A DNA stretch of 64,000 bases from an uncultured Oscillospiraceae bacterium (GCA_947627735.1 CANQXG010000004.1:30881-94880), one strand, 5' to 3'; shown: positions 1 through 64,000, numbered from the stretch's first letter. Notes: generated by a model from the sequence alone, not told the origin. Made by a program: numbers and translations.

Positions 1-72
1 CGGCCACTTGGGTACTTCTCCAAGCCGAAGTCATATATTCACTCGGGACCGGACCCGGGACCGTCATAAAAA

Positions 73-161
73 TGGCGGAGAGAGAGGGATTCGAACCCCC
101 GGCCCCTTGCGGAGTCACTGGTTTTCAAGACCAGCTCCATAAACCACTCGGACATCTCTCC
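73..161 (-). tRNA. tRNA-Ser (anticodon TGA)
   Basis: Reverse complement GGAGAGATGTCCGAGTGG...GGTCTTGAAAACC...GGTTCGAATCCCTCTCTCTCCGCCA: 7-bp acceptor stem, long variable arm, T loop TTCGAAT, encoded CCA. Confidence 0.95.
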
Positions 162-291
162 GCATGGCCCGATTATATTAGCACATAAAATGTGGCCTGT
201 CAATTATCTGCCCGGGAATTTTTTCCCCAGGGGCTAGGAACGGCGGGAAAAATATGGTATGATGGCCCCATCCATTTTCGGAGGTATGCGC

Positions 292-1902
292 ATGATAACC
301 GTTGAAGATCTCTCCCTGCAGTACGGCAGCCAGGTGCTCTTTACCGGCGTGGACCTGCAGTTCACCGCCGGCAACTGCTACGGCATCATCGGCGCCAACG
401 GCGCGGGCAAGTCCACCTTCCTGAAGCTGCTGTCCGGTCGGGAGGAACCCACCCGGGGCCACATATACGTGGACCCCAAGTGCCGCATGAGCGTCCTGCG
501 CCAGGACCAGAACATGTTCGACGCCTACGGCGTGCTGGAAACGGTCATCATGGGCAACGAGCGGCTCTACCAGTGCGGCAAGGAAAAGGACGCCATCTAT
601 GAAAAGCCGGACTTCTCCGACGCCGACGGCATCCGGGCCGCGGAGCTGGAGGAGGAGTACGCCGAGCTGGGCGGCTGGGAGGCGGAGTCCGACGCCGGAA
701 GGCTGCTCCAGGGACTGGGCATCCCCCCTGCCCTCCACGGCCATCAGATGAGCGAGCTGGAGGGCCGGCAGAAGGTGAAGGTCCTGCTGGCCCAGGCCCT
801 GTTCGGCCACCCGGACATCATATTGCTGGACGAGCCTACAAACAACCTGGACCTGGCCTCCACCGTGTGGCTGGAGGACTTCCTCATGGACTACGCCGGC
901 ACCGTGCTGGTGGTCAGCCACGACCGGTACTTCCTCAACAACATCTGCACCCACATCGTGGACATCGACTACGGCAAGATCCGCATGTACGTGGGCAACT
1001 ACGACTTCTGGTATGAGTCCAGCCAACTGATGCAAAAGCTGGTCAAGGACCAGAACAAAAAGGCCGAGCAGAAGATCCAGGAGCTGCAGACCTTCATCGC
1101 CCGCTTCTCCGCCAACAAATCCAAGTCCCGCCAGGCCACCAGCCGCCGGAAGCTGCTGGAGAAGATCACCGTGGAGCAGATGCCCGCCTCCTCCCGCCGC
1201 TATCCCTGGGTGGGCTTCAAGGCGGAGCGGGAGCCGGGCAAGGACCGGCTGTTCGTCACTAACCTGTCCAAGACCGTGGACGGGGTGAAGCTGATCAACA
1301 ACATCTCCTTCATCATGGGCAAGGAGGACAAGATCGCCGTCATCGGCGCCAATGAAAACGCCATCACCTGTCTTTTCCAGCTGCTGGCCGGCGAGATCGA
1401 GCCGGACGAGGGGGAGATCAAGTGGGGCGTGTCCACCACCCAGTCCTACTTCCCCCGGGACTTCAGCCGGTATTTTGACGGCTGCGAGCTGGAGCTGATG
1501 GACTGGATGCGCCAGTTCTCAGTGGATAAGCGGGAGAGCTACCTGCGCACCTTCCTGGGCCGGATGCTCTTCTCCGGCGACGACGTATATAAGAAGGTGT
1601 CCGTCCTCTCCGGCGGGGAGAAGATGCGCTGCATGATCTCCAAGACCATGCTGGAGGGGGCCAACGTGCTCATGTTCGACCAGCCCACAAACCACCTGGA
1701 CCTGGAGAGCATCGCCGCGCTGAACAACGGCATGGCCGCCTTCCCCTTCAACATCCTCTTTTACAGCCACGACCACCAGCTGACCCAGACCGTGGCCAAC
1801 CGGATCATCGAGCTGACGGAGGACGGCTGCATCGACAGGATGTGTACCTACGACGAGTATATGCACGCCATGGGCCGGGACCACAACGAGATCCAGGAGT
1901 GA
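292..1902 (+). CDS. ABC-F family ATP-binding protein (YbiT/YkpA-like)
   Basis: Two ABC domains (GANGAGKST and GANENAI...; LDEPTNNLDL, DQPTNHLDLES), linker, no TM segments. Confidence 0.9.
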   Translation: MITVEDLSLQYGSQVLFTGVDLQFTAGNCYGIIGANGAGKSTFLKLLSGREEPTRGHIYVDPKCRMSVLRQDQNMFDAYGVLETVIMGNERLYQCGKEKDAIYEKPDFSDADGIRAAELEEEYAELGGWEAESDAGRLLQGLGIPPALHGHQMSELEGRQKVKVLLAQALFGHPDIILLDEPTNNLDLASTVWLEDFLMDYAGTVLVVSHDRYFLNNICTHIVDIDYGKIRMYVGNYDFWYESSQLMQKLVKDQNKKAEQKIQELQTFIARFSANKSKSRQATSRRKLLEKITVEQMPASSRRYPWVGFKAEREPGKDRLFVTNLSKTVDGVKLINNISFIMGKEDKIAVIGANENAITCLFQLLAGEIEPDEGEIKWGVSTTQSYFPRDFSRYFDGCELELMDWMRQFSVDKRESYLRTFLGRMLFSGDDVYKKVSVLSGGEKMRCMISKTMLEGANVLMFDQPTNHLDLESIAALNNGMAAFPFNILFYSHDHQLTQTVANRIIELTEDGCIDRMCTYDEYMHAMGRDHNEIQE

Positions 1903-1916
1903 GCGAAAAACATACG

Positions 1917-1944
1917 GGCGGGAGCGTTCTGCTCCCGCCTTTTT
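1917..1944 (+). terminator. intrinsic terminator after ABC-F gene
   Basis: GGCGGGAGCGTTCTGCTCCCGCC followed by TTTTT. Confidence 0.85.
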
Positions 1945-2033
1945 GATGTATTACGAATATTCTAAGAATACTATTTCGCCGATTTTCCTGATTATACGCT
2001 ATTATTCTACGTCTATTCCATATTTATGCGCTG

Positions 2034-2615
2034 TTATGCATCATTCATGGGTATCATGCGCCCGGTGTTGTCCGTGTCGTATTCCCCCGGCAGCAGCAGC
2101 TCCGACACCGGCACGATCCGATAGCCCTCGCTGAGCAGATACTCTATGACGCCCGGCAGCGCCTCGGGGGTGTACTTGCCCGCGTTATGGAACAGCACGA
2201 TGCTCCCCGAGGACACCTTCGTCTTGACCCGCTGCAATATCTCGGAGGCGTTCAGGTCCTTCCAGTCCAGAGAGTCCACGTCCCACTGGATGGGATACAT
2301 CCCCATGTTCCGCAGCGTGGTGATCACCCCGTCGTTATACTCCCCGTAGGGACAGCGGAAAACCTTCGGCGCCTGGCCGGTGATCGCCTCGATCTTGCCC
2401 GAGCACAGGCTCACCTGGTCGATGATCTGCTTCTCCGACAGCTCCGCCATGTGAGGGTGGCTGTCGGAGTGGTTGCCGATCTCCATGCCCGCGTCGACCA
2501 GGGCTTTCACGCTCTCGGGGTATTTGTCCACCCACTGGCCCACCAGGAAGAAGGTGGCCTTCACCCCATACTTATTCAGTGTATCGATGAGCGTCTGCGT
2601 ATCCTCGTTTCCCCA
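2034..2615 (-). pseudogene. pdaB: 3' fragment of PdaB-like sporulation polysaccharide deacetylase, interrupted by island
   Basis: WGNEDTQTLIDTLNKYGVKATFFLVGQWVDKYPESVKALVDAGMEIGNHSDSHPHM...FRCPYGEYND: NodB motifs 2 and 3 present, motif 1 missing. Missing N-terminus is at 25696-25895. Confidence 0.92.
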
Positions 2616-2640
2616 GGGTGATGTGCGAATGGGGCAGGGC
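2590..2640. other. attL of serine-recombinase island
   Basis: TCCTCGTTTCCCCAGGGTGATGTGCGAATGGGGCA; shares CCCCA core with attR at 25696-25700. Confidence 0.88.
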
Positions 2641-2658
2641 GTCCGTCCGCCCTGCCCC
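2631..2658 (-). terminator. perfect 11-bp hairpin downstream of MATE gene at island left end
   Basis: GGGGCAGGGCG-N6-CGCCCTGCCCC; no clear T tract. Confidence 0.4.
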
Positions 2659-2681
2659 ACTGTATCGATTCTGCGCTCCGG

Positions 2682-4064
2682 TCAGCTCGTCGTCTGCGCC
2701 TTCTTCCGCCAGGCGCCCCGGCGGTAGGCGATGAAGGTCAGCAGCGCGCCCATGGCCCAGGAGATGAGAAGCGAGCCGAACAGCGCCTGGGGCTGGCCCT
2801 TGGGGTAGGCCTCTGTGCGGGTGAGCCAGGCCAGGCCGTAGGCGATGGGGACGCGCAGCACGATGGTGCTCACCATGGTGATCCACATGGGCGTGGCCGT
2901 ATCCCCCGCGCCCCGCATCACGCCGCCTAGCACCTGGGTCACGGCCACGCATATGTAACCCACCGCCAGGATGCGCATCATGCGCACCGCCATGTCCATC
3001 AGCGCCGGGGTGTCCGTGAACAGGTCGAACAGATACCGGCCGGCAAACAGCAGTATCGCCGTGATGGTGGCGGAGGTGGCCAGGGCCATGATACCACCCT
3101 GCTTCGTCCCCTGCTCCACCCGGTCCAGACGGCCTGCGCCCACGTTCTGGCCGGCAAAGACACTCATGGCCTGGCCGAAGCTCATGTTGGGCATCATGGC
3201 AAAGCCATCCACCCGCATGATGATAACGTTGCAGGCCATCACCATCTCCCCCATGCTGTTGGTCAGCGACTGCACCACCAGCATGGCCACGGACATGATG
3301 CCCTGGGTGATGCCGGAGGGCACCCCCAGCTTCACGATCCGCCAGGCCGTGTCTTTGCGCATGCGCAGGGTGCCCAGGTTCAGGTCGAACACCTCCCGCA
3401 TGTGCATCAGCTTCAAAAAGCACATGGCCGCGGAGATGGCCTGGGCGATGATGGTGGCCAGGGCCACCCCTGGCACACCCAGCCCGAAGCTGGCCACGAA
3501 CCACACGTCCAGGAAGATGTTCAGCACCGTCGCCAGCAGCAGAAATCCCAGCGCGGAGAAGGAGTCCCCCAGGCCCCTGAGGATGCCGGAGAGGATGTTG
3601 TAGTATGTAAAGCCCGCCGCGCCCAGGAAGAATATCTTCAGATACTGGGCGCACCAGTCGAAGACAGAGTCGGGCGTGCTCAGCATCCGCAGCAGCGGCT
3701 CGGTGATGAGCGTGCCGATGAGCATGGTGGCCACCGTGGTGATGGCCGCCAGGGTGATGCAGTTGCCGATGGCCTTGGACAGGCCCTCCCGGTCATTGGC
3801 GCCGAAGCGCTGGCTTATCACGATGCCCGCGCCGGTGGACACGCCCACGAACACGGCCAGCAGCAGGTTGAATATGGGCATACAGGTGCCCACCGCCGCC
3901 AGGGCGTTGTCGCCCACGTATTTTCCCACGACGATGGAGTCCACCGTGTTATACAGCTGCTGGGCCAGATTGCCGATGAGCATGGGCACGGCAAATTCCA
4001 TGATCCGCTTCCAGGGCGCCCCCTCGGTCATGTCCCTGGCCGTAAATAGCTGGCGAAGCTTCAT
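2682..4064 (-). CDS. MATE family efflux transporter
   Basis: MKLRQLFTARDMTEGAPWKRIMEFAVPMLIGNLAQQLYNTVDSIVVGKYVGDNALAAVG; 12-TM MatE pattern. Confidence 0.95.
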   Translation of the reverse strand: MKLRQLFTARDMTEGAPWKRIMEFAVPMLIGNLAQQLYNTVDSIVVGKYVGDNALAAVGTCMPIFNLLLAVFVGVSTGAGIVISQRFGANDREGLSKAIGNCITLAAITTVATMLIGTLITEPLLRMLSTPDSVFDWCAQYLKIFFLGAAGFTYYNILSGILRGLGDSFSALGFLLLATVLNIFLDVWFVASFGLGVPGVALATIIAQAISAAMCFLKLMHMREVFDLNLGTLRMRKDTAWRIVKLGVPSGITQGIMSVAMLVVQSLTNSMGEMVMACNVIIMRVDGFAMMPNMSFGQAMSVFAGQNVGAGRLDRVEQGTKQGGIMALATSATITAILLFAGRYLFDLFTDTPALMDMAVRMMRILAVGYICVAVTQVLGGVMRGAGDTATPMWITMVSTIVLRVPIAYGLAWLTRTEAYPKGQPQALFGSLLISWAMGALLTFIAYRRGAWRKKAQTTS

Positions 4065-4097
4065 GGTATCCTTCCCTTCCTTTGGGGTATGTCTGTC

Positions 4098-4176
4098 AAA
4101 AAGCGGGATAGCGCAGCTGTCAAGCCTGACGCTATCCCACCATGATAGGCGGTGCCGGGAATGCCCGGCGCACACC
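4098..4176 (-). promoter_or_regulatory. candidate riboswitch/attenuator leader of MATE gene (guanidine-IV/mepA-type to be tested)
   Basis: Leader GTGTGCGCCGGGCATTCCCGGCACCGCCTATCATGGTGGGATAGCGTCAGGCTTGACAGCTGCGCTATCCCGCTTTTT: 5' CGCCTATC and 3' CGCTATCCC compete for GATAGCG; the terminator stem is followed by TTTTT. Confidence 0.6.
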
Positions 4177-4205
4177 ATAATACCAAACCGATCGAGTGAA
4201 ATCAA
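4177..4205 (-). promoter_or_regulatory. SigA-type promoter of MATE gene
   Basis: TTGATT-17-TATTAT on minus strand. Confidence 0.65.
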
Positions 4206-4249
4206 GAGGTTTTGCCAAATATATCATATTTTGCCCCCGCCGGCGCCAG

Positions 4250-4278
4250 GCATGTTTCCCCGCTGGCCTTCATAGGAA
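4250..4278 (+). promoter_or_regulatory. possible SigE-like promoter of recombinase operon
   Basis: GCATGTT-14-CATAGGAA against Bacillus SigE KMATATT-N13-15-CATACAMT; partial match only. Confidence 0.3.
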
Positions 4279-4308
4279 TGAACATCCATTCTCTTTGGAG
4301 GTCTGCTA

Positions 4309-4448
4309 TGGCTAAGGACAAGTCCCCTTCCCCCGCGCCCAGAAAGGCGCCCGCTCCCCCCTGGCGCGTGGAGCGCCGCTTCGACGGAAAACGAACAGCG
4401 GACCAGGTGGCGGCGGATCTCATCAAGGTACATACGCCCCAGCCGTGA
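4309..4448 (+). CDS. 45-aa basic microprotein translationally coupled to recombinase
   Basis: MAKDKSPSPAPRKAPAPPWRVERRFDGKRTADQVAADLIKVHTPQP; TTTGGAGG ribosome-binding site; GTGA overlap with recombinase start. Confidence 0.7.
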
Positions 4449-6010
4449 CGAGCGCGAAGGCGAGATACTCCGTCGCCCGCTATGCCCGCCTGTCCCGGGA
4501 GGACGGGGACAAGCCGGAGAGCGACAGCATCGCCAATCAGCTCCGCCTGATCGGGGACTTCTGCGCCCTCCACCCGGAGCTGACCGTCGCCGGCGACTAT
4601 GTGGACGACGGCTACACCGGTACCAGCTTCGACCGGCCCGACTTCCGGCGGATGCTGGCGGACATCGACGCGGGCCGGGTCGACTGTGTGATCGTGAAGG
4701 ACCTGTCCCGCTTCGGCCGGGACTACATCGACATGGGCTATTACCTGGAGCGCTGGCTCCCTGCCCGGGACGTGCGGTTCATCGCCGTCGGCGACGGCGT
4801 GGACAGCCTCCGGGGGCCATACGACATGCTCCTGCCGCTGAAAAACGTCTTTAACACCCAGTATGCCCGGGACATCTCCGCCAAGGTCCGCGGCTCCCTG
4901 GCCGCCAAGCAGCGGCGGGGCCAGTTCGTGGGCGCGTTCGCCGCCTACGGCTATGTGAAGGACCCGGAGGACAAAAACCACCTCATCGTCGATCCTGTGG
5001 CCGCCCGGGTGGTGGAGCGAATATTCACCCTGGCCGCCGCCGGCGTGGGACAGATACGCATCGCCAAGCTGCTCAACGACGAGCGCGTGCCCTGCCCCAG
5101 CGAGTACAAGCGCCTCATGGGCCAGCGGTACACCAATGGCCGCCGGCTGGACGCCACCCGCTACTGGACCTACGCCACCGTCCACCGCATCCTCCGCAGC
5201 CCGGTCTACACCGGCGCGGTGGTGTCCGGCCGCTCGGTCCGGCCCTCCATGCACGCCAAGGCCAAGGCCGCCCCCGCGGCGGACTGGATCGTCGTGGAGG
5301 GCATGCATGAACCCATCGTGTCCCGGGCGTTGTGGGACGCTGCCCAGGCCCAGGTGGGAGCCAATGCCCGGCCCATCGGCTTTACGGGCAGCGTGAGCCT
5401 GTTCGCGGGGCTGCTCCGGTGCGGCGAGTGTGGCCGCGCCCTGTGCAAGACCACCTGGAACGGCCGCGTCACCTATGCCTGCGGGTCCTATCACCGCTAC
5501 GGCCCCGCCGTCTGCTCCCCCCATTACATCGGCGAGGACGCCCTCGCCGCCGTCATCCTGGCGGACTTAAACCGCCTTCTCCGGTCCGTACACGACCTGC
5601 AAAGCCTGGCGGCGCGGCAGAGGGCCGCCTGCTCCGCTCAGCCCTGGGAACGGGAGCTTGCCCATCTGCAGGGAGCGCTGGAGCGCGTCCGGCGGCTGAA
5701 GCAGAGCGCCTATGAGGACTACCGGGACGGGCTGCTCACCCGGGAGGAATTTGCCCGGTATAAGGCGGACTACGACCGGCAGGAGGACGCCCTGGCCCGC
5801 CAGATCGCCGCCGCAGAGCAGGCGCAGCCCGACGCGCCGCCGGACAGCCCCTGGACGGAACAGCTCCTCCGGACCGGCGGGCTGTCCTCCCTGGACCGGG
5901 CCACCCTGGCCCAGACCGTAAAGTCTGTCCGCGTCTTTGCGGACCGGCACCTGGAGATCACCTACCTGTTCTCCGACGAGGTAAGTGACGCGCTGGAAAA
6001 GACGGACTAA
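4445..6010 (+). CDS. large serine recombinase
   Basis: Resolvase N-domain ARYARLSRED...SIANQ...VDDGYTGTSFDRPDF...VKDLSRFGRDY; recombinase domain; zinc ribbon CGECGRALC...C...C; coiled coil. Confidence 0.97.
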   Translation: MTSAKARYSVARYARLSREDGDKPESDSIANQLRLIGDFCALHPELTVAGDYVDDGYTGTSFDRPDFRRMLADIDAGRVDCVIVKDLSRFGRDYIDMGYYLERWLPARDVRFIAVGDGVDSLRGPYDMLLPLKNVFNTQYARDISAKVRGSLAAKQRRGQFVGAFAAYGYVKDPEDKNHLIVDPVAARVVERIFTLAAAGVGQIRIAKLLNDERVPCPSEYKRLMGQRYTNGRRLDATRYWTYATVHRILRSPVYTGAVVSGRSVRPSMHAKAKAAPAADWIVVEGMHEPIVSRALWDAAQAQVGANARPIGFTGSVSLFAGLLRCGECGRALCKTTWNGRVTYACGSYHRYGPAVCSPHYIGEDALAAVILADLNRLLRSVHDLQSLAARQRAACSAQPWERELAHLQGALERVRRLKQSAYEDYRDGLLTREEFARYKADYDRQEDALARQIAAAEQAQPDAPPDSPWTEQLLRTGGLSSLDRATLAQTVKSVRVFADRHLEITYLFSDEVSDALEKTD

Positions 6011-7602
6011 TCCACGATGAGCTTATATGTGACCGGCTCGTAGAGATATTCCCCATTGGCGTCAACGCCGATGAAGCTGATCTCAGAGGCGCCCTCAAAC
6101 ATCGACGCGGGCAGTTTCTCGTCAAACCCCACGTCGTTCAGCGCTTCGTTTTCATATGCTTCGCCCACATCTGCGCGTCTTTGCCCATAGTTGAGCCTCA
6201 CCACCGCGTCGCCCACCTGCAGATACAGCGCCTGGAAGGGGGCGTTGTTCTTAAAGTCCGCCGCCCAGCCGTGCAGCTCGACATACCGCGTGGAGCTGTC
6301 CAGCGCAACTTCCGGGCTGTTACGCACCGTCACGCCGTTGAACCTGTCCAGGCATACGCCCTGTCTGCCGACGCCGGCGCCGTACTCCTCCGCTGTTATC
6401 ATCGCCGTCTGCGGCAGCTCCGGCAGCTCCTCGCCCGTATCGACGATAAACGGTTCTCTTTTCAAAATAAAATCGATCTGCCGTTCCCCCACGCCAAATA
6501 TGACCACATCCGGCTTTACCAGCTCGTCGAACTCCATGTCCACCGCTCTTAGCCCCATGAACATGACCGTTCTAAAGCTTTCCGCAAACATCTGCGGAAG
6601 TTTGTGATACTGCGTCCATTGGGAATCACCATAGATTAAGAGCGTACCGTTTTCGGCGTTGGCGTTTTCAAAAATAGCAAAGCCCAGTCCGCGGGCCTCA
6701 TTATCCGCCTGTTGGAATACCCGGCTCTGCTCATACAGCGGTCCGTCCGTTATCATCGTGCTGCTCACAGGCCATTGTGCTGTCGGTATGATCTCGTTTC
6801 CCAGACTGTGGGAATAGCCCATCATATCGGAAAGATCCCCATTCTCCTTCTGCTCGTCCAAAAAGGTGACTGAAAGATCATCCATTGCTATTCCCAGTTG
6901 CTCCAGCTTCTCCGCCACTGTCTGATATATCACATACGAGCCAAGGTCCGTTGCATGGGTGTCATGCTGATAATACAGCTTCCCCTTATCCTTGTTTGCC
7001 AGCATTGCGGTCTTCGCGTTCACGACCTGCACCGTCGTGTTCTCCTCCAGATACCTCTCCAGCTGGTCGCACACCGTTTCCTGTACGGCATAATCTCCGG
7101 AGGCGATATATTCCGGGTAGATGGACGGTTTTCCGGGGTCCATCACCAAAAGATACGGTATCCCCTGCTGGGCGTACCAGTCGCTGATCCTCTGCTGCCG
7201 CTGGGCGATGTCCTGCAAAAGTTCCTCCGACAGCTTATACTTTCCCGCCCCGATCTCCACATTGTGATCGCCGGTGAAATAATACCACCCATCCCGTCCA
7301 ACCTCCACCCGATCGCTGATGGACTGTGGAAAGAGCTTCAGTCTTATTCCTGCCGCCAGTTTCACAAATACGGAGCGAAAGCCCAGGTTGTCCCCCAGCC
7401 AGCTCTCAAATCCGCTTTTCAGGCCGTCGGACAGGTGACCTTCCCCGTCAAATACATCCGGGAACGTCGCCAGATACCGGTTTTCCGCCTCCGACACGAC
7501 CCCCGGTATGCGGTTTATCGTCAACAGAGGCAGGACCAATACGGCCGCGAAACAGATGACCCCGGCGAGCAGCGCCGCTTTTTTCCCTCTCATGTCCTGC
7601 AC
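6007..7602 (-). CDS. AlgX/DltD-like SGNH-fold membrane-anchored acyl-transfer protein
   Basis: N-terminal TM; IYGDSQWTQY (GDS motif) and HDTHATDLG (D-H pair); adjacent to MBOAT. Confidence 0.8.
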   Translation of the reverse strand: MQDMRGKKAALLAGVICFAAVLVLPLLTINRIPGVVSEAENRYLATFPDVFDGEGHLSDGLKSGFESWLGDNLGFRSVFVKLAAGIRLKLFPQSISDRVEVGRDGWYYFTGDHNVEIGAGKYKLSEELLQDIAQRQQRISDWYAQQGIPYLLVMDPGKPSIYPEYIASGDYAVQETVCDQLERYLEENTTVQVVNAKTAMLANKDKGKLYYQHDTHATDLGSYVIYQTVAEKLEQLGIAMDDLSVTFLDEQKENGDLSDMMGYSHSLGNEIIPTAQWPVSSTMITDGPLYEQSRVFQQADNEARGLGFAIFENANAENGTLLIYGDSQWTQYHKLPQMFAESFRTVMFMGLRAVDMEFDELVKPDVVIFGVGERQIDFILKREPFIVDTGEELPELPQTAMITAEEYGAGVGRQGVCLDRFNGVTVRNSPEVALDSSTRYVELHGWAADFKNNAPFQALYLQVGDAVVRLNYGQRRADVGEAYENEALNDVGFDEKLPASMFEGASEISFIGVDANGEYLYEPVTYKLIVD

Positions 7603-7603
7603 C

Positions 7604-9157
7604 TCAGAAATTGAAATAGATGAACGGATTGTATGTGCTGGTGACGGTGAACGCCACGGCGACGATAAACACCGCCCCGTAGGCCGCGCCGGACAGGATG
7701 CTGCATGCCGCCAGCCGTTTTCCTGTCTGCCCGCTCATTTTTTCCCGCAGCCAGGGGATGACCGGCATGGAGAGCACCGCCGACAGCAGGAACAGGACCG
7801 CGCCCTTGCCCACCAGGAACGTACTGGCCCCATCGGACAGGCTGTTGCCCATCAGCCCGAACAGGCTCCCCAGATACCGGAACGCGCCGCCCATGCTGTC
7901 GCTGCGGAACACCACGTCCGCCAGCAGCGCGAGAAACAGCGTCCGCCCGGTCTGGAATACCCGGAACCACCGCGCCTTTCGGTCGATGCCCAGCTTCTTC
8001 GTCCACTTTTTGAGCAGCGGACCGAAAACGGCGTCCAGGGAAAGGAGAACGCCATAGTAACAGCCAAAGATGATATAGGTCCAGTTCGCGCCGTGCCAGA
8101 TACCGTTGCAGAGCCAGACGACCATAAGGGGCACGACCGTCCGGACGACCTCCTTGCCCCGGCTCCCCCAGCGCTCCTTCGCCCGGGCGCACAGCTTCCG
8201 CAGCCAGCCGGCGCCGGAAACGGGCACGAACAGGTAATCCCGAAACCAGCTGCCCAGGGAGATATGCCAGCGCCGCCAGAACTCGCCCACGGTTTTCGAT
8301 ATATACGGGTAATTGAAATTCTCCTTGAAATGGAACCCGAACATCAGCCCTAGGCCGATGGCCATATCCGAATACCCGCTGAAATCGAAGTAGACCTGCA
8401 ACATATAGCTCGCCGCGCCGAACCACGCCAGCAGCACCGTCAGCTGCGAGTAGTCCGTGTATCCAAAGGCCCGGTCCACGATGACCGCCAGGGTGTTGGC
8501 CAGGATGGCCTTCTTCCCCATCCCGATGATGAACCGTTTGATCCCCTGGGCGAAGTCCTCCAGGGTCTCCTTCCGGCCTGTGATCTCCTCCGCCACCGTT
8601 TCATACCGGACGATGGGTCCCGCGATGAGCTGGGGAAACAGGGCCACGTACAGCATGGTGTTCAGCGGGTTCTTCTGCACCTTGCCCCGGCCATAGTACA
8701 CGTCGAACACGTAGCTCATGGCCTGGAAGGTGAAAAAGGAGATGCCGATGGGCAGGGCGATGTTCCGAAGCGGGATGGGCCTGGCCCCGAACAGGGACGT
8801 CACCGCGTTGATGTTGGTGATGGTGAAGTCCAGGTATTTATACACGAAAAACAGCGACAGGTTGAACACGACCATCAGCACAAGGCAGCTTTTTGCCTTG
8901 TGCTGATAGCTTTTCGCCGTGGAAGCCTTTCCCAGCTCCCTTGCCCGGGTGTTGCACCTGTCTATCTGCCAGGCGAGAACATGGTTGACCAGGATCGAGC
9001 CGATCATCACGAATACGAATGTCGGCTCGCCCCAGGCGTAGAACAGCAGCGACGCCGCCAGCAGGAAATAGTTCTTGAGCTTTGGGTTCAGCAGATAGTA
9101 CCCCGCCAGCGTCACCGGCAGGAACGCAAATAAAAATATCGTAGATGAAAAGACCAT
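7604..9157 (-). CDS. MBOAT family O-acyltransferase (AlgI/DltB-like)
   Basis: MVFSSTIFLFAFLPVTLAGYYLL...PIGISFFTFQAMSYVFDVYYGR...GYSDMAIGLGLMFGFHFKENFNYPY...FWRRWHISLGSWFRDYLFVP...WHGANWTYIIFG. Confidence 0.96.
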   Translation of the reverse strand: MVFSSTIFLFAFLPVTLAGYYLLNPKLKNYFLLAASLLFYAWGEPTFVFVMIGSILVNHVLAWQIDRCNTRARELGKASTAKSYQHKAKSCLVLMVVFNLSLFFVYKYLDFTITNINAVTSLFGARPIPLRNIALPIGISFFTFQAMSYVFDVYYGRGKVQKNPLNTMLYVALFPQLIAGPIVRYETVAEEITGRKETLEDFAQGIKRFIIGMGKKAILANTLAVIVDRAFGYTDYSQLTVLLAWFGAASYMLQVYFDFSGYSDMAIGLGLMFGFHFKENFNYPYISKTVGEFWRRWHISLGSWFRDYLFVPVSGAGWLRKLCARAKERWGSRGKEVVRTVVPLMVVWLCNGIWHGANWTYIIFGCYYGVLLSLDAVFGPLLKKWTKKLGIDRKARWFRVFQTGRTLFLALLADVVFRSDSMGGAFRYLGSLFGLMGNSLSDGASTFLVGKGAVLFLLSAVLSMPVIPWLREKMSGQTGKRLAACSILSGAAYGAVFIVAVAFTVTSTYNPFIYFNF

Positions 9158-9178
9158 GACGACCTCATAACCCCACGG

Positions 9179-9406
9179 TCATTTGACCATTTTCTTTATC
9201 AGCTCGATGATGCAGTCCTTGTTCCCAAAGTTCTCCGCGGTCACATCGCCCGCGTCGATCTCGATGTCAAATTCATCCTCCAGGCGGCTGACCAGCGCTA
9301 TCAGCTCGAACGAGTCGATGATCTCGTCGTCCACCATATTGGGGCCGGTGTAGGTCAGCAGCTCGTCGTTCACCCCGGCCAGGATATCAAGTATTCTCTG
9401 TTCCAT
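9179..9406 (-). CDS. acyl/peptidyl carrier protein
   Basis: 75 aa; phosphopantetheine-site DDEIIDSFELIALVSRLEDEFDIEI. Confidence 0.9.
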   Translation of the reverse strand: MEQRILDILAGVNDELLTYTGPNMVDDEIIDSFELIALVSRLEDEFDIEIDAGDVTAENFGNKDCIIELIKKMVK

Positions 9407-10325
9407 GCTCTGTTTCTCCTTTTGTATCCAGATTGAATTTGATCGCCAATTCATATCCCCCGCCCATGGCGAGGTATAGCCTGTTATTTTCCCTGTCCAG
9501 CACCGTTTGCCGTCCGTCCAGGTGTTCCGCCGGCGCTTTTTTATAGCGCGTCACCTCGGCCTCGTGCCCGTCCGGCAGCCTTATCCGGGCCGGCGGGAAG
9601 ATGTCGCTCCGGCCATAATCCATGGCCCGCAGCATCCGGTAGATGTCCTCCGCCGGATCGGACGCGGAGCAGACGCCGCCGCCCGGCACCTCCCAGGAAT
9701 AGTACATTTTCCGCCCGCCCTCCTCAAGCCGCTGGGGCCGGCCATCGATATGCCGGACGAGAAGCTCCTCATAGAAATCCTCAAACGCCGCCGACGCCTC
9801 TTTCATGATGTCCCGCGTCAGCTCATAGGCCTTGACGTCCGCCGGGATGGGCACCTCCCGCTGGGCGATGATCGCGCCCGTGTCTACAGCGGCCTGCATA
9901 TAGTGCCACGTGGCCCCGGTGACCTTCTCGCCCTCGTAGATCGCCCAGCTCTGGGTGTTCCGCCCCGGGAACTTGGGCAGCAGCGCGCTGTGGAAATTGA
10001 TGATCTCCAGATTGGGCTTTTCAATGATCCGCTTCGGAAAGAGGAACGTATTCCCCGCGCTGATCACCAGCGCCGGCGCGGCGATGGCCTCCAGCGTTTC
10101 GGCCACCGCTTGCTTATCGGTGATCCGCGCGTAGTCCGCGCCGGTCTCCTCGCAGAGCGCGCGCATCTTTGATATGCCGTGGACCTCATACTCGATGCAC
10201 AGCGTTCTATATCCATATTTCCCCTGGCGCTGCGCCGCGGACCGGAGCACGTCGCCCGCCGTCTTTCCCCAGCCGATCACAACGACAAGATCAAATCTGC
10301 TCTTCATGCCCTTTCCTCCTCTCAC
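9387..10325 (-). CDS. formyltransferase (methionyl-tRNA formyltransferase-like fold)
   Basis: INFHSALLPKFPGRNTQSWAIYEGEKVTGATWHYMQAAVDTGAII: N/H/D catalytic signature of 10-formyl-THF transferases. Confidence 0.88.
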   Translation of the reverse strand: MRGGKGMKSRFDLVVVIGWGKTAGDVLRSAAQRQGKYGYRTLCIEYEVHGISKMRALCEETGADYARITDKQAVAETLEAIAAPALVISAGNTFLFPKRIIEKPNLEIINFHSALLPKFPGRNTQSWAIYEGEKVTGATWHYMQAAVDTGAIIAQREVPIPADVKAYELTRDIMKEASAAFEDFYEELLVRHIDGRPQRLEEGGRKMYYSWEVPGGGVCSASDPAEDIYRMLRAMDYGRSDIFPPARIRLPDGHEAEVTRYKKAPAEHLDGRQTVLDRENNRLYLAMGGGYELAIKFNLDTKGETEHGTENT

Positions 10326-11848
10326 CCGATGTACTCCTGCCGCAGGGCAACCCGGTCGATCTTTCCGTTGGCGTTCAGGGGCAGCTTGTCCACGCAGATC
10401 ACCTTCCCCGGCAGCATGTAGTCCGGGAGCAGGTCCCGCAGACGCCGGTTGATCTCGCTGCGGCTCATCTCCTGCTCCAAAAACAGCACGATCTTGCTGC
10501 GCTTGTCGTCATACAGGCAGCAACACATGGATATCTCCTCCAGGGACGACACCGCCGTCTCGATCTCTCCCAACTCGATCCGATGGCCCAGATGCTTGAT
10601 TTGGAAGTCCTTCCGGGACAGGTAGATAATCTCATGACGCTCGTTGTACTTCACCAAGTCGCCGGTGCGGTAGATCTTCTCCTCATAGGCCGTCTGCAGC
10701 GGATTCTGCACGAAGGCCGCCGCTGTCTTTTCCGGGTTGTTGTAATACCCCACCGCCAGGGACGACCCCCGCACGCACAGCTCGCCCACCTGCTCCGGCT
10801 CCGTCACCAGCCTGTCCTGCTCGTCCAGCACCAGGATCTCCGTATTGCGCATGGGCTTACCGATAGGCAGCGGTTCGTCGTCGTTAAATTCCCGGTCTAC
10901 AATGTAATACGTACAGGCATATGTGATCTCGGTCGGACCGTAGAAATTGGTATACTGTACATTCGGCAGATACTTCCTCCACACGTTCAAGTGTTTTGTC
11001 GGCATAACTTCACCGCAGAGAAGGACCCTCTTCAAGGTATCAGACAGATCAACCTTTGGCAGCGCTTTTAGTGCAGAAACCATTATCATGGCCGACGGTA
11101 CCCAGCTAATGGAGGTGATCCGCTTGTCCTGCAAATACTGCAACAGTTTTACAGGCTGCGAAAACAGCACCTCCGGGATCACATAGAGGGCCGCCCCGGT
11201 TTTGACAGCCAGAAAAACACCGGGAACAGAATTATCAAAATAAAACGGTGATTGATTTCCGAAAGAGTCGTTTTCCGTGATGGAGTATTCTTCCGCCTCC
11301 CAGTCGATGAGATCAATAATGCTCCGGTGGGTGATGGCCACGCCCTTGGGCGTACCGGTGGAGCCGGAGGTGAACAGCACGTACAGAAGGTCCGTGTCCA
11401 GGATGCGGTCCGCATATTCCCGGGCCTTTTCATCGCTCACGTCGTCCCTGGTGATATCCTCAAAGCATAAGACCTTGCCGTTATAGTCCACGCTCTTCCC
11501 TGCTCCGATCCTCTCGCTCAGCGCACGTGTCGTGATGAACAGAGCTGAATGGAGTGTTTCCACGATTTTTTTTGCTCTGACCGCCGGCATATCTATGGCG
11601 ATGGGGCTGTAAAAATTGCCGCTGTAGGCCACGCCCATATAAACCGCCAGCATATCGGCAGAGGTTTCCATATATATGCCGATCGGCTGTTTCCGGTCGG
11701 GCATCGCCGCCTCGATATGGGCGGCGATGGACAGCGCCGTCCGCCGCAGCTCCGCCCAGGTATAGCGCCGGTTTTCATCCGCGTATGCCGTTCTCTCCGG
11801 GAATTTTCGGGCCGTCTGCTCCAGCCACTGTACTACGCTGTTTTGCAT
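10322..11848 (-). CDS. amino-acid adenylation enzyme (standalone A domain, DltA-like)
   Basis: FTSGSTGTPKGVAITH (A3), FYFDNSVPG (A4, Asp kept), NFYGPTE (A5), YRTGDLVKY (A7), LPLNANGKIDR (A10 Lys). Confidence 0.93.
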   Translation of the reverse strand: MQNSVVQWLEQTARKFPERTAYADENRRYTWAELRRTALSIAAHIEAAMPDRKQPIGIYMETSADMLAVYMGVAYSGNFYSPIAIDMPAVRAKKIVETLHSALFITTRALSERIGAGKSVDYNGKVLCFEDITRDDVSDEKAREYADRILDTDLLYVLFTSGSTGTPKGVAITHRSIIDLIDWEAEEYSITENDSFGNQSPFYFDNSVPGVFLAVKTGAALYVIPEVLFSQPVKLLQYLQDKRITSISWVPSAMIMVSALKALPKVDLSDTLKRVLLCGEVMPTKHLNVWRKYLPNVQYTNFYGPTEITYACTYYIVDREFNDDEPLPIGKPMRNTEILVLDEQDRLVTEPEQVGELCVRGSSLAVGYYNNPEKTAAAFVQNPLQTAYEEKIYRTGDLVKYNERHEIIYLSRKDFQIKHLGHRIELGEIETAVSSLEEISMCCCLYDDKRSKIVLFLEQEMSRSEINRRLRDLLPDYMLPGKVICVDKLPLNANGKIDRVALRQEYIG

Positions 11849-11879
11849 GTCTTCCTCCTTGCTATACCGAACTGTCATT

Positions 11880-11922
11880 ATGCTGCTACACAGTAGCAGC
11901 ATAAACAGGGATATCCCTGTTT
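11880..11922. repeat. two adjacent perfect palindromes between exporter ATPase and adenylation gene
   Basis: ATGCTGCTAC-ACA-GTAGCAGCAT then AAACAGGGATATCCCTGTTT. Confidence 0.85.
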
Positions 11923-11933
11923 GCGGTCTTGTT

Positions 11934-12719
11934 TTACGGCGCCAGATTCTCCCTGGCCTGGTCTAGGGTGATGGTCTTGTCCAGATACTGCTGATAGAGG
12001 TCGCACAAAATGGCCGTGTCACCGCAGGCGATCTGCTCCCCATGCTCCAGCCACAGCACCTTCGTGCACAGCTCCTCTACCTGGCTCAGAGAGTGGGACA
12101 CCAGGATCGTGGCCGCGCCGCCGGCTATGATCTCCTTCATCTTCGCCTCGCTCTTTTTCTTGAACGCCCCGTCGCCTACGGAGAGCACCTCGTCCAATAT
12201 AAGGATGTCCGGCTGTACCATGCTGGCGATGGCGAAAGCCAGACGGCTCTTCATGCCCGAGGACAGCTGCTTGAAGGGCCGGTCCTGGAATCTTTCCAAT
12301 TCCGCGAAGGCGATGATCTCGTCATATGTTTCATCCATGAACTTCCGGGTATACCCCAGCATGGCCCCCCGGAGATAGGCGTTTTCACGTACCGTCAGAT
12401 CCCCGTCGAAGCCGCTGGCCAGCTCCAGCAGCGCCGCCACGTTCCCCTGGCGCGTCACCCAGCCCTCCGTTGGCTCCATAATGCCCGCCACCGCCTTCAG
12501 GAGCGTGGACTTGCCCGCACCGTTGGAGCCGATGATGCCCAGCATCTCCCCCTTTTCCAGGGTGAAGCTCACGTGCCTGTCCGCCCAGAACTCGCTCACA
12601 TGATAATTGCGGGTCAGCTTCCGCATCACATATTCCTTGAGGCCGATCTCCTTGAAATCCCCGGTCAAATACCGGATGGAAACGTTGTTAACCTCCAAGA
12701 TACTCATAGCCGGCCTCAC
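11934..12719 (-). CDS. polysaccharide ABC exporter ATPase (Wzt/TagH-type, no C-terminal glycan-binding domain)
   Basis: GIIGSNGAGKSTLLKAVAGIMEPTEG...LSSGMKSRLAFA...ILDEVLSVGD; 261 aa. Confidence 0.92.
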   Translation of the reverse strand: MRPAMSILEVNNVSIRYLTGDFKEIGLKEYVMRKLTRNYHVSEFWADRHVSFTLEKGEMLGIIGSNGAGKSTLLKAVAGIMEPTEGWVTRQGNVAALLELASGFDGDLTVRENAYLRGAMLGYTRKFMDETYDEIIAFAELERFQDRPFKQLSSGMKSRLAFAIASMVQPDILILDEVLSVGDGAFKKKSEAKMKEIIAGGAATILVSHSLSQVEELCTKVLWLEHGEQIACGDTAILCDLYQQYLDKTITLDQARENLAP

Positions 12720-13504
12720 ACATAGTACAGGAATTTCGTGTTGTATTTCTTATACATGAAACAGCCCAGTCCCAGCGCGATTACCACGTCTGCCGCCATG
12801 AGCAGGTGGAACCAGATCGTCGGTATGGTCGCCTCGATGACGATCTTCCGGAAATAGCGGATGAACAGATACACCGGGTTGAGCAGGAACAGCTTCCTCG
12901 TCGTTTCGCTGTAGGTGTCGATGGTGTAGAAGATAGCGGATAGGTACATCAGCAGCATGGTGAACACGTCATATAAATACTGGATGTCCCGGAAGAACAC
13001 GAACAGTGCCGACAGGATCATGCCGATGCCGATGTTGAACAGGATAAGACACCCTACGGGGTAGGCCAGGCACAGGAATTTCCACGTGAACGGCAGGCCG
13101 TCGAAGGCCACAAAGACGAAGAACACCACCAATATAAGCCCGAAGTTGATGAGCGCCTGGACGTTCCGGCTCAAGAGGAATAGATACTTGGGCACGTTCA
13201 CCTTGGTGAAGATGCCGGCGTTGCCCATGATGGTGCTCATGCCGCCCTTGGTGGCGTCGGAGAAGAAGGAGAACACCAAGGTCCCGCAAAAGATGTAGAT
13301 CATGTAATGGGGCGTGGTCCGGCCAAAGAACTTGGTGAACACCAGCGTCATGACCGCCAGCTGCAGCAGGGGCGACAGGATGCTCCAGGCCATGCCCAGC
13401 ACGGTCCGCTTATATTTCTTTTTGAAGTCCCGCTTCACCAGTTCCTCAAACAGGAACTGGTAGTGTAATGCTCTTGCGAATACAGAATTTACTTTGTTTT
13501 CCAT
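12716..13504 (-). CDS. polysaccharide ABC exporter permease (Wzm/TagG-type)
   Basis: ABC-2 topology; LVKRDFKKKYKRTVLGMAWSILSPLLQLAVMTLVF; ATGA overlap with ATPase. Confidence 0.92.
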   Translation of the reverse strand: MENKVNSVFARALHYQFLFEELVKRDFKKKYKRTVLGMAWSILSPLLQLAVMTLVFTKFFGRTTPHYMIYIFCGTLVFSFFSDATKGGMSTIMGNAGIFTKVNVPKYLFLLSRNVQALINFGLILVVFFVFVAFDGLPFTWKFLCLAYPVGCLILFNIGIGMILSALFVFFRDIQYLYDVFTMLLMYLSAIFYTIDTYSETTRKLFLLNPVYLFIRYFRKIVIEATIPTIWFHLLMAADVVIALGLGCFMYKKYNTKFLYYV

Positions 13505-13523
13505 CTTTTCCTTGAGAGCGTCG

Positions 13524-14711
13524 TTATTGCCCCGTCTTTTCCGCCAGCAAGTCCTTCACCGCGTCCAGCAGGGTGTAGCTGTCCGTCACCAGCACGCCCC
13601 GGCAGTCTGCCCGTGTCGCCGCCTCGATGTCCCGCTCGTCGTCCCCGAACAGCACGCAGTCCTTCGGTATATTCAGGTCATACTCCCGCTGGGCCTCATA
13701 CAGCATCCCCGGCTGGGGCTTGCGGCAGAAGCAGCCGTCGTCCCAGTTGTGGGGGCACATGTAGATCCTGTCTATCCGCGCCCCGGCCCGGCGCAGGTCC
13801 GCCTCCATCTTCTCATGGATGGCCGCCAGGGTATCCTCCGTCAGCCGGCCCCGGGCCAGCCCCGGCTGGTTCGTCACCAGCAGCACCAGGTACCCCGCCT
13901 CGTTGAGCAGCCGCACCGCCTCCTTAGCCCCCGGCAGCCACACGAAGTCCTCCGGCCGCTCGATGTAGCACGCCCGGGGCGGCCGCTCGTTCAGCGTCCC
14001 GTCCCGGTCCAGGAACACCGCCTTCCGCCCGGAGAAAAACCGCTCCGTCAGCGGCATCCGGGCATAGGACCCGATGGAATAGTACCGGTGCTCCGTCACG
14101 GTGGCGTAAAGCCGTCCCTGCTCCAGTGCACGGGCGTAGGCGAAGCGCTCGAAGCTGATGTTCTCCTCCGGCAGCCAGTCCAGCACCTCCCTGGCGATCA
14201 GCGCGTAGCCGATGTCCACCCCGTTGAGGCCCGGCGTCTGTCGGGCCTTGTCGTATACCTTCACCTTCTCGTTTTCGATGAGCAGGTTGTTTTTCGTATA
14301 CCCGTCCCGGTTGGCATAGGCCGTCATCTGCACCAGGGCGTGATTTTCCCGGAACGCCGCCAGGTGCTTTGCGAAGCTGATGGGGCAGTAGTTGTCGCAG
14401 TACATCAGCAGGAAGTCGCCGTGGATAAGTCCTGCCGCCGCACGCAGCCGCGCGCCGGTCTCATACTCCACCGGCGTGACGCTGTACTGGACTGTGAGTC
14501 CCTCGATGGGTTCCGTCGCCAGATAGTCGATGATCTTCTCCGCCTTGTAGCCCAGCAGCAGCACCGCCTCCGATATGCCGAAGTCACGCACCTGCTCCAG
14601 CAAGTGCGCCATATAGGGCCGGCCCTGTATGGGATACATGGGCTTCGGGTTTTCCAGGGTGAACGGCTGCAGCCGCGTCCCCTGGCCCCCCGCCAATATC
14701 ACTGCCTGCAT
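13524..14711 (-). CDS. bifunctional heptose-1-P guanylyltransferase (HddC-like) and heptose-bisphosphate phosphatase (GmhB-like)
   Basis: N-terminal MQAVILAGGQGTRLQPFT nucleotidyltransferase; C-terminal HAD-IIIA VFLDRDGTLNERP...VTNQPGLARG...CPHNWDDGCFCRKPQPGML Zn loop. Confidence 0.88.
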   Translation of the reverse strand: MQAVILAGGQGTRLQPFTLENPKPMYPIQGRPYMAHLLEQVRDFGISEAVLLLGYKAEKIIDYLATEPIEGLTVQYSVTPVEYETGARLRAAAGLIHGDFLLMYCDNYCPISFAKHLAAFRENHALVQMTAYANRDGYTKNNLLIENEKVKVYDKARQTPGLNGVDIGYALIAREVLDWLPEENISFERFAYARALEQGRLYATVTEHRYYSIGSYARMPLTERFFSGRKAVFLDRDGTLNERPPRACYIERPEDFVWLPGAKEAVRLLNEAGYLVLLVTNQPGLARGRLTEDTLAAIHEKMEADLRRAGARIDRIYMCPHNWDDGCFCRKPQPGMLYEAQREYDLNIPKDCVLFGDDERDIEAATRADCRGVLVTDSYTLLDAVKDLLAEKTGQ

Positions 14712-14723
14712 GGTCTATCCCTC

Positions 14724-15308
14724 TCACCTATCCTTCAGCATCTCACAGAACAGGCGCATCATCATGTGGTTGAAGATGAGATGCACGTCCTCCGTCACCT
14801 GCATATCTTCTATGGGCGCGTGCATGCTGTGGTCCGCCAGTCGGCGCAGCTTCCCGCCGTCATAGCCGGTGACGCCGATCACCGCGCAGCCCTGGGCCTT
14901 GGCATACTCCACCGCACGGATGATGTTGGCCGAGTTGCCGCTGCCGGAGATGGCCACCACCACGTCCCCCGCCCGCAGCCGGCCTTCCAGCTGGGCGGCG
15001 AACACGTTCTCATACCCCAGGTCGTTGGAGATCGCCGTCACCATCGCGATGTTGTCGTTCAGGCAGTGGAAGCGGAACTTCTTTCCCAGCCCCTCGCTGA
15101 TCCCCTTGTTGAAGTCGTTCAGCATGTGGGTGGCCGTGGATGCGCTGCCCCCGTTTCCGAAACAATACACATCCGCGCCTCGATCGTAGGCGTCCAGCAG
15201 CACGTTCATCGCCCTGCTGACCGCCGTAGTGTCCACCGCGTCCAATGTGCTCTTCACGTCGGCAAAATAATCCGTTATCAGTTTTTTGAAGTCTATGTAT
15301 CTGTCCAT
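14724..15308 (-). CDS. gmhA: SIS-domain sedoheptulose-7-phosphate isomerase
   Basis: FGNGGSASTATHMLNDFNKG...VVVAISGSGNSANIIRAVEYAKAQG. Confidence 0.88.
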   Translation of the reverse strand: MDRYIDFKKLITDYFADVKSTLDAVDTTAVSRAMNVLLDAYDRGADVYCFGNGGSASTATHMLNDFNKGISEGLGKKFRFHCLNDNIAMVTAISNDLGYENVFAAQLEGRLRAGDVVVAISGSGNSANIIRAVEYAKAQGCAVIGVTGYDGGKLRRLADHSMHAPIEDMQVTEDVHLIFNHMMMRLFCEMLKDR

Positions 15309-15321
15309 GTCCCTGGCTCTC

Positions 15322-16308
15322 TCAGTCGTAAAAGATGATCTGGGACCCGGCAGGCTCGAACCGGAAGTCGATCTGCCGGTAACCGCTCAGCGCCTGCCGC
15401 ACCGCCTCCTGCCGCTCCGCCGGGACGTACAGCAGCAGAAATCCGCCGCCGCCCGCGCCCAGGATCTTCCCGCCGGTAGCCCCGGCTGCCCGCGCCGCGG
15501 CATACATCCCGTCTATGGCAGGGTTGGACACCCCGGAGGCATACTGCCGCTTCTTCTGCCACGCCGCGTCCAGCGCGGGACCCCAGCTGTCCGGGTCACC
15601 TTCCCGCAGCGAACGGTATACCCGCTCTGCGTCCTCCACCATGGAGTCCAGCAGTGCCATCTTCACCTCGATGGTGTCCGTCTGCTCCCGCATGATCTTG
15701 GACGAGTCCCGGGTCAGGCCCGTGTAAAACAGCATCAGCGAAGTCTTTAACCGCTCCATGGCCGGCGCCGGCACCATGATAGGCTCCGCGCTCACTGCCC
15801 CGTCCGCATAGAACTTATACCGCCGGAAGCCGCCGTAGGCCACCGCGTACTGGTCCTGGATGCCGATGGGGTTGCCCAGCCGTTCTATCTCCAGCTCACA
15901 GGCCATCCGCGCCAGCCGCTCCGGCGGGGCATACTCCCCCTTGAAGGCCAGCAGCGCGTTCAGCGTCCCCACTGCGATGGCGCTGGAGGACGCCAGGCCC
16001 ACCCCCGCCGTGGCCAGCGGCAGGTCCGCCGAGTAGATGATCTCCACGCCCTTCTCGATGCCCGTCATCTTCAGCGCCTCGCGGATGATGTTGTGCTTCA
16101 CCTCATCCACCTGGTCCACGACCTCGTTCTGGGAATAGCAGACCCGGATCTGGTCGTCGAACTTCTTCAGCACCGTGATATACACGTACATATCCAGCGC
16201 CGTGCTCAATACTGTGCCGTAGCCAAAGCGGCTGTGCTCAAAATAGCCGTGAAAATCCGTTCCCCCTCCGAAAAACGACGCGCGGAGGGGCGTCTTTGAA
16301 ATAACCAA
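15322..16308 (-). CDS. hddA: GHMP kinase, D-glycero-D-manno-heptose 7-phosphate kinase
   Basis: MVISKTPLRASFFGGGTDF...ADLPLATAGVGLASSSAIAVGTLNAL...GAGGGGFLLLYVP; within gmhA/hddC cluster. Confidence 0.88.
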   Translation of the reverse strand: MVISKTPLRASFFGGGTDFHGYFEHSRFGYGTVLSTALDMYVYITVLKKFDDQIRVCYSQNEVVDQVDEVKHNIIREALKMTGIEKGVEIIYSADLPLATAGVGLASSSAIAVGTLNALLAFKGEYAPPERLARMACELEIERLGNPIGIQDQYAVAYGGFRRYKFYADGAVSAEPIMVPAPAMERLKTSLMLFYTGLTRDSSKIMREQTDTIEVKMALLDSMVEDAERVYRSLREGDPDSWGPALDAAWQKKRQYASGVSNPAIDGMYAAARAAGATGGKILGAGGGGFLLLYVPAERQEAVRQALSGYRQIDFRFEPAGSQIIFYD

Positions 16309-16331
16309 CGTCTATCTCTCCCGTTTCTTTG

Positions 16332-17303
16332 TCAGACTCTCTCCCGCCAGTAGTTCAGCGTGTCGGACAGGATCTGCTCGAACCCGATCTCCGGCCGCCA
16401 GCCCGTGATCTGCCGGAACTTCTCCGTGTCCCCGATGAGGTAGGGCACCTTCGTCGGCCGCACGAACGCAGGCTCCGTCACCCACTTGATGTCCTTCACC
16501 GTGGACATGGCGATGAGCCGCTCCAGCGTCTCCTGGAAGGTATAGACCTTGTCCTCCTCGTCCGACCCCACCAGATACAGCTCACCCGGCTCGCACTTGT
16601 GCACCGCCAGCCAATAGGCCCGCACGATGTCCTTCACGTGGGTGAAGTTGCGCTTGTCACCCGTGTCGCCGATGCGCACCACCGGCTCCTGCAGCCCCTT
16701 CTCGATGCGGGCGATCTGATAAGCGTAGGACGGCAGGCCGAACACGTTCTCACGCCGAGGCCCCTCGTGGTTGAAGGTCCGGGTCCGGTACACCTGCACG
16801 CCGTAGGACCGGAAGTAAACGTACCCGATCAGATCCTGGGCCACCTTCGTCACCGCGTAGGGGTTCACAGGCCGCAGCACGGTGAACTCGTTGATGGGCA
16901 GCTCGTCCGGGTGGATGTCGCCGTACTCCTCCCCGGAGCCGGGGATGTGGAACTTGGTGTCCGGCTTGATGTCCCGGATGGCGTCCAGGAAGTTCACGGT
17001 GCCCAGGTAGTTGGTGTCCATATACTCCCGGGGGTTGTCCCAGGAGGGGCTGACGAAGCTCTCGGAGGCCATGTGGAAGATGATGTCCGGCTGGACCTCC
17101 TTCACCACCCGGCGCACGCCGGTGGCGTCCAGGATGTTGCAGTCGTGCCAGATGATCTTGTCCGCGAAGCCCGCCACGTGGTCCATCCGGGACAGGTGCC
17201 AGCGCTTCGTGCCGTGCACCTCCACGTCCGGCATGGTCAGCAGATACTCCGCCAGGTGGGAACCCACGAATCCGGTAACGCCTGTGATCAGTACTTTTTC
17301 CAT
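16332..17303 (-). CDS. GDP-mannose 4,6-dehydratase-family SDR (probable GDP-heptose 4,6-dehydratase)
   Basis: ITGVTGFVGSHLAEYLL...GSGEEYG...NPYAVTKVAQD; follows GDP-heptose genes. Confidence 0.82.
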   Translation of the reverse strand: MEKVLITGVTGFVGSHLAEYLLTMPDVEVHGTKRWHLSRMDHVAGFADKIIWHDCNILDATGVRRVVKEVQPDIIFHMASESFVSPSWDNPREYMDTNYLGTVNFLDAIRDIKPDTKFHIPGSGEEYGDIHPDELPINEFTVLRPVNPYAVTKVAQDLIGYVYFRSYGVQVYRTRTFNHEGPRRENVFGLPSYAYQIARIEKGLQEPVVRIGDTGDKRNFTHVKDIVRAYWLAVHKCEPGELYLVGSDEEDKVYTFQETLERLIAMSTVKDIKWVTEPAFVRPTKVPYLIGDTEKFRQITGWRPEIGFEQILSDTLNYWRERV

Positions 17304-17321
17304 TGTTCTTCTCCTAACTTT

Positions 17322-17900
17322 TTAGTGCTGTCCGCGCATGCCCTTCACGCGCTCAACGTATTGTTTGAAGCTCTGGTGGTGCTTATCCCGCTGGGAGATG
17401 ATGACGTTCTCCACTTTGTCCAGGGGCCAGTCGATGGCCAGGTCCGGGTCGTCCCACTGCACGCCGTCCTCATACGCAGGGCTGTACTTGTCCGTGCACT
17501 TGTATGTAAACACCGTGTGATCCCGCAGGGCCAGGAAGGCAGAGCCGAAGCCCTCCGGCAGGTACAGCATCCGCTTGTTCTCCTCGCTCAGCTCAAAGGC
17601 CTGCCACTTGCCCAGGGTGGGCGAGTCGATGCGCAGGTCCACCGCCACCTCGTATACCGCGCCGCTGCTGACCCGCACCAGCTTCCCCTGGGGGTACTCG
17701 TACTGGAAGTGGATGCCCCGCAGCGTGCCCTTGCAGGACAGGCTCTCGTTGTCCTCTCCGAAGGTAACGGGCAGGCCACGCTTCAGAAACTCCTGCTTCT
17801 CAAAGGACTTGAGAAAATACCCCCGCTCGTCCGGGAAATACCGGGGCATGATCTCCATGAGCCCCTCGATGGACGTCTTTTTGAATTCAAAATCCGGCAT
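17322..17900 (-). CDS. RmlC-fold 3,5-epimerase (probable GDP-6-deoxy-4-keto-heptose epimerase)
   Basis: DERGYFLKSF...KGTLRGIHFQYEYPQGKLVRV...FTYKCTDKYSPAYEDGV. Confidence 0.8.
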   Translation of the reverse strand: MPDFEFKKTSIEGLMEIMPRYFPDERGYFLKSFEKQEFLKRGLPVTFGEDNESLSCKGTLRGIHFQYEYPQGKLVRVSSGAVYEVAVDLRIDSPTLGKWQAFELSEENKRMLYLPEGFGSAFLALRDHTVFTYKCTDKYSPAYEDGVQWDDPDLAIDWPLDKVENVIISQRDKHHQSFKQYVERVKGMRGQH

Positions 17901-17932
17901 GTCTGTTTCTCCTTATAATTTATTATTGTTAT

Positions 17933-18811
17933 TTAACGGTCCGTTTGGACGCTGTCGATGTAATCCCGGATCGAACGGGCAAGTTCGATCTGCGGCTCCC
18001 AGCCCGTCGCCTGCCGGATCTTCGTGATATCCGCGCAGAAGCTGATCCTGTCCTCATGATGCTGAAAGCAAGGCTCCTCTTCCAGGCCAAAGGCGCGCAT
18101 GGCCTCTCCGGCGACCGACCAGATGGGCGTCGCGCGGCCTGACCCGATGTTCAAGATCTGCTGCTCCGGATCGCATTCCGCGACGCGGAGGATCGCTTTT
18201 GACAGATCCCGCACATCGATGAAATCGTTCTCGTTGTACGCGGTGCGAAGGGCCGGCTTTTGTCCGTTTTTCAAGCACTTCACCACGTAGGGGATCACAG
18301 AATTAGCCCTCTGATTTGGCCCAATCACATAAAAGGGCCTCACCCAATGGAAGTCCAGCTGTCTTTCGAGGCAATACTGCCTTGCCATCCCCAGCAGCCC
18401 CGTCTTTGCCGCTGTAAAAGCATCCGTGTTCCTTATCGGCCACTCCTCCGGGATCGCTCCCTTGGGATCGAGATACTCAAAGCAGCTTCCCGTGAAGATA
18501 AAGTGTTTGATCCCCGCCCTGTAACCCTCCTCCAGGAGGTTGAAACTGTTTCGCACGCTGTTCCAGCTGTTTTCATAGGAATAGTCCGGTATCCCTATCC
18601 AGGCCAGATGGATGCAGCAATCGATCTGCTTTGCCTGCAACACGCTGTTCAGGTGGGCGGGGTCCCCAAGGTCGCACTGCAGATACTCGTCACATTTTGA
18701 TGCCGGCTCTCTCCTGCTGCCCAGCGCGTAAACAAAATGTCCGGCCCGCGCTGCGTCGGCGCACACATTTTTCCCGATAAAGCCGTTTGCGCCCGTTATC
18801 AGTAGCCTCAT
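17933..18811 (-). CDS. NAD(P)-dependent SDR epimerase/reductase
   Basis: ITGANGFIGKNVC Rossmann motif; FTAAK in place of YxxxK. Confidence 0.78.
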   Translation of the reverse strand: MRLLITGANGFIGKNVCADAARAGHFVYALGSRREPASKCDEYLQCDLGDPAHLNSVLQAKQIDCCIHLAWIGIPDYSYENSWNSVRNSFNLLEEGYRAGIKHFIFTGSCFEYLDPKGAIPEEWPIRNTDAFTAAKTGLLGMARQYCLERQLDFHWVRPFYVIGPNQRANSVIPYVVKCLKNGQKPALRTAYNENDFIDVRDLSKAILRVAECDPEQQILNIGSGRATPIWSVAGEAMRAFGLEEEPCFQHHEDRISFCADITKIRQATGWEPQIELARSIRDYIDSVQTDR

Positions 18812-18823
18812 TTCAACACTCCT

Positions 18824-20872
18824 TCATTTTGCCGTACTGTCCGGCATTTCCGGCCCGGGAAGCTCCATGGCCATATTCAGGCGTATCTTCCTCGTCCCCA
18901 GCATGCCGCGGCCGTCTATGATGATCTGCGGGTCCGTTGTCTTGAAAAGAAAGTTCCCGTTTCCGAGGCGGACCCCATTGGTCCGATATGGCACGTTCCT
19001 TCCCCGTTCATCCGTGACGGAGCGGACCTTCACAAGACAGCACTGGCTGCACAGGACCGTCCTCACGGTCTTCATCTCCGCGGGAAACTCCAGCTCGACC
19101 TCTACGCCCCTGGACGGGGGCAGGTCGTTCGCCAGGCGGTAAACGACTTCGTTCGCCGCGCCCTGGCCGCGGCTTTTGCTGATATGTACGGGCTGGCATA
19201 CAAGGGCCTTATGCCCGACGGCAGGATACTGATCGATGCGTTTTCCCGAATAGCCAAACCGCGCAAACGACCGCTCCATTTTCAAAAAGACCGTCCGCAG
19301 CTCTTCGTCTATCCCATAGCGCTCATAGAGAAACCCGGCGTCGTCCTCGGAGAACTGGAACTGATACATGATGCCCCGCCAGAGGATGAACAGAATCGGG
19401 ACGCTGAAAGGGAGCGTCCACTCGTAATCGATCACGTGCCAGCGCCCGTCCTCCGTCACGATGATGTTCTGGGGGATCATGTCCACATTGCTCACCGCGG
19501 GCGCGCGGAGGGAAAGAAGCCGCGGATCGGCGGCGCCGAAGGTCTCCCGGAAATCCCGCGTCGGCACGAAATACTGCGCCTTCTCGGAGAGGATATCCAG
19601 CAGTCTGTCGTACTCTGCCATTACCCGCCCATAGTCCTTGGCCACGAGGCAGTCGTTTATGACCGACGACAGATTCCTCCCTTCCAGATATTCAAACTCG
19701 ACCCCGTCCCCCCGCATGGCGCAGCGGTCGAAGCTGACTCCACACTCCCCATAGGCGGCGGTCAGACGCCGGTAGCTCTCGCAGATGTTCGCCGCATGCT
19801 GTCTGCCGTACCAGGAGCGGGGCGTCTTCCGGACGAGCCGCTGCCCGTCCCTGGAGAGGATGCTGGTGCGCATGTCATATATTGGCCGCCGGCCGGGATT
19901 GAATCGCACGTATTGGATCGGGTCCAGCTCGCTGTCGGGACCGGGCCGGACGGAGGCGACGACCAGATAAGAGTTTGTAAACTCGCTGAACGTCCCGTCC
20001 TCGGCCATGGTGTAGAACGCCTCTTTCTCCGCGCCCTCGTTCAGCAGATTTTCCCGGTCGTATTCCCACGTATAGCAGTGACTTGCCAGCTCTCCTCTGC
20101 GAGGCGCGTAATCGTCGGAGTAAAGATTCTGCATGAACCTGTATTCCGGCAGAGGGTAAAAGAACTTGCTGCGGCCGAATCCGGCGGCGCTCATATAGTC
20201 CTTCAGCTCACGCAGGCTGAAATACCGATGCTGGGGCATGGACGTGACGCCGGTCAGAGAGGCGCCGCCATGCTCCTCCCCCAATATCCTGCTGCCGTTA
20301 AAGGATTTGAACCCGTACTTGTTGTCCGCGGCCAGGACGACCCTGCCCCTGTCTGACAGGCGCTCCCGTGCCCAGGCCAGCATGTCCCTCTGGGGGTCGT
20401 CGCTTTGAGGAAAGTAAAGCGCCGCCTCGGAGAATGCCTCCGCCATCACGATGTAATCAAACTTCCGGTCCTCCAGCTGTGCCTCCAGACCGCTGAGGCC
20501 GCTGTAGGCGCAGTAGGTGATATTCGTATGGTCCTTGTTCCGCACAGTGCTGATATATGTCCTGACCAGGTCAAGATCAAAACAGCACACATGGCCCGCC
20601 TTGGCGGCCAGCGCCCCGGTGAGCTGACCGTAATCCGACCCCAGCTCCAGGACACTGTCGTCCTTCCGTATAGGCAGCCAATCCACGCAGTTCTTTCTCA
20701 GCTTCGACAGCACGGCGGTGTATTCCGGGAGCAGCTCCGCCGCGGAAACGGTCCTGTAATTGCTGTCATCCAATATCTCCAGCACGGCTGCGTCGAACCC
20801 GGTCAGCTCGGTGTTGCCGTCGGGGACGATATCGGTACATATCCCCCCGACAGGCAGTTCTGAAACAAACAT
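18824..20872 (-). CDS. SAM methyltransferase fused to APH/kinase-like domain
   Basis: N-terminal VLELGSDYGQLTGALAAKAGHVCCFDLD; later VDMIPQNIIVTEDGRWHVIDYEW kinase-like catalytic pattern. Confidence 0.75.
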   Translation of the reverse strand: MFVSELPVGGICTDIVPDGNTELTGFDAAVLEILDDSNYRTVSAAELLPEYTAVLSKLRKNCVDWLPIRKDDSVLELGSDYGQLTGALAAKAGHVCCFDLDLVRTYISTVRNKDHTNITYCAYSGLSGLEAQLEDRKFDYIVMAEAFSEAALYFPQSDDPQRDMLAWARERLSDRGRVVLAADNKYGFKSFNGSRILGEEHGGASLTGVTSMPQHRYFSLRELKDYMSAAGFGRSKFFYPLPEYRFMQNLYSDDYAPRRGELASHCYTWEYDRENLLNEGAEKEAFYTMAEDGTFSEFTNSYLVVASVRPGPDSELDPIQYVRFNPGRRPIYDMRTSILSRDGQRLVRKTPRSWYGRQHAANICESYRRLTAAYGECGVSFDRCAMRGDGVEFEYLEGRNLSSVINDCLVAKDYGRVMAEYDRLLDILSEKAQYFVPTRDFRETFGAADPRLLSLRAPAVSNVDMIPQNIIVTEDGRWHVIDYEWTLPFSVPILFILWRGIMYQFQFSEDDAGFLYERYGIDEELRTVFLKMERSFARFGYSGKRIDQYPAVGHKALVCQPVHISKSRGQGAANEVVYRLANDLPPSRGVEVELEFPAEMKTVRTVLCSQCCLVKVRSVTDERGRNVPYRTNGVRLGNGNFLFKTTDPQIIIDGRGMLGTRKIRLNMAMELPGPEMPDSTAK

Positions 20873-20883
20873 GACTTATGCCC

Positions 20884-22929
20884 TCACATCCTCACGATCT
20901 TCCGCACGAACCGTCCTATGGGCCGCGGCGCCCGCTCGCTCGCCCACAGGAACAGCGCCCCCCTTACGCCCACATCGTTTGAAACCGTGGCGTCCGCGGG
21001 GACCTTCAGCACCCGCCTCAGGCCGCGGGAAAGCCCTTGGGGCAGCTTCTTGTCCGCATACAGCAGCAGCGAATGGCGCAGCTGGTATTTCTGATACGAC
21101 ATACACGGGCCGCTCACAGGACCGGGGCGCGAGCGCCTGAACTCGGCCACCGCGCCTCGAAGTGACCGGATCAGCGCCGCGTGGGTGCTGAACTGCACCC
21201 GGGGCATCCCCCGCAGGGCGTCCAAGGTGTCCCAGTGCATCGTCCTGAAATTGGTCAGCTCGCTGGCGGCATACTGTGGGTTGAGCACATACTCCGAGTA
21301 ATAGCCGTTGTACTGGGCCACGTACGGAAGCAATCTCTCCAAGGCATGGCCCAGTGTTCCATCCCCCGCCGCCGGCTCTCTGGGGAAATCCTGGTAGGTC
21401 CATTCATGCATAAAGAGCGTTTTCAGCGCGTCCGTCCGCGCCCAAAAAAACGTGCCAGTAGAAAAAGCCCCCTTTTTCTTATCCATCGGGACCGTCATCC
21501 CCAGCGAATAGGCTACTTCGACCGATTTCTCGTAACAAAGCGTCCAGGTGTTCAGCCAGCCCAAAAAATACGACCCGTGGTAGACGACGGGCGGCACCTG
21601 CATCCCCAGGCATGGGTGCTCCTCGAACCGGTTGAGGATGTTGCTCACGTACCCCGGGCTGAAGAGCGTGTTCTCCCACAGCAGGTCCCGGAAGGACGGA
21701 CCGACGGCCGTATTCTCCTTCTGGGAAGATTTCTTGTCGTGGACAAAGCAGACATACTCATACTGCATGAGGTAGTCATGGCACCCCACCAGCAACGCGC
21801 TGATATCCCTGCCTCTCTGCTCCACCTTGACGAAGATCAGGCGGTTTTTCAGGGCTTTACCGAATTTTTCGCGGAGCGTTTCGATCTGTCCGTCGTCCCG
21901 GTTCGTGAGGATGATATCCACCTCCGGCGGCAGATTCCGCAGGAATCGCAGATCATAGTCGAACAGCTCGGGATAGCTGGTGTGGAGGACCAGAGCGATC
22001 TTCTTCCCCTGATAGAGCTTCTTTCCCCCGTAAACATCCACGTCCGGCACGATGGCCGTCAGGTTGAGGCTTTGGTGGATGTCGTTCAGGTCATACTTGC
22101 GCAGGAGGTATTTGTAGATCAGGGATGTGTCATAGTCCGTCTCCCGCTCCACATACTCCATGGTCTTCTTCAGGTCGTTGCCGTAGTTATACCGCAGCGT
22201 CTCGGACTTGGGCGTGATAAAAGCCTTGCGCTTCAGGACCGGGAACCGGCGGTTCGCCACCATCTCATAGATGTTGAAGGTATGGTTGGAGATATTCTTC
22301 GTTATGTCCTCAGACTCCAGATCCGCCGTGTCGGAATAGACCCCCAGCCGGAAACCGGCGTCCTCGAACCTCTTCGTAAAGGCGGGGCCGAAGTTTGCCG
22401 CTGCCTCGGAAACGTTCTTATACTCCTGCAGGGTGCTCCAGAACTCCTGGAACACCTGTGAGACCATGAGTCTTTTCCTGAACGCCACAAAATAGGTCTG
22501 AAGATACCTGTACCGGTGGTCGTAGGGCGATGACACATTGGGTATGTTCGGTACGGCGCCGTGGGCCGAAAGGCCCCAGAAATCCACCTCCGTGCGGCTG
22601 TCCATCTCGTCAAAGACCTCTTTGAACGGATAGAGCGGACCGAAAAAGGAGTCGTTGAAAAGCACCAGCTCGTCATACTTTTCCAGCTCATTCAACCCCA
22701 GCAGGAACAGCCCGCTCTTAAAGCCGCTTATGTCAAAGCCCACGTCCGGCCGCACCGAGATCTCCTGGGAATATTTTGAAAGTACCCGGCGGCCCTCCTC
22801 CGACAGGCACCCGTTGCAGACGATGATAAGCCTGTCCAGGTTCTGGCTCATATCGTCCAGGAGATACTCGACATACTTGTCCACATATCCCTCGTCGTCA
22901 AAAAAGGCAAATATCCCTGCTCTTCTCAT
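20884..22929 (-). CDS. rhamnan synthesis protein F (RgpF) family glycosyltransferase
   Basis: IFAFFDDEGYVDKYVEYLLDDMSQNLDRLIIVCNG...DVGFDISGFKSGLFLLGL...VLFNDSFFGPLYP. Confidence 0.9.
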   Translation of the reverse strand: MRRAGIFAFFDDEGYVDKYVEYLLDDMSQNLDRLIIVCNGCLSEEGRRVLSKYSQEISVRPDVGFDISGFKSGLFLLGLNELEKYDELVLFNDSFFGPLYPFKEVFDEMDSRTEVDFWGLSAHGAVPNIPNVSSPYDHRYRYLQTYFVAFRKRLMVSQVFQEFWSTLQEYKNVSEAAANFGPAFTKRFEDAGFRLGVYSDTADLESEDITKNISNHTFNIYEMVANRRFPVLKRKAFITPKSETLRYNYGNDLKKTMEYVERETDYDTSLIYKYLLRKYDLNDIHQSLNLTAIVPDVDVYGGKKLYQGKKIALVLHTSYPELFDYDLRFLRNLPPEVDIILTNRDDGQIETLREKFGKALKNRLIFVKVEQRGRDISALLVGCHDYLMQYEYVCFVHDKKSSQKENTAVGPSFRDLLWENTLFSPGYVSNILNRFEEHPCLGMQVPPVVYHGSYFLGWLNTWTLCYEKSVEVAYSLGMTVPMDKKKGAFSTGTFFWARTDALKTLFMHEWTYQDFPREPAAGDGTLGHALERLLPYVAQYNGYYSEYVLNPQYAASELTNFRTMHWDTLDALRGMPRVQFSTHAALIRSLRGAVAEFRRSRPGPVSGPCMSYQKYQLRHSLLLYADKKLPQGLSRGLRRVLKVPADATVSNDVGVRGALFLWASERAPRPIGRFVRKIVRM

Positions 22930-23016
22930 CTTCTAAGTTGACCTTTCTGCCGCCCCGCCGCCATAGGCGCGGGGGTTATGATGATCCTTCTTTTCGCGCG
23001 ACCGTCCGCCGCGTGC

Positions 23017-23868
23017 TCAGCGCCGGTCGTCTGCCTCTATGTACCTGCGCAGTGCGTCATGCCAATCGGGCAGTCGGCGGAATCCGGCCTCGTCCAGACT
23101 TTTCTTGCTCAGCCGGGAGTTCAGCGGACGCGCTGCCTTCGCGGGATACTCGGCCGTTGCGATCGGGTCCACTCTGACGCGCTTCCCCGCCAGCCGGAAT
23201 ATCTCCCGGGCAAACTCCGCCCAGGAGCATACGCCCTCGTTGGTGGCGTGATATACGCCGTATTTGTCCGTTGTGACCATGTCACACAGAAGCGGCGCCA
23301 GGTCCGCCGTATAGGTGGGGCTGCCGATCTGGTCGGATACCACCCGCACCTCGTCCCGGTCCCCTGCCAGGCGGAGCATCGTCCTGACGAAATTGCCGCC
23401 ATTGGCGCCGAATACCCAGGAAGTGCGGACGATGAAATAACGGTCCAGCAGCTCTTTGACCGCCCGCTCCCCGCCCAGCTTTGTGGTCCCGTACACATTG
23501 ACCGGTCCGGTGGGGTCGTCCGGCTCATAGGGCATCTCCCCCGTCCCGGGAAACACATAGTCCGTGGAGAGATACAGCATTTTCGCCCCCGTTTCCCGGC
23601 AGGCCCGGGCGATGTTCCCCGTCCCGTCCACATTGACCGCCCGGCACTTTTCCGCCTCCTCCTCCGCCCGGTCCACCTTCGTGTAGGCCGCGCAGTGGAT
23701 CACGGCGTCAGGACGGTAGCGCCGCACCGCCTCCATCACGGCTGCGGCATCGGTGACATCCAGCTCCGCGGACGACGTGCCCATATGCTCTATGCCGCGC
23801 CGGCCAAGCTCTCCGCACACGTCATATCCCAGCTGTCCGCCAAAGCCTGTAACAAACACTTTCATCAT
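23017..23868 (-). CDS. rmlD: dTDP-4-dehydrorhamnose reductase
   Basis: MMKVFVTGFGGQLGYDVCGELGRRG...YLSTDYVFPG...NVYGTTKLGGE. Confidence 0.93.
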   Translation of the reverse strand: MMKVFVTGFGGQLGYDVCGELGRRGIEHMGTSSAELDVTDAAAVMEAVRRYRPDAVIHCAAYTKVDRAEEEAEKCRAVNVDGTGNIARACRETGAKMLYLSTDYVFPGTGEMPYEPDDPTGPVNVYGTTKLGGERAVKELLDRYFIVRTSWVFGANGGNFVRTMLRLAGDRDEVRVVSDQIGSPTYTADLAPLLCDMVTTDKYGVYHATNEGVCSWAEFAREIFRLAGKRVRVDPIATAEYPAKAARPLNSRLSKKSLDEAGFRRLPDWHDALRRYIEADDRR

Positions 23869-23875
23869 AAGACCG

Positions 23876-24841
23876 TCATATCAGATTCTTTTTGCCGGCC
23901 CACAGCAGCAGCTGAAACACAGGCTCCGGCACCCATCCGGCAAGCACCTCGAATACCGACGGCAGCGGACTGAACCGCCGGTACTTCCACACGGCCCTCT
24001 TGCCGCCCCGATGGGACCAGTTGTCCCTTCTGGCACCGGCCCAGGAAACAGCCTCGTCCAGCTCCGGCAAGTCCGGGAGATTCTCCCGCAGCCAAAGGAG
24101 CCGGTCGAACATAGCGTCTATCCTGACCTTCCCATAGCTGGCCTTGTCCTGTACGCCCGCCAAGAGGCCCGTCTGGTTCCCGCCGTGGATGCGGTAGCGT
24201 ATCAATTTATCCGGCAGGGAGATGATCTTCCCCTTTGTCGCCGCGTACAGCGCCAGATAGTGGTCATGGACCATGTAAGGGCAAAAGGGCATGGCCGCTT
24301 TGGCCGTTTCCGCCCGGAGCAGCATCGTACAGCCGGTAACGAAGTTGCTTATGAGAAGTTCCCTTGCCAGCCCCTCCCCGGAGCGGAACACATGGTGCCG
24401 GCGCACCTTTGTGATGCTGTCCGCCGTCTGGCGCCCGTTTCCGTCTATGATGACCATATCCGAACACACCAGCTCCGCGCGCTGCGCCTCTATGGTTTCC
24501 TGCAAAACCGCCAGCTTCTCCGGCAGCCAGATGTCGTCCTGATCGCAGTAGGCAAAATATTCGCCTTCAGCCTCCGCCGTCAAAAGCGCGAAGGTGCCGT
24601 TGGAACCCAGGTTCTTCTCGTTGCGCCGTATCTCATAGGGGAAGGAGCGGATATGCTTTTTCACCAGCGCCTGTGTCGCTTCAAAGGGCGCCGTGGGCGA
24701 GCAGTCGTCCCGTATGTACAGCCGCAGATTGGGATAGCTCTGCTCCTCCAGGGACTTGAGCTGCTCCTCCAGCCAGTCCATGCGCGGCTCATATACCGCC
24801 ATGAGGATGGCGATGAGCGGCCTATTTGCTTTCTTCACCAC
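23876..24841 (-). CDS. glycosyltransferase family 2 (rhamnosyltransferase-like)
   Basis: IAILMAVYEPRMDWLEEQLKSLEEQSYPNLRLYIRDD...YFAYCDQDDIWLPEKL. Confidence 0.92.
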   Translation of the reverse strand: MVKKANRPLIAILMAVYEPRMDWLEEQLKSLEEQSYPNLRLYIRDDCSPTAPFEATQALVKKHIRSFPYEIRRNEKNLGSNGTFALLTAEAEGEYFAYCDQDDIWLPEKLAVLQETIEAQRAELVCSDMVIIDGNGRQTADSITKVRRHHVFRSGEGLARELLISNFVTGCTMLLRAETAKAAMPFCPYMVHDHYLALYAATKGKIISLPDKLIRYRIHGGNQTGLLAGVQDKASYGKVRIDAMFDRLLWLRENLPDLPELDEAVSWAGARRDNWSHRGGKRAVWKYRRFSPLPSVFEVLAGWVPEPVFQLLLWAGKKNLI

Positions 24842-25389
24842 GTTTCAAAGCCCGTCACCGCGTCCTTCAGGAAGGGCGCTTTTTTGTCCTTTTCCGACAG
24901 GATAGGCATCTCTATCCCCCATTCCACGCCGATCTCCGGGTCGTTCCAGCGTATGCCCCCATCCGCCTCCGGGGCATAGGGGTTGTCCGCCTTATAGAGA
25001 AATTCCACCTCGTCGGTCAGGGTCAGGAACCCATGGCCAAATCCCCGGGGGATCACGACCTGGCGCTTGTTGGCCTCACTCAGCTCCACTGCCGCCCACT
25101 TCTTATAGGTAGGGCTGCTGGGCCGCAGGTCCACCGCCACGTCCAGCACCGCCCCACGGATGCATTGCACCAGCTTTGCCTGGGCCTTGTCCCCCCGTTG
25201 GAAGTGGATGCCCCGCAGGGTCCCCTTCACCGCGGATGCCGAGAGGTTATCCTGGACGAAGTCATAATGGAATCCGCTGGCCTCGAACTCCCTCTTAGAC
25301 CAGCTCTCCATGAAAAAACCCCGATCATCGTAAAATACCCGGGGTTCGAGAATGTATACGCCTGCCAGCGCTGTCTTCGTATATTTCAT
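24835..25389 (-). CDS. rmlC: dTDP-4-dehydrorhamnose 3,5-epimerase
   Basis: YDDRGFFMESW...SASAVKGTLRGIHFQRGDKAQAKLVQ...GFGHGFLTL. Confidence 0.94.
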   Translation of the reverse strand: MKYTKTALAGVYILEPRVFYDDRGFFMESWSKREFEASGFHYDFVQDNLSASAVKGTLRGIHFQRGDKAQAKLVQCIRGAVLDVAVDLRPSSPTYKKWAAVELSEANKRQVVIPRGFGHGFLTLTDEVEFLYKADNPYAPEADGGIRWNDPEIGVEWGIEMPILSEKDKKAPFLKDAVTGFETW

Positions 25390-25503
25390 CGCGATTTCAC
25401 CATGGGCGTGTCCGCCTCATTCAGCTTCCGTCCGCCTGCTCAAGATCAGCCGCGCCACGATCAAAACATGTCTTATGACCGTGCGCACATACAACGTCAT
25501 TAG

Positions 25504-25533
25504 ATTATAGCACATCCTAACTATATATGACAA
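25504..25533 (-). promoter_or_regulatory. SigA-type promoter of island glycan operon
   Basis: TTGTCA-18-TATAAT on minus strand, about 110 nt upstream of rmlC. Confidence 0.75.
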
Positions 25534-25542
25534 GTAACAATA

Positions 25543-25559
25543 AGTGTTATTTCAACACT
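25543..25559. promoter_or_regulatory. operator-like inverted repeat upstream of glycan operon promoter
   Basis: AGTGTT-N5-AACACT. Confidence 0.45.
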
Positions 25560-25590
25560 CTGCGCGTGGCAGGAGCGGTCATCTGCGCAT

Positions 25591-25644
25591 AAAAAAATCC
25601 CCCGTTTCGTGCAGCGGTTTCACACTGCACAAAACGGGGGGATT
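25591..25644 (-). terminator. intrinsic terminator at right end of island
   Basis: Minus strand AAATCCCCCCGTTTTGTGCAG...CTGCACGAAACGGGGGATTTTTTT. Confidence 0.85.
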
Positions 25645-25674
25645 TGCGTCCACGATATGGCCGGGTCATGTTCC

Positions 25675-25720
25675 AGTTGCCCCACTCACACATCACCCCA
25701 CGCGGCGTCGAAGGTGAGGC
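25675..25720. other. attR of serine-recombinase island
   Basis: TTGCCCCACTCACACATCACCCCACGCGGCGTCGAAGG; CCCCA core as in attL. Confidence 0.88.
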
Positions 25721-25895
25721 TCACGGTCTTGTCCTCGCGCTGGACACAGTAGATGGGCAGTTCCTTGGCGGAGGCGGACACGCCCACCACCGCCGGACTG
25801 TTCACCACCCAGAATATGGCGGCCACCGCCAGCACCAGGGCAGCAGGCCCCAGTATCCGGCGGTGTTTCATCAGCATGGTTCGGATCTTTCCCAC
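25696..25895 (-). pseudogene. pdaB: 5' fragment of PdaB-like deacetylase
   Basis: MGKIRTMLMKHRRILGPAALVLAVAAIFWVVNSP...LPIYCVQREDKTVSLTFDAAW, then reads into island and stops after GDV. Confidence 0.92.
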
Positions 25896-25944
25896 ATCAT
25901 ATACCTCCGGGTCGATTTTGGTACATCCTATGTGCCATCCCGGC

Positions 25945-25972
25945 GGATTATGAGGGGCTGTCAGCTATATGC
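25945..25972 (-). promoter_or_regulatory. possible sporulation sigma (SigE/SigG-like) promoter of pdaB-like gene
   Basis: GCATATA-13-CATAATCC on minus strand; partial consensus match. Confidence 0.35.
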
Positions 25973-25975
25973 AAA

Positions 25976-26006
25976 GCGGCCCGGGCGGCAGAGCCGTCCG
26001 GGCCGT
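25976..26006 (-). terminator. hairpin downstream of opp operon
   Basis: ACGGCCCGGACGG-CTCTG-CCGCCCGGGCCGC then TTTGC on minus strand. Confidence 0.5.
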
Positions 26007-26014
26007 TCGTCATT

Positions 26015-26215
26015 TTATATCGCCCCGAAGAGCCACAGGACCAGCAGGCCGAAGCCTACGATCACCAGCACGGCGGGGAGCACCAGCACCAGGTACGCGG
26101 AGAATACCATGGCGAACTTATCCTTCCAGGAAAGATGGGTGTTCTCCATGCCCTCCCGCAGCTGTCGCTCCTTCTCCGGGTCCGGATTCGACCGGAGGCG
26201 GCCCAATACAGACAT
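26015..26215 (-). CDS. 66-aa small membrane protein at end of opp operon
   Basis: MSVLGRLRSNPDPEKERQLREGMENTHLSWKDKFAMVFSAYLVLVLPAVLVIVGFGLLVLWLFGAI; overlaps oppF stop region. Confidence 0.7.
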   Translation of the reverse strand: MSVLGRLRSNPDPEKERQLREGMENTHLSWKDKFAMVFSAYLVLVLPAVLVIVGFGLLVLWLFGAI

Positions 26216-27795
26216 GGGATCAGTCCGCCTCGGCCGTGTCCTCGGTATGCCGGGACACGTTCACCATCTTCGGCAGCTCGAACAGGTACGAGCCGTCCTC
26301 CGCCAGCTTCTTCTGGGGGAAGTGGCAGGCCAGATAGTGGCCCGGCTCCACCTCCGTCAGCTCCGGCGGCACGGTCTTGCACTTGTCGCAGGCCATATAG
26401 CACCGGGTATGGAACTTGCACCCGGAGGGCGGCTTGATGGGGCTGGGGATGTTGCCCTCCAGCAGGATGCGGTCCCTCTTCAGGGAGTCCAGGTCGGTGG
26501 TGGGGATGGCGGACAGCAGCGCCACCGTATAGGGGTGGCGGGGGTCCTTGAAGATGGTTTCGCTGTCGCCCAGCTCCACCACGTTGCCCAGGTACATCAC
26601 GCAGATACGATCGGAGATATACCGGACCACGGACAGGTCATGGCTGATGAACATGTACGTCAGGTGCTGCTTTTCCTTCAGCTCCTGCAGCAGGTTGATG
26701 ATCTGGGACTGGATGGACACGTCCAGCGCGGACACGCACTCGTCGCAGACGATGAACTTCGGCTGCACCGCCAATGCCCGGGCGATGGCCACGCGCTGAC
26801 GCTGGCCGCCGGAGAACTGGTGGGGATACCGATGGAGCATATACTCCTGCAGGCCGCACATCTCCATGGTCCGGACGATGTGCTGGCGCATTTTATCGGT
26901 GCCGTGCTTGTAGAAGTTGTGGGTCAGCAGGCCCTCCTCGATGATCTGACCGATGGTCATACGGGGGTTTAGGCTGGAATAGGGGTCCTGGAAGATGATC
27001 TGCAGGTCCTTGCGGAACAGGCGCATCTCGTTGTACTTCAGCCGGGACAGGTCGATGCCGGTGTCCCGCATGGCCTCGTACTTGTCGAACTCCTCATTGC
27101 CGGCGTACTTCGCCCGCAGCTGGTCCAGCTGCTCGTCCACCGCCTTCACGGCGGCGTCGCAGGCGTCGTATTCCTTCTGGGCCGCGTCCAGCTTGTTCTT
27201 GGCGGAACCCGCCTGGCCGGCGCTCTTGGGGTCGTCCATCAGGCTGTCATAGTCCAGCCGGGCCTTCACCAGGGCCTCCCGGGCCTTGCGGCGCTTGAGC
27301 TGCTCGCCGTGCTGCTTCAGCAGCAGGTCACGGCCGGCGTTGCCCTCGTCCACAGCGAAGAAGCCGCCCATGATCTTGACGATGTTCATCAGACAGGTCT
27401 GCTCCTCGCAGCGGGCCAGGTTCTGCTCCTGGAGGGTGTAGAAGTCGGCGTTGTCCTTGCCGCCCAGCTGCTCCACCTTTTTGTCCAGCTCCTCGGTCTT
27501 GCTGTGGGCCTTGCTGAGCTTTTCCTTGAACTTGTGCAACTCCTTGAGGGTCTTTTCCACGTACTCAGGGGCCATATCCTCCAAGGTGGAGCCATAATAC
27601 ATGGTGGTACCGGCGGTCTGGGGATACAGCTGCAGCAGCACACGGCCCAGGGTGGACTTGCCGCATCCGGACTCGCCCACCACGCCCAGGGTCTCGCCCT
27701 CGTAGATGTCCAGGGAGATGTCCTCGTTGGCGCGCACATACAGCTGCTCCCGCTGGAACAGGCTGCTCTTGGCCACGGGGAAATACTTTTTCAGG

Positions 27796-28809
<1,014 letters not shown>

Positions 28810-28821
28810 GTGTGTCCCTCC

Positions 28822-30777
28822 TCACTTTTCAACGCTGGACTTGGGGTCCAGAACGTCGCGCAGGGCGTCGCCCACGATGTTGATGCAGACGGTGGTCACC
28901 GCCAGGAAGATAGAGGTGAACACCCACTGCCACCAGTACGCGTTGATGATGGTCTCGTTGTTGGCGCCGTTGAGCATATTGCCCCAGGTCGGCCGGGGAT
29001 ATGCCACGCCGAAGCCCAGGTAGCTCAAGGAGGACTCGGTCAGCATGCAGGTGCCGAAGTCCAGCATCAGGCTCACCAGGATGACGCTCATCACGTTGGG
29101 GAGGATATGCTTGAAGGCGATGACGCTCTCCTTCACGCCCATGGACTGGGCGGCCACCACGTACTCGCTCTCGCGGACCACCAGGATCTGGCCGCGGACC
29201 AGACGGGCCAGGCCCGGCCAGGTCAGCACGCCCAGGATGCACATGATGATGAAGATACGCATGGTCTCGCTCAGCACCATACGGCTCATGACCGCCGAAA
29301 GGATCATGGCGAAGGGCAAAAACGGGATGGCGGAGAAGATCTCCGCGATACGCATCAGCAGCACGTCCACCTTCCCGCCGAAGTAGCCGGAAAGGCAGCC
29401 GATGATGATGCCGATGATGGTGGAGATGATGACGGCCACCGCGCCCACGGTCATGGTCATCTTGCCGCCGTTGATGATGCGCTGGAAGATGTCGGCGCCC
29501 CGGTTATCGGTGCCGAACAGGTACCCCTTCAGGCCCCACTTGGCGCACAGGTCGCCGTTGGCGTCCTTGGCGTAGGTCTGGAACGCGCCGGCAAAGATCT
29601 CGCTGGCGCCGTTGGCCTCCTCGGGCACCTGGCACTGGTTCAGCGCGTCGCCGCCCCAGGAGTACACGTGGCCCTTATTGGTCAGGCCGGAGTAGTGATA
29701 CGAGCCGCTGACGATCTGCACATAGTCCTCGTCCTCGGGCAGCTCCGGCGCCGCCACCACGTCCAGCGGGAAGTCGCCGGTGAAGCACACGGACCCGTCG
29801 CTCAGCAGCAGGCACAGGTTGCTGTTGGTGGCGGTGATGGCCTCGATGGTCCGGCCGTCCAGGTACTCGCCGATGGCCACGGCCTTGCTGTTCATGTTGC
29901 TGCGCACCATGTTGAACAGGTCGCGGGAGCCGGTATACACGCTGTTGTGCCGGCCGTTCAGGCCCACGATGTAGTTCAGGGTGAAGTCGATGTCGTCGGC
30001 CATGCCCAGGTTCAGGAACAGATCCATGTTGGCATAGGTCAGCTTGTTGCCCCACAGATACAGCTTCCCGTCGTCCATCAGGATGGCGCTGACCTGGTAG
30101 CCGCATGTCAGCTTCTTGATGTGGCTGACGTCCACGCCGTTATCCGCCAGCTCCTGGGGGAAGTAGGCGATGTTGGGGTTGACCTCCTTGCCGGCGGCCA
30201 CGGTCTCGGCCTCGGTGCCGTACTGGCCCAGGGTCTTGGCGCCCCAGCAATAAATCTTGCCGGACTCGCTGATGGCCACCACGTGGTCGATGCCCGCCGC
30301 CACCATGGCGATCTTGTCGTTGAGGACCTCCTCAGGGATCTGGCTGATATCCACGCCCGTGGTGCCGATCTGGGTGGAACCCCAGATATACACCTTGCCG
30401 GCGTTGGACAGGCCCACGGTGAAGGAGCCGTAGCTGTCGATCATCTTGATATCGTTCTCCAGCTCCTTGGGCACCTTCATCAGGCTCATATTGGGCGCCA
30501 TGCTCTGCTGGGTGACCTCGGTATAGGCGTCCTTATATTTTGGCATGAACAGCGGCCCGACGAACACGGTGATGAACATGCAGATAAGCAATATCAGCGC
30601 GCCCACGGCCAGCTTCCTCTCCAGGAAGTTGTTGACCACCTGCCGCATAGGGCTGACGATGGCCTCTGCGTCGGCGGCCTTCGCCGCGTCCATCTCGTCC
30701 GCCAGGGTATTGCTGCCGCCCCGGAACAGGCGTCCCAGCCAGGAGGCATGCTTCTGGGAAGAATCTTTCTTGCTCAT
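28822..30777 (-). CDS. oppC: oligopeptide ABC permease (OppC) with RCC1-like repeat domain in first extracellular loop
   Basis: TM1 LAVGALILLICMFITVFVGPLFMPKY; repeats GKVYIWGST, GKIYCWGAKTLGQYG, GKLYLWGNK, GHVYSWGGDALNQC; then FGTDNRGADIFQRII and BPD_transp_1 core. Confidence 0.93.
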   Translation of the reverse strand: MSKKDSSQKHASWLGRLFRGGSNTLADEMDAAKAADAEAIVSPMRQVVNNFLERKLAVGALILLICMFITVFVGPLFMPKYKDAYTEVTQQSMAPNMSLMKVPKELENDIKMIDSYGSFTVGLSNAGKVYIWGSTQIGTTGVDISQIPEEVLNDKIAMVAAGIDHVVAISESGKIYCWGAKTLGQYGTEAETVAAGKEVNPNIAYFPQELADNGVDVSHIKKLTCGYQVSAILMDDGKLYLWGNKLTYANMDLFLNLGMADDIDFTLNYIVGLNGRHNSVYTGSRDLFNMVRSNMNSKAVAIGEYLDGRTIEAITATNSNLCLLLSDGSVCFTGDFPLDVVAAPELPEDEDYVQIVSGSYHYSGLTNKGHVYSWGGDALNQCQVPEEANGASEIFAGAFQTYAKDANGDLCAKWGLKGYLFGTDNRGADIFQRIINGGKMTMTVGAVAVIISTIIGIIIGCLSGYFGGKVDVLLMRIAEIFSAIPFLPFAMILSAVMSRMVLSETMRIFIIMCILGVLTWPGLARLVRGQILVVRESEYVVAAQSMGVKESVIAFKHILPNVMSVILVSLMLDFGTCMLTESSLSYLGFGVAYPRPTWGNMLNGANNETIINAYWWQWVFTSIFLAVTTVCINIVGDALRDVLDPKSSVEK

Positions 30778-30793
30778 AACTCTGCCTCCCCTC

Positions 30794-31837
30794 TCACTTA
30801 TTGACCCGGACCCGCGGGTCGACCAGGCCGTACACCAGGTCGATCACCAGCGTGCCGATCAGGCTCGTGGCGATGTAGAACATCTGCATCAGCAGCACCA
30901 GGTCATAGTCCGCGTCACGCAGCGCCGTCAGCATGATACGGCCCATGCCGTTCCAGCCGAAGATGTTCTCGATGACGATGGACCCGCCGAAGATGCCCAA
31001 AAACCAGCCCACCACCAGCGTGACGATGGGGATCAGGGCGTTGCGCCAGGCGTGGGAGTAGATGACCACCTTTTCCTTCAGGCCCTTGGCCCGGGCGGTC
31101 TTGATGCAGTCCATGCTCAGCGCCTCGATCATGGACGCCCGCACGTAACGGGTCATGCCGCCCAGGGAGCAGAAAACCTCCGTGATCAGCGGCAGGGCCA
31201 TGTAGTACATCTCGTCCTTGAACCGGGCGAAGCCCACATAGCTGGACCCGGGCGTCTTCATCCCGCTGGGCGGGAAGATGTGCAGCTTCGAGCAGAAGAT
31301 CCAGATGAACAGTATCGCCACCAGGAAGGTGGGCAGAGAGTAGCCCAAAATGGTGAACACCTGCACGGCCTGGTCCGTCTTGCTGCCCCGCCGCACCGCG
31401 CAGTGGATGCCCAGGGGGATGGTGATACCAAGCGCCAGGATGGTGACGAATATGTTCAGCTTGATGGTGTTGATCATGGGCTGCGCCACCACGTCCACCA
31501 CCGGCTTTTTATAGTCGTACGAATAGCCCAGGTTGCCCTCGAGCAGTCCGTCGTAGCTTCCGTCGTAAAGGGGGTATACCCCGATCCAGCGCAGGTACCG
31601 GATCACTTTATTATTTGTGTCCGTGCCGTACATGCGTTGGTATTTCAAAAGGAGCCTGTCGAAGAATTCCTGTTCCTGCCCCTTGGGAACGGAGTTCTTC
31701 AGCGCCTTCAATTCCGCCTGAGCGTCGGTATAGGCTCGGTTGGCGGGCACCAGACTGTAGATCATAAACAGTATGAACGACAGCAGCACCAGCACCACCA
31801 GCATATACCCGACCCTCTTGAGAACGTATCTTCCCAT
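30794..31837 (-). CDS. oppB: oligopeptide ABC permease
   Basis: MGRYVLKRVGYMLVVLVLLSFILFMIYSLVP...NLGYSY...ARAKGLKEKVVIYSHAWRNALIPIVTLV. Confidence 0.95.
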   Translation of the reverse strand: MGRYVLKRVGYMLVVLVLLSFILFMIYSLVPANRAYTDAQAELKALKNSVPKGQEQEFFDRLLLKYQRMYGTDTNNKVIRYLRWIGVYPLYDGSYDGLLEGNLGYSYDYKKPVVDVVAQPMINTIKLNIFVTILALGITIPLGIHCAVRRGSKTDQAVQVFTILGYSLPTFLVAILFIWIFCSKLHIFPPSGMKTPGSSYVGFARFKDEMYYMALPLITEVFCSLGGMTRYVRASMIEALSMDCIKTARAKGLKEKVVIYSHAWRNALIPIVTLVVGWFLGIFGGSIVIENIFGWNGMGRIMLTALRDADYDLVLLMQMFYIATSLIGTLVIDLVYGLVDPRVRVNK

Positions 31838-31903
31838 ATCATTTCCTCGCTCTCTTCCGGAGCACGCGCCGCGGACACATGTTCACGCCAAGCGCACACT
31901 CTG

Positions 31904-31951
31904 TTAAAATAAAACGCCGCGGAGCGGGGGGCGCGCCCCCGGTCCGCGGCG
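31904..31951 (-). terminator. strong hairpin and T tract between oppA and oppB
   Basis: CGCCGCGGACCGGGGGCGCGCCCCCCGCTCCGCGGCGTTTTATTTTA on minus strand. Confidence 0.85.
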
Positions 31952-31989
31952 CAGGGTCTTATGCTATTTCGGGTCTATGCGTCTGCTTC

Positions 31990-34194
31990 TCAGCCCAGCA
32001 GGTACACGTCTGCCATATCCTTGATGTAGCAGACGGAGTTGTTCTCGAACCAGTAGGGATCGAGACGCCAGTTCCAGCTGTAGTCATAGGCAGCGGAGGT
32101 GAAACCGGTGGCGAAGTTGAAGCAGTTGTAGGTGGGAGTGCCGCTGTAGCTGACGCCCAGAGCGCCCTGATACAGCTCGTCGAGCATCGGGTTGAACTCG
32201 CCGATGGTCTGCTGCACCACGAAGCCGGCGGCCTTGATGTTGTCGTTCTCCATGAAGCCGGTCACCAGCAGGTCGGTGAACTCGTTATCGGAGGTGCCGT
32301 ACCAGTTGAGGGCCAGAGGCATGTAGTAATCGTCGCCCACCTGGGTCACGGTGTAAGCGCCGTCAACGGAGGCGTAGGTGATGTCGTAGTCATACATCTC
32401 GGCAGCGGGGATCTTCTTGTAGCGGACACCCTCGCCGGAGTAATCGGTACCGTCAGCGTTGTACACCCAGCCGCCGGCCTCCAGCACAGCGATGGCCTGG
32501 TCGACAGAGGTGTTGTAGGAGTTCAGCAGCATGCCGTCGGCCAGAGCCGCCTGATACTGCCAAGCGCCGGTGTAGTACGGGCCGTCGGTGACGCCGCCGT
32601 AGCCGCCGGTGAAGTCCTTCGCGAAGGTGGCGCGGTCAAGGCAGTAAGCGATGGCCTCACGGACCTCCTTGAACTGGGCCGGGCCCAGATCGCCACGGAA
32701 GCCCAGCTTGCCGTAGCCGGCGCGGCTGTAGTGGGTGGCGACGTACTTGTCGGGGTTGTCGTTGACCAGCTTGATGGCCTCGTCGGTGGCGTCGCCGCCG
32801 GTCACGCCGGACAGGACATCCACGCCGCCGGCCTGGAAGTCAGCCAGCTGGGTCTCGGAGATGATGCGCTTGTAGACGACCTTCTCGATCTGGGGAACGG
32901 TGCCCTCGTAGTTGCCCTTGAACTCAGGGTTCTTCACCAGGGTGACGGAGTGGTCCGCCTCGTCCCACTCTTCGATCATGTAGGGGCCGGAGTAGGGATA
33001 ATCCTGAGAGTGATCCCACACAGCGTCGCTGATCTGCTGCGCGTGGGTGTAAACGCCCTCGCCGTCCATCTCATAGAAGCTGTCGGACAGGTAGATGCCG
33101 TCGCCGTCATCCATGATGTCAACGTCGTCGCCGAGCCACAGGTTCAGAGGCTGGGGAGATAAGCCGGCGTAGGTGATGGCGTAGAAGTAAGGCATGTACT
33201 GAGCGTCAACAGTGACCTGCAGGGTGTACTCGTCGAGCAGACGCACGCCGGCGAAGGTCTTGCTGGGCTCGATGTCGCTGTCCTCAGCGGGAGCAGCGTC
33301 GGGGCCGCCGTAGGCGTTGAAGGCCTCATAGCCCACGAAGTTCAGGCCGCTGGTGCCGGTGCCGCCCGCCTGCAGAGCCACGGGGCCGCAGTTGGCCAGC
33401 ATGGCGACAACGTAGTTCTTCGCGGTGATGGCGGAGCCATCGGAGAACTTCAGGTCGTCATACAGGTGGATGGTGTAGGTGCGGGAGCCGTCCTCGTTGT
33501 CAACGGTCTCCAGGTTCTCCACGACGGTGGGGTTGACCTCGTAGCCGCCCTCCTTGGTGGTGGAGACGGTCTCCAGACCGGTGATCAGGTTCTCCACATC
33601 CAGGTCGCCGGCGCCGGGGCTGGACACGCCGTAGGAGCTGCTGCGCAGACGGCCGGACAGCTCGGTGGTGTTGCCCAGGAAGATGGAGTTATCGTCCTTC
33701 TCGCTGGTCCAGTCGATCAGAGCGGAAGCGGGACCCCAGTAGGGGTTGGTGGGATGCTCGTCGGTACCCTTGATCTCGGCATTGTAGATGTCGTAGTACT
33801 CGTTGGAGTACAGGGGGATCTCAGGCAGCAGGGAGTTCCAGCGCTGGATGTACAGCTTCCACCAGCTGGCGTACACGTCGTCCTCGGTCTGCCAGTAGCC
33901 GTCCTCGGGAACGGTGGTGTTGTACACCATGGCCATGGACAGGAAGTCCATGCCCAGCTCGTAGAGCTGACCGTCACGCTCGATGTAAGCGTAGCCGGTA
34001 TCCGGGTCCTCGATGACCTCGTCGATGGTCACGTCGGAGCCGAACTGCTCGTACAGCTCCACGTAGTCGGTGCCATACTCCAGGCCGGCGATGCTGGTGA
34101 CAGGCTCGGCCTTGGGAGCCTCGGACGCGAACGCCGGAGCGCCAAGAGCCAGGACCATGACCAGGGCCAGAAGCAGGCTGATCAGTTTCTTCAT
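31990..34194 (-). CDS. oppA: oligopeptide-binding protein (SBP_bac_5), Sec signal without lipobox
   Basis: MKKLISLLLALVMVLALGAPAFASEAP; 734 aa; upstream of oppBCDF. Confidence 0.9.
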   Translation of the reverse strand: MKKLISLLLALVMVLALGAPAFASEAPKAEPVTSIAGLEYGTDYVELYEQFGSDVTIDEVIEDPDTGYAYIERDGQLYELGMDFLSMAMVYNTTVPEDGYWQTEDDVYASWWKLYIQRWNSLLPEIPLYSNEYYDIYNAEIKGTDEHPTNPYWGPASALIDWTSEKDDNSIFLGNTTELSGRLRSSSYGVSSPGAGDLDVENLITGLETVSTTKEGGYEVNPTVVENLETVDNEDGSRTYTIHLYDDLKFSDGSAITAKNYVVAMLANCGPVALQAGGTGTSGLNFVGYEAFNAYGGPDAAPAEDSDIEPSKTFAGVRLLDEYTLQVTVDAQYMPYFYAITYAGLSPQPLNLWLGDDVDIMDDGDGIYLSDSFYEMDGEGVYTHAQQISDAVWDHSQDYPYSGPYMIEEWDEADHSVTLVKNPEFKGNYEGTVPQIEKVVYKRIISETQLADFQAGGVDVLSGVTGGDATDEAIKLVNDNPDKYVATHYSRAGYGKLGFRGDLGPAQFKEVREAIAYCLDRATFAKDFTGGYGGVTDGPYYTGAWQYQAALADGMLLNSYNTSVDQAIAVLEAGGWVYNADGTDYSGEGVRYKKIPAAEMYDYDITYASVDGAYTVTQVGDDYYMPLALNWYGTSDNEFTDLLVTGFMENDNIKAAGFVVQQTIGEFNPMLDELYQGALGVSYSGTPTYNCFNFATGFTSAAYDYSWNWRLDPYWFENNSVCYIKDMADVYLLG

Positions 34195-34359
34195 CTTGTT
34201 TCCTCCTATAATATTTTTGTTTTTGCGCTTTCTACAAATCCCCGAAGAGATGTTGTATATGTTCTCATTCGCCCCGTAGGATACGGGGCGACAGGGGGGC
34301 CGGCCCCCCTGGCTGTCCGCGGCGGAAAAACGTTCGTCCGCCGTAGAAATATTAAATGT

Positions 34360-34388
34360 ATTTTAGTACTTTATCGTGATGGTGTCAA
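34360..34388 (-). promoter_or_regulatory. SigA promoter of oppA operon
   Basis: TTGACA-17-TAAAAT on minus strand. Confidence 0.85.
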
Positions 34389-34487
34389 GAAAACAATCCG
34401 GAAATGCCGCCGGATTCATCCAATTACAGCACTTTGCCCAGCCCCCGCCAATATCTGCCCGGGGATTTCGGGTGAAAATGCCAGTGC

Positions 34488-36194
34488 TCACACGATGCCG
34501 CCGAGATCGTAATCCGCCAGCCACTTGCTGGCCTTCTCGCATACCCCGGCCAAGCAATGGGGGTCGAAGGGACTCTCCAGACCGGCATTGGCCAGCAGCT
34601 CCGTGAACACCCGGCTGCCGCCCTGGCGGGTGTAGGCCATGTACTTTTCCCACGCCGCTTTCTGGTCGTCCTGCAGCAGCGCCCAGAACTGCAGCGACAC
34701 CGTCTGGGCCAGGCAGTAATCGATGTAATAAAACGGTCGGGAGTAGATGTGGTGCTGCCGCTGCCAGCCCTCTCCCTCGCTGTAGAAGGGGATGTCCCCG
34801 TCCAGCTTCATCCAGGGCATATACACCCCCAGCAGCCGCTTCCAGGTGGCGTGCCGCTCCGCCGGGGTCATCTCCGGGTGGTCGTATACCTCGTGCTGGA
34901 AGTGGTCCACCATGGTGCCGTAGGGGATGAACGTCAGCGCCCCGGCCAGGTGGCTGTACCGGAATTTCCGCGCGTCGTCGCCGAAGAAGTCCTCCTCCCA
35001 GGGCCAGGCCATGAACTCCATGCTCATGGAGTGGACCTCGCAGCCCTCCATGCTGGGCCAGATGTACTGGGCGGGGACGCGGTCCTTGTTCATCCAGGAG
35101 GCGAAGGCGTGGCCGGCCTCGTGGGTGACCACCTCCACGTCGTGCTGGGTGCCGTTGAAGTTGGCGAAGATGAACGGTACGCCGTAGTCGGGGATGCTGG
35201 TGCAGTAGCCGCCGGCCTCCTTGCCCTCGGTGGACAGCACGTCCAGCAGCTCCATATCCAGCATGGTGTTGAAAAACTCCGCGGTCTCGGGACTCAGCTC
35301 ATTATAGAACTTCTTCCCCGCCGCCAGGATATCGTCGGGCGTGCCCTGGGGCCGGGGGTTGCCGGAGCGGAACTCCAGCGCGTTGTCCGCGAAGCTCATG
35401 GGGTACTGCTTGCCCAGCCGCTCCGCCTGCCGCCGGTAGATATCGTCCGCCACCGGGACGAGATACTTCACCACCGCCTCCCGGAAGCGCTCCACGTCCT
35501 CCCGGCCATAGCAGTTGCGGCCCATGCTGTAGTAGCCCAGGGGTGTGTAGCCGCCGTAGCCCAGCTTCTTGCCCATGCCGTCGCGCAGGTGCACCAGCTT
35601 GTCGTAGATGTCGTCCAGCTTATCCTGGTTGTCCTTGTACCACTGCCCCTCCGCCTTCCAGGCGGCCAGCCGCCGGGCATCGTCCGGGTCGTTTTTGAAC
35701 GGCGTGATCTGGCTGAGGGTGTACATGTTCCCCTCGAAGGGGATCTGGGCCGACGCCAGCAGCTTTTCATACTCCTGGGACAGGTCGTTGTCCTGGATCA
35801 GATCGGGGATGATCTCCGGGGAGAACGCCTTCAGGGCGATCTCCGCGTTGAGGAACATAAGCGTACCGTACTCCGCCTCGAAATCCTTCCGGAAGGGGCT
35901 GGCCAGCATGGCCAGGGTCCACTGCTGCTCGTACTCCTGCAGGGCCGGGCCGGCGGCGTTCCAGAACTTCATCTCCCCGTCGTAAAACGCGTCCCGGGTG
36001 TCGATGCTGTGGCGGATGTGGGCCAGGGTTCCCATGGTGCGGCCATGCTTGGCCTCCTGCTCCTTGGCCAGGAACAGCTCCTTCGCCTCGGCGTAGCTGG
36101 AGGCGTTTTTCAGCTTCTCCGTCATGGCCGCCAGGTCCTTCTTCATCTGCTCCACGTCGGGGCGCTCATAGGGCATTTCCGAGAATTTTATCAT
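34488..36194 (-). CDS. M3 family oligoendopeptidase F
   Basis: VVTHEAGHAFASWM (HExxH-type site in M3 context), PepF-like length and order. Confidence 0.93.
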   Translation of the reverse strand: MIKFSEMPYERPDVEQMKKDLAAMTEKLKNASSYAEAKELFLAKEQEAKHGRTMGTLAHIRHSIDTRDAFYDGEMKFWNAAGPALQEYEQQWTLAMLASPFRKDFEAEYGTLMFLNAEIALKAFSPEIIPDLIQDNDLSQEYEKLLASAQIPFEGNMYTLSQITPFKNDPDDARRLAAWKAEGQWYKDNQDKLDDIYDKLVHLRDGMGKKLGYGGYTPLGYYSMGRNCYGREDVERFREAVVKYLVPVADDIYRRQAERLGKQYPMSFADNALEFRSGNPRPQGTPDDILAAGKKFYNELSPETAEFFNTMLDMELLDVLSTEGKEAGGYCTSIPDYGVPFIFANFNGTQHDVEVVTHEAGHAFASWMNKDRVPAQYIWPSMEGCEVHSMSMEFMAWPWEEDFFGDDARKFRYSHLAGALTFIPYGTMVDHFQHEVYDHPEMTPAERHATWKRLLGVYMPWMKLDGDIPFYSEGEGWQRQHHIYSRPFYYIDYCLAQTVSLQFWALLQDDQKAAWEKYMAYTRQGGSRVFTELLANAGLESPFDPHCLAGVCEKASKWLADYDLGGIV

Positions 36195-36341
36195 GTATAT
36201 CCTCCGTTTCCGGTCCCATCGGGGCCGATAGTCCGATAAAATTGCATTTTAATTGTACCACACCGGCCGGCAAAGTGCAAGGCCGGGGAAAACTTCGCCG
36301 GGAAATTTGATATTTTCCCGCCGCCGTGGTAAAATCGGGCC

Positions 36342-38399
36342 ATGAATACGCTAGATCAGGACATCCGATATCTCAAGGGCGTGGGCGACGCCCGGGCCAA
36401 GGCCCTGGAAAAGCTGGGCGTGCGCACCCTGGGCGACCTGCTGGGGTACTTTCCCCGGGCCTATGAGGACCGGCGGGCCATCTACGCCATCGCCGACGCG
36501 CCCCTGGACACGCCGGTGTGCGTGCGCGCCATGGCCGCCTCCGCGCCCACCGCCGCCTTCGTGCGCCGGGGCATGGAGCTATTGAAGCTGCGGGCGGTGG
36601 ACGAGTCCGGCGCGGTGGACATCACCTGGTTCAACCAGAATTTCCTCCGCAGCCAGTTCGTCCCCGGCCAGACCTATATCTTCTACGGCCGGCTCACCGC
36701 CATGGGCCGCCGCCGTGCCATGGCCAACCCCGCCTTCGAGCGGGAGGACCGCCAGGGCGTGGTCACAGGCCGCATCCTGCCCATCTACCGGCTCACCGCC
36801 GGCGTGACCCAAAAGCTGCTGCTGTCCGCCATGGAGCAGGCCCTGGAAAAGTGCGGCGGGCAGGTGCCCGACGTGCTCCCCCCCGCCCTGGCTGGCCGCC
36901 TGAACCTGGCCCAGGCGCCCTACGCCTACGAGAACATCCACTTCCCCCGGGACGACCAGGCCCTGGAGCAGGCCCGGCGGCGGCTGGTGTTCGAGGAGCT
37001 GTTCGTGCTGGCGGCGGCATTGGGCCTCATGCGCCGGGAGCGCACCGCCTCCGGCGGCCGGCGGATCACGCCCCGGCCCATGGAGCCGTTCTGGTCCGCC
37101 CTGCCCTACCGGCCCACCGGCGCCCAGGTCCGGGCGGTGGAGAAGGCGCTGGCGGACATGGCCTCCGGCGCGCCCATGAACCGGCTACTTCAGGGCGACG
37201 TGGGCAGCGGCAAGACCCTGGTGGCCGCGGCCCTCATCTGGCAGTGTGCCCAAAACGGGATGCAGGCCGCCTTCATGGCCCCCACGGAGATATTGGCCGA
37301 GCAGCACTATAAAAACCTCTCCGCCCTGCTGGAGCCTATGGGCGTGCGCCTGGTGAAGCTGACCGGCTCCATGAAGCCGACGGAAAAGCGCCATGCCGGG
37401 GAGCTGCTGGCCGCGGGCATGGCCCAGGCCGCCGTGGGCACCCACGCCCTTCTCAGCGCCGGCGTCACTTTCTCCGACTTAGGGCTTGTGGTCACCGACG
37501 AGCAGCACCGCTTCGGCGTGGAGCAGCGCAGCGCCCTGGCGGGCAAGGGCCTCCGGCCCCATGTACTGGTCATGTCCGCCACCCCCATCCCCCGGACCCT
37601 GGCCCTCATCATCTACGGGGACCTGGACATCTCCGTGCTCAACGAGCTGCCCCCGGGCCGGCAGAAGGTGGACACCTTCGCCCTGGGCGAGGACATGCGC
37701 CCGCGGATATGGCGGTTTGTCCGCCGTCTGGTGGGCGAGGGCCGGCAGGTGTTCGTGGTCTGCCCTATGGTGGAGGAGAACGAGGAGCTGCCCGCCGGGG
37801 TGAAGAGCGCGGAAACCTGGGCCAAGACCCTGCAGCGGGACGTGTTCCCCGACCTGCGGGTGGGGTGTGTCCACGGCAGGATGAAGGGCCGGGACAAGGA
37901 CAGGGTGATGGCCGCCTTCGCCGCCGGGGAGTACGACATCCTGGTGTCCACCACGGTGATCGAGGTGGGCGTGGATGTGCCCAACGCGGCGCTGATGATC
38001 GTGGAGAACGCCGACCGCTTCGGCCTGAGCCAGCTGCACCAGCTCCGGGGCCGTGTGGGCCGGGGCAGCCACAAGAGCTACTGCGTGCTCTTCTCCGACG
38101 CCCAGGGCCAGGAGGCCAAGTCCCGGCTGCGGATCATGGTCCAGACGAACGACGGCTTCGCCATCTCTGAGGAGGACCTGCGCCTGCGGGGTCCCGGCGA
38201 CTTCTTCGGCTCCCGGCAGCACGGTCTGCCCCAGATGCACGTGGCGGACCTGTCCGCTGACATGCGGGTGCTGAAGCAGGCCCAGGACGAGGCCCAGGCC
38301 CTTCTGGCGGCGGACCCGGCGCTGGAGAGGCCGGAGAACCGCCCCCTCAAAGAGCGCATCAGCCGCCTGTTCGACCTGCACGGCGACACCTTCAACTGA
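36342..38399 (+). CDS. recG: ATP-dependent DNA helicase RecG
   Basis: QDIRYLKGVGDARAKALEKLG; LLQGDVGSGKTLVA; DEQHRFGVEQR; HQLRGRVGRG. Confidence 0.98.
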   Translation: MNTLDQDIRYLKGVGDARAKALEKLGVRTLGDLLGYFPRAYEDRRAIYAIADAPLDTPVCVRAMAASAPTAAFVRRGMELLKLRAVDESGAVDITWFNQNFLRSQFVPGQTYIFYGRLTAMGRRRAMANPAFEREDRQGVVTGRILPIYRLTAGVTQKLLLSAMEQALEKCGGQVPDVLPPALAGRLNLAQAPYAYENIHFPRDDQALEQARRRLVFEELFVLAAALGLMRRERTASGGRRITPRPMEPFWSALPYRPTGAQVRAVEKALADMASGAPMNRLLQGDVGSGKTLVAAALIWQCAQNGMQAAFMAPTEILAEQHYKNLSALLEPMGVRLVKLTGSMKPTEKRHAGELLAAGMAQAAVGTHALLSAGVTFSDLGLVVTDEQHRFGVEQRSALAGKGLRPHVLVMSATPIPRTLALIIYGDLDISVLNELPPGRQKVDTFALGEDMRPRIWRFVRRLVGEGRQVFVVCPMVEENEELPAGVKSAETWAKTLQRDVFPDLRVGCVHGRMKGRDKDRVMAAFAAGEYDILVSTTVIEVGVDVPNAALMIVENADRFGLSQLHQLRGRVGRGSHKSYCVLFSDAQGQEAKSRLRIMVQTNDGFAISEEDLRLRGPGDFFGSRQHGLPQMHVADLSADMRVLKQAQDEAQALLAADPALERPENRPLKERISRLFDLHGDTFN

Positions 38400-38466
38400 G
38401 GGCGCGTGCGCATCAAAGCTAGCGGCATTTCCCGAGCCGGTGTGTAGTATTTGAAGGAAAACAGGT

Positions 38467-38952
38467 ATGGATAAAGTCGTTATCAAGAAGATAGAAACGG
38501 ATACGGAGATCAGAGAAAAAGCGTATGTTCACTGGAAATCATGGCAAGAAGCTTATTCGGGGATCGTCGAACAGAAATATCTTGATGAGCATACGCTTGA
38601 ACAGTGTGAAGAAATGGCTCTCCGCTCAGCAGATAACACGATCATCGCAAAGAAAGACGGTCATGTTATTGGATTTGCTGAGTATGGAGAAAACCACGAC
38701 GGAGATCTGCCAAACGCGGGCGAGATCGGTGCGCTTTATGTTTTGGCAGACCACAATGGATGCGGAATAGGAAAACAGTTATTACAGGAAGCTCTCATTC
38801 TATTAAAAGACTATCCCCATATCGCGATCTGGGTACTAAAGGAGAACGAGAGGGCGATCGCGTTTTATAAACGATGCGGATTCCAGTTTGATGGACACCA
38901 AGGCATGACGCAGATCGGTGCTGCTGCGGCAAGAATGAGATTGGAAAGATAA
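38467..38952 (+). CDS. GNAT family N-acetyltransferase
   Basis: GALYVLADHNGCGIGKQLLQEAL...LKENERAIAFYKRCGF. Confidence 0.93.
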   Translation: MDKVVIKKIETDTEIREKAYVHWKSWQEAYSGIVEQKYLDEHTLEQCEEMALRSADNTIIAKKDGHVIGFAEYGENHDGDLPNAGEIGALYVLADHNGCGIGKQLLQEALILLKDYPHIAIWVLKENERAIAFYKRCGFQFDGHQGMTQIGAAAARMRLER

Positions 38953-38980
38953 CTTCCAGTTTATCTCACCGCGCACGGAC

Positions 38981-39021
38981 AAAATAAAAAACAAGCGGCA
39001 GAGCCGCTTGTTTTTTATTTT
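38981..39021. terminator. bidirectional intrinsic terminator
   Basis: AAAATAAAAAACAAGCGGC-AGA-GCCGCTTGTTTTTTATTTT. Confidence 0.93.
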
Positions 39022-39028
39022 GCTTGTC

Positions 39029-41266
39029 TTATTCCTCTTCGGCAGGCTCGTCCACCTCAGGGGCGACGCCGCTGACCTCGCCGGTGGCGGAGATCTCGTA
39101 CACCAGAGCGTCATCCTCAGGCTCGGGATCAGGCTCCGGCTTTCTGGGCGCGCGCTGACGGGCGGGAGCCGGTTCCGGCTCGATGAGAGCGCGGATGCTC
39201 AGGGAGATCTTCTGCTTGTCGTTGTCGATGGCGGTGATCTTGGCGTCCACCTCCTGACCCACGGACAGGACCTCCTCCGGCTTGCCGATGCGACGATTGG
39301 CGATCTGGGAGATGTGGATCAGGCCGTCCACGCCGGGCAGCACCTCGGCAAAAGCGCCGAAGGGCATCAGCTTGACGATCTTCACCTTGGCCACGTCGCC
39401 GGGCTGATAGGCCGCGGTGAACTTGGCCCAGGGGTTGTCCTCCGCCTTGCGGTAGCCCAGGGAGATCTTCCGCTTCTCGGGGTCGAAGCTGATGACATGG
39501 ACCTCCACCTCCTGGCCGATGGACAGCACGTCCTCCGGCTTGCGGATGCGGTCCCAGCTGATCTCGGAAACATGGACCATGCCGTCCACGCCGCCGATGT
39601 CCACGAAGGCGCCGTAGCTGGTCATGCTCTTGACGGTGCCCTGATAGACCTTGCCGTTTTCGATCTCGGCCCAGATCTTGTCCGCCTTCTCCCGGCGCTC
39701 CCGGACGGCGACGCTGCGGATGGAGCCGACGACGCGCTTGCGGGAGCGGTTGACCTCGGTGATACGGAAGCGGACGGTCTTGCCCACCAGCTCGCTCATG
39801 GGCACATCGCGGCCCAGGCCGGTCTGGGAGGCGGGGATGAACACGCGGATGCCCTTGATGTTGATGACCACGCCGCCCTTGTTCTCCTCGGAGACCTTCC
39901 CCTCCAGGACGGTGCCGTCCTCATAGGCTGCCTCCACGTCGGTCCAGCTCTTGGCGGCGTCCAGACGGCGCTTGGACAGCTGCACGGTGCCCTCCACGTC
40001 GTTGACGCGAACAACGGAAGCCTGGATCTCATCGCCGACCTTGACCAGCTCGTTGATGTCCACACCGGGCTTGTCGTCGGTGAACTCGGATACGGATATG
40101 TATCCGGAGTGCTTGGTGGGCAGATCAACGGTGATCTCCGTGGAGCCGATGGCGGCCACGGTGCCGGTGACGGTGTCGCCGTTGTGGATGGTGCGGATGG
40201 AGTCCTCCAGCAGCTGATCGAAGCTCTTCTCCGCGGGCGCAGCGGGCGTCTCCTCGGCGGCGGGGGCCTCTGCCTCGGGAGCGGCTGCTTCCTCAGCGGC
40301 AGGTGCGACGGGGGCCTCTTCGACGGCAGGGACTTCCTCCGCCGCGGGGGCTTCCGCTGCCACAGGGGCTTCCTCCACTACGGGAGTCTCCTCGGCGACG
40401 GGTTCTTCTTTCAGGATCTCAGGCTCGTTCATTTTGTTTACTACCTCCTTAATTATCCACGAGGGCGTTGAGGCGCCGGCGGTGACGCCGACGGAAGAAC
40501 ACCCGGAAAGGCGCTTTCGGTCCAGCTCGTCCGCTTTTTCCACGAACAGGACGACGGGGCAGTTTTCCGCGCATATCTGCGCCAGATGGATGGAGTTGGC
40601 GCTGTGCCTCCCCCCCGCCACGATCACCGCGTCGCAGGACGCGGCGAGCTGTCTGGCCTCATTTTGCCTAATACTCGTAGCATCGCATATTGTATCAAAT
40701 ATCTGCGCGTTTGTACACAGTTTTTTTATCGAATTAATACTTTGTTCACTAATTTCTTTGTTGGAGGTGGTCTGAAAAACCACCGTGACGGGGCTGTCGG
40801 GGGTGAAAGACCGCTCCTCCATCCACCGGCGCAGCTCATCGGCGCTGCGCACCACCGCCGCGCCGTCGCACCAGCCGCATATGCCCTGCACCTCCGGGTG
40901 GTCCGGCTCGCCGAACACCACCACCTGCCGGCCCTCCCGGCCGGCCCGCTCCACGATCCGGTGGATGCGGGACACCTTGGGGCAGGTAGCGTCCACGATG
41001 ACGCACCCCTTCCCCTCCAGTATGTCCCGTTCCGCCCGGGAAATACCGTGGGAGCGGATGACCACCGGCGCGCCGGCGGGCACGTCCTCCGCCCGCCGGG
41101 CGGTGCGCAGGCCCTTCGCCTCCTGGCGGGCCACCGCGTCCCGGTTGTGGATCAGCTCCCCCAGGCTCCAGCAGGCTCCATATCGCTCCAGCGCCTGCTC
41201 CGTCAGGGATACCGCCCGGTCCACGCCGAAGCAGAACCCGGCGCTCTTCGCCACCGTGACGGTCAT
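39029..41266 (-). CDS. ispH-rpsA: bifunctional IspH / 30S ribosomal protein S1
   Basis: AKSAGFCFGVDRAV...ATCPKVSRIH...GVTAGASTP fused to four S1 repeats. Confidence 0.95.
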   Translation of the reverse strand: MTVTVAKSAGFCFGVDRAVSLTEQALERYGACWSLGELIHNRDAVARQEAKGLRTARRAEDVPAGAPVVIRSHGISRAERDILEGKGCVIVDATCPKVSRIHRIVERAGREGRQVVVFGEPDHPEVQGICGWCDGAAVVRSADELRRWMEERSFTPDSPVTVVFQTTSNKEISEQSINSIKKLCTNAQIFDTICDATSIRQNEARQLAASCDAVIVAGGRHSANSIHLAQICAENCPVVLFVEKADELDRKRLSGCSSVGVTAGASTPSWIIKEVVNKMNEPEILKEEPVAEETPVVEEAPVAAEAPAAEEVPAVEEAPVAPAAEEAAAPEAEAPAAEETPAAPAEKSFDQLLEDSIRTIHNGDTVTGTVAAIGSTEITVDLPTKHSGYISVSEFTDDKPGVDINELVKVGDEIQASVVRVNDVEGTVQLSKRRLDAAKSWTDVEAAYEDGTVLEGKVSEENKGGVVINIKGIRVFIPASQTGLGRDVPMSELVGKTVRFRITEVNRSRKRVVGSIRSVAVRERREKADKIWAEIENGKVYQGTVKSMTSYGAFVDIGGVDGMVHVSEISWDRIRKPEDVLSIGQEVEVHVISFDPEKRKISLGYRKAEDNPWAKFTAAYQPGDVAKVKIVKLMPFGAFAEVLPGVDGLIHISQIANRRIGKPEEVLSVGQEVDAKITAIDNDKQKISLSIRALIEPEPAPARQRAPRKPEPDPEPEDDALVYEISATGEVSGVAPEVDEPAEEE

Positions 41267-41958
41267 AGCGCCGCCCTCTCCGCCATCCGCCGGCGCACCA
41301 GGTCATACACCGCGCCGATGCTCTGTTCCAATGTCATGTCCGAGGTATCCAGCGTCACGGCGTCCTCCGCCGCCCGCAGGGGCGCGGCGGCCCGGGAGGC
41401 GTCGTCATGGTCCCGCCGGGCCATGTCCGCCGCCACCTGCTCATAGGTACTGTCGTCCCCCTTGGCGGCCAGCTCCGCCAGACGGCGGCGCGCCCGCGCC
41501 TCGGGGGAGGCGGTGAGGAATATCTTCAGGTCCGCGTCGGGCAGCACCACCGTGCCGATGTCCCGCCCGTCCATGACCACGCTCTGCCGCCGGGCGGTCT
41601 GGCGCTGCATGTCCAGCAAAAATCCCCGCACCACCGGCAGGGCGGACACCGCCGAGGCATACATGCTCATCTCCGGCGTGCGGATGGCCGCGGACACATC
41701 CTCTCCGCCCAGGAACATCCGCTGGCTGCCGTCGGGGCCGTAGTCGAAGGATATGTCCAGCGCCGGCAGCAGCGGCGCCACCGCGGCGGCGTCATGGGGG
41801 TCCCGCCCCGCCCGGCGCACCGCCAGCCCCACCGTCCGGTAGATGGCCCCGGTGTCCACGTACACGAACCCGCACCGGGCCGCCACCGCCTTGGCGATGG
41901 TGCTCTTGCCGGCCCCGGAGGGGCCGTCGATGGCCACGGAAAACACATTGTCGTTCAT
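41263..41958 (-). CDS. cmk: cytidylate kinase
   Basis: VAIDGPSGAGKSTIAKAVAARCGFVYVDTGAIYRT...MDGRDIGTVVLPDADLKIFLTA. Confidence 0.96.
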   Translation of the reverse strand: MNDNVFSVAIDGPSGAGKSTIAKAVAARCGFVYVDTGAIYRTVGLAVRRAGRDPHDAAAVAPLLPALDISFDYGPDGSQRMFLGGEDVSAAIRTPEMSMYASAVSALPVVRGFLLDMQRQTARRQSVVMDGRDIGTVVLPDADLKIFLTASPEARARRRLAELAAKGDDSTYEQVAADMARRDHDDASRAAAPLRAAEDAVTLDTSDMTLEQSIGAVYDLVRRRMAERAAL

Positions 41959-43193
41959 TTCGATCCTCCTCCCGCGGCCAGCCCGGCCTTCCGGCCGGTG
42001 GCCCATGCGATCTGCAGGTTGAACCCGCCGGTATACCCGTCTACGTCCAATATCTCCCCGGCGAAGTACAGCCCCGGCACCAGCTTGCTCATCATGGTCC
42101 GGGGGTCCACCTGCTTCACATCCACCCCGCCGGCGGTGACGATGGCCTCCGCCGGGGGCCGCGTGCCGGATACGGGCACGGGAAAGTCCTTCAGCCGCTC
42201 CCCCAGGGCCAGGCGCTTTTCCCGGGTCAGGTCATGGGCCTTCTCCTCCGGGTCGATGCCCGCCGCGTCCAGCAGCGCCGGGATCAGCGACCGGGGTGCC
42301 AGGTCCGTCAGGGCGTTGGTCATGTCCCGATTGGAATACTTTTCCAGGTCCCGGCGGATGCGCCCGTCCAGCTTCTCTGCGTCCAGGGCGGGCTTGAAGT
42401 CCACGGACAGGGAGTAGCGCCTGCCTGCCCAGTCCCGGATGTGGGCGCTGGCGGACAGGACCAGAGGGCCGGTGACGCCGAAGTGGGCGAAGAGCATCTC
42501 CCCCCGCTCCTTCCATATGGCTTTGCCGTCCTCCAGCAATGTCAGATCCACGTTTCGCGGCGCCAGCCCCGCCAGGCGGACACAGCAGGCGTCCCCGCTC
42601 ACAAGGGGCACCAAAGACGGCCTGGGCGCCACGATCCGGTGGCCCAGCGCCGCCGCCATGGCGTAACCGTCGCCGGTGGAGCCGGTGGCAGGATAGGATA
42701 TGCCCCCCGTGGCCAGCACGGCCCATCCGCAGCCGATGACGCCCCGCTCCGTCTCCACGCCGGTCACGGCGCCGTCGGGGCCGGTGACGATCCTCACCGC
42801 CCGACCGTGGACCCGGCCCACGCCCAGCACGTCCATCCGCCCGGCCAGGGCATCGGCCACGTCGTGGGCGTTGTCGGACACGGGAAACACCCGCCCGCCC
42901 CGCTCGGTCTTCAGCGGCACGCCCAGATCCTCGAAAAAGGCCATGGCCGCCGCCGGCGGGAAGGCGGTGAGGGCGCTGTATAAAAACTTCGGGTTGCCCG
43001 GCACGTTGGCCAGCACGCCCTTCACATCGCAGTCGTTGGTCAGGTTGCACCGGCCCTTGCCCGTGATGCGCACCTTCCGGCCCATCTGCCGGTTCGGCTC
43101 GACGACGATCACGTCCAGCCCCCGCTCCGCGGCGGTCACCGCGGCCATCATGCCGGCGGCGCCCCCGCCCACGATCACCCCGTCAGCTCTCAC
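41955..43193 (-). CDS. NAD(P)/FAD-dependent oxidoreductase (HI0933/BaiN family)
   Basis: VIVGGGAAGMMAAVTAAERGLDVIVVEPNRQMGRKVRITGKGRCNLTND. Confidence 0.93.
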   Translation of the reverse strand: MRADGVIVGGGAAGMMAAVTAAERGLDVIVVEPNRQMGRKVRITGKGRCNLTNDCDVKGVLANVPGNPKFLYSALTAFPPAAAMAFFEDLGVPLKTERGGRVFPVSDNAHDVADALAGRMDVLGVGRVHGRAVRIVTGPDGAVTGVETERGVIGCGWAVLATGGISYPATGSTGDGYAMAAALGHRIVAPRPSLVPLVSGDACCVRLAGLAPRNVDLTLLEDGKAIWKERGEMLFAHFGVTGPLVLSASAHIRDWAGRRYSLSVDFKPALDAEKLDGRIRRDLEKYSNRDMTNALTDLAPRSLIPALLDAAGIDPEEKAHDLTREKRLALGERLKDFPVPVSGTRPPAEAIVTAGGVDVKQVDPRTMMSKLVPGLYFAGEILDVDGYTGGFNLQIAWATGRKAGLAAGGGSK

Positions 43194-44046
43194 TGCCGGT
43201 GAACACGCCGTACTCGCTCCACAGCTTCTCCAGATAGCCGAACGTTTCGTCCAGAGAGTCCCGCTTCCGGGCCGCCACGGCCACGATCAGGGCGTTGATG
43301 ACGCTCATGGGCGCCACCAGGGAGTCCAGGAAGGACACCATGTCGCTCTTGGCGAACAGCTTGATGTCCGCCAGGGGGGCGAAGGGCGAGTGGTCGTTGT
43401 CCGTCAGGGCGATGACCGTGGCGCCCCGGCCCTTGGCAAACTGCATGGCCTTCAGTGACCCCGCGGAGTACCGGGGGTAGCTGATGCCCATGTACACGTC
43501 CCCGGGGCCGATGTGCATGATCTGTTCATACACCTCGTTGGCGGTGGTGTCGTGGACCAGGCGCACGTCCTGCACCAGCAGGTTCATGTAAAAGCCCATG
43601 AAGCTGGCCAGGGATGCGGACGAGCGCATGCCCACGATGTACAGGTGCTTCGCCTGGGCGATGGCGTCCACCGCGGCGGCGAAGCTGTCCCGGTCCATCT
43701 CCTCCAGGGTGCTCTGCAGCTTCTCCACGTCGGAGGTGAGCACCGCCTTCATCAGGTCGCCGCCGTCCATCATGTCCTTGGCCACGGCGATGCGCTGGAC
43801 GCTGGTGAGGCGGCTGCGGACCATCTCCTGCATGGCCCGGCGCATGCCCGGATAGCCGTCGAAGCCCAGCTCCGTGGCGAAGCGCACCACTGTCGATTCG
43901 CTCACGCCCACGGTGCGCCCCAGCTTCCCCGCCGTCATAAAGGCGGCCTTATCGTAATTGTCCGTGATGAACCGGGCGATGCGCTTCTGGCCCTTGGACA
44001 GGTGCCGGGCGCTGTCGTTCATCAGGGAAAGGATGTCTTTTTCCAT
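43183..44046 (-). CDS. MurR/RpiR family transcriptional regulator
   Basis: HTH VGVSESTVVRFATELGFDGYPGMRRAM plus SIS domain. Confidence 0.93.
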   Translation of the reverse strand: MEKDILSLMNDSARHLSKGQKRIARFITDNYDKAAFMTAGKLGRTVGVSESTVVRFATELGFDGYPGMRRAMQEMVRSRLTSVQRIAVAKDMMDGGDLMKAVLTSDVEKLQSTLEEMDRDSFAAAVDAIAQAKHLYIVGMRSSASLASFMGFYMNLLVQDVRLVHDTTANEVYEQIMHIGPGDVYMGISYPRYSAGSLKAMQFAKGRGATVIALTDNDHSPFAPLADIKLFAKSDMVSFLDSLVAPMSVINALIVAVAARKRDSLDETFGYLEKLWSEYGVFTGSES

Positions 44047-44173
44047 GTGATATCTCCTCTGTGCGCCGCGTCCGGCGCACCAGATACTATCATAGCGGGA
44101 CAGCCGGAAAAATGCAAGTATTCTTCTGAAATTTTCTTTTCCTTGCAAAACGCCGGCTGATTCCCGGGAAAAA

Positions 44174-44884
44174 TCACGGTTTTTGCAAGAAGGCTACCTC
44201 ATCCCTTGTCATATGCCGCCACTTGCCCACGGGCAGGTCCCCCAGGGTGACCGGCCCCTCGGCGACGCGCACCAGGCGGCTTACATGCAGCGAGCATTTA
44301 TCGCACATCCGGCGGATCTGGCGGTTTTTCCCCTCGTGGATCACCACCTGCACCTCCGCGGCGTCGCCCCGCCGCTCGATCAGCGTCACCTTCGGCCTGG
44401 CGATAGGCTCGCCGTCCAGGCTGTCCATGGCCCGCAGGGCCGCCAGGGAGCCGGGGATGTCCGGTCCCTGGACAAAGACGGTATAGACCTTGTCCACCTG
44501 GTGGGACGGGTGCATCATGCGGTTGGCGGCCTGGCCGTCGTCGGTGAAGATGAGCAGCCCCTCCGAGTCCATGTCCAGCCGGCCCACGGGATACAGCCGC
44601 CCGCCCGCGTCCGCCACCAGCTCCGCCGCCGTGGGGCGGCCCCGGTCGTCCCGCATGGTGGTGACGTATCCCCGGGGCTTGTTGAGCACTATGTACCGCC
44701 GCCGGGCCGCCGGTCGAAGGGGCTGGCCGTCCACCCGGATGTCGTCCCTGTCCGGGTCGGCGCTCATGCCCACCGAGGCCCGGGCGCCGTTGACCGTCAC
44801 CCTTCCGGCGGCGATCATCTCCTCCGCCGCCCGACGGGAGGCGATCCCCGCGGCGGATATGAGCTTTTGCAATCTCTGGTCCAT
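44174..44884 (-). CDS. rRNA pseudouridine synthase (RsuA/RluB family)
   Basis: S4 domain; NKPRGYVTT; VGRLDMDSEGLLIFTDDG. Confidence 0.94.
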   Translation of the reverse strand: MDQRLQKLISAAGIASRRAAEEMIAAGRVTVNGARASVGMSADPDRDDIRVDGQPLRPAARRRYIVLNKPRGYVTTMRDDRGRPTAAELVADAGGRLYPVGRLDMDSEGLLIFTDDGQAANRMMHPSHQVDKVYTVFVQGPDIPGSLAALRAMDSLDGEPIARPKVTLIERRGDAAEVQVVIHEGKNRQIRRMCDKCSLHVSRLVRVAEGPVTLGDLPVGKWRHMTRDEVAFLQKP

Positions 44885-44896
44885 GTCCTCTCCTCT

Positions 44897-46003
44897 CTAG
44901 CCCAGCAGCGCCAGGAGCTTGTCCCACACCGACGGCTCTTCTTGCGTCTGTGCCACATCCTCGGCGCACACCAGCGCCGTCCGGGCCACCTCCACGCCGT
45001 TTAAGAACGCCGCCGCCTCGCCGCACACCTGGCCGGCGGCCACCTCCGCGTACAAAAACGCCGGCAGCCGGTACTCCACCCGGATAGGCTCCCCGCCCCG
45101 GTGGAGCACCCACAGTCCCTCCGGCGCGGTGACGCGCACCTCCGGCTGCTCGCCGCCCATCACCGGCACGGACCAGGCCCGGCCCGCCAGCACGTCGCTG
45201 CGGTCATAGAGATCATAGGCCCAGTCGTACAGGTCCCGGTGGTCGTCCCAGTCGTCCGGGTCGGACAACGTCACGCATATGAGCGTCACGCCCTCCCGCT
45301 CACAGGCGGTCACCAGCGTCCGCCCGGCGGCGGAGGTGTAGCCCGTCTTGACGCCGAACACCCCCTCGCACTCCCACAAGAGCCTGTTGTGGTTGACGAA
45401 GGTCCTCTCCCCGATCTTGTACGACCGGGTGGACACGATCCGGCGCAGATCCCCGTCGGCAAGCGCCGCCCGGGTGATGATCGCCAGGTCCCTGGCGCTG
45501 GCGTAATGGCCCGGTTCATCCAGGCCGTTGGGGTTGGCGAAGTGGGTGTTGGCGCAGCCCAGGCGCTGGGCGGCGTCGTTCATCAGCGCCGCGAAATCCT
45601 CCACGGACCCCGCCGCCGTGCAGGCCAGGGCCACCGCCGCGTCGTTGCCGGAGGCCAGCATCAGCCCGTACAGCAGCTGCTCCACCGTCAGGGTCTGGCC
45701 CGGGGCCAGGTACATGCTGGACCCCTCCACGCCCGTCCAGGCCGGGTCCACGGTCACCTCGTCGTCCAGCCCACACTGCTCCAGCGCCGTCAGTGCGGTC
45801 ATGATCTTCGTGGTGGACGCGATGGCCATCGGCTCGTCCGGCAGCCGCTGCCAGAGAAGCCTGCCGCTGTCCGCGTCCATCAGCACCCCCGCCTTGCAGG
45901 ACAGGTCCGGCTCCCGGGCCGAAGCGGAGGCGCTCACGCCGCCCATCAGCAGCGCCGCCGCCAGCGCCAGCGCCGGGATCGCTCTCAAGTTCATAATAAG
46001 CAC
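44897..46003 (-). CDS. D-alanyl-D-alanine carboxypeptidase (DacF-like)
   Basis: SxxK IASTTKIMTAL; SGN LASGNDAAVAL; KTG GVKTGYTSAAG. Confidence 0.95.
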   Translation of the reverse strand: MLIMNLRAIPALALAAALLMGGVSASASAREPDLSCKAGVLMDADSGRLLWQRLPDEPMAIASTTKIMTALTALEQCGLDDEVTVDPAWTGVEGSSMYLAPGQTLTVEQLLYGLMLASGNDAAVALACTAAGSVEDFAALMNDAAQRLGCANTHFANPNGLDEPGHYASARDLAIITRAALADGDLRRIVSTRSYKIGERTFVNHNRLLWECEGVFGVKTGYTSAAGRTLVTACEREGVTLICVTLSDPDDWDDHRDLYDWAYDLYDRSDVLAGRAWSVPVMGGEQPEVRVTAPEGLWVLHRGGEPIRVEYRLPAFLYAEVAAGQVCGEAAAFLNGVEVARTALVCAEDVAQTQEEPSVWDKLLALLG

Positions 46004-46044
46004 CGCCTTTCAGCAGTGCTTATTCTTGCCGTTTCCGCCGGGCT

Positions 46045-46437
46045 TTAGCCCTGGCCGGGACCCTTTTTCCCATTTTTGTCCAGATACCGCTCCAGCCGCT
46101 CCAGCACCTCCGGCACCATGTCCAGAAGTCTGTCCGCCGTGGAGAAGGCCGGCGGCTGGATGGCCAGCATCCGGCTGGTGCCGTCCCGGCTCATCAGAAA
46201 GCCCACCGGCTCCACCTTCACCGCCGCGCTGCCGCCGCCCCATATCCCTCCGCGGACGGAGGCGTCCGTCTTGTCCCCGCCGCCGGAGGCAAAGCCGAAG
46301 GTGAGCCGGGACACGGGGATCAGCGTGGTCCCGTCCGGGATGGTCAGGGGCGTGCCGATGACGGTGTCCGGGTCCACCATGCCCCGGATACGGTCCATGG
46401 CGCTCTGCATCAGCTCGTTCACCGCGTGTTCTGCCAT
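46045..46437 (-). CDS. ytfJ: GerW/YtfJ family sporulation protein
   Basis: GTPLTIPDGTTLIPVSRLTFGFASGGGD; next to scpB/scpA. Confidence 0.92.
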   Translation of the reverse strand: MAEHAVNELMQSAMDRIRGMVDPDTVIGTPLTIPDGTTLIPVSRLTFGFASGGGDKTDASVRGGIWGGGSAAVKVEPVGFLMSRDGTSRMLAIQPPAFSTADRLLDMVPEVLERLERYLDKNGKKGPGQG

Positions 46438-46444
46438 AGGCGCA

Positions 46445-46993
46445 TCATCCTTCCTTTTTCCCGCCGGCTCTCCGCCGGCGTCTGTACCGGAAGTATTGAC
46501 GCAAACAGTCCGTTCCAAACGCCGCTCCCGCCTCCAGCAGATTTCCCATCCGCACGGCGGCGCAGCCCTCCCAGGCAAGCTCCCCCGGTCCGCCGGTCAG
46601 GTCCGCCCGCACCCGCAGGTCCGCCCCGGGCACATGGGCGGCGATGGCCTCCATGGCCGCCCCCGCCCGGCCATATGCCATGGCGGCGGCATAGGGGTCT
46701 GGTCCCCCGGCGGTATAGTGGATGCGCAGGTCCCGGACAGACACGTACCGGGCCATGCCCTTTACAGCCCGCAAGGCGCTGCCCAGGAGCGCGAAACGCA
46801 CCTCTTTTGACCCTCTGCGTGCCTTCTTTTGCACTCTTTTGCCCCGTCTGTGAACGGGCAATTCCCGCCGGAAAGGCCCTATTTCCAGGGCAAGACACAG
46901 CTTTCCTGCCTCGTACCGGCCCCTCAGCCGCACCGGCAGGAACATAATGGCGATCACCGCCGCCGCGGCCCACGCCGCGCTCTGAGCTGTCAC
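46445..46993 (-). CDS. DUF2953 domain-containing protein
   Basis: Position and composition as in ytfI/ytfJ loci. Confidence 0.75.
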   Translation of the reverse strand: MTAQSAAWAAAAVIAIMFLPVRLRGRYEAGKLCLALEIGPFRRELPVHRRGKRVQKKARRGSKEVRFALLGSALRAVKGMARYVSVRDLRIHYTAGGPDPYAAAMAYGRAGAAMEAIAAHVPGADLRVRADLTGGPGELAWEGCAAVRMGNLLEAGAAFGTDCLRQYFRYRRRRRAGGKKEG

Positions 46994-46999
46994 AGCGCT

Positions 47000-47605
47000 T
47001 TAAGCGCCCTCCTTTTCCTCCGCCGCGGCGGCCTGTTCCGCCTGCCGCAGGGCCTCCACCTTCTGCTGCAGCTCAACGGCCGCGTCGCTGCCCGCCAGCT
47101 CCGGCAGGGGCGGCAGGTCCTCCAGAGTGGACGCCCCCACCGAGCGCAGAAACAGGTCGGTGGTCCTGTACAGGGTGGGCCGGCCCACGGTCTCCAGGTG
47201 GCCGCATGGCTCGATCATGCCCCGCTCGGTGAGCACGCCCACCGTATAGGAGCTGTCCAGGCCCCGCATCTGCTCGATGTAGGCCCTCGTCACCGGCTGG
47301 AAGTAGGCCACGATGGCCAGCACCTCCAGCGACGCCTGGCTGAGCCGGGGCGCCCGGCGCTGCTCCAAAGCCCGGGTGATGGCCCCGGCGAACTCCGGGG
47401 CGCTGTGCATCTGCAGATCGTCGTTCAGCCGCACCAGCCGGATGCCCCGGCCCCCGGCGCGGTACTCCTCCTCCAGCGCCGACGCCGCGTCCAGGATATC
47501 CTCCCGGTCCGCGTCCAGCACCAGGGCCAGCCGCTCCGCGCTCACCGGCTCCCCGGAGGCGAACAGTATGGCCTCCACGGCGTTTCTCAGTTCTATCTTA
47601 TCCAT
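47000..47605 (-). CDS. scpB: SMC-Scp complex subunit ScpB
   Basis: EAILFASGEPVSAERLA...SLEVLAIVAYFQPVTRAYIEQMRG. Confidence 0.95.
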   Translation of the reverse strand: MDKIELRNAVEAILFASGEPVSAERLALVLDADREDILDAASALEEEYRAGGRGIRLVRLNDDLQMHSAPEFAGAITRALEQRRAPRLSQASLEVLAIVAYFQPVTRAYIEQMRGLDSSYTVGVLTERGMIEPCGHLETVGRPTLYRTTDLFLRSVGASTLEDLPPLPELAGSDAAVELQQKVEALRQAEQAAAAEEKEGA

Positions 47606-48377
47606 AATCCATGTTCTCCAAAATGGCCTCGGTGTCGCCGCCGGTAAATTCCACGGCGTAGTCCTCCCCCTCCCGCCGGATGGTCACGCTGCCCATGGAG
47701 CACATGGTCAGCAGCGACAGAAAGGTGGCCACCACCTCCGAGCGGCTGGAGGCCATGGCGTACAGCTGGTGCAGGGTATAGCGCCGGCCCCGCAGCAGGC
47801 CGATGAGCTGGCGGCTCTTGTCCTGCACGGAGTAGACGATGGGCCGGGGGATGGGCACGCTGGTCTCCTCCTCCCGCTGGGGCACGCCCTTTTGCAGCAT
47901 CCCCGCCAGGGCGGCCAGCAGCTCCCAGCTCTCGTGCCGGTAGTCATAGGGGCCGTACTTGGCCATAGGCTCAGCCGGGGTGGAGAACAGCAGCGCCCCC
48001 TCCTCCAGCCGGCGGGCCAGCTCCGGCAGATTCTGCTTCACCGCCGCGAAGGCGTCCCGGCTCTTCAGCTGCTCCAGGCTGGCCATCAGCAGCTCCAGCT
48101 CGCCGGTCTCCTCCGTGCCCGCCAGGAGGGTCTTCGTCTTTATGTAGACAAGGTGGGAGGCCATCTGCACGAACTCGCTGGCCACCTCCAGGTCCATCCG
48201 CTGCATCCGGGCCATCCAGTCCATGTACTGGTCCAGGATGTCGGCGATGCGTATGTCCCGTATCTCTATTTTGTTTTTGGCCAGGAGCATCAGGATGAGG
48301 GTCAGAGGCCCCTCAAAGTCCTGCATCTCCTCCCGGGAGCGTATGACGCCCTCCAGGTGGAAGGTGGGATTTTCCAT
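47598..48377 (-). CDS. scpA: segregation/condensation protein ScpA
   Basis: FEGPLTLILMLLAKNKIEIRDIRIADILDQYM. Confidence 0.95.
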   Translation of the reverse strand: MENPTFHLEGVIRSREEMQDFEGPLTLILMLLAKNKIEIRDIRIADILDQYMDWMARMQRMDLEVASEFVQMASHLVYIKTKTLLAGTEETGELELLMASLEQLKSRDAFAAVKQNLPELARRLEEGALLFSTPAEPMAKYGPYDYRHESWELLAALAGMLQKGVPQREEETSVPIPRPIVYSVQDKSRQLIGLLRGRRYTLHQLYAMASSRSEVVATFLSLLTMCSMGSVTIRREGEDYAVEFTGGDTEAILENMDYG

Positions 48378-48380
48378 CAG

Positions 48381-49061
48381 TCAGTTTACCAGCTCAAAGG
48401 CAAATTCCGCGATAAAAAACAGCTTGTCGTATATCCAGGCGGTGACGGTGGACAGGTACCCGGACAGGCCCCCGGAGATCACCAGCACCATGACGATGAG
48501 CATGCCATAGCGCTCATAGCGCATCAGCTTTTCATAGGCGCTGTCGCTGAGAAAGGCGAACAGCACCTTCGACCCGTCCAGGGGCGAGATGGGCAGCAGG
48601 TTGAACACCGCCAGCGACAGGGACATGAAGGCCGTGTTCATCACCATCTGCAGCACGTTATAGGAAAACGCCGTCCCCCGCAGGTACAGCGGCCCGTATA
48701 AAAGCCCATACAGAAACAGGCACACCGCCCCTATCAGAAGGTTGCTCACCGGTCCGGCCAGGGCCGTGATGGCCATGCCCTGGCGGGGCTTGTCGAAGTG
48801 GCGCATGTCCACCGGCACGGGCTTTGCCCAGCCGAAGCGGAACAGCACCATCATCACCAGTCCCCAGGGGTCAATGTGCTTCAGGGGATTGAGGGTGAGC
48901 CGGCCCGCCATCCTGGCGGTGTTGTCCCCCAGCTTATAGGCCGTGTAGCCGTGGGCCAGCTCATGGAGGGTGATGCATATCAGCGCCGGCAACACCCGCA
49001 GCGCCGTGTCTGTCAGCACGGACCAGTCCAGATTCCGAAATACGTTTGCAAATCCTTCCAT
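48381..49061 (-). CDS. site-2 protease family (M50) membrane protein
   Basis: ITLHELAHGYTAYKLGD (HExxH-like); NLLPISPLDGSKV. Confidence 0.93.
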   Translation of the reverse strand: MEGFANVFRNLDWSVLTDTALRVLPALICITLHELAHGYTAYKLGDNTARMAGRLTLNPLKHIDPWGLVMMVLFRFGWAKPVPVDMRHFDKPRQGMAITALAGPVSNLLIGAVCLFLYGLLYGPLYLRGTAFSYNVLQMVMNTAFMSLSLAVFNLLPISPLDGSKVLFAFLSDSAYEKLMRYERYGMLIVMVLVISGGLSGYLSTVTAWIYDKLFFIAEFAFELVN

Positions 49062-49062
49062 A

Positions 49063-49647
49063 TCACACCCGGGCGGAGATCACCCGCAACAGCTCCTCCC
49101 TGCCCGTGCCCTTCTCAGCGGAAAAGGGCACCAGGGGCACATCGTCGGCCAGGGAGAGGGTCTGCCGGATCAGGGCCAGGTTCGGCTCCATCTCCGACTT
49201 TTTCAGCTTGTCCCACTTGTTGGCCACCGCCGCGATGGGGCAGCCGCATCCGGCGAACAGCCCCGCCATCATCACGTCCAGCTCCGTGGGCTTGTGTCTG
49301 CCGTCCAGGATCTGCACTCCCAGGGCGAAGCGCTCGCCCTCGGCGAAGAAGTCCTCCATCAGCCGTCCCCAGCGCTCGATCTCCGCCTGGGGCCGGCGGG
49401 CATAGCCGTAGCCGGGAAGGTCTGCGAACCAGACCTTCCCGCCCACGAGAAAGTAGTTGATATTCGTGGTCTTGCCGGGGCTGGCCCCCACCCGGGCCAG
49501 GTTCTTCCGGCCCAGCAGGCAGTTGATGACGGAGCTTTTGCCCACGTTGGACTTGCCCGCGAACACCACCAGCGGCCTGTCGTCCCACAGAAAGTCCGCC
49601 TTCTTCCCGGCGGACCGGACGAACACCGCCGGGTCAGTTTTCAGCAT
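49063..49647 (-). CDS. engB: ribosome biogenesis GTPase EngB/YsxC
   Basis: FAGKSNVGKSSVINCLLGRKNLARVGASPGKTTNINYF. Confidence 0.96.
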   Translation of the reverse strand: MLKTDPAVFVRSAGKKADFLWDDRPLVVFAGKSNVGKSSVINCLLGRKNLARVGASPGKTTNINYFLVGGKVWFADLPGYGYARRPQAEIERWGRLMEDFFAEGERFALGVQILDGRHKPTELDVMMAGLFAGCGCPIAAVANKWDKLKKSEMEPNLALIRQTLSLADDVPLVPFSAEKGTGREELLRVISARV

Positions 49648-51997
49648 GACTGTCCTCCCGGCACAGCGCGGTGTCCAGCACCGTTTCCACCCGGCTGGCG
49701 GTGACGAAGTTCAGCGCCGAGCGGACGGCGGGGTCGATGTCCGCCAGATCAGGCTCGTTCTCTGCGGGGATGAGTACCGTGTGGATGCCGGAGCGCAGGG
49801 CGGCCATGGTCTTTTCCCTCAGCCCGCCGATGGGCAGCACCCGGCCCCGGAGGGTGATCTCCCCGGTCATGGCCACGTCCTGTCGCACGGGCACGCCGGT
49901 CAGGGCCGACACCAGGCCCGTGCATATGGTCACGCCGGCGGAGGGTCCGTCCTTGGGCACGGCCCCCTCCGGGAAGTGGATGTGGATGTCCTTTTTCTTG
50001 TAAAACTCCGGCTCCACCCCCAGCTCCGCGGCGTGGGCGCGGATATAGGACATGGCGGCGTGGGCGGACTCCTTCATCACGTCCCCCAGGTTGCCGGTCA
50101 GCTCCAGCTTGCCGGAGCCGTCCATGACGCCCACCTCGGCGTCCAGCATCTCGCCGCCCACCCGGGTCCAGGCCAGGCCGTGGACAAGGCCCACCTCCGC
50201 CTGACCGCCGGTGCGCTGGTCCCGGTACTTGGCCGGGCCTAAGAACTCCTCCAGGCTCCCGGCGCGCAGATACTTGCTCTTGAAATCCCCCGCCACGATG
50301 CCCGCGGCGGTCTTGCGGCAGATGGCGGCCAGCTGCTGTTCCAGCCGGCGCACGCCGCTCTCCCGGGTGTACCGCGCGATGATCTCCCGCATGGCCCCGT
50401 CGTTGATGCGCAGCTGATTGCCGTTGAGGCCGTGCTTTTTCCGCTGCTTGGGCAGCAGGTGGTCCCGGGCGATGGCCAGCTTCTCCTCGTCGGTATAGCC
50501 GGGGAACTCCACCACCTCCATCCGGTCTAGCAGCGCCGGCGGGATGGTGTCGGCGGAGTTGGCGGTGGTGATGAAGAACACCTCGCTCAGATCGAAGGGC
50601 AGCTCCAGGAAGTGGTCCCTAAACTGGCTGTTCTGCTCCGGGTCCAGGGCCTCCAGCAGCGCCGCGGAGGGGTCGCCCCGGTAGTCGGAACCCAGCTTGT
50701 CGATCTCGTCCAGGACCATCACCGGGTTGCGGCTGCCCGCCTGCTGGATGCCCGCCATGATCCGGCCCGGCATGGCCCCCACATAGGTCTTGCGGTGGCC
50801 GCGGATCTCCGCCTCGTCATGGATGCCGCCCAGGGAGATGCGGCACATCTTCCGGCCCATGGCCCGGGCGATGGACAGGGCGATACTCGTCTTGCCGGTG
50901 CCCGGAGGACCCAGCAGGCACAGGATGGAACCCTTCTGGTCCGGCGCCAGGCGCCGCACCGCCAGGTACTCGATCACACGCTGTTTGATCTTCTCTAATC
51001 CGAAGTGGTCCGCGTCCAGGGCCTTGCGCACCGCCTCGGTGTCCAAATTGTCCTCGGTGGCCCGCTCCCAGGGGATCTCCAGGCAGATGTCCAGATAGGT
51101 CCTTATGACGGCTGCCTCGGCGCTGCCGAAGGGCTGCTTGGCCAGCCGGCCTATCTCCTTATACAGCTTGGCGGAGACCTCCTTGGGCAGCTTGGCCCTG
51201 GCCACGGCAGCGCGGTACTCCTCCGTGTCGTCGGTATAGCCCTCGTCCTCCCCCAGCTCCGCCTGGATGGTGCGCAGCTGCTCCCGCAGGAACATCTCCC
51301 GCTGGGCGCGCTTCATCCGCTTGGCGGCCTCCTCGTGGATGGAGTGCTCCATGTCCAGGATATCCAGCTCCCAGCGCAGCAGGCGGTTGACCAGCGCCAG
51401 CCGCCGCAGGGGCCGCAGCTCCTCCAGCACCATCTGCTTCTGGTCGTAGCGCATATAGATGCTCTGGGTCACATAGTCCGCCACATAGCCGGCGTCGGTG
51501 CTGCCCAGGATGTCCCGCAGCACCTCGTCCATCTCCAGGCCGGAGGCCTGGGCATATTTCTCCAGCAGGCCGTAGCACTGGCGGATCAGGGCCTCCGTCT
51601 TTACGGCGCCCCGGGGGCTTGGCTCGCTGTAGAGCACCTCCACCTGGGCGGTGGGATAGGGCTTCATGCCGGTAAGCCGGGACAGATATCCCCGGTCCAC
51701 GCCCTCCACCATCACCTTGGCGCTCTCCTCGCCGGGCACCCGCAGCACCTGGTGGATGCGGCAGACCGTACCGATGTTATAAAGGCCGTCAGCACTGGTG
51801 ACGCCCTCCTGAGCCGGGTCGCGCTGGGCCAGCAGGAACAGGTTCTGCTCCCCCTCTATGGCCGCGTTCAGGGCCGCCTGGGCCTCGGCGCGCTCCACGT
51901 CGAAGATCAGCCGCATCCCCGGGAACACGCTGATGCCCCGCAGGAAGATGGCGGGCAGCACCTGGTAACGGGTGACGGTCGTAGTTTCTGTATCCAT
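49634..51997 (-). CDS. lon: endopeptidase La
   Basis: [25 protein letters not shown] Ser/Lys dyad region. Confidence 0.97.
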
Positions 51998-52048
51998 GAA
52001 AATCACCTCTCATTCGCAAAAGGCCGCACATCCGTGCGGCCCTTTGTG

Positions 52049-53335
52049 TCAGGAAGCGTCAAGATCCAGCCGCCGCTTCCGGTATATCACCGGACGGGAG
52101 CCGTTTATGACGCTGTCGGCTGTGATGATCACCTTGTCTATGGTGTCGTCGGAGGGCGCCTCGAACATGATGGAGGTCATCAGCTTCTCCATGATGCTCC
52201 GCAGCCCCCGGGCGCCGATGTCCATGTCGATGGCCTTGTCCGCCACCGCCTCCAGGGCCTTAGGGTCGAACTCCAGCTGCACGTCGTCATAGGAGAGCAT
52301 GGCCTGGTACTGCTTCACCAGGGCGTTTTTCGGCTCCGTCAGGATGCGGATCAAATCCTCCCTGGTCAGGCTGTCCAAGGTGGTGACCACCGGAAGCCGG
52401 CCGATGAGTTCGGGGATGATGCCGAATTTCAGCAGGTCGTGGCTCTGCACGTGGCTGAGCACCTCGCCCACGTCCTTCTCCTTGCGGCTGGACACCTCGG
52501 CGCCGAAGCCCATGCTCTTCCGGTCCAGGCGGTTTTCGATGATCTTCTCCAGACCGTCGAAGGCGCCGCCGCAGATGAACAGGATGCTGCTGGTGTCGAT
52601 GTGGATGAACTCCTGGTGGGGGTGCTTGCGCCCGCCCTGGGGCGGCACGGCGGCCACGGTGCCCTCCAGGATCTTCAGCAGGGCCTGCTGCACCCCCTCG
52701 CCGGACACGTCCCGGGTGATGGAGGTGTTCTCGCTCTTGCGGGAGATCTTGTCGATCTCGTCGATGTAGATGATGCCCTGCTGGGCACGCTCCACATCGA
52801 AATCCGCCGCCTGCAGCAGCCGCAGCAGGATGTTCTCCACGTCCTCGCCCACATAGCCCGCCTCTGTGAGGGTGGTGGCGTCGGCAATGGCGAAGGGCAC
52901 GTTCAGCATCCGGGCCAGGGTCTGGGCGAACAGGGTCTTGCCGGAGCCGGTAGGTCCCACAAGAAGGATGTTGGACTTTTGCAGGTCCACGTCGCCCTGC
53001 TGGCCGTGGACGATGCGCTTATAGTGGTTGTACACCGCCACGGACAGGGCGATCTTGGCCCGGTCCTGGCCGATGATGTACTCGTCCAGGGCTTTTTTGA
53101 TCTGCCTGGGGGTGGGCACGTCCTTCAGCTCCACCGCCGGGGCGCGGCCCGGCTGCTCATCCAGGGTAAACTCGGGGTAATCCTCCTCCAGCTCCTCCCC
53201 CAGGATGTTCAGGCACAGCCGCACGCACTCGTCGCATATATACGCGTCGTTGCCCGCGATGAGCCGCCGGACCTGGGACTGGGGCTTGCCGCAGAAGCTG
53301 CATCGGATGTTTTTTCTCTCGCCGTCTCTCGGCAT
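52049..53335 (-). CDS. clpX: ATP-dependent Clp protease ATP-binding subunit ClpX
   Basis: [17 protein letters not shown] zinc finger; [15 protein letters not shown]. Confidence 0.97.
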
Positions 53336-53348
53336 AGCGCTACCTCTT

Positions 53349-53930
53349 TTACCTCTTTGTGATGATCTTGTCGATCAGGCCGAAGGCCTGGGCCTCCTCG
53401 GCGGACATGAAGTTGTCCCGCTCGCAGGCGGCGGCCACTTCCTCATAGCTCTTGCCGGTGCGCTCGGACAGGATGTGGTTCAGCCGCTGCTTGACGGACT
53501 CAAAGTGCTTCAGGTGGATGGCCATATCGGTGACCTGGCCCTGGGTGCCGGCGGAGGGCTGATGGATCATGATCTCGGCGTTGGGCAGGGCGATGCGCTT
53601 GCCCTTGGCGCCGCTGGCCAGCAGGAACGCGCCCATGCTGGCGGCCATGCCCACACAGATGGTGGACACGTCGCACTTGATATACTGCATGGTGTCGTAA
53701 ATGGCCATGCCCGCGGTGACGCTGCCGCCGGGGGAGTTGATGTAGAACTGGATGTCCTTGTCCGGGTCCTGGCCCTCCAGATAGAGCATCTGGGCCACGA
53801 TCAGGGAGGCGGTGGTGTCGTTTACCTCCTCCGACAGCATGATGATCCGGTCGTTCAGCAGCCGGGAGAAGATGTCATAGCTGCGCTCTCCCCGGGAGGT
53901 CTGTTCCACTACATAAGGCACTAAACTCAT
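53349..53930 (-). CDS. clpP: Clp protease proteolytic subunit
   Basis: [14 protein letters not shown] and [12 protein letters not shown] catalytic motifs. Confidence 0.97.
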
Positions 53931-53978
53931 CTCAAACGCTCCTTTCAGCACTGGAAGCCTATCCAAAATCCCCGCCGC

Positions 53979-55466
53979 TTATTCCGCCTTGGTCTCCGCC
54001 TCGGCGCCGTCGGTCTCCTCGGTCTTTTTCTTCCGGGGGGCGCGCTTTTTGGGCGCGGGCTTGGTTTCCTCGGCGGCGGCTTCCTCCGCAGGCTCAGCCG
54101 CCTTCTCCTCGGCGGGAGCCTTCTTCTTGGACGCGCGCTTCTTGGGCGCGGGCTTGGCCTCCCCCGCGGGGGCCTCCTCCGCCACAGGCTCGGTGGGCAC
54201 GCCGGTGTCGAAGATGAGCTGGGCGGCCTTGCGGGTCTTCAGATCCTCCCCGATCACCTCGCGGGTCAGGGACTGCTTCACCTGCTCGGCGGTCATGTTG
54301 TACTGCTTGGCCAGGTTTTCATACTCCTGGTCGATCTCCTCGTCGGAGACAGTGATGTCCTCGGCCTTGACGATGGCGTCCAGCACCACGTCGGTCTTGG
54401 CCCGGCGCTGGGCGGTGGGACGCATGGAGTCCCGGAAGGCGGCCATGGTCTGGCCCAGATACTTCAGGTACAGCTCCAGATTCAGGCCGTTCATCTGCAG
54501 GTTGCGGTCGTACTCCCGGACCATGGAGTCCAGCTGCTCCTCCACCATGGCGTCGGGGATGTCGGCGGTCATGTTGTCGCCGGCCTTCTCGATGAGCACG
54601 GACTGGTAGGCGTTCTCCGCGTCGGCCTCGGCGGCCTTGGTCAGCCGCTCCCGGATGGAGTTTTTGTACTCGTCCAGAGTGTCGAACTCGCTGACGTCCT
54701 TGGCAAACTCGTCGTCCAGCTCGGGCAGCTCGGTCTGCTTGACCTCGTTGCACTTGACGTGGAACACGGCGGCCTTGCCGGCCAGGGAGGGCTCATGGTA
54801 CTGCTCGGGGAAGGTCACGTTCACGTCCTTCTCCTCCCCGGCGCTCATGCCCACCACCTGGTCCTCGAACCCGGGGATGAAGGCGCCGGAACCCAGGACC
54901 AGGTTGTGGCCCTCGGCCTTGCCGCCGTCGAAGGGCACGCCGTCCACGGTGCCCAGATAGTCGATGACCGCAGTGTCCTCCAGCTTGGCGGGGCGGTCCA
55001 CGGTGACGATGCGGCCGTTGCGCCGGCGGACCTTCTCCACTTCCTCGTCCACCTGGCTGTCGGCGATCTCCACCTTGGCCTTGGGGGCCTCCAGGCCCTT
55101 GTACTGGCCCAGGGTGACCTCGGGCCACACGGCGGTGAGGAAGGTGAGAGTCAGCTCTTTGTCGTCGGACACGTCCATGCCCTTCACGGCGGGGGTGCCC
55201 ACCACCCGCAGGCCGGACTGCTCCGCGCCGAAGGTGAAGGCGGCCGGGGCCAGATCGTCGGCGGCGTCCTCATAGAACACGTCCTTGCCGTACAGGCCCT
55301 CGATGATCATCCGGGGGGCCTTGCCCTTGCGGAAGCCCTGGACGAATATTTTGCTCTTGTTCTTCAGATAGGCGCCGTTGACCGCCTTCTCGAACTCGGC
55401 GGCGTCGCACAGCACCTCGAAGGTGACGGTGCTCTTTTCGTTTTTCTCTACGTTCTTTACGATCAT
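53979..55466 (-). CDS. tig: trigger factor with Lys/Ala/Glu-rich C-terminal tail
   Basis: FRKGKAPRMIIEGLYGKDVFYEDA; FKBP domain; low-complexity tail AEEAPAGEAKPAPKKRASKKK. Confidence 0.96.
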   Translation of the reverse strand: MIVKNVEKNEKSTVTFEVLCDAAEFEKAVNGAYLKNKSKIFVQGFRKGKAPRMIIEGLYGKDVFYEDAADDLAPAAFTFGAEQSGLRVVGTPAVKGMDVSDDKELTLTFLTAVWPEVTLGQYKGLEAPKAKVEIADSQVDEEVEKVRRRNGRIVTVDRPAKLEDTAVIDYLGTVDGVPFDGGKAEGHNLVLGSGAFIPGFEDQVVGMSAGEEKDVNVTFPEQYHEPSLAGKAAVFHVKCNEVKQTELPELDDEFAKDVSEFDTLDEYKNSIRERLTKAAEADAENAYQSVLIEKAGDNMTADIPDAMVEEQLDSMVREYDRNLQMNGLNLELYLKYLGQTMAAFRDSMRPTAQRRAKTDVVLDAIVKAEDITVSDEEIDQEYENLAKQYNMTAEQVKQSLTREVIGEDLKTRKAAQLIFDTGVPTEPVAEEAPAGEAKPAPKKRASKKKAPAEEKAAEPAEEAAAEETKPAPKKRAPRKKKTEETDGAEAETKAE

Positions 55467-55551
55467 GGGTCGGCTTCTCCTTCCTATATTACGCGGGGGG
55501 TATATTAAATAATTGATCGTCTGTTGACACAGTTTTTTATTTTACCAAAAA

Positions 55552-56241
55552 TTATAGGATTTTACAAGGTCTAAAGTTGATCCCGTCGGCGGAAACGCAA
55601 ATATGCCGGGTATTTTCATACCAGCCGTTGAACGCCAGGCGCAGACTTTCCGCGTGCAGATGGCCGGAGCAGCAGCATTTCACGTCATACTGCCGCAAAA
55701 GCGCCAGGATCTCCGGGCACACATACCCGCCGTACTTGGGCGGATAGTGGAGAAACACGTACTTCTCCCGCTCCCCCGCCGCCTTCAATGACGCCTCCAG
55801 CCGCAGGACCTCCCGGGCCATGAGCTTTTTGTCGTGGTCGGTGCTGCGGCTGTCGCCGTAAAACCAGCCCTTGGTGCCGCATATGGCGGCGGCCTCGCCG
55901 TAGGGATAGAAGTTGTTGTGCAGGATCGAGATGCTGTTCAGGCCGTTGTCCGTAAAGAAGGCGTTCATCTTCGCGGCGCTGGTCCACCAGAAGTCGTGGT
56001 TGCCCTTTAGGATGATCTTCCGGCCTGGCAGGGCGTTTATGAATCGGAAGTCCTCCAGCGCCCCCGGCAGGTCCAAGGCCCAGCTGCTGTCCCCGCACAG
56101 GACGGTCACGTCCTCCTGTCCCACGTCCTGAAAGCCCTCCCGGAGCTTGTCGACGTACCCGGCCCACCGGGGGCCGAACACGTCCATGGGCTTGTCCGCC
56201 GCCAGGGACAGGTGCAGGTCGCCTATGGCAAAAAGTGACAT
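55552..56241 (-). CDS. metallophosphoesterase
   Basis: MSLFAIGDLHLSL; CGDSSWALD; ILKGNHDFWW; CSGHLHA. Confidence 0.93.
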   Translation of the reverse strand: MSLFAIGDLHLSLAADKPMDVFGPRWAGYVDKLREGFQDVGQEDVTVLCGDSSWALDLPGALEDFRFINALPGRKIILKGNHDFWWTSAAKMNAFFTDNGLNSISILHNNFYPYGEAAAICGTKGWFYGDSRSTDHDKKLMAREVLRLEASLKAAGEREKYVFLHYPPKYGGYVCPEILALLRQYDVKCCCSGHLHAESLRLAFNGWYENTRHICVSADGINFRPCKIL

Positions 56242-56289
56242 GGCATAAGGGCCTTTCTTCGGGCAGATACTATCCCCGAGGTGATATGG

Positions 56290-56481
56290 ATGGACAAGAA
56301 AAATTGCGGCGGCCGGGAGTGCCTGAGCGGGGTGCACTGCTGTGTGGAGAACTGCGTTCATCACACCATGGGCAACGAGTGCACCGCCGAGCACATCAGC
56401 GTCAAGAGCGAGGATGCCTCCACCAAGGCGGAGACCTTCTGCGGCACCTTCGCGCCTGTGGACACCTGGCAGATCGTGTGA
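56290..56481 (+). CDS. DUF1540 domain-containing protein
   Basis: CGGRECLSGVHCCVENCVHHTMGNECTAEHISV Cys-rich motif. Confidence 0.85.
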   Translation: MDKKNCGGRECLSGVHCCVENCVHHTMGNECTAEHISVKSEDASTKAETFCGTFAPVDTWQIV

Positions 56482-56521
56482 CCTCAGGGGGGCGGCGCTA
56501 TGCCGCCCTCTACATAGCGTC

Positions 56522-56584
56522 GAAATGTTCCTGAAGACTTCGGGGCCTTGCTGGCAAGTCCCCTCTGTCGGTCAGGGACATTTC
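56522..56584. repeat. 63-nt long-hairpin intergenic element in thrC 3' region
   Basis: GAAATGTTCCTGA ... TCAGGGACATTTC outer arms (12/13 pairing plus wobble), inner GGGG..CTTG/CAAG..CCCC stem. Confidence 0.55.
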
Positions 56585-56632
56585 TCCTTTTCCCCACGCG
56601 ATCCGCTTCGCTGGGTTCGCGTGGGGACCCCG

Positions 56633-58114
56633 TTAGGACAGAAACTCTGCTACCGCCGCAGGCATGTCCTCCCGGGCCACCCAGCGGTCGAAGCGTACCT
56701 TCTTTTCTCCCAGGCCGGCCAGGGGCTTGGGCACGGGCAGGCCGGTGAAGGCGGCCAGCTCCTCCGCCAGGGCGGGGCCGGTCTCGTCGGTGACCACGCC
56801 CAGGGCGGCGAGCACCGCCGCGCCGAACTTGAAGGGGCTGGCGGTGGACAGCACCACGCAGGGGCGCGCCGCCCCCTCCCTGGCCCGCAGGTCCTTCAGC
56901 ACCCGGCAGGCCACGGCGGTGTGGGTGTCCGCCAGATACCCGTGCTCCCGCCACAGCGCGGCGATCTGCTCCGCGCACTGCTCGTCGGTGCAGTATCCGC
57001 CCACGAACTGCTCCTGCACCGCCCGGCGCAGGTCCGGCCCCACATCGTAGCGACCGGCTGCGGACAGCTGGTCCATGAACCCCCGCACCTGCTCGCCGCT
57101 GCCGCACAGGCAGTACAGCAGCCTCTCCAGGTTGGAGGACACCAGTATGTCCATGGAGGGGGAGCTGGTCTGATGGAAGGGGCGGTTTTTGTCGTACACG
57201 CCGCCGGCGATGAAGTCGGTGAGCACGTTGTTAGCGTTGGACGCGCAGATGAGCCGCCCCACGGGCAGGCCCATGCGTCCGGCGTACCAGCCGGCCAGGA
57301 TGTCCCCGAAGTTGCCGGTGGGCACGCAGAAGTCCACCTTCTCCCCCATCTGCACGCGCCCGGCCAGGACCAGGTCACAGTAGGCGGAGAAGTAATAGGC
57401 GATCTGCGGCGCCAGCCGGCCCCAGTTGATGGAGTTGGCGGAGCTGAGGAAATACCCCCGTTCATCCAGCGCGGCGGCGAACTCCCGGTCGGCGAAGATG
57501 CGCTTGACGCCGGTCTGGGCGTCGTCGAAGTTGCCCTCCACCGCCACCACGTTCACGTTCTCCCCCTCCTGGGTGACCATCTGCAGGCGCTGCATCTGGC
57601 TGACCCCGTCCCGGGGGTAAAAGACCATGATCCTCGTGCCGGGCACGTCCTTGAATCCCTCCAGGGCGGCCTTGCCCGTGTCGCCGCTGGTGGCCACAAG
57701 GATGCTGGCGGTGCGCTGCTCGCCGTTTTTCCGAAGGCTGGCGGTGAGCAGCCGGGGCATGACCTGCAGGGCCATGTCCTTGAACGCGCAGGTGGGGCCG
57801 TGCCACAGCTCCAGCACGGCGGTGTCCCCATCCAGCTGATGCAGCGGCGCGGCGTGGGGGTCGTCGAAGTTGCCGCCGTAGCCGACGGCGGTGATGGCCC
57901 GCAGCTCTTCGGCGGTGAACTCCTCCAGATACAGCCCCAGCACCGCCGCGGCCCGGTCCCGGTAGTCCATATCGCACAGCGCCAGCAGGAACGCCGTGTC
58001 CACAGCCGGGATGCTCTCGGGCACATACAGCCCCCCGTCGGGGGCGATGCCCCGTATGATGGCCTGGGAAGCGCTGACCGCCTCCGACGCCTGTCTTGTG
58101 CTGACGTATCTCAT
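56633..58114 (-). CDS. thrC: threonine synthase
   Basis: MRYVSTRQ...HGPTCAFKDMALQVMPRLL (PLP Lys motif). Confidence 0.96.
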   Translation of the reverse strand: MRYVSTRQASEAVSASQAIIRGIAPDGGLYVPESIPAVDTAFLLALCDMDYRDRAAAVLGLYLEEFTAEELRAITAVGYGGNFDDPHAAPLHQLDGDTAVLELWHGPTCAFKDMALQVMPRLLTASLRKNGEQRTASILVATSGDTGKAALEGFKDVPGTRIMVFYPRDGVSQMQRLQMVTQEGENVNVVAVEGNFDDAQTGVKRIFADREFAAALDERGYFLSSANSINWGRLAPQIAYYFSAYCDLVLAGRVQMGEKVDFCVPTGNFGDILAGWYAGRMGLPVGRLICASNANNVLTDFIAGGVYDKNRPFHQTSSPSMDILVSSNLERLLYCLCGSGEQVRGFMDQLSAAGRYDVGPDLRRAVQEQFVGGYCTDEQCAEQIAALWREHGYLADTHTAVACRVLKDLRAREGAARPCVVLSTASPFKFGAAVLAALGVVTDETGPALAEELAAFTGLPVPKPLAGLGEKKVRFDRWVAREDMPAAVAEFLS

Positions 58115-58482
58115 ATGCCGAACGCGTCCTCCAAATGGTTTATTTCCGGTCTTTTCGTGTCCAGCCCCTGGGGGGCATAGACCTCTATCACGTCGAATCG
58201 GGGCTGCAGGTCAGTGGGGTTCAGCTGCAGCCACCGCTCCGCCGCGGCGATGACGCGCCGCTGCTTGGCCGGCGTGACGAACTCCGCCGCCGCGCCGTGG
58301 GCGTCGTCCCGGCGCATCTTCACCTCCGCGAACACGACGAACCCCCGCTTCCGGGCGATCAGGTCGATCTCCCCGAACCGGCAGGTGAAGTTGCGCCCCA
58401 GGATCTTGTATCCCCGCCGGACCAGATACCGGCAGGCTGCGTCCTCCCCAAAGGCGCCCAGGAGCTTTTTATCGCTGGGCAT
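58111..58482 (-). CDS. YraN family endonuclease
   Basis: GEDAACRYLVRRGYKILGRNFTCRFGEIDLIARKRGFVVFAEVKMR. Confidence 0.95.
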   Translation of the reverse strand: MPSDKKLLGAFGEDAACRYLVRRGYKILGRNFTCRFGEIDLIARKRGFVVFAEVKMRRDDAHGAAAEFVTPAKQRRVIAAAERWLQLNPTDLQPRFDVIEVYAPQGLDTKRPEINHLEDAFGI

Positions 58483-59059
58483 AGAACTTCCTCAGAAAGC
58501 TTTCCCGGTGGACCGGCGACGGGCCGTATTTCTCCAGCGCGGCGTAGTGGTCCTTCGTGCCGTAGCCCTTGTGCTTTTCAAAGCCGTACTGGGGATACTG
58601 CTCCGCCAGCTCGGCCATCAGCCGGTCCCTGCTCACCTTGGCCAGCACCGACGCCGCCGCGATGCAGGCGCAGTTAGCGTCCCCGTGGACCACGCTCCGG
58701 GCGGGCACGGAGATGCCCCTGACGGTGTTGCCGTCGATCAGCGCCAGCTCCGGCGCCGGGTCCAGCATGGCGATGGCCCGGTCCATGGCCAGCAGCGCCG
58801 CCGCCAGGATGTTCATCCGCTCGATCTCCTCCACGGACGCGAAGGCGATGCCGCAGGCGATGGCCCGCTCCTGAATGAGGGGGAACAGCGCCTCCCGCTT
58901 TTTCTCCGTGAGCTTTTTCGAGTCGTTCAGCCCGGGCAGGTCGCACCCCTCGGGCAATATCACCGCCGCGGCGCACACCGGCCCCGCCAGGGGGCCACGG
59001 CCCGCCTCGTCCGCGCCGCATATAAGCGCCGTCCCCTGCATGTGGAGCTGCCGCTCCAT
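58469..59059 (-). CDS. rnhB: ribonuclease HII
   Basis: ICGADEAGRGPLAGPVCAAAVIL; KHKGYGTKDHYAAL. Confidence 0.95.
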   Translation of the reverse strand: MERQLHMQGTALICGADEAGRGPLAGPVCAAAVILPEGCDLPGLNDSKKLTEKKREALFPLIQERAIACGIAFASVEEIERMNILAAALLAMDRAIAMLDPAPELALIDGNTVRGISVPARSVVHGDANCACIAAASVLAKVSRDRLMAELAEQYPQYGFEKHKGYGTKDHYAALEKYGPSPVHRESFLRKFYAQR

Positions 59060-59078
59060 CCGCCACAGGTCGGGCGCG

Positions 59079-59906
59079 TCACATGTCCGTTGGCCGCTCA
59101 AGGCTGATCCTCCCCAGCTTTCCGCCGCGAAATTCGTCCAGCAGCACAGCCGCCATCCGCCCGGTGTCCACATGGCCGCCGGACATAAGGAAGCCCCGCC
59201 GCCGGGCGCATGCCTCCAGCAGCTCCCAGCCCTGGGCCTCCGGGGCCGGATCGATGCCGTACCGCCCCGCCAGCGCCCCGGGATAGAGGTCCCGCAGCGT
59301 GACCAGCAGCCGGGCCGCCACGTCCTCGGCGTCCAATATCTCGTCCTTCACCGCGCCGGTGAAGGCCAGATGCTCCCCCACCCCGGGATCGTCGAACTTG
59401 GGCCACAGGATGCCCGGGGTGTCCAGCAGCTCCAGCGAGCCGTCCACGGCGACCCACTGCTTGCCCCGGGTGACCCCGGGCCGGTCGGACACGGCGGCGG
59501 TCTTTCGACCGCAGACCTTGTTGATGAAGGTGGACTTGCCCACGTTGGGCACGCCCACCACCATAGCCCGCATGGGGCCGGTCTTGTCCCGCAGCGCCCG
59601 CAGGGCGGCGGGCAGCGCCTTCACCCCCCGGCCCGACTTGGCGTCGCACTCCAGAAAGGGCACGCCCTGCTTTTTATAGTGCTCCCGCCACCGGGCCGTC
59701 ACATCCGGGTCCGCCTGGTCCGCCCGGTTCAGGATGAGCAGCCGGGGCTTGCGCCCGGCGATGATGCCGTCCAGATCCGGATTCCGGCTGGACAGGGGGA
59801 TGCGGGCGTCCGCCACCTCGCACACCGCGTCCACCAGGGAGAGGCTGTCTTGCATCATGCGCTGGGCCTTTTTCATGTGGCCGGGGAACCACTGCACCTC
59901 AGCCAT
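59079..59906 (-). CDS. rbgA: ribosome biogenesis GTPase YlqF/RbgA
   Basis: VQWFPGHMKKAQRMM; circularly permuted GTPase LNRAD...GVPNVGKSTFIN. Confidence 0.95.
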   Translation of the reverse strand: MAEVQWFPGHMKKAQRMMQDSLSLVDAVCEVADARIPLSSRNPDLDGIIAGRKPRLLILNRADQADPDVTARWREHYKKQGVPFLECDAKSGRGVKALPAALRALRDKTGPMRAMVVGVPNVGKSTFINKVCGRKTAAVSDRPGVTRGKQWVAVDGSLELLDTPGILWPKFDDPGVGEHLAFTGAVKDEILDAEDVAARLLVTLRDLYPGALAGRYGIDPAPEAQGWELLEACARRRGFLMSGGHVDTGRMAAVLLDEFRGGKLGRISLERPTDM

Positions 59907-60606
59907 CGCTCTGCCTCACGCCGTAGATGGCGCCGACCTTTTCAAAGGGATAGATGCGGAAGACCACCTTCCCCATCACGTCCCGCTCGTCCACATAGCC
60001 GATGGCAGCGACGCGGCTGTCGCTGGAGTTGTTGCGGTTGTCGCCCATGACGAACAGCTGTCCCTCCGGCACGGTGACGGTGACGGAGTCCTTCGTGACG
60101 TCCGTTTCCGGCTCGATGCCGTAGGTGTCGTAGTACAGCGGGTCCATCACGTCGTACCGGTCGATGGTCCGCTCCAGGATGTATGGCTCGTTCATCACCT
60201 TCCCGTCCACGGACAGGGTGCCCGCGGCGAAGTCGATGGTCAGCTTCTGCCCGCCGGTGGCCACGATCCGCTTGACGATGGGTTCCTTTTTGAACTCCTT
60301 GGCCTTGAGCACCACGATATCGCCCTGCTCATAATCCCCCGCCAGGCGGGTGATGATGATCTTGTCCCCCTCCTCCAGGGTGGGGAGCATGGACGGGCCT
60401 ACCACGTCGATGACCCGGGCGGCCAGCACGAACAGCAGCACGCACAATATCACCGCCACGACGATGCAGTGTATCCAATCGTAGGCGTCCTTCAGCGGGT
60501 CGTAGGCCGCCTTCTCCTCCGCCGGCGCCGGCATGGCCTGGTCCTGCTCCGGCACGGCAGGTCCGGTCTGCCCCTCGATATGCTTTCCCTTTTTCCGCAT
60601 GGGCAT
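59899..60606 (-). CDS. lepB: signal peptidase I
   Basis: VVGPSMLPTLEEGDKIIITRL; KRIVATGGQ; VMGDNRNNSSDSR. Confidence 0.97.
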   Translation of the reverse strand: MPMRKKGKHIEGQTGPAVPEQDQAMPAPAEEKAAYDPLKDAYDWIHCIVVAVILCVLLFVLAARVIDVVGPSMLPTLEEGDKIIITRLAGDYEQGDIVVLKAKEFKKEPIVKRIVATGGQKLTIDFAAGTLSVDGKVMNEPYILERTIDRYDVMDPLYYDTYGIEPETDVTKDSVTVTVPEGQLFVMGDNRNNSSDSRVAAIGYVDERDVMGKVVFRIYPFEKVGAIYGVRQSDG

Positions 60607-60804
60607 GCGATCGCCTCCTGTTGAAAGCCCTCCCGGGCCGATGGCCGGCGGAGGGCGCGCGGTGCGTCATTAACGAGTTATTATACTATAATACCGCCCG
60701 GAAACGCAACAAAAAACACGCCTTCCGGCGCATTTTTCCCCTCCGGGGCCGCGAAAAGGCCGCGGCCATCCGACCGCGGCCCTCTCTTGACCGGCACGGT
60801 GCGC

Positions 60805-61662
60805 TTATGCGCGCTTGTCCAGCCCGTCCACGAACTTCAAGAGCTTCTCGTTGAACTCGTCGGCGAAGCATTGGAAGAACACATGCCCGCCGTGCTCGAA
60901 GGGATAGCTCTCGGTGTAGGGGCTGCTGACGGCGAACTCGGGATACCACTTGCTGGCCAGCTCCTTGCCGTTGGCGGTCACCGCGCCGTTGGCGCCGAAG
61001 AACACCATGGGCACGTCGATCTTCTTCAGCAGCTCGAAGCCGTTCTGCATGACCATGTCGCTGTAGATGGCGAAGCTGATCCAGGGCGGGGTCTTCATCA
61101 TCTCCTTGGTGGCCCAGTCCACCTTGGAGTCGTCGTTGCCGTCGTACATCATGTGGGCGAAGAAGTTGCAGTAGCCCTCGTTGCCGTTGTAGGTCATGGC
61201 CAGGTGCTCGTTGAACAGGTCCATATTGAACCCCTTCAGGCTGTGGGCGTTCCAAGGCTCGTCCCAGGCCGCCCCCAGGGGGCAGTCGATCAGGCCCAGG
61301 GCACGGATGCGGTAGGCGCCGAACATGTCGAAGTACTTCACCATAAACTGGCCGGCCATGGACCAGCCCAGCATCACCGCGCCGCGCACGTCCAGATAGT
61401 CCAGCAGCTCCTTGATGTCGGTGCAGTTGCGGGCGATAGTGTGTCCCTGCAGGCCCTTGGAGGAGCAGCCCTGGCCCCGGGGGTCGAAGCTGATGACCCG
61501 GTGGTGCTCCGCCAGCGCCTCCAGGTTGTTCTCAAAAAAACGGGTGGTGCAGCAGAAGCCGGGCACCAGCACGATGGGACTTCCCTTCTCGGGACTGTGG
61601 TCCTCAAAATAGAGGATCGCATCGTCACTGGTCCGGAAATAGTTGTTTCTCGTTCCTGCCAT
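60805..61662 (-). CDS. alpha/beta hydrolase
   Basis: IVLVPGFCCTTRFFENNLEAL...MLGWSMAGQFMVKYF nucleophile elbow. Confidence 0.93.
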   Translation of the reverse strand: MAGTRNNYFRTSDDAILYFEDHSPEKGSPIVLVPGFCCTTRFFENNLEALAEHHRVISFDPRGQGCSSKGLQGHTIARNCTDIKELLDYLDVRGAVMLGWSMAGQFMVKYFDMFGAYRIRALGLIDCPLGAAWDEPWNAHSLKGFNMDLFNEHLAMTYNGNEGYCNFFAHMMYDGNDDSKVDWATKEMMKTPPWISFAIYSDMVMQNGFELLKKIDVPMVFFGANGAVTANGKELASKWYPEFAVSSPYTESYPFEHGGHVFFQCFADEFNEKLLKFVDGLDKRA

Positions 61663-61714
61663 AAATCGTATCCTCCTTGCGTGTCGTCGTCCGGCCGGGG
61701 CCGGATGCGATTTC

Positions 61715-61743
61715 ATTGTATCACGCCCGGCGGCCCGGCGCAA
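61715..61743 (-). promoter_or_regulatory. promoter of alpha/beta hydrolase gene
   Basis: TTGCGC-17-TACAAT on minus strand. Confidence 0.6.
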
Positions 61744-61752
61744 GGAGATTTG

Positions 61753-61768
61753 TGTTCATTTTTGAACA
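61753..61768. promoter_or_regulatory. perfect palindromic operator-like site
   Basis: TGTTCA-TTTT-TGAACA, 10 bp upstream of -35. Confidence 0.5.
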
Positions 61769-61804
61769 TAAAAACGGGAAAGAGGCTCCCGCCTCTTTCC
61801 CGTT
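61767..61804 (-). terminator. intrinsic terminator of rplS
   Basis: AACGGGAAAGAGGC-GGGA-GCCTCTTTCCCGTTTTTATG on minus strand. Confidence 0.85.
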
Positions 61805-61821
61805 CGGTTTTGACGCGCTCT

Positions 61822-62162
61822 TTACAGCTTCTCCCGGACCTTGGCGGCCTTGCCCACCCGGTCACGCAGGTAGTACAGCTTCGCCCGGCGGACCTTGCCC
61901 TTGCGGACGGTGTCCACGCTCACGATGGTGGGAGAGTGCACCGGGAAGACCTTCTCACAGCCCACGCCGTAGGAGATGCGGCGCACAGTGATGGTCTCGT
62001 TGATGCCGCCGTGCTTCTTGGCGATCAGGGTACCCTCGAACGCCTGGTTACGCTCGCGGTTGCCCTCCTTGATCCGGACGGTGACGCGGACGGTGTCGCC
62101 CACGTTCATCTCCGGAAGCTCCGGCTTCATATACTGCTGGGTCAGCGCATTGATGAGATCCA
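61822..62162 (-). CDS. rplS: 50S ribosomal protein L19
   Basis: [32 protein letters not shown]...[18 protein letters not shown]. Confidence 0.98.
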
Positions 62163-62301
62163 TGGCAAAAACCTTCCTTAAATAGACGTTCATACCGGGA
62201 ATAACGCTCATCCGGCAGCGGACCGCCCTGATAGACGCATTAACATGCTCGGGTATAATAGCATATTTTATCTGGATATGCAAGCATTTTTTGCATTTTT
62301 A

Positions 62302-62934
62302 TCACCGGAAGCGGGTCATGTCCTCCCGGTACGCCTCCAGGCGGGTGAAGCGGAAATAGGCCGGCCCGTCCTGGCCCAGGGCCGCCATCATCAGCTCCGG
62401 GCTGACCGTGGGTTCCTGGGCGTGGAGGATAAGCTCTGCCTCCACCCCGTCGGCTGCGTCCGTGAACCGGGCCAGCTTAATGGACGGGGCGATGTCGTCG
62501 GTGCGCACGCCCCGCTTGGCCCGGTGCTCCACCAAAATGGACTCCCGGGCGAAGAAATCCCGATAAAACGCGGCGTCCCGGCCTCCCTTCATCACGCCGG
62601 CCAGCCGCAGCCAGCGCAGCTCCGACCCCTTCCCCGGGGCCTCGTAGGCCTCCAGGGCCTCTATCCCTTCGGGCATATAGGGATTGAGCGCCGCCGGCAG
62701 GGCGGCCAGATCCCGGTCCTCCGTCAGGGCGAAGTCCATGTACTCGCAAAGGCTGGCCGTGCCCACGGACAGGGGCAGGATGATGGATATCCTGGCGTGG
62801 GGGTTGAACCCCTCGGAGTATTTCAGCGCCACCCCCGCCCGGGAGAACACCCGCTGCATGGTGCGCATCAGGTCCAGGTGGGAGATGTACACCGCCCGGC
62901 CTGTCTTGGAAAACTTCAGTCGCAGCTTATCCAC
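62302..62934 (-). CDS. TIGR03936 family radical-SAM-associated protein
   Basis: LRLKFSKTGRAVYISHLDLMRTMQRVFSRAGVALKYSEGFNPHARISI. Confidence 0.93.
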   Translation of the reverse strand: MDKLRLKFSKTGRAVYISHLDLMRTMQRVFSRAGVALKYSEGFNPHARISIILPLSVGTASLCEYMDFALTEDRDLAALPAALNPYMPEGIEALEAYEAPGKGSELRWLRLAGVMKGGRDAAFYRDFFARESILVEHRAKRGVRTDDIAPSIKLARFTDAADGVEAELILHAQEPTVSPELMMAALGQDGPAYFRFTRLEAYREDMTRFR

Positions 62935-63994
62935 GGCACACGCCCTCCTTCAAGAGGCTGGCCGCCCCGCAGCCGGCGCAGCCCGCCCGGCAGTCCGGGG
63001 TGAGCACGCCCTCATAAGCCCGCGCCCTCTCCCGCTCCAGATGCCGGCGGGACACGGCGCAGTCCATGTGCTCCCAGGGCAGCAGCTCGTCCAGAGGCCG
63101 CTCCCGGGTGCCGTAAAAGTCGATGTCCAGCCCGCAGGCGGCGAAAGCATCCAGCCACCGGTCCAGGGAGAAATACTCGCTCCAGCTCTCCAGCCGGCCG
63201 CCCCGGCGCCAGACCTCCTCGACCACCGCACCCACGCGCCGGTCGCCCCGGGCCAGGGCCGCCTCCACCAGGCTCATCTCTGCGTCGTGCCAGTTGTAGG
63301 TGACGGACTTCGTCCTGGACAGGGCGTCGGTCAGCAGACCCACCCGCCGCAGGTATTCCTGGCGGCTGATCTGCGCCTCCCACTGGAAGGGGGTGTGGGG
63401 CTTGGGGATGAACTCGGAGGTGCTCACCGTGATGCGCACGCCCCGGCTCTTGTTGGCGGCGTGCTGCTTCCAGGTCCAGAACACCTTCTTCGCCAGCTCG
63501 GCGATGCCCAGCACGTCCTCGTCCGTTTCCGTGGGCAAGCCCAGCATGAAGTACAGCTTCACGCTGTTCCAGCCGCCCTCGAAAGCGATGCGGCAGGAGT
63601 TGAGCAGGTCCTCCTCGGTGACATTTTTGTTGATAACATCCCGCAGCCGCTGGGTCCCCGCCTCCGGCGCGAAGGTCAGGCCGCTTTTGCGCACCTGCTG
63701 AACCCGCTGCATGATGTCCATGGAGAAGTTGTCCGCCCGCAGACTGGGCAGGCTCAGGCTGATGCCCCGGGGCCGGCAGTAGTCCAGCAGCCCGTCGCAC
63801 AGCGCCCCCAGCTGCCGGTAGTCGCTGGTGCTCAGGCTGGACAGGTTCAACTCCTGATAGCCGGTGTTCTCCAAGGTCTCCTTCCCCAGCCGCAGCAAAG
63901 TTTCGGCGCTCCGGGACCGGACGGGCCGGTTGGTGTGGCCCGCCTGGCAGAACCGGCAGCCCCGGATGCAGCCCCGGAACACCTCCAGGCTCAC
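62927..63994 (-). CDS. TIGR03960 family B12-binding radical SAM protein (N-terminus beyond window edge)
   Basis: FRGCIRGCRFCQAG cluster motif; continues past window end. Confidence 0.92.
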   Translation of the reverse strand: MSLEVFRGCIRGCRFCQAGHTNRPVRSRSAETLLRLGKETLENTGYQELNLSSLSTSDYRQLGALCDGLLDYCRPRGISLSLPSLRADNFSMDIMQRVQQVRKSGLTFAPEAGTQRLRDVINKNVTEEDLLNSCRIAFEGGWNSVKLYFMLGLPTETDEDVLGIAELAKKVFWTWKQHAANKSRGVRITVSTSEFIPKPHTPFQWEAQISRQEYLRRVGLLTDALSRTKSVTYNWHDAEMSLVEAALARGDRRVGAVVEEVWRRGGRLESWSEYFSLDRWLDAFAACGLDIDFYGTRERPLDELLPWEHMDCAVSRRHLERERARAYEGVLTPDCRAGCAGCGAASLLKEGVCRG

Positions 63995-64000
63995 CCGGTC

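Follow-up and report, generated by a model that had tools for sequence, protein, structure and literature searches.

A candidate Dlt-like operon with an added formyltransferase in an uncultured Oscillospiraceae bacterium

We identified five adjacent genes that probably encode a Dlt-like machine for making aminoacyl esters, with an added formylation step, that acts on an exported glycan. They lie in the window, by which we mean the whole stretch of 64,000 nucleotides analyzed, part of a 2.36 Mb draft genome (G000, contig C4:30881-94880). The five open reading frames, all on the minus strand at 6007-11848, were found where the original prediction had placed them. They encode an adenylation enzyme (A), a formyltransferase (F), a carrier protein (CP), an MBOAT acyltransferase and an AlgX-type SGNH protein. 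Our reading draws on the gene set, the operon geometry, the catalytic residues, co-conservation and a carrier-type loop in the MBOAT, each of which is apparent in the sequence.

In the proposed route, A would activate an amino acid as its adenylate and load it onto the phosphopantetheine of CP, and F would use 10-formyl-tetrahydrofolate to formylate the amino group of the CP-bound aminoacyl. CP would dock at the long loop on the cytoplasmic side of the MBOAT, and the MBOAT would pass the N-formyl-aminoacyl group through its tunnel to the C-terminal Tyr (FIYFNF). The Ser of the AlgX-type SGNH protein would accept the group from this Tyr, and the SGNH protein would then esterify hydroxyl groups on the glycan that the neighboring ABC transporter exports. 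The identity of the amino acid, the formylation on CP, the order of transfer and the acceptor glycan are what we infer. The original prediction had proposed activation, N-formylation on the carrier and transfer to a glycan; the sequence evidence largely supports this series, with the acceptor and the on-carrier formylation as its conjectural parts.

Gene organization and protein families

The features of the five-gene island and the adjoining glycan genes are:

6007..7602, minus strand: AlgX/AlgJ-type SGNH protein with an N-terminal hydrophobic segment, D214-x-H216 and S327 (PF16822; AlgJ 4o8v)
7604..9157, minus strand: MBOAT acyltransferase, 517 aa, catalytic His355, C-terminal FIYFNF (PF03062, DltB structures, backbone tree)
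7616..7618, minus strand: MBOAT Tyr514, in the FxYxxF motif and predicted to carry the acyl group covalently (function of the motif in PatA, PMC12148441)
8141..8212, minus strand: long carrier-type loop of the MBOAT, residues 316-339, replacing the AlgI-type GG[SN]R loop (loop comparison)
9179..9406, minus strand: CP, carrier protein, 75 aa, phosphopantetheine Ser32 in DSFEL (DltC/ACP models, weak match)
9387..10307, minus strand: F, Formyl_trans_N formyltransferase (alternative start GTG 10325)
10322..11848, minus strand: A, standalone amino-acid adenylation enzyme, 508 aa (TIGR01733; code DNPSLCFYAK; tree)
11934..12719, minus strand: ABC exporter ATPase, Wzt type (PF00005)
12716..13504, minus strand: ABC exporter permease, Wzm type (PF01061)
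13524..18811, minus strand: deoxyheptose nucleotide-sugar genes (family resemblance; most equivalog cut-offs missed)
20884..22929, minus strand: RgpF-type rhamnan/glycan synthesis protein (PF05045, 514 bits)

Spacings were computed from start sites that agree with those of the orthologues. They were +14 nt between A and F (-4 nt with the F start at GTG 10325), -20 nt between F and CP, +21 nt between CP and the MBOAT, and +1 nt between the MBOAT and AlgX genes. The tight packing proposed for the five genes is thus borne out, with gaps of 1 to 21 nt and one 20-nt overlap (and a 4-nt overlap with the GTG start). Because A starts 85 nt past the exporter ATPase gene, on the same strand, the five genes are the 3'-most part of a long glycan cluster that lies on one strand. 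The deoxyheptose genes of this cluster encode an HddC-GmhB fusion, GmhA, an HddA-like kinase, a GDP-sugar 4,6-dehydratase close to the GDP-heptose 4,6-dehydratase 7us5, an RmlC-type epimerase and a reductase.

The GC content was 0.59 in the island and 0.644 in the downstream region. A serine recombinase gene with Resolvase, Recombinase and zinc-ribbon domains (4445-6010, plus strand) converges with the AlgX gene, their 3' ends overlapping by 4 nt. The recombinase and the lower GC of the island hint at acquisition or site-specific rearrangement of the glycan island. Elsewhere in the window there is an unusual fusion (28822-30777, minus strand), an OppC-type ABC permease in which RCC1 repeats separate the OppC_N domain at the N-terminus from the permease domain (PF13540, PF00528).

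Using Pfam and NCBIfam models, we found that A scored 349 bits against the amino-acid adenylation model TIGR01733 (cut-off 317) and was above the cut-off for AMP-binding. The DltA equivalog was not reached (297.6 bits; cut-off 559.85). The substrate-amine Asp and the A10 Lys that had been noticed at the outset are indeed present (D205 and K496). The code of A, DNPSLCFYAK, has D, L, C, A and K in common with that of DltA (DLMTLCTVAK), the rest of the pocket being different, and DltA fell outside the A family on a long branch in the tree. The code also differs at four positions from that of a 77% identical orthologue in another genome of the genus, G793 (DNLFLCLDAK). Because the code changes at this level of identity, we rejected reading the amino acid off it, and counted this uncertain specificity against the proposed route. 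An A paralogue, 45% identical, is flanked on another contig (G000:C9, L079) by a CvpA-like gene and a UDP-GlcNAc 2-epimerase-like gene, and no F, CP or MBOAT was detected around it. Relatives of this paralogue, at similar identity, are present in most genomes of the genus.

The other four proteins also have the catalytic residues expected of them. F matched Formyl_trans_N and has an intact triad, N110/H112/D148 (numbered from the GTG). CP matched the DltC/ACP models weakly (28.7 bits versus 68) but has the DSFEL motif. The MBOAT matched PF03062 above its cut-off (73 bits) and the DltB structures 6bug and 8jem (E 3e-25), and did not reach the DltB equivalog (165.8 bits; cut-off 375). It has the catalytic His355 and, in FIYFNF, the FxYxxF motif with Tyr514. 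The SGNH protein matched PF16822 (ALGX) above its cut-off (53 bits) and AlgJ 4o8v (E 1.6e-5). Its D214-x-H216 motif and S327 are as expected for AlgX, whose SGNH fold is circularly permuted with a DxH motif and a Ser (PMC9487903). DltD (PF04914) was not found as the SGNH partner in the island, for which Pfam gave ALGX only. These matches and residues agree with the formyltransferase, DSFEL carrier, MBOAT and SGNH/AlgX protein named in the original prediction.

The formyltransferase and its neighbors

In the LgrA F-A-PCP initiation module of linear gramicidin synthetase, a formyltransferase works with an A enzyme and a carrier. The likeness first drawn between this module and the island stands as a functional analogy, but by sequence F is nearer to sugar N-formyltransferases than to the LgrA F domain, to which its similarity is weak, and LgrA was not among the top 50 fold matches of F. 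The nearest solved relatives of F are nucleotide-sugar and tRNA formyltransferases. The closest by sequence was WbkC, the GDP-perosamine formyltransferase (E 1.7e-17), with a TMt of 0.83 in the fold search; hydrolase domains of 10-formyl-THF dehydrogenase also occurred among the fold matches. F reached none of the sugar formyltransferase models (bits/cut-off: ArnA, 62.9/777; NF005755, 32.5/238; NF005414, 92.5/316). Assignment of F as a methionyl-tRNA formyltransferase was rejected (TIGR00460, 61 bits versus a cut-off of 201.5), and F falls in a clade apart from Fmt with full support. N110, H112 and D148 were invariant in 12 members of the F family, as was a family-specific T-W-H motif.

The resemblance to WbkC raises the possibility that F is a nucleotide amino-sugar N-formyltransferase working apart from A, CP, the MBOAT and the AlgX protein, which would attach an amino acid without formylation. 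In favor of this alternative, GDP sugars are made by the island, and two strong, bona fide sugar aminotransferases (PF01041/DegT) are encoded elsewhere in the genome. We nevertheless consider it unlikely. There was no PF01041 match on the window's contig, the sugar-formyltransferase equivalog cut-offs were missed, and F lies between A and CP, the position of a BtrK-like decarboxylase in other operons (see below). The constant neighbors of the F clade, described next, are A and CP. The earlier argument from the lack of an aminotransferase holds for the contig; the two genes elsewhere count against it.

F-clade homologues are rare. Above the Fmt background there was one further genome among 297 of the order, one among 398 of the phylum, and one among the 34 other genomes of the genus. 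A scan of genome contigs with the single F protein found no relatives. A profile built from three F sequences and scanned over 85,462 species gave 17 loci, chosen by F similarity alone. Thirteen of these distant loci also carried CP and an A of the same family (within 10 kb); of the remainder, one was cut by a contig end and three were more distant Anaerobiospirillum loci. DegT was detected at 3 of the 17. Because A-family genes were found in only 61 of 396 genomes of the order (and in 14 of 399 of the phylum) yet stood beside F at 13 of 17 loci, the gene set recurs far beyond chance (binomial P for A-F linkage about 3e-34, a rough value that ignores relatedness).

Conserved neighborhoods had been suggested as a check on the original prediction, and A, F and CP did recur together, in three cases with an MBOAT and an SGNH-like protein as well. 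Two of these are Lachnospiraceae loci (L056 and L061). The third, in G793, contains A (77%), a GNAT, F (60%), a hexapeptide acyltransferase-like gene, CP, an SGNH-like protein and an MBOAT. Its CP is similar to that of the window, the MBOAT and SGNH-like protein are from other lineages, and the gene order is different. Another genome of the genus, G820, has A (67%), a GNAT, an MBOAT, CP and an SGNH-like protein, with no F.

The relatives of F mostly adjoin KASIII and Antibiotic_NAT or GNAT acyltransferases; KASIII was present at ten of the F loci, and an Antibiotic_NAT or GNAT gene at several. At these loci, modification or transfer of the product may take place in the cytoplasm, and we counted this against the proposed route. 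Clusters of A, F, CP and KASIII, many also with SDR and Antibiotic_NAT genes (L055, L057-L059, L062, L063 and L070), occur in Lachnospiraceae, Selenomonas, Desulfonema and Helicobacter, and look like candidate pathways for unusual acyl groups on sugars. At one locus (L181, G375) the F homologue beside A is broken into two short open reading frames, with CP and KASIII intact, possibly a decayed formyltransferase.

The MBOAT loop and the variable operon slot

We compared MBOATs over the segment between the conserved RWHxSL and WHG motifs. GG[SN]R was present in this segment in none of 55 carrier-linked MBOATs and in 36 of 40 carrier-less ones, and the segment was about 60 aa long in the carrier-linked and typically 43 aa in the carrier-less proteins. 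Three carrier-less MBOATs also have a long loop and are exceptions to this rule, and the P value computed for the contrast takes no account of relatedness. The window MBOAT has the long segment and lacks GG[SN]R. Judging from an alignment with DltB, the DltC-contacting residues of L. plantarum DltB (Met298, Val301, Phe302, Met305 and Arg313; PMC9338922) would fall in this segment. Two related MBOATs, L049 (G000:C21) and L252, have a long carrier-type loop with no carrier protein nearby, and so depart from the loop rule. A second glycan cluster of the genome (G000:C5, L050) contains Wzm/Wzt, an SGNH-like protein, a long-loop MBOAT and an AMP-forming ligase.

With the loop removed, the backbone of the window MBOAT nests inside the carrier-less AlgI-type clade (support 96-100, the SH-aLRT value being 96; nearest L213, 50%). 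Just before the loop, identity was 70-75% to AlgI-type MBOATs and 37% to the G793 MBOAT; just after it, identity was 71% to the G793 MBOAT and 41-53% to AlgI-type MBOATs. We read the window MBOAT as an AlgI-type protein that may have gained a carrier-docking loop by recombination or convergence. An AlphaFold model of the MBOAT from three sequences was poor (pLDDT 52) and was left out of the analysis.

The grouping of this backbone with carrier-less MBOATs, and the Antibiotic_NAT, GNAT or KASIII genes often found beside F relatives, would also fit an arrangement in which the N-formyl-aminoacyl group built by A, F and CP is handed to an acyltransferase in the cytoplasm, while the MBOAT-AlgX pair carries out ordinary O-acetylation and adjoins them by chance. 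AlgX/DHHW-type MBOAT pairs without carriers do occur in the same genome. It seems quite unlikely that this is the case here, given that no cytoplasmic acyltransferase was recognised in the island, that the window MBOAT has a carrier-type loop in place of GG[SN]R, and that the genes are spaced by 1 to 21 nt. In addition, G793 joins the same A, F and CP to a different MBOAT-SGNH pair.

Operons of this general type recur across the order. Of 60 A neighborhoods, 49 had an MBOAT and 42 had A, CP, an MBOAT and an SGNH-like protein together. Because Pfam assigned no firm family to the SGNH-like partners of the related operons (the profile gave weak GDSL matches), these were named from their GDS and D..H motifs. 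The window operon has the parts that define the class: an A of the Dlt-like family, CP, an MBOAT, an SGNH protein and an optional gene between A and CP. Across the order, this slot is empty or holds a type III PLP decarboxylase or a GNAT of 254-279 aa; in the window it holds F. The A codes differ with the slot: DVKxxSxCNK with the decarboxylase, mostly DLKxxGxVDK with the GNAT, and mostly DAKCAGLGMK or SMTYLALDIK with none. The decarboxylase and GNAT groups each form a single supported clade in the tree, and thus represent few independent events.

The best solved matches of the slot decarboxylase include BtrK, an L-glutamyl-carrier decarboxylase, and it is this resemblance above all that suggests that the slot enzyme tailors a carrier-bound aminoacyl group. 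A conserved A-decarboxylase-CP-MBOAT-SGNH operon in which the A code has Lys at the third position (L128, L130, L135, L137, L145 and others) may serve to decorate a surface glycan with an acidic amino acid in decarboxylated form, for example GABA or beta-alanine. In several A-CP-MBOAT operons (L124, L127, L142, L146, L157, L159 and L182), the substrate-binding Asp of A is replaced by Ser (code SMxYLALDIK), which suggests a substrate without an alpha-amino group.

The acyl group transferred in the window might itself be unformylated or otherwise changed, either with F inactive, a hydrolase or acting before loading, or with A activating a non-amino acid. The A enzymes without the substrate Asp in related operons, the split F beside intact CP and KASIII at L181, and the 10-formyl-THF dehydrogenase hydrolase domains among the fold matches of F are all consistent with such an outcome. 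We regard it as very improbable: the window A retains Asp205, and F has all of N110, H112 and D148, which are invariant across its family.

Comparison with known systems

Returning to the formylating Dlt-like route, we put forward, more tentatively, a combined proposal that is plausible but about as easily wrong as right. Bacteria would place N-formyl-amino-acid esters on exported glycans; the operons would form a class with an exchangeable tailoring enzyme in the A/CP slot (formyltransferase, BtrK-like decarboxylase or N-acyltransferase) that acts before membrane transfer; and an acetyl-type MBOAT would have been rewired to a carrier donor by gain of the docking loop. If so, Dlt logic would be a modular platform for placing chemically tailored amino acids, beyond D-alanine, on bacterial surface glycans. 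D-alanylation adds a positive charge; N-formylation would abolish it, and so would have a different role. The loop type would provide a sequence rule for carrier versus CoA as the acyl source of bacterial MBOATs, which annotation usually leaves open.

The closest overall parallel is with Dlt (DltABCD and DltX). The window system shares the logic of A, CP, MBOAT and SGNH, the carrier Ser, a DltB-homologous MBOAT with a carrier-type DltC-docking segment, and the predicted thioester-Tyr-Ser relay. It differs in that the A family is separated from DltA by a long branch, the SGNH protein is of the AlgX type, the Tyr motif is within the MBOAT itself, and a formyltransferase is added; no DltX was seen in the window system. 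Every Dlt equivalog score was under its cut-off, so canonical Dlt (DltA, DltB, DltC) was rejected, and the Dlt match of the original prediction is sound in logic but not at the level of individual proteins. In contrast to LgrA, in which the domains are fused in one synthetase, F, A and CP of the window are three separate open reading frames, with no peptide assembly. That F may act on a carrier-bound aminoacyl group, as in such a module, has indirect support from the linkage of A, F and CP and from the place of F in the slot.

The sugar N-formyltransferases WbkC, ArnA and FdtF share the fold and catalytic triad of F and are its best solved matches, but the island has no aminotransferase and the F clade travels with A and CP. 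AlmEFG of Vibrio cholerae, which glycinylates lipid A, also uses a Dlt-like adenylating enzyme and a carrier to bring an amino acid to a glycoconjugate (PMC4790380). It has the AlmG acyltransferase in place of an MBOAT-SGNH pair, no formylation, and lipid A as acceptor. In BtrJ-BtrI-BtrK of the butirosin pathway, as proposed here, an enzyme tailors an aminoacyl group on a carrier; there the step is decarboxylation for an antibiotic, rather than formylation for a cell-surface glycan. The AlgI/AlgX and PatA/PatB pairs share the MBOAT backbone, the FxYxxF Tyr motif and the AlgX-type SGNH partner. In PatA, which takes acetyl-CoA, the Tyr of this motif is acylated, and the Tyr and SGNH Ser acyl steps are established for both PatA/PatB and Dlt (PMC12148441). 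The difference lies in the loop, mostly GG[SN]R in the carrier-less proteins and carrier-type in the window MBOAT. No paper described the combination in the literature searched, which covered few subscription journals. The parts are known from Dlt, AlmEFG, LgrA, BtrK and PatA/PatB; their combination and the loop change appear to be new.
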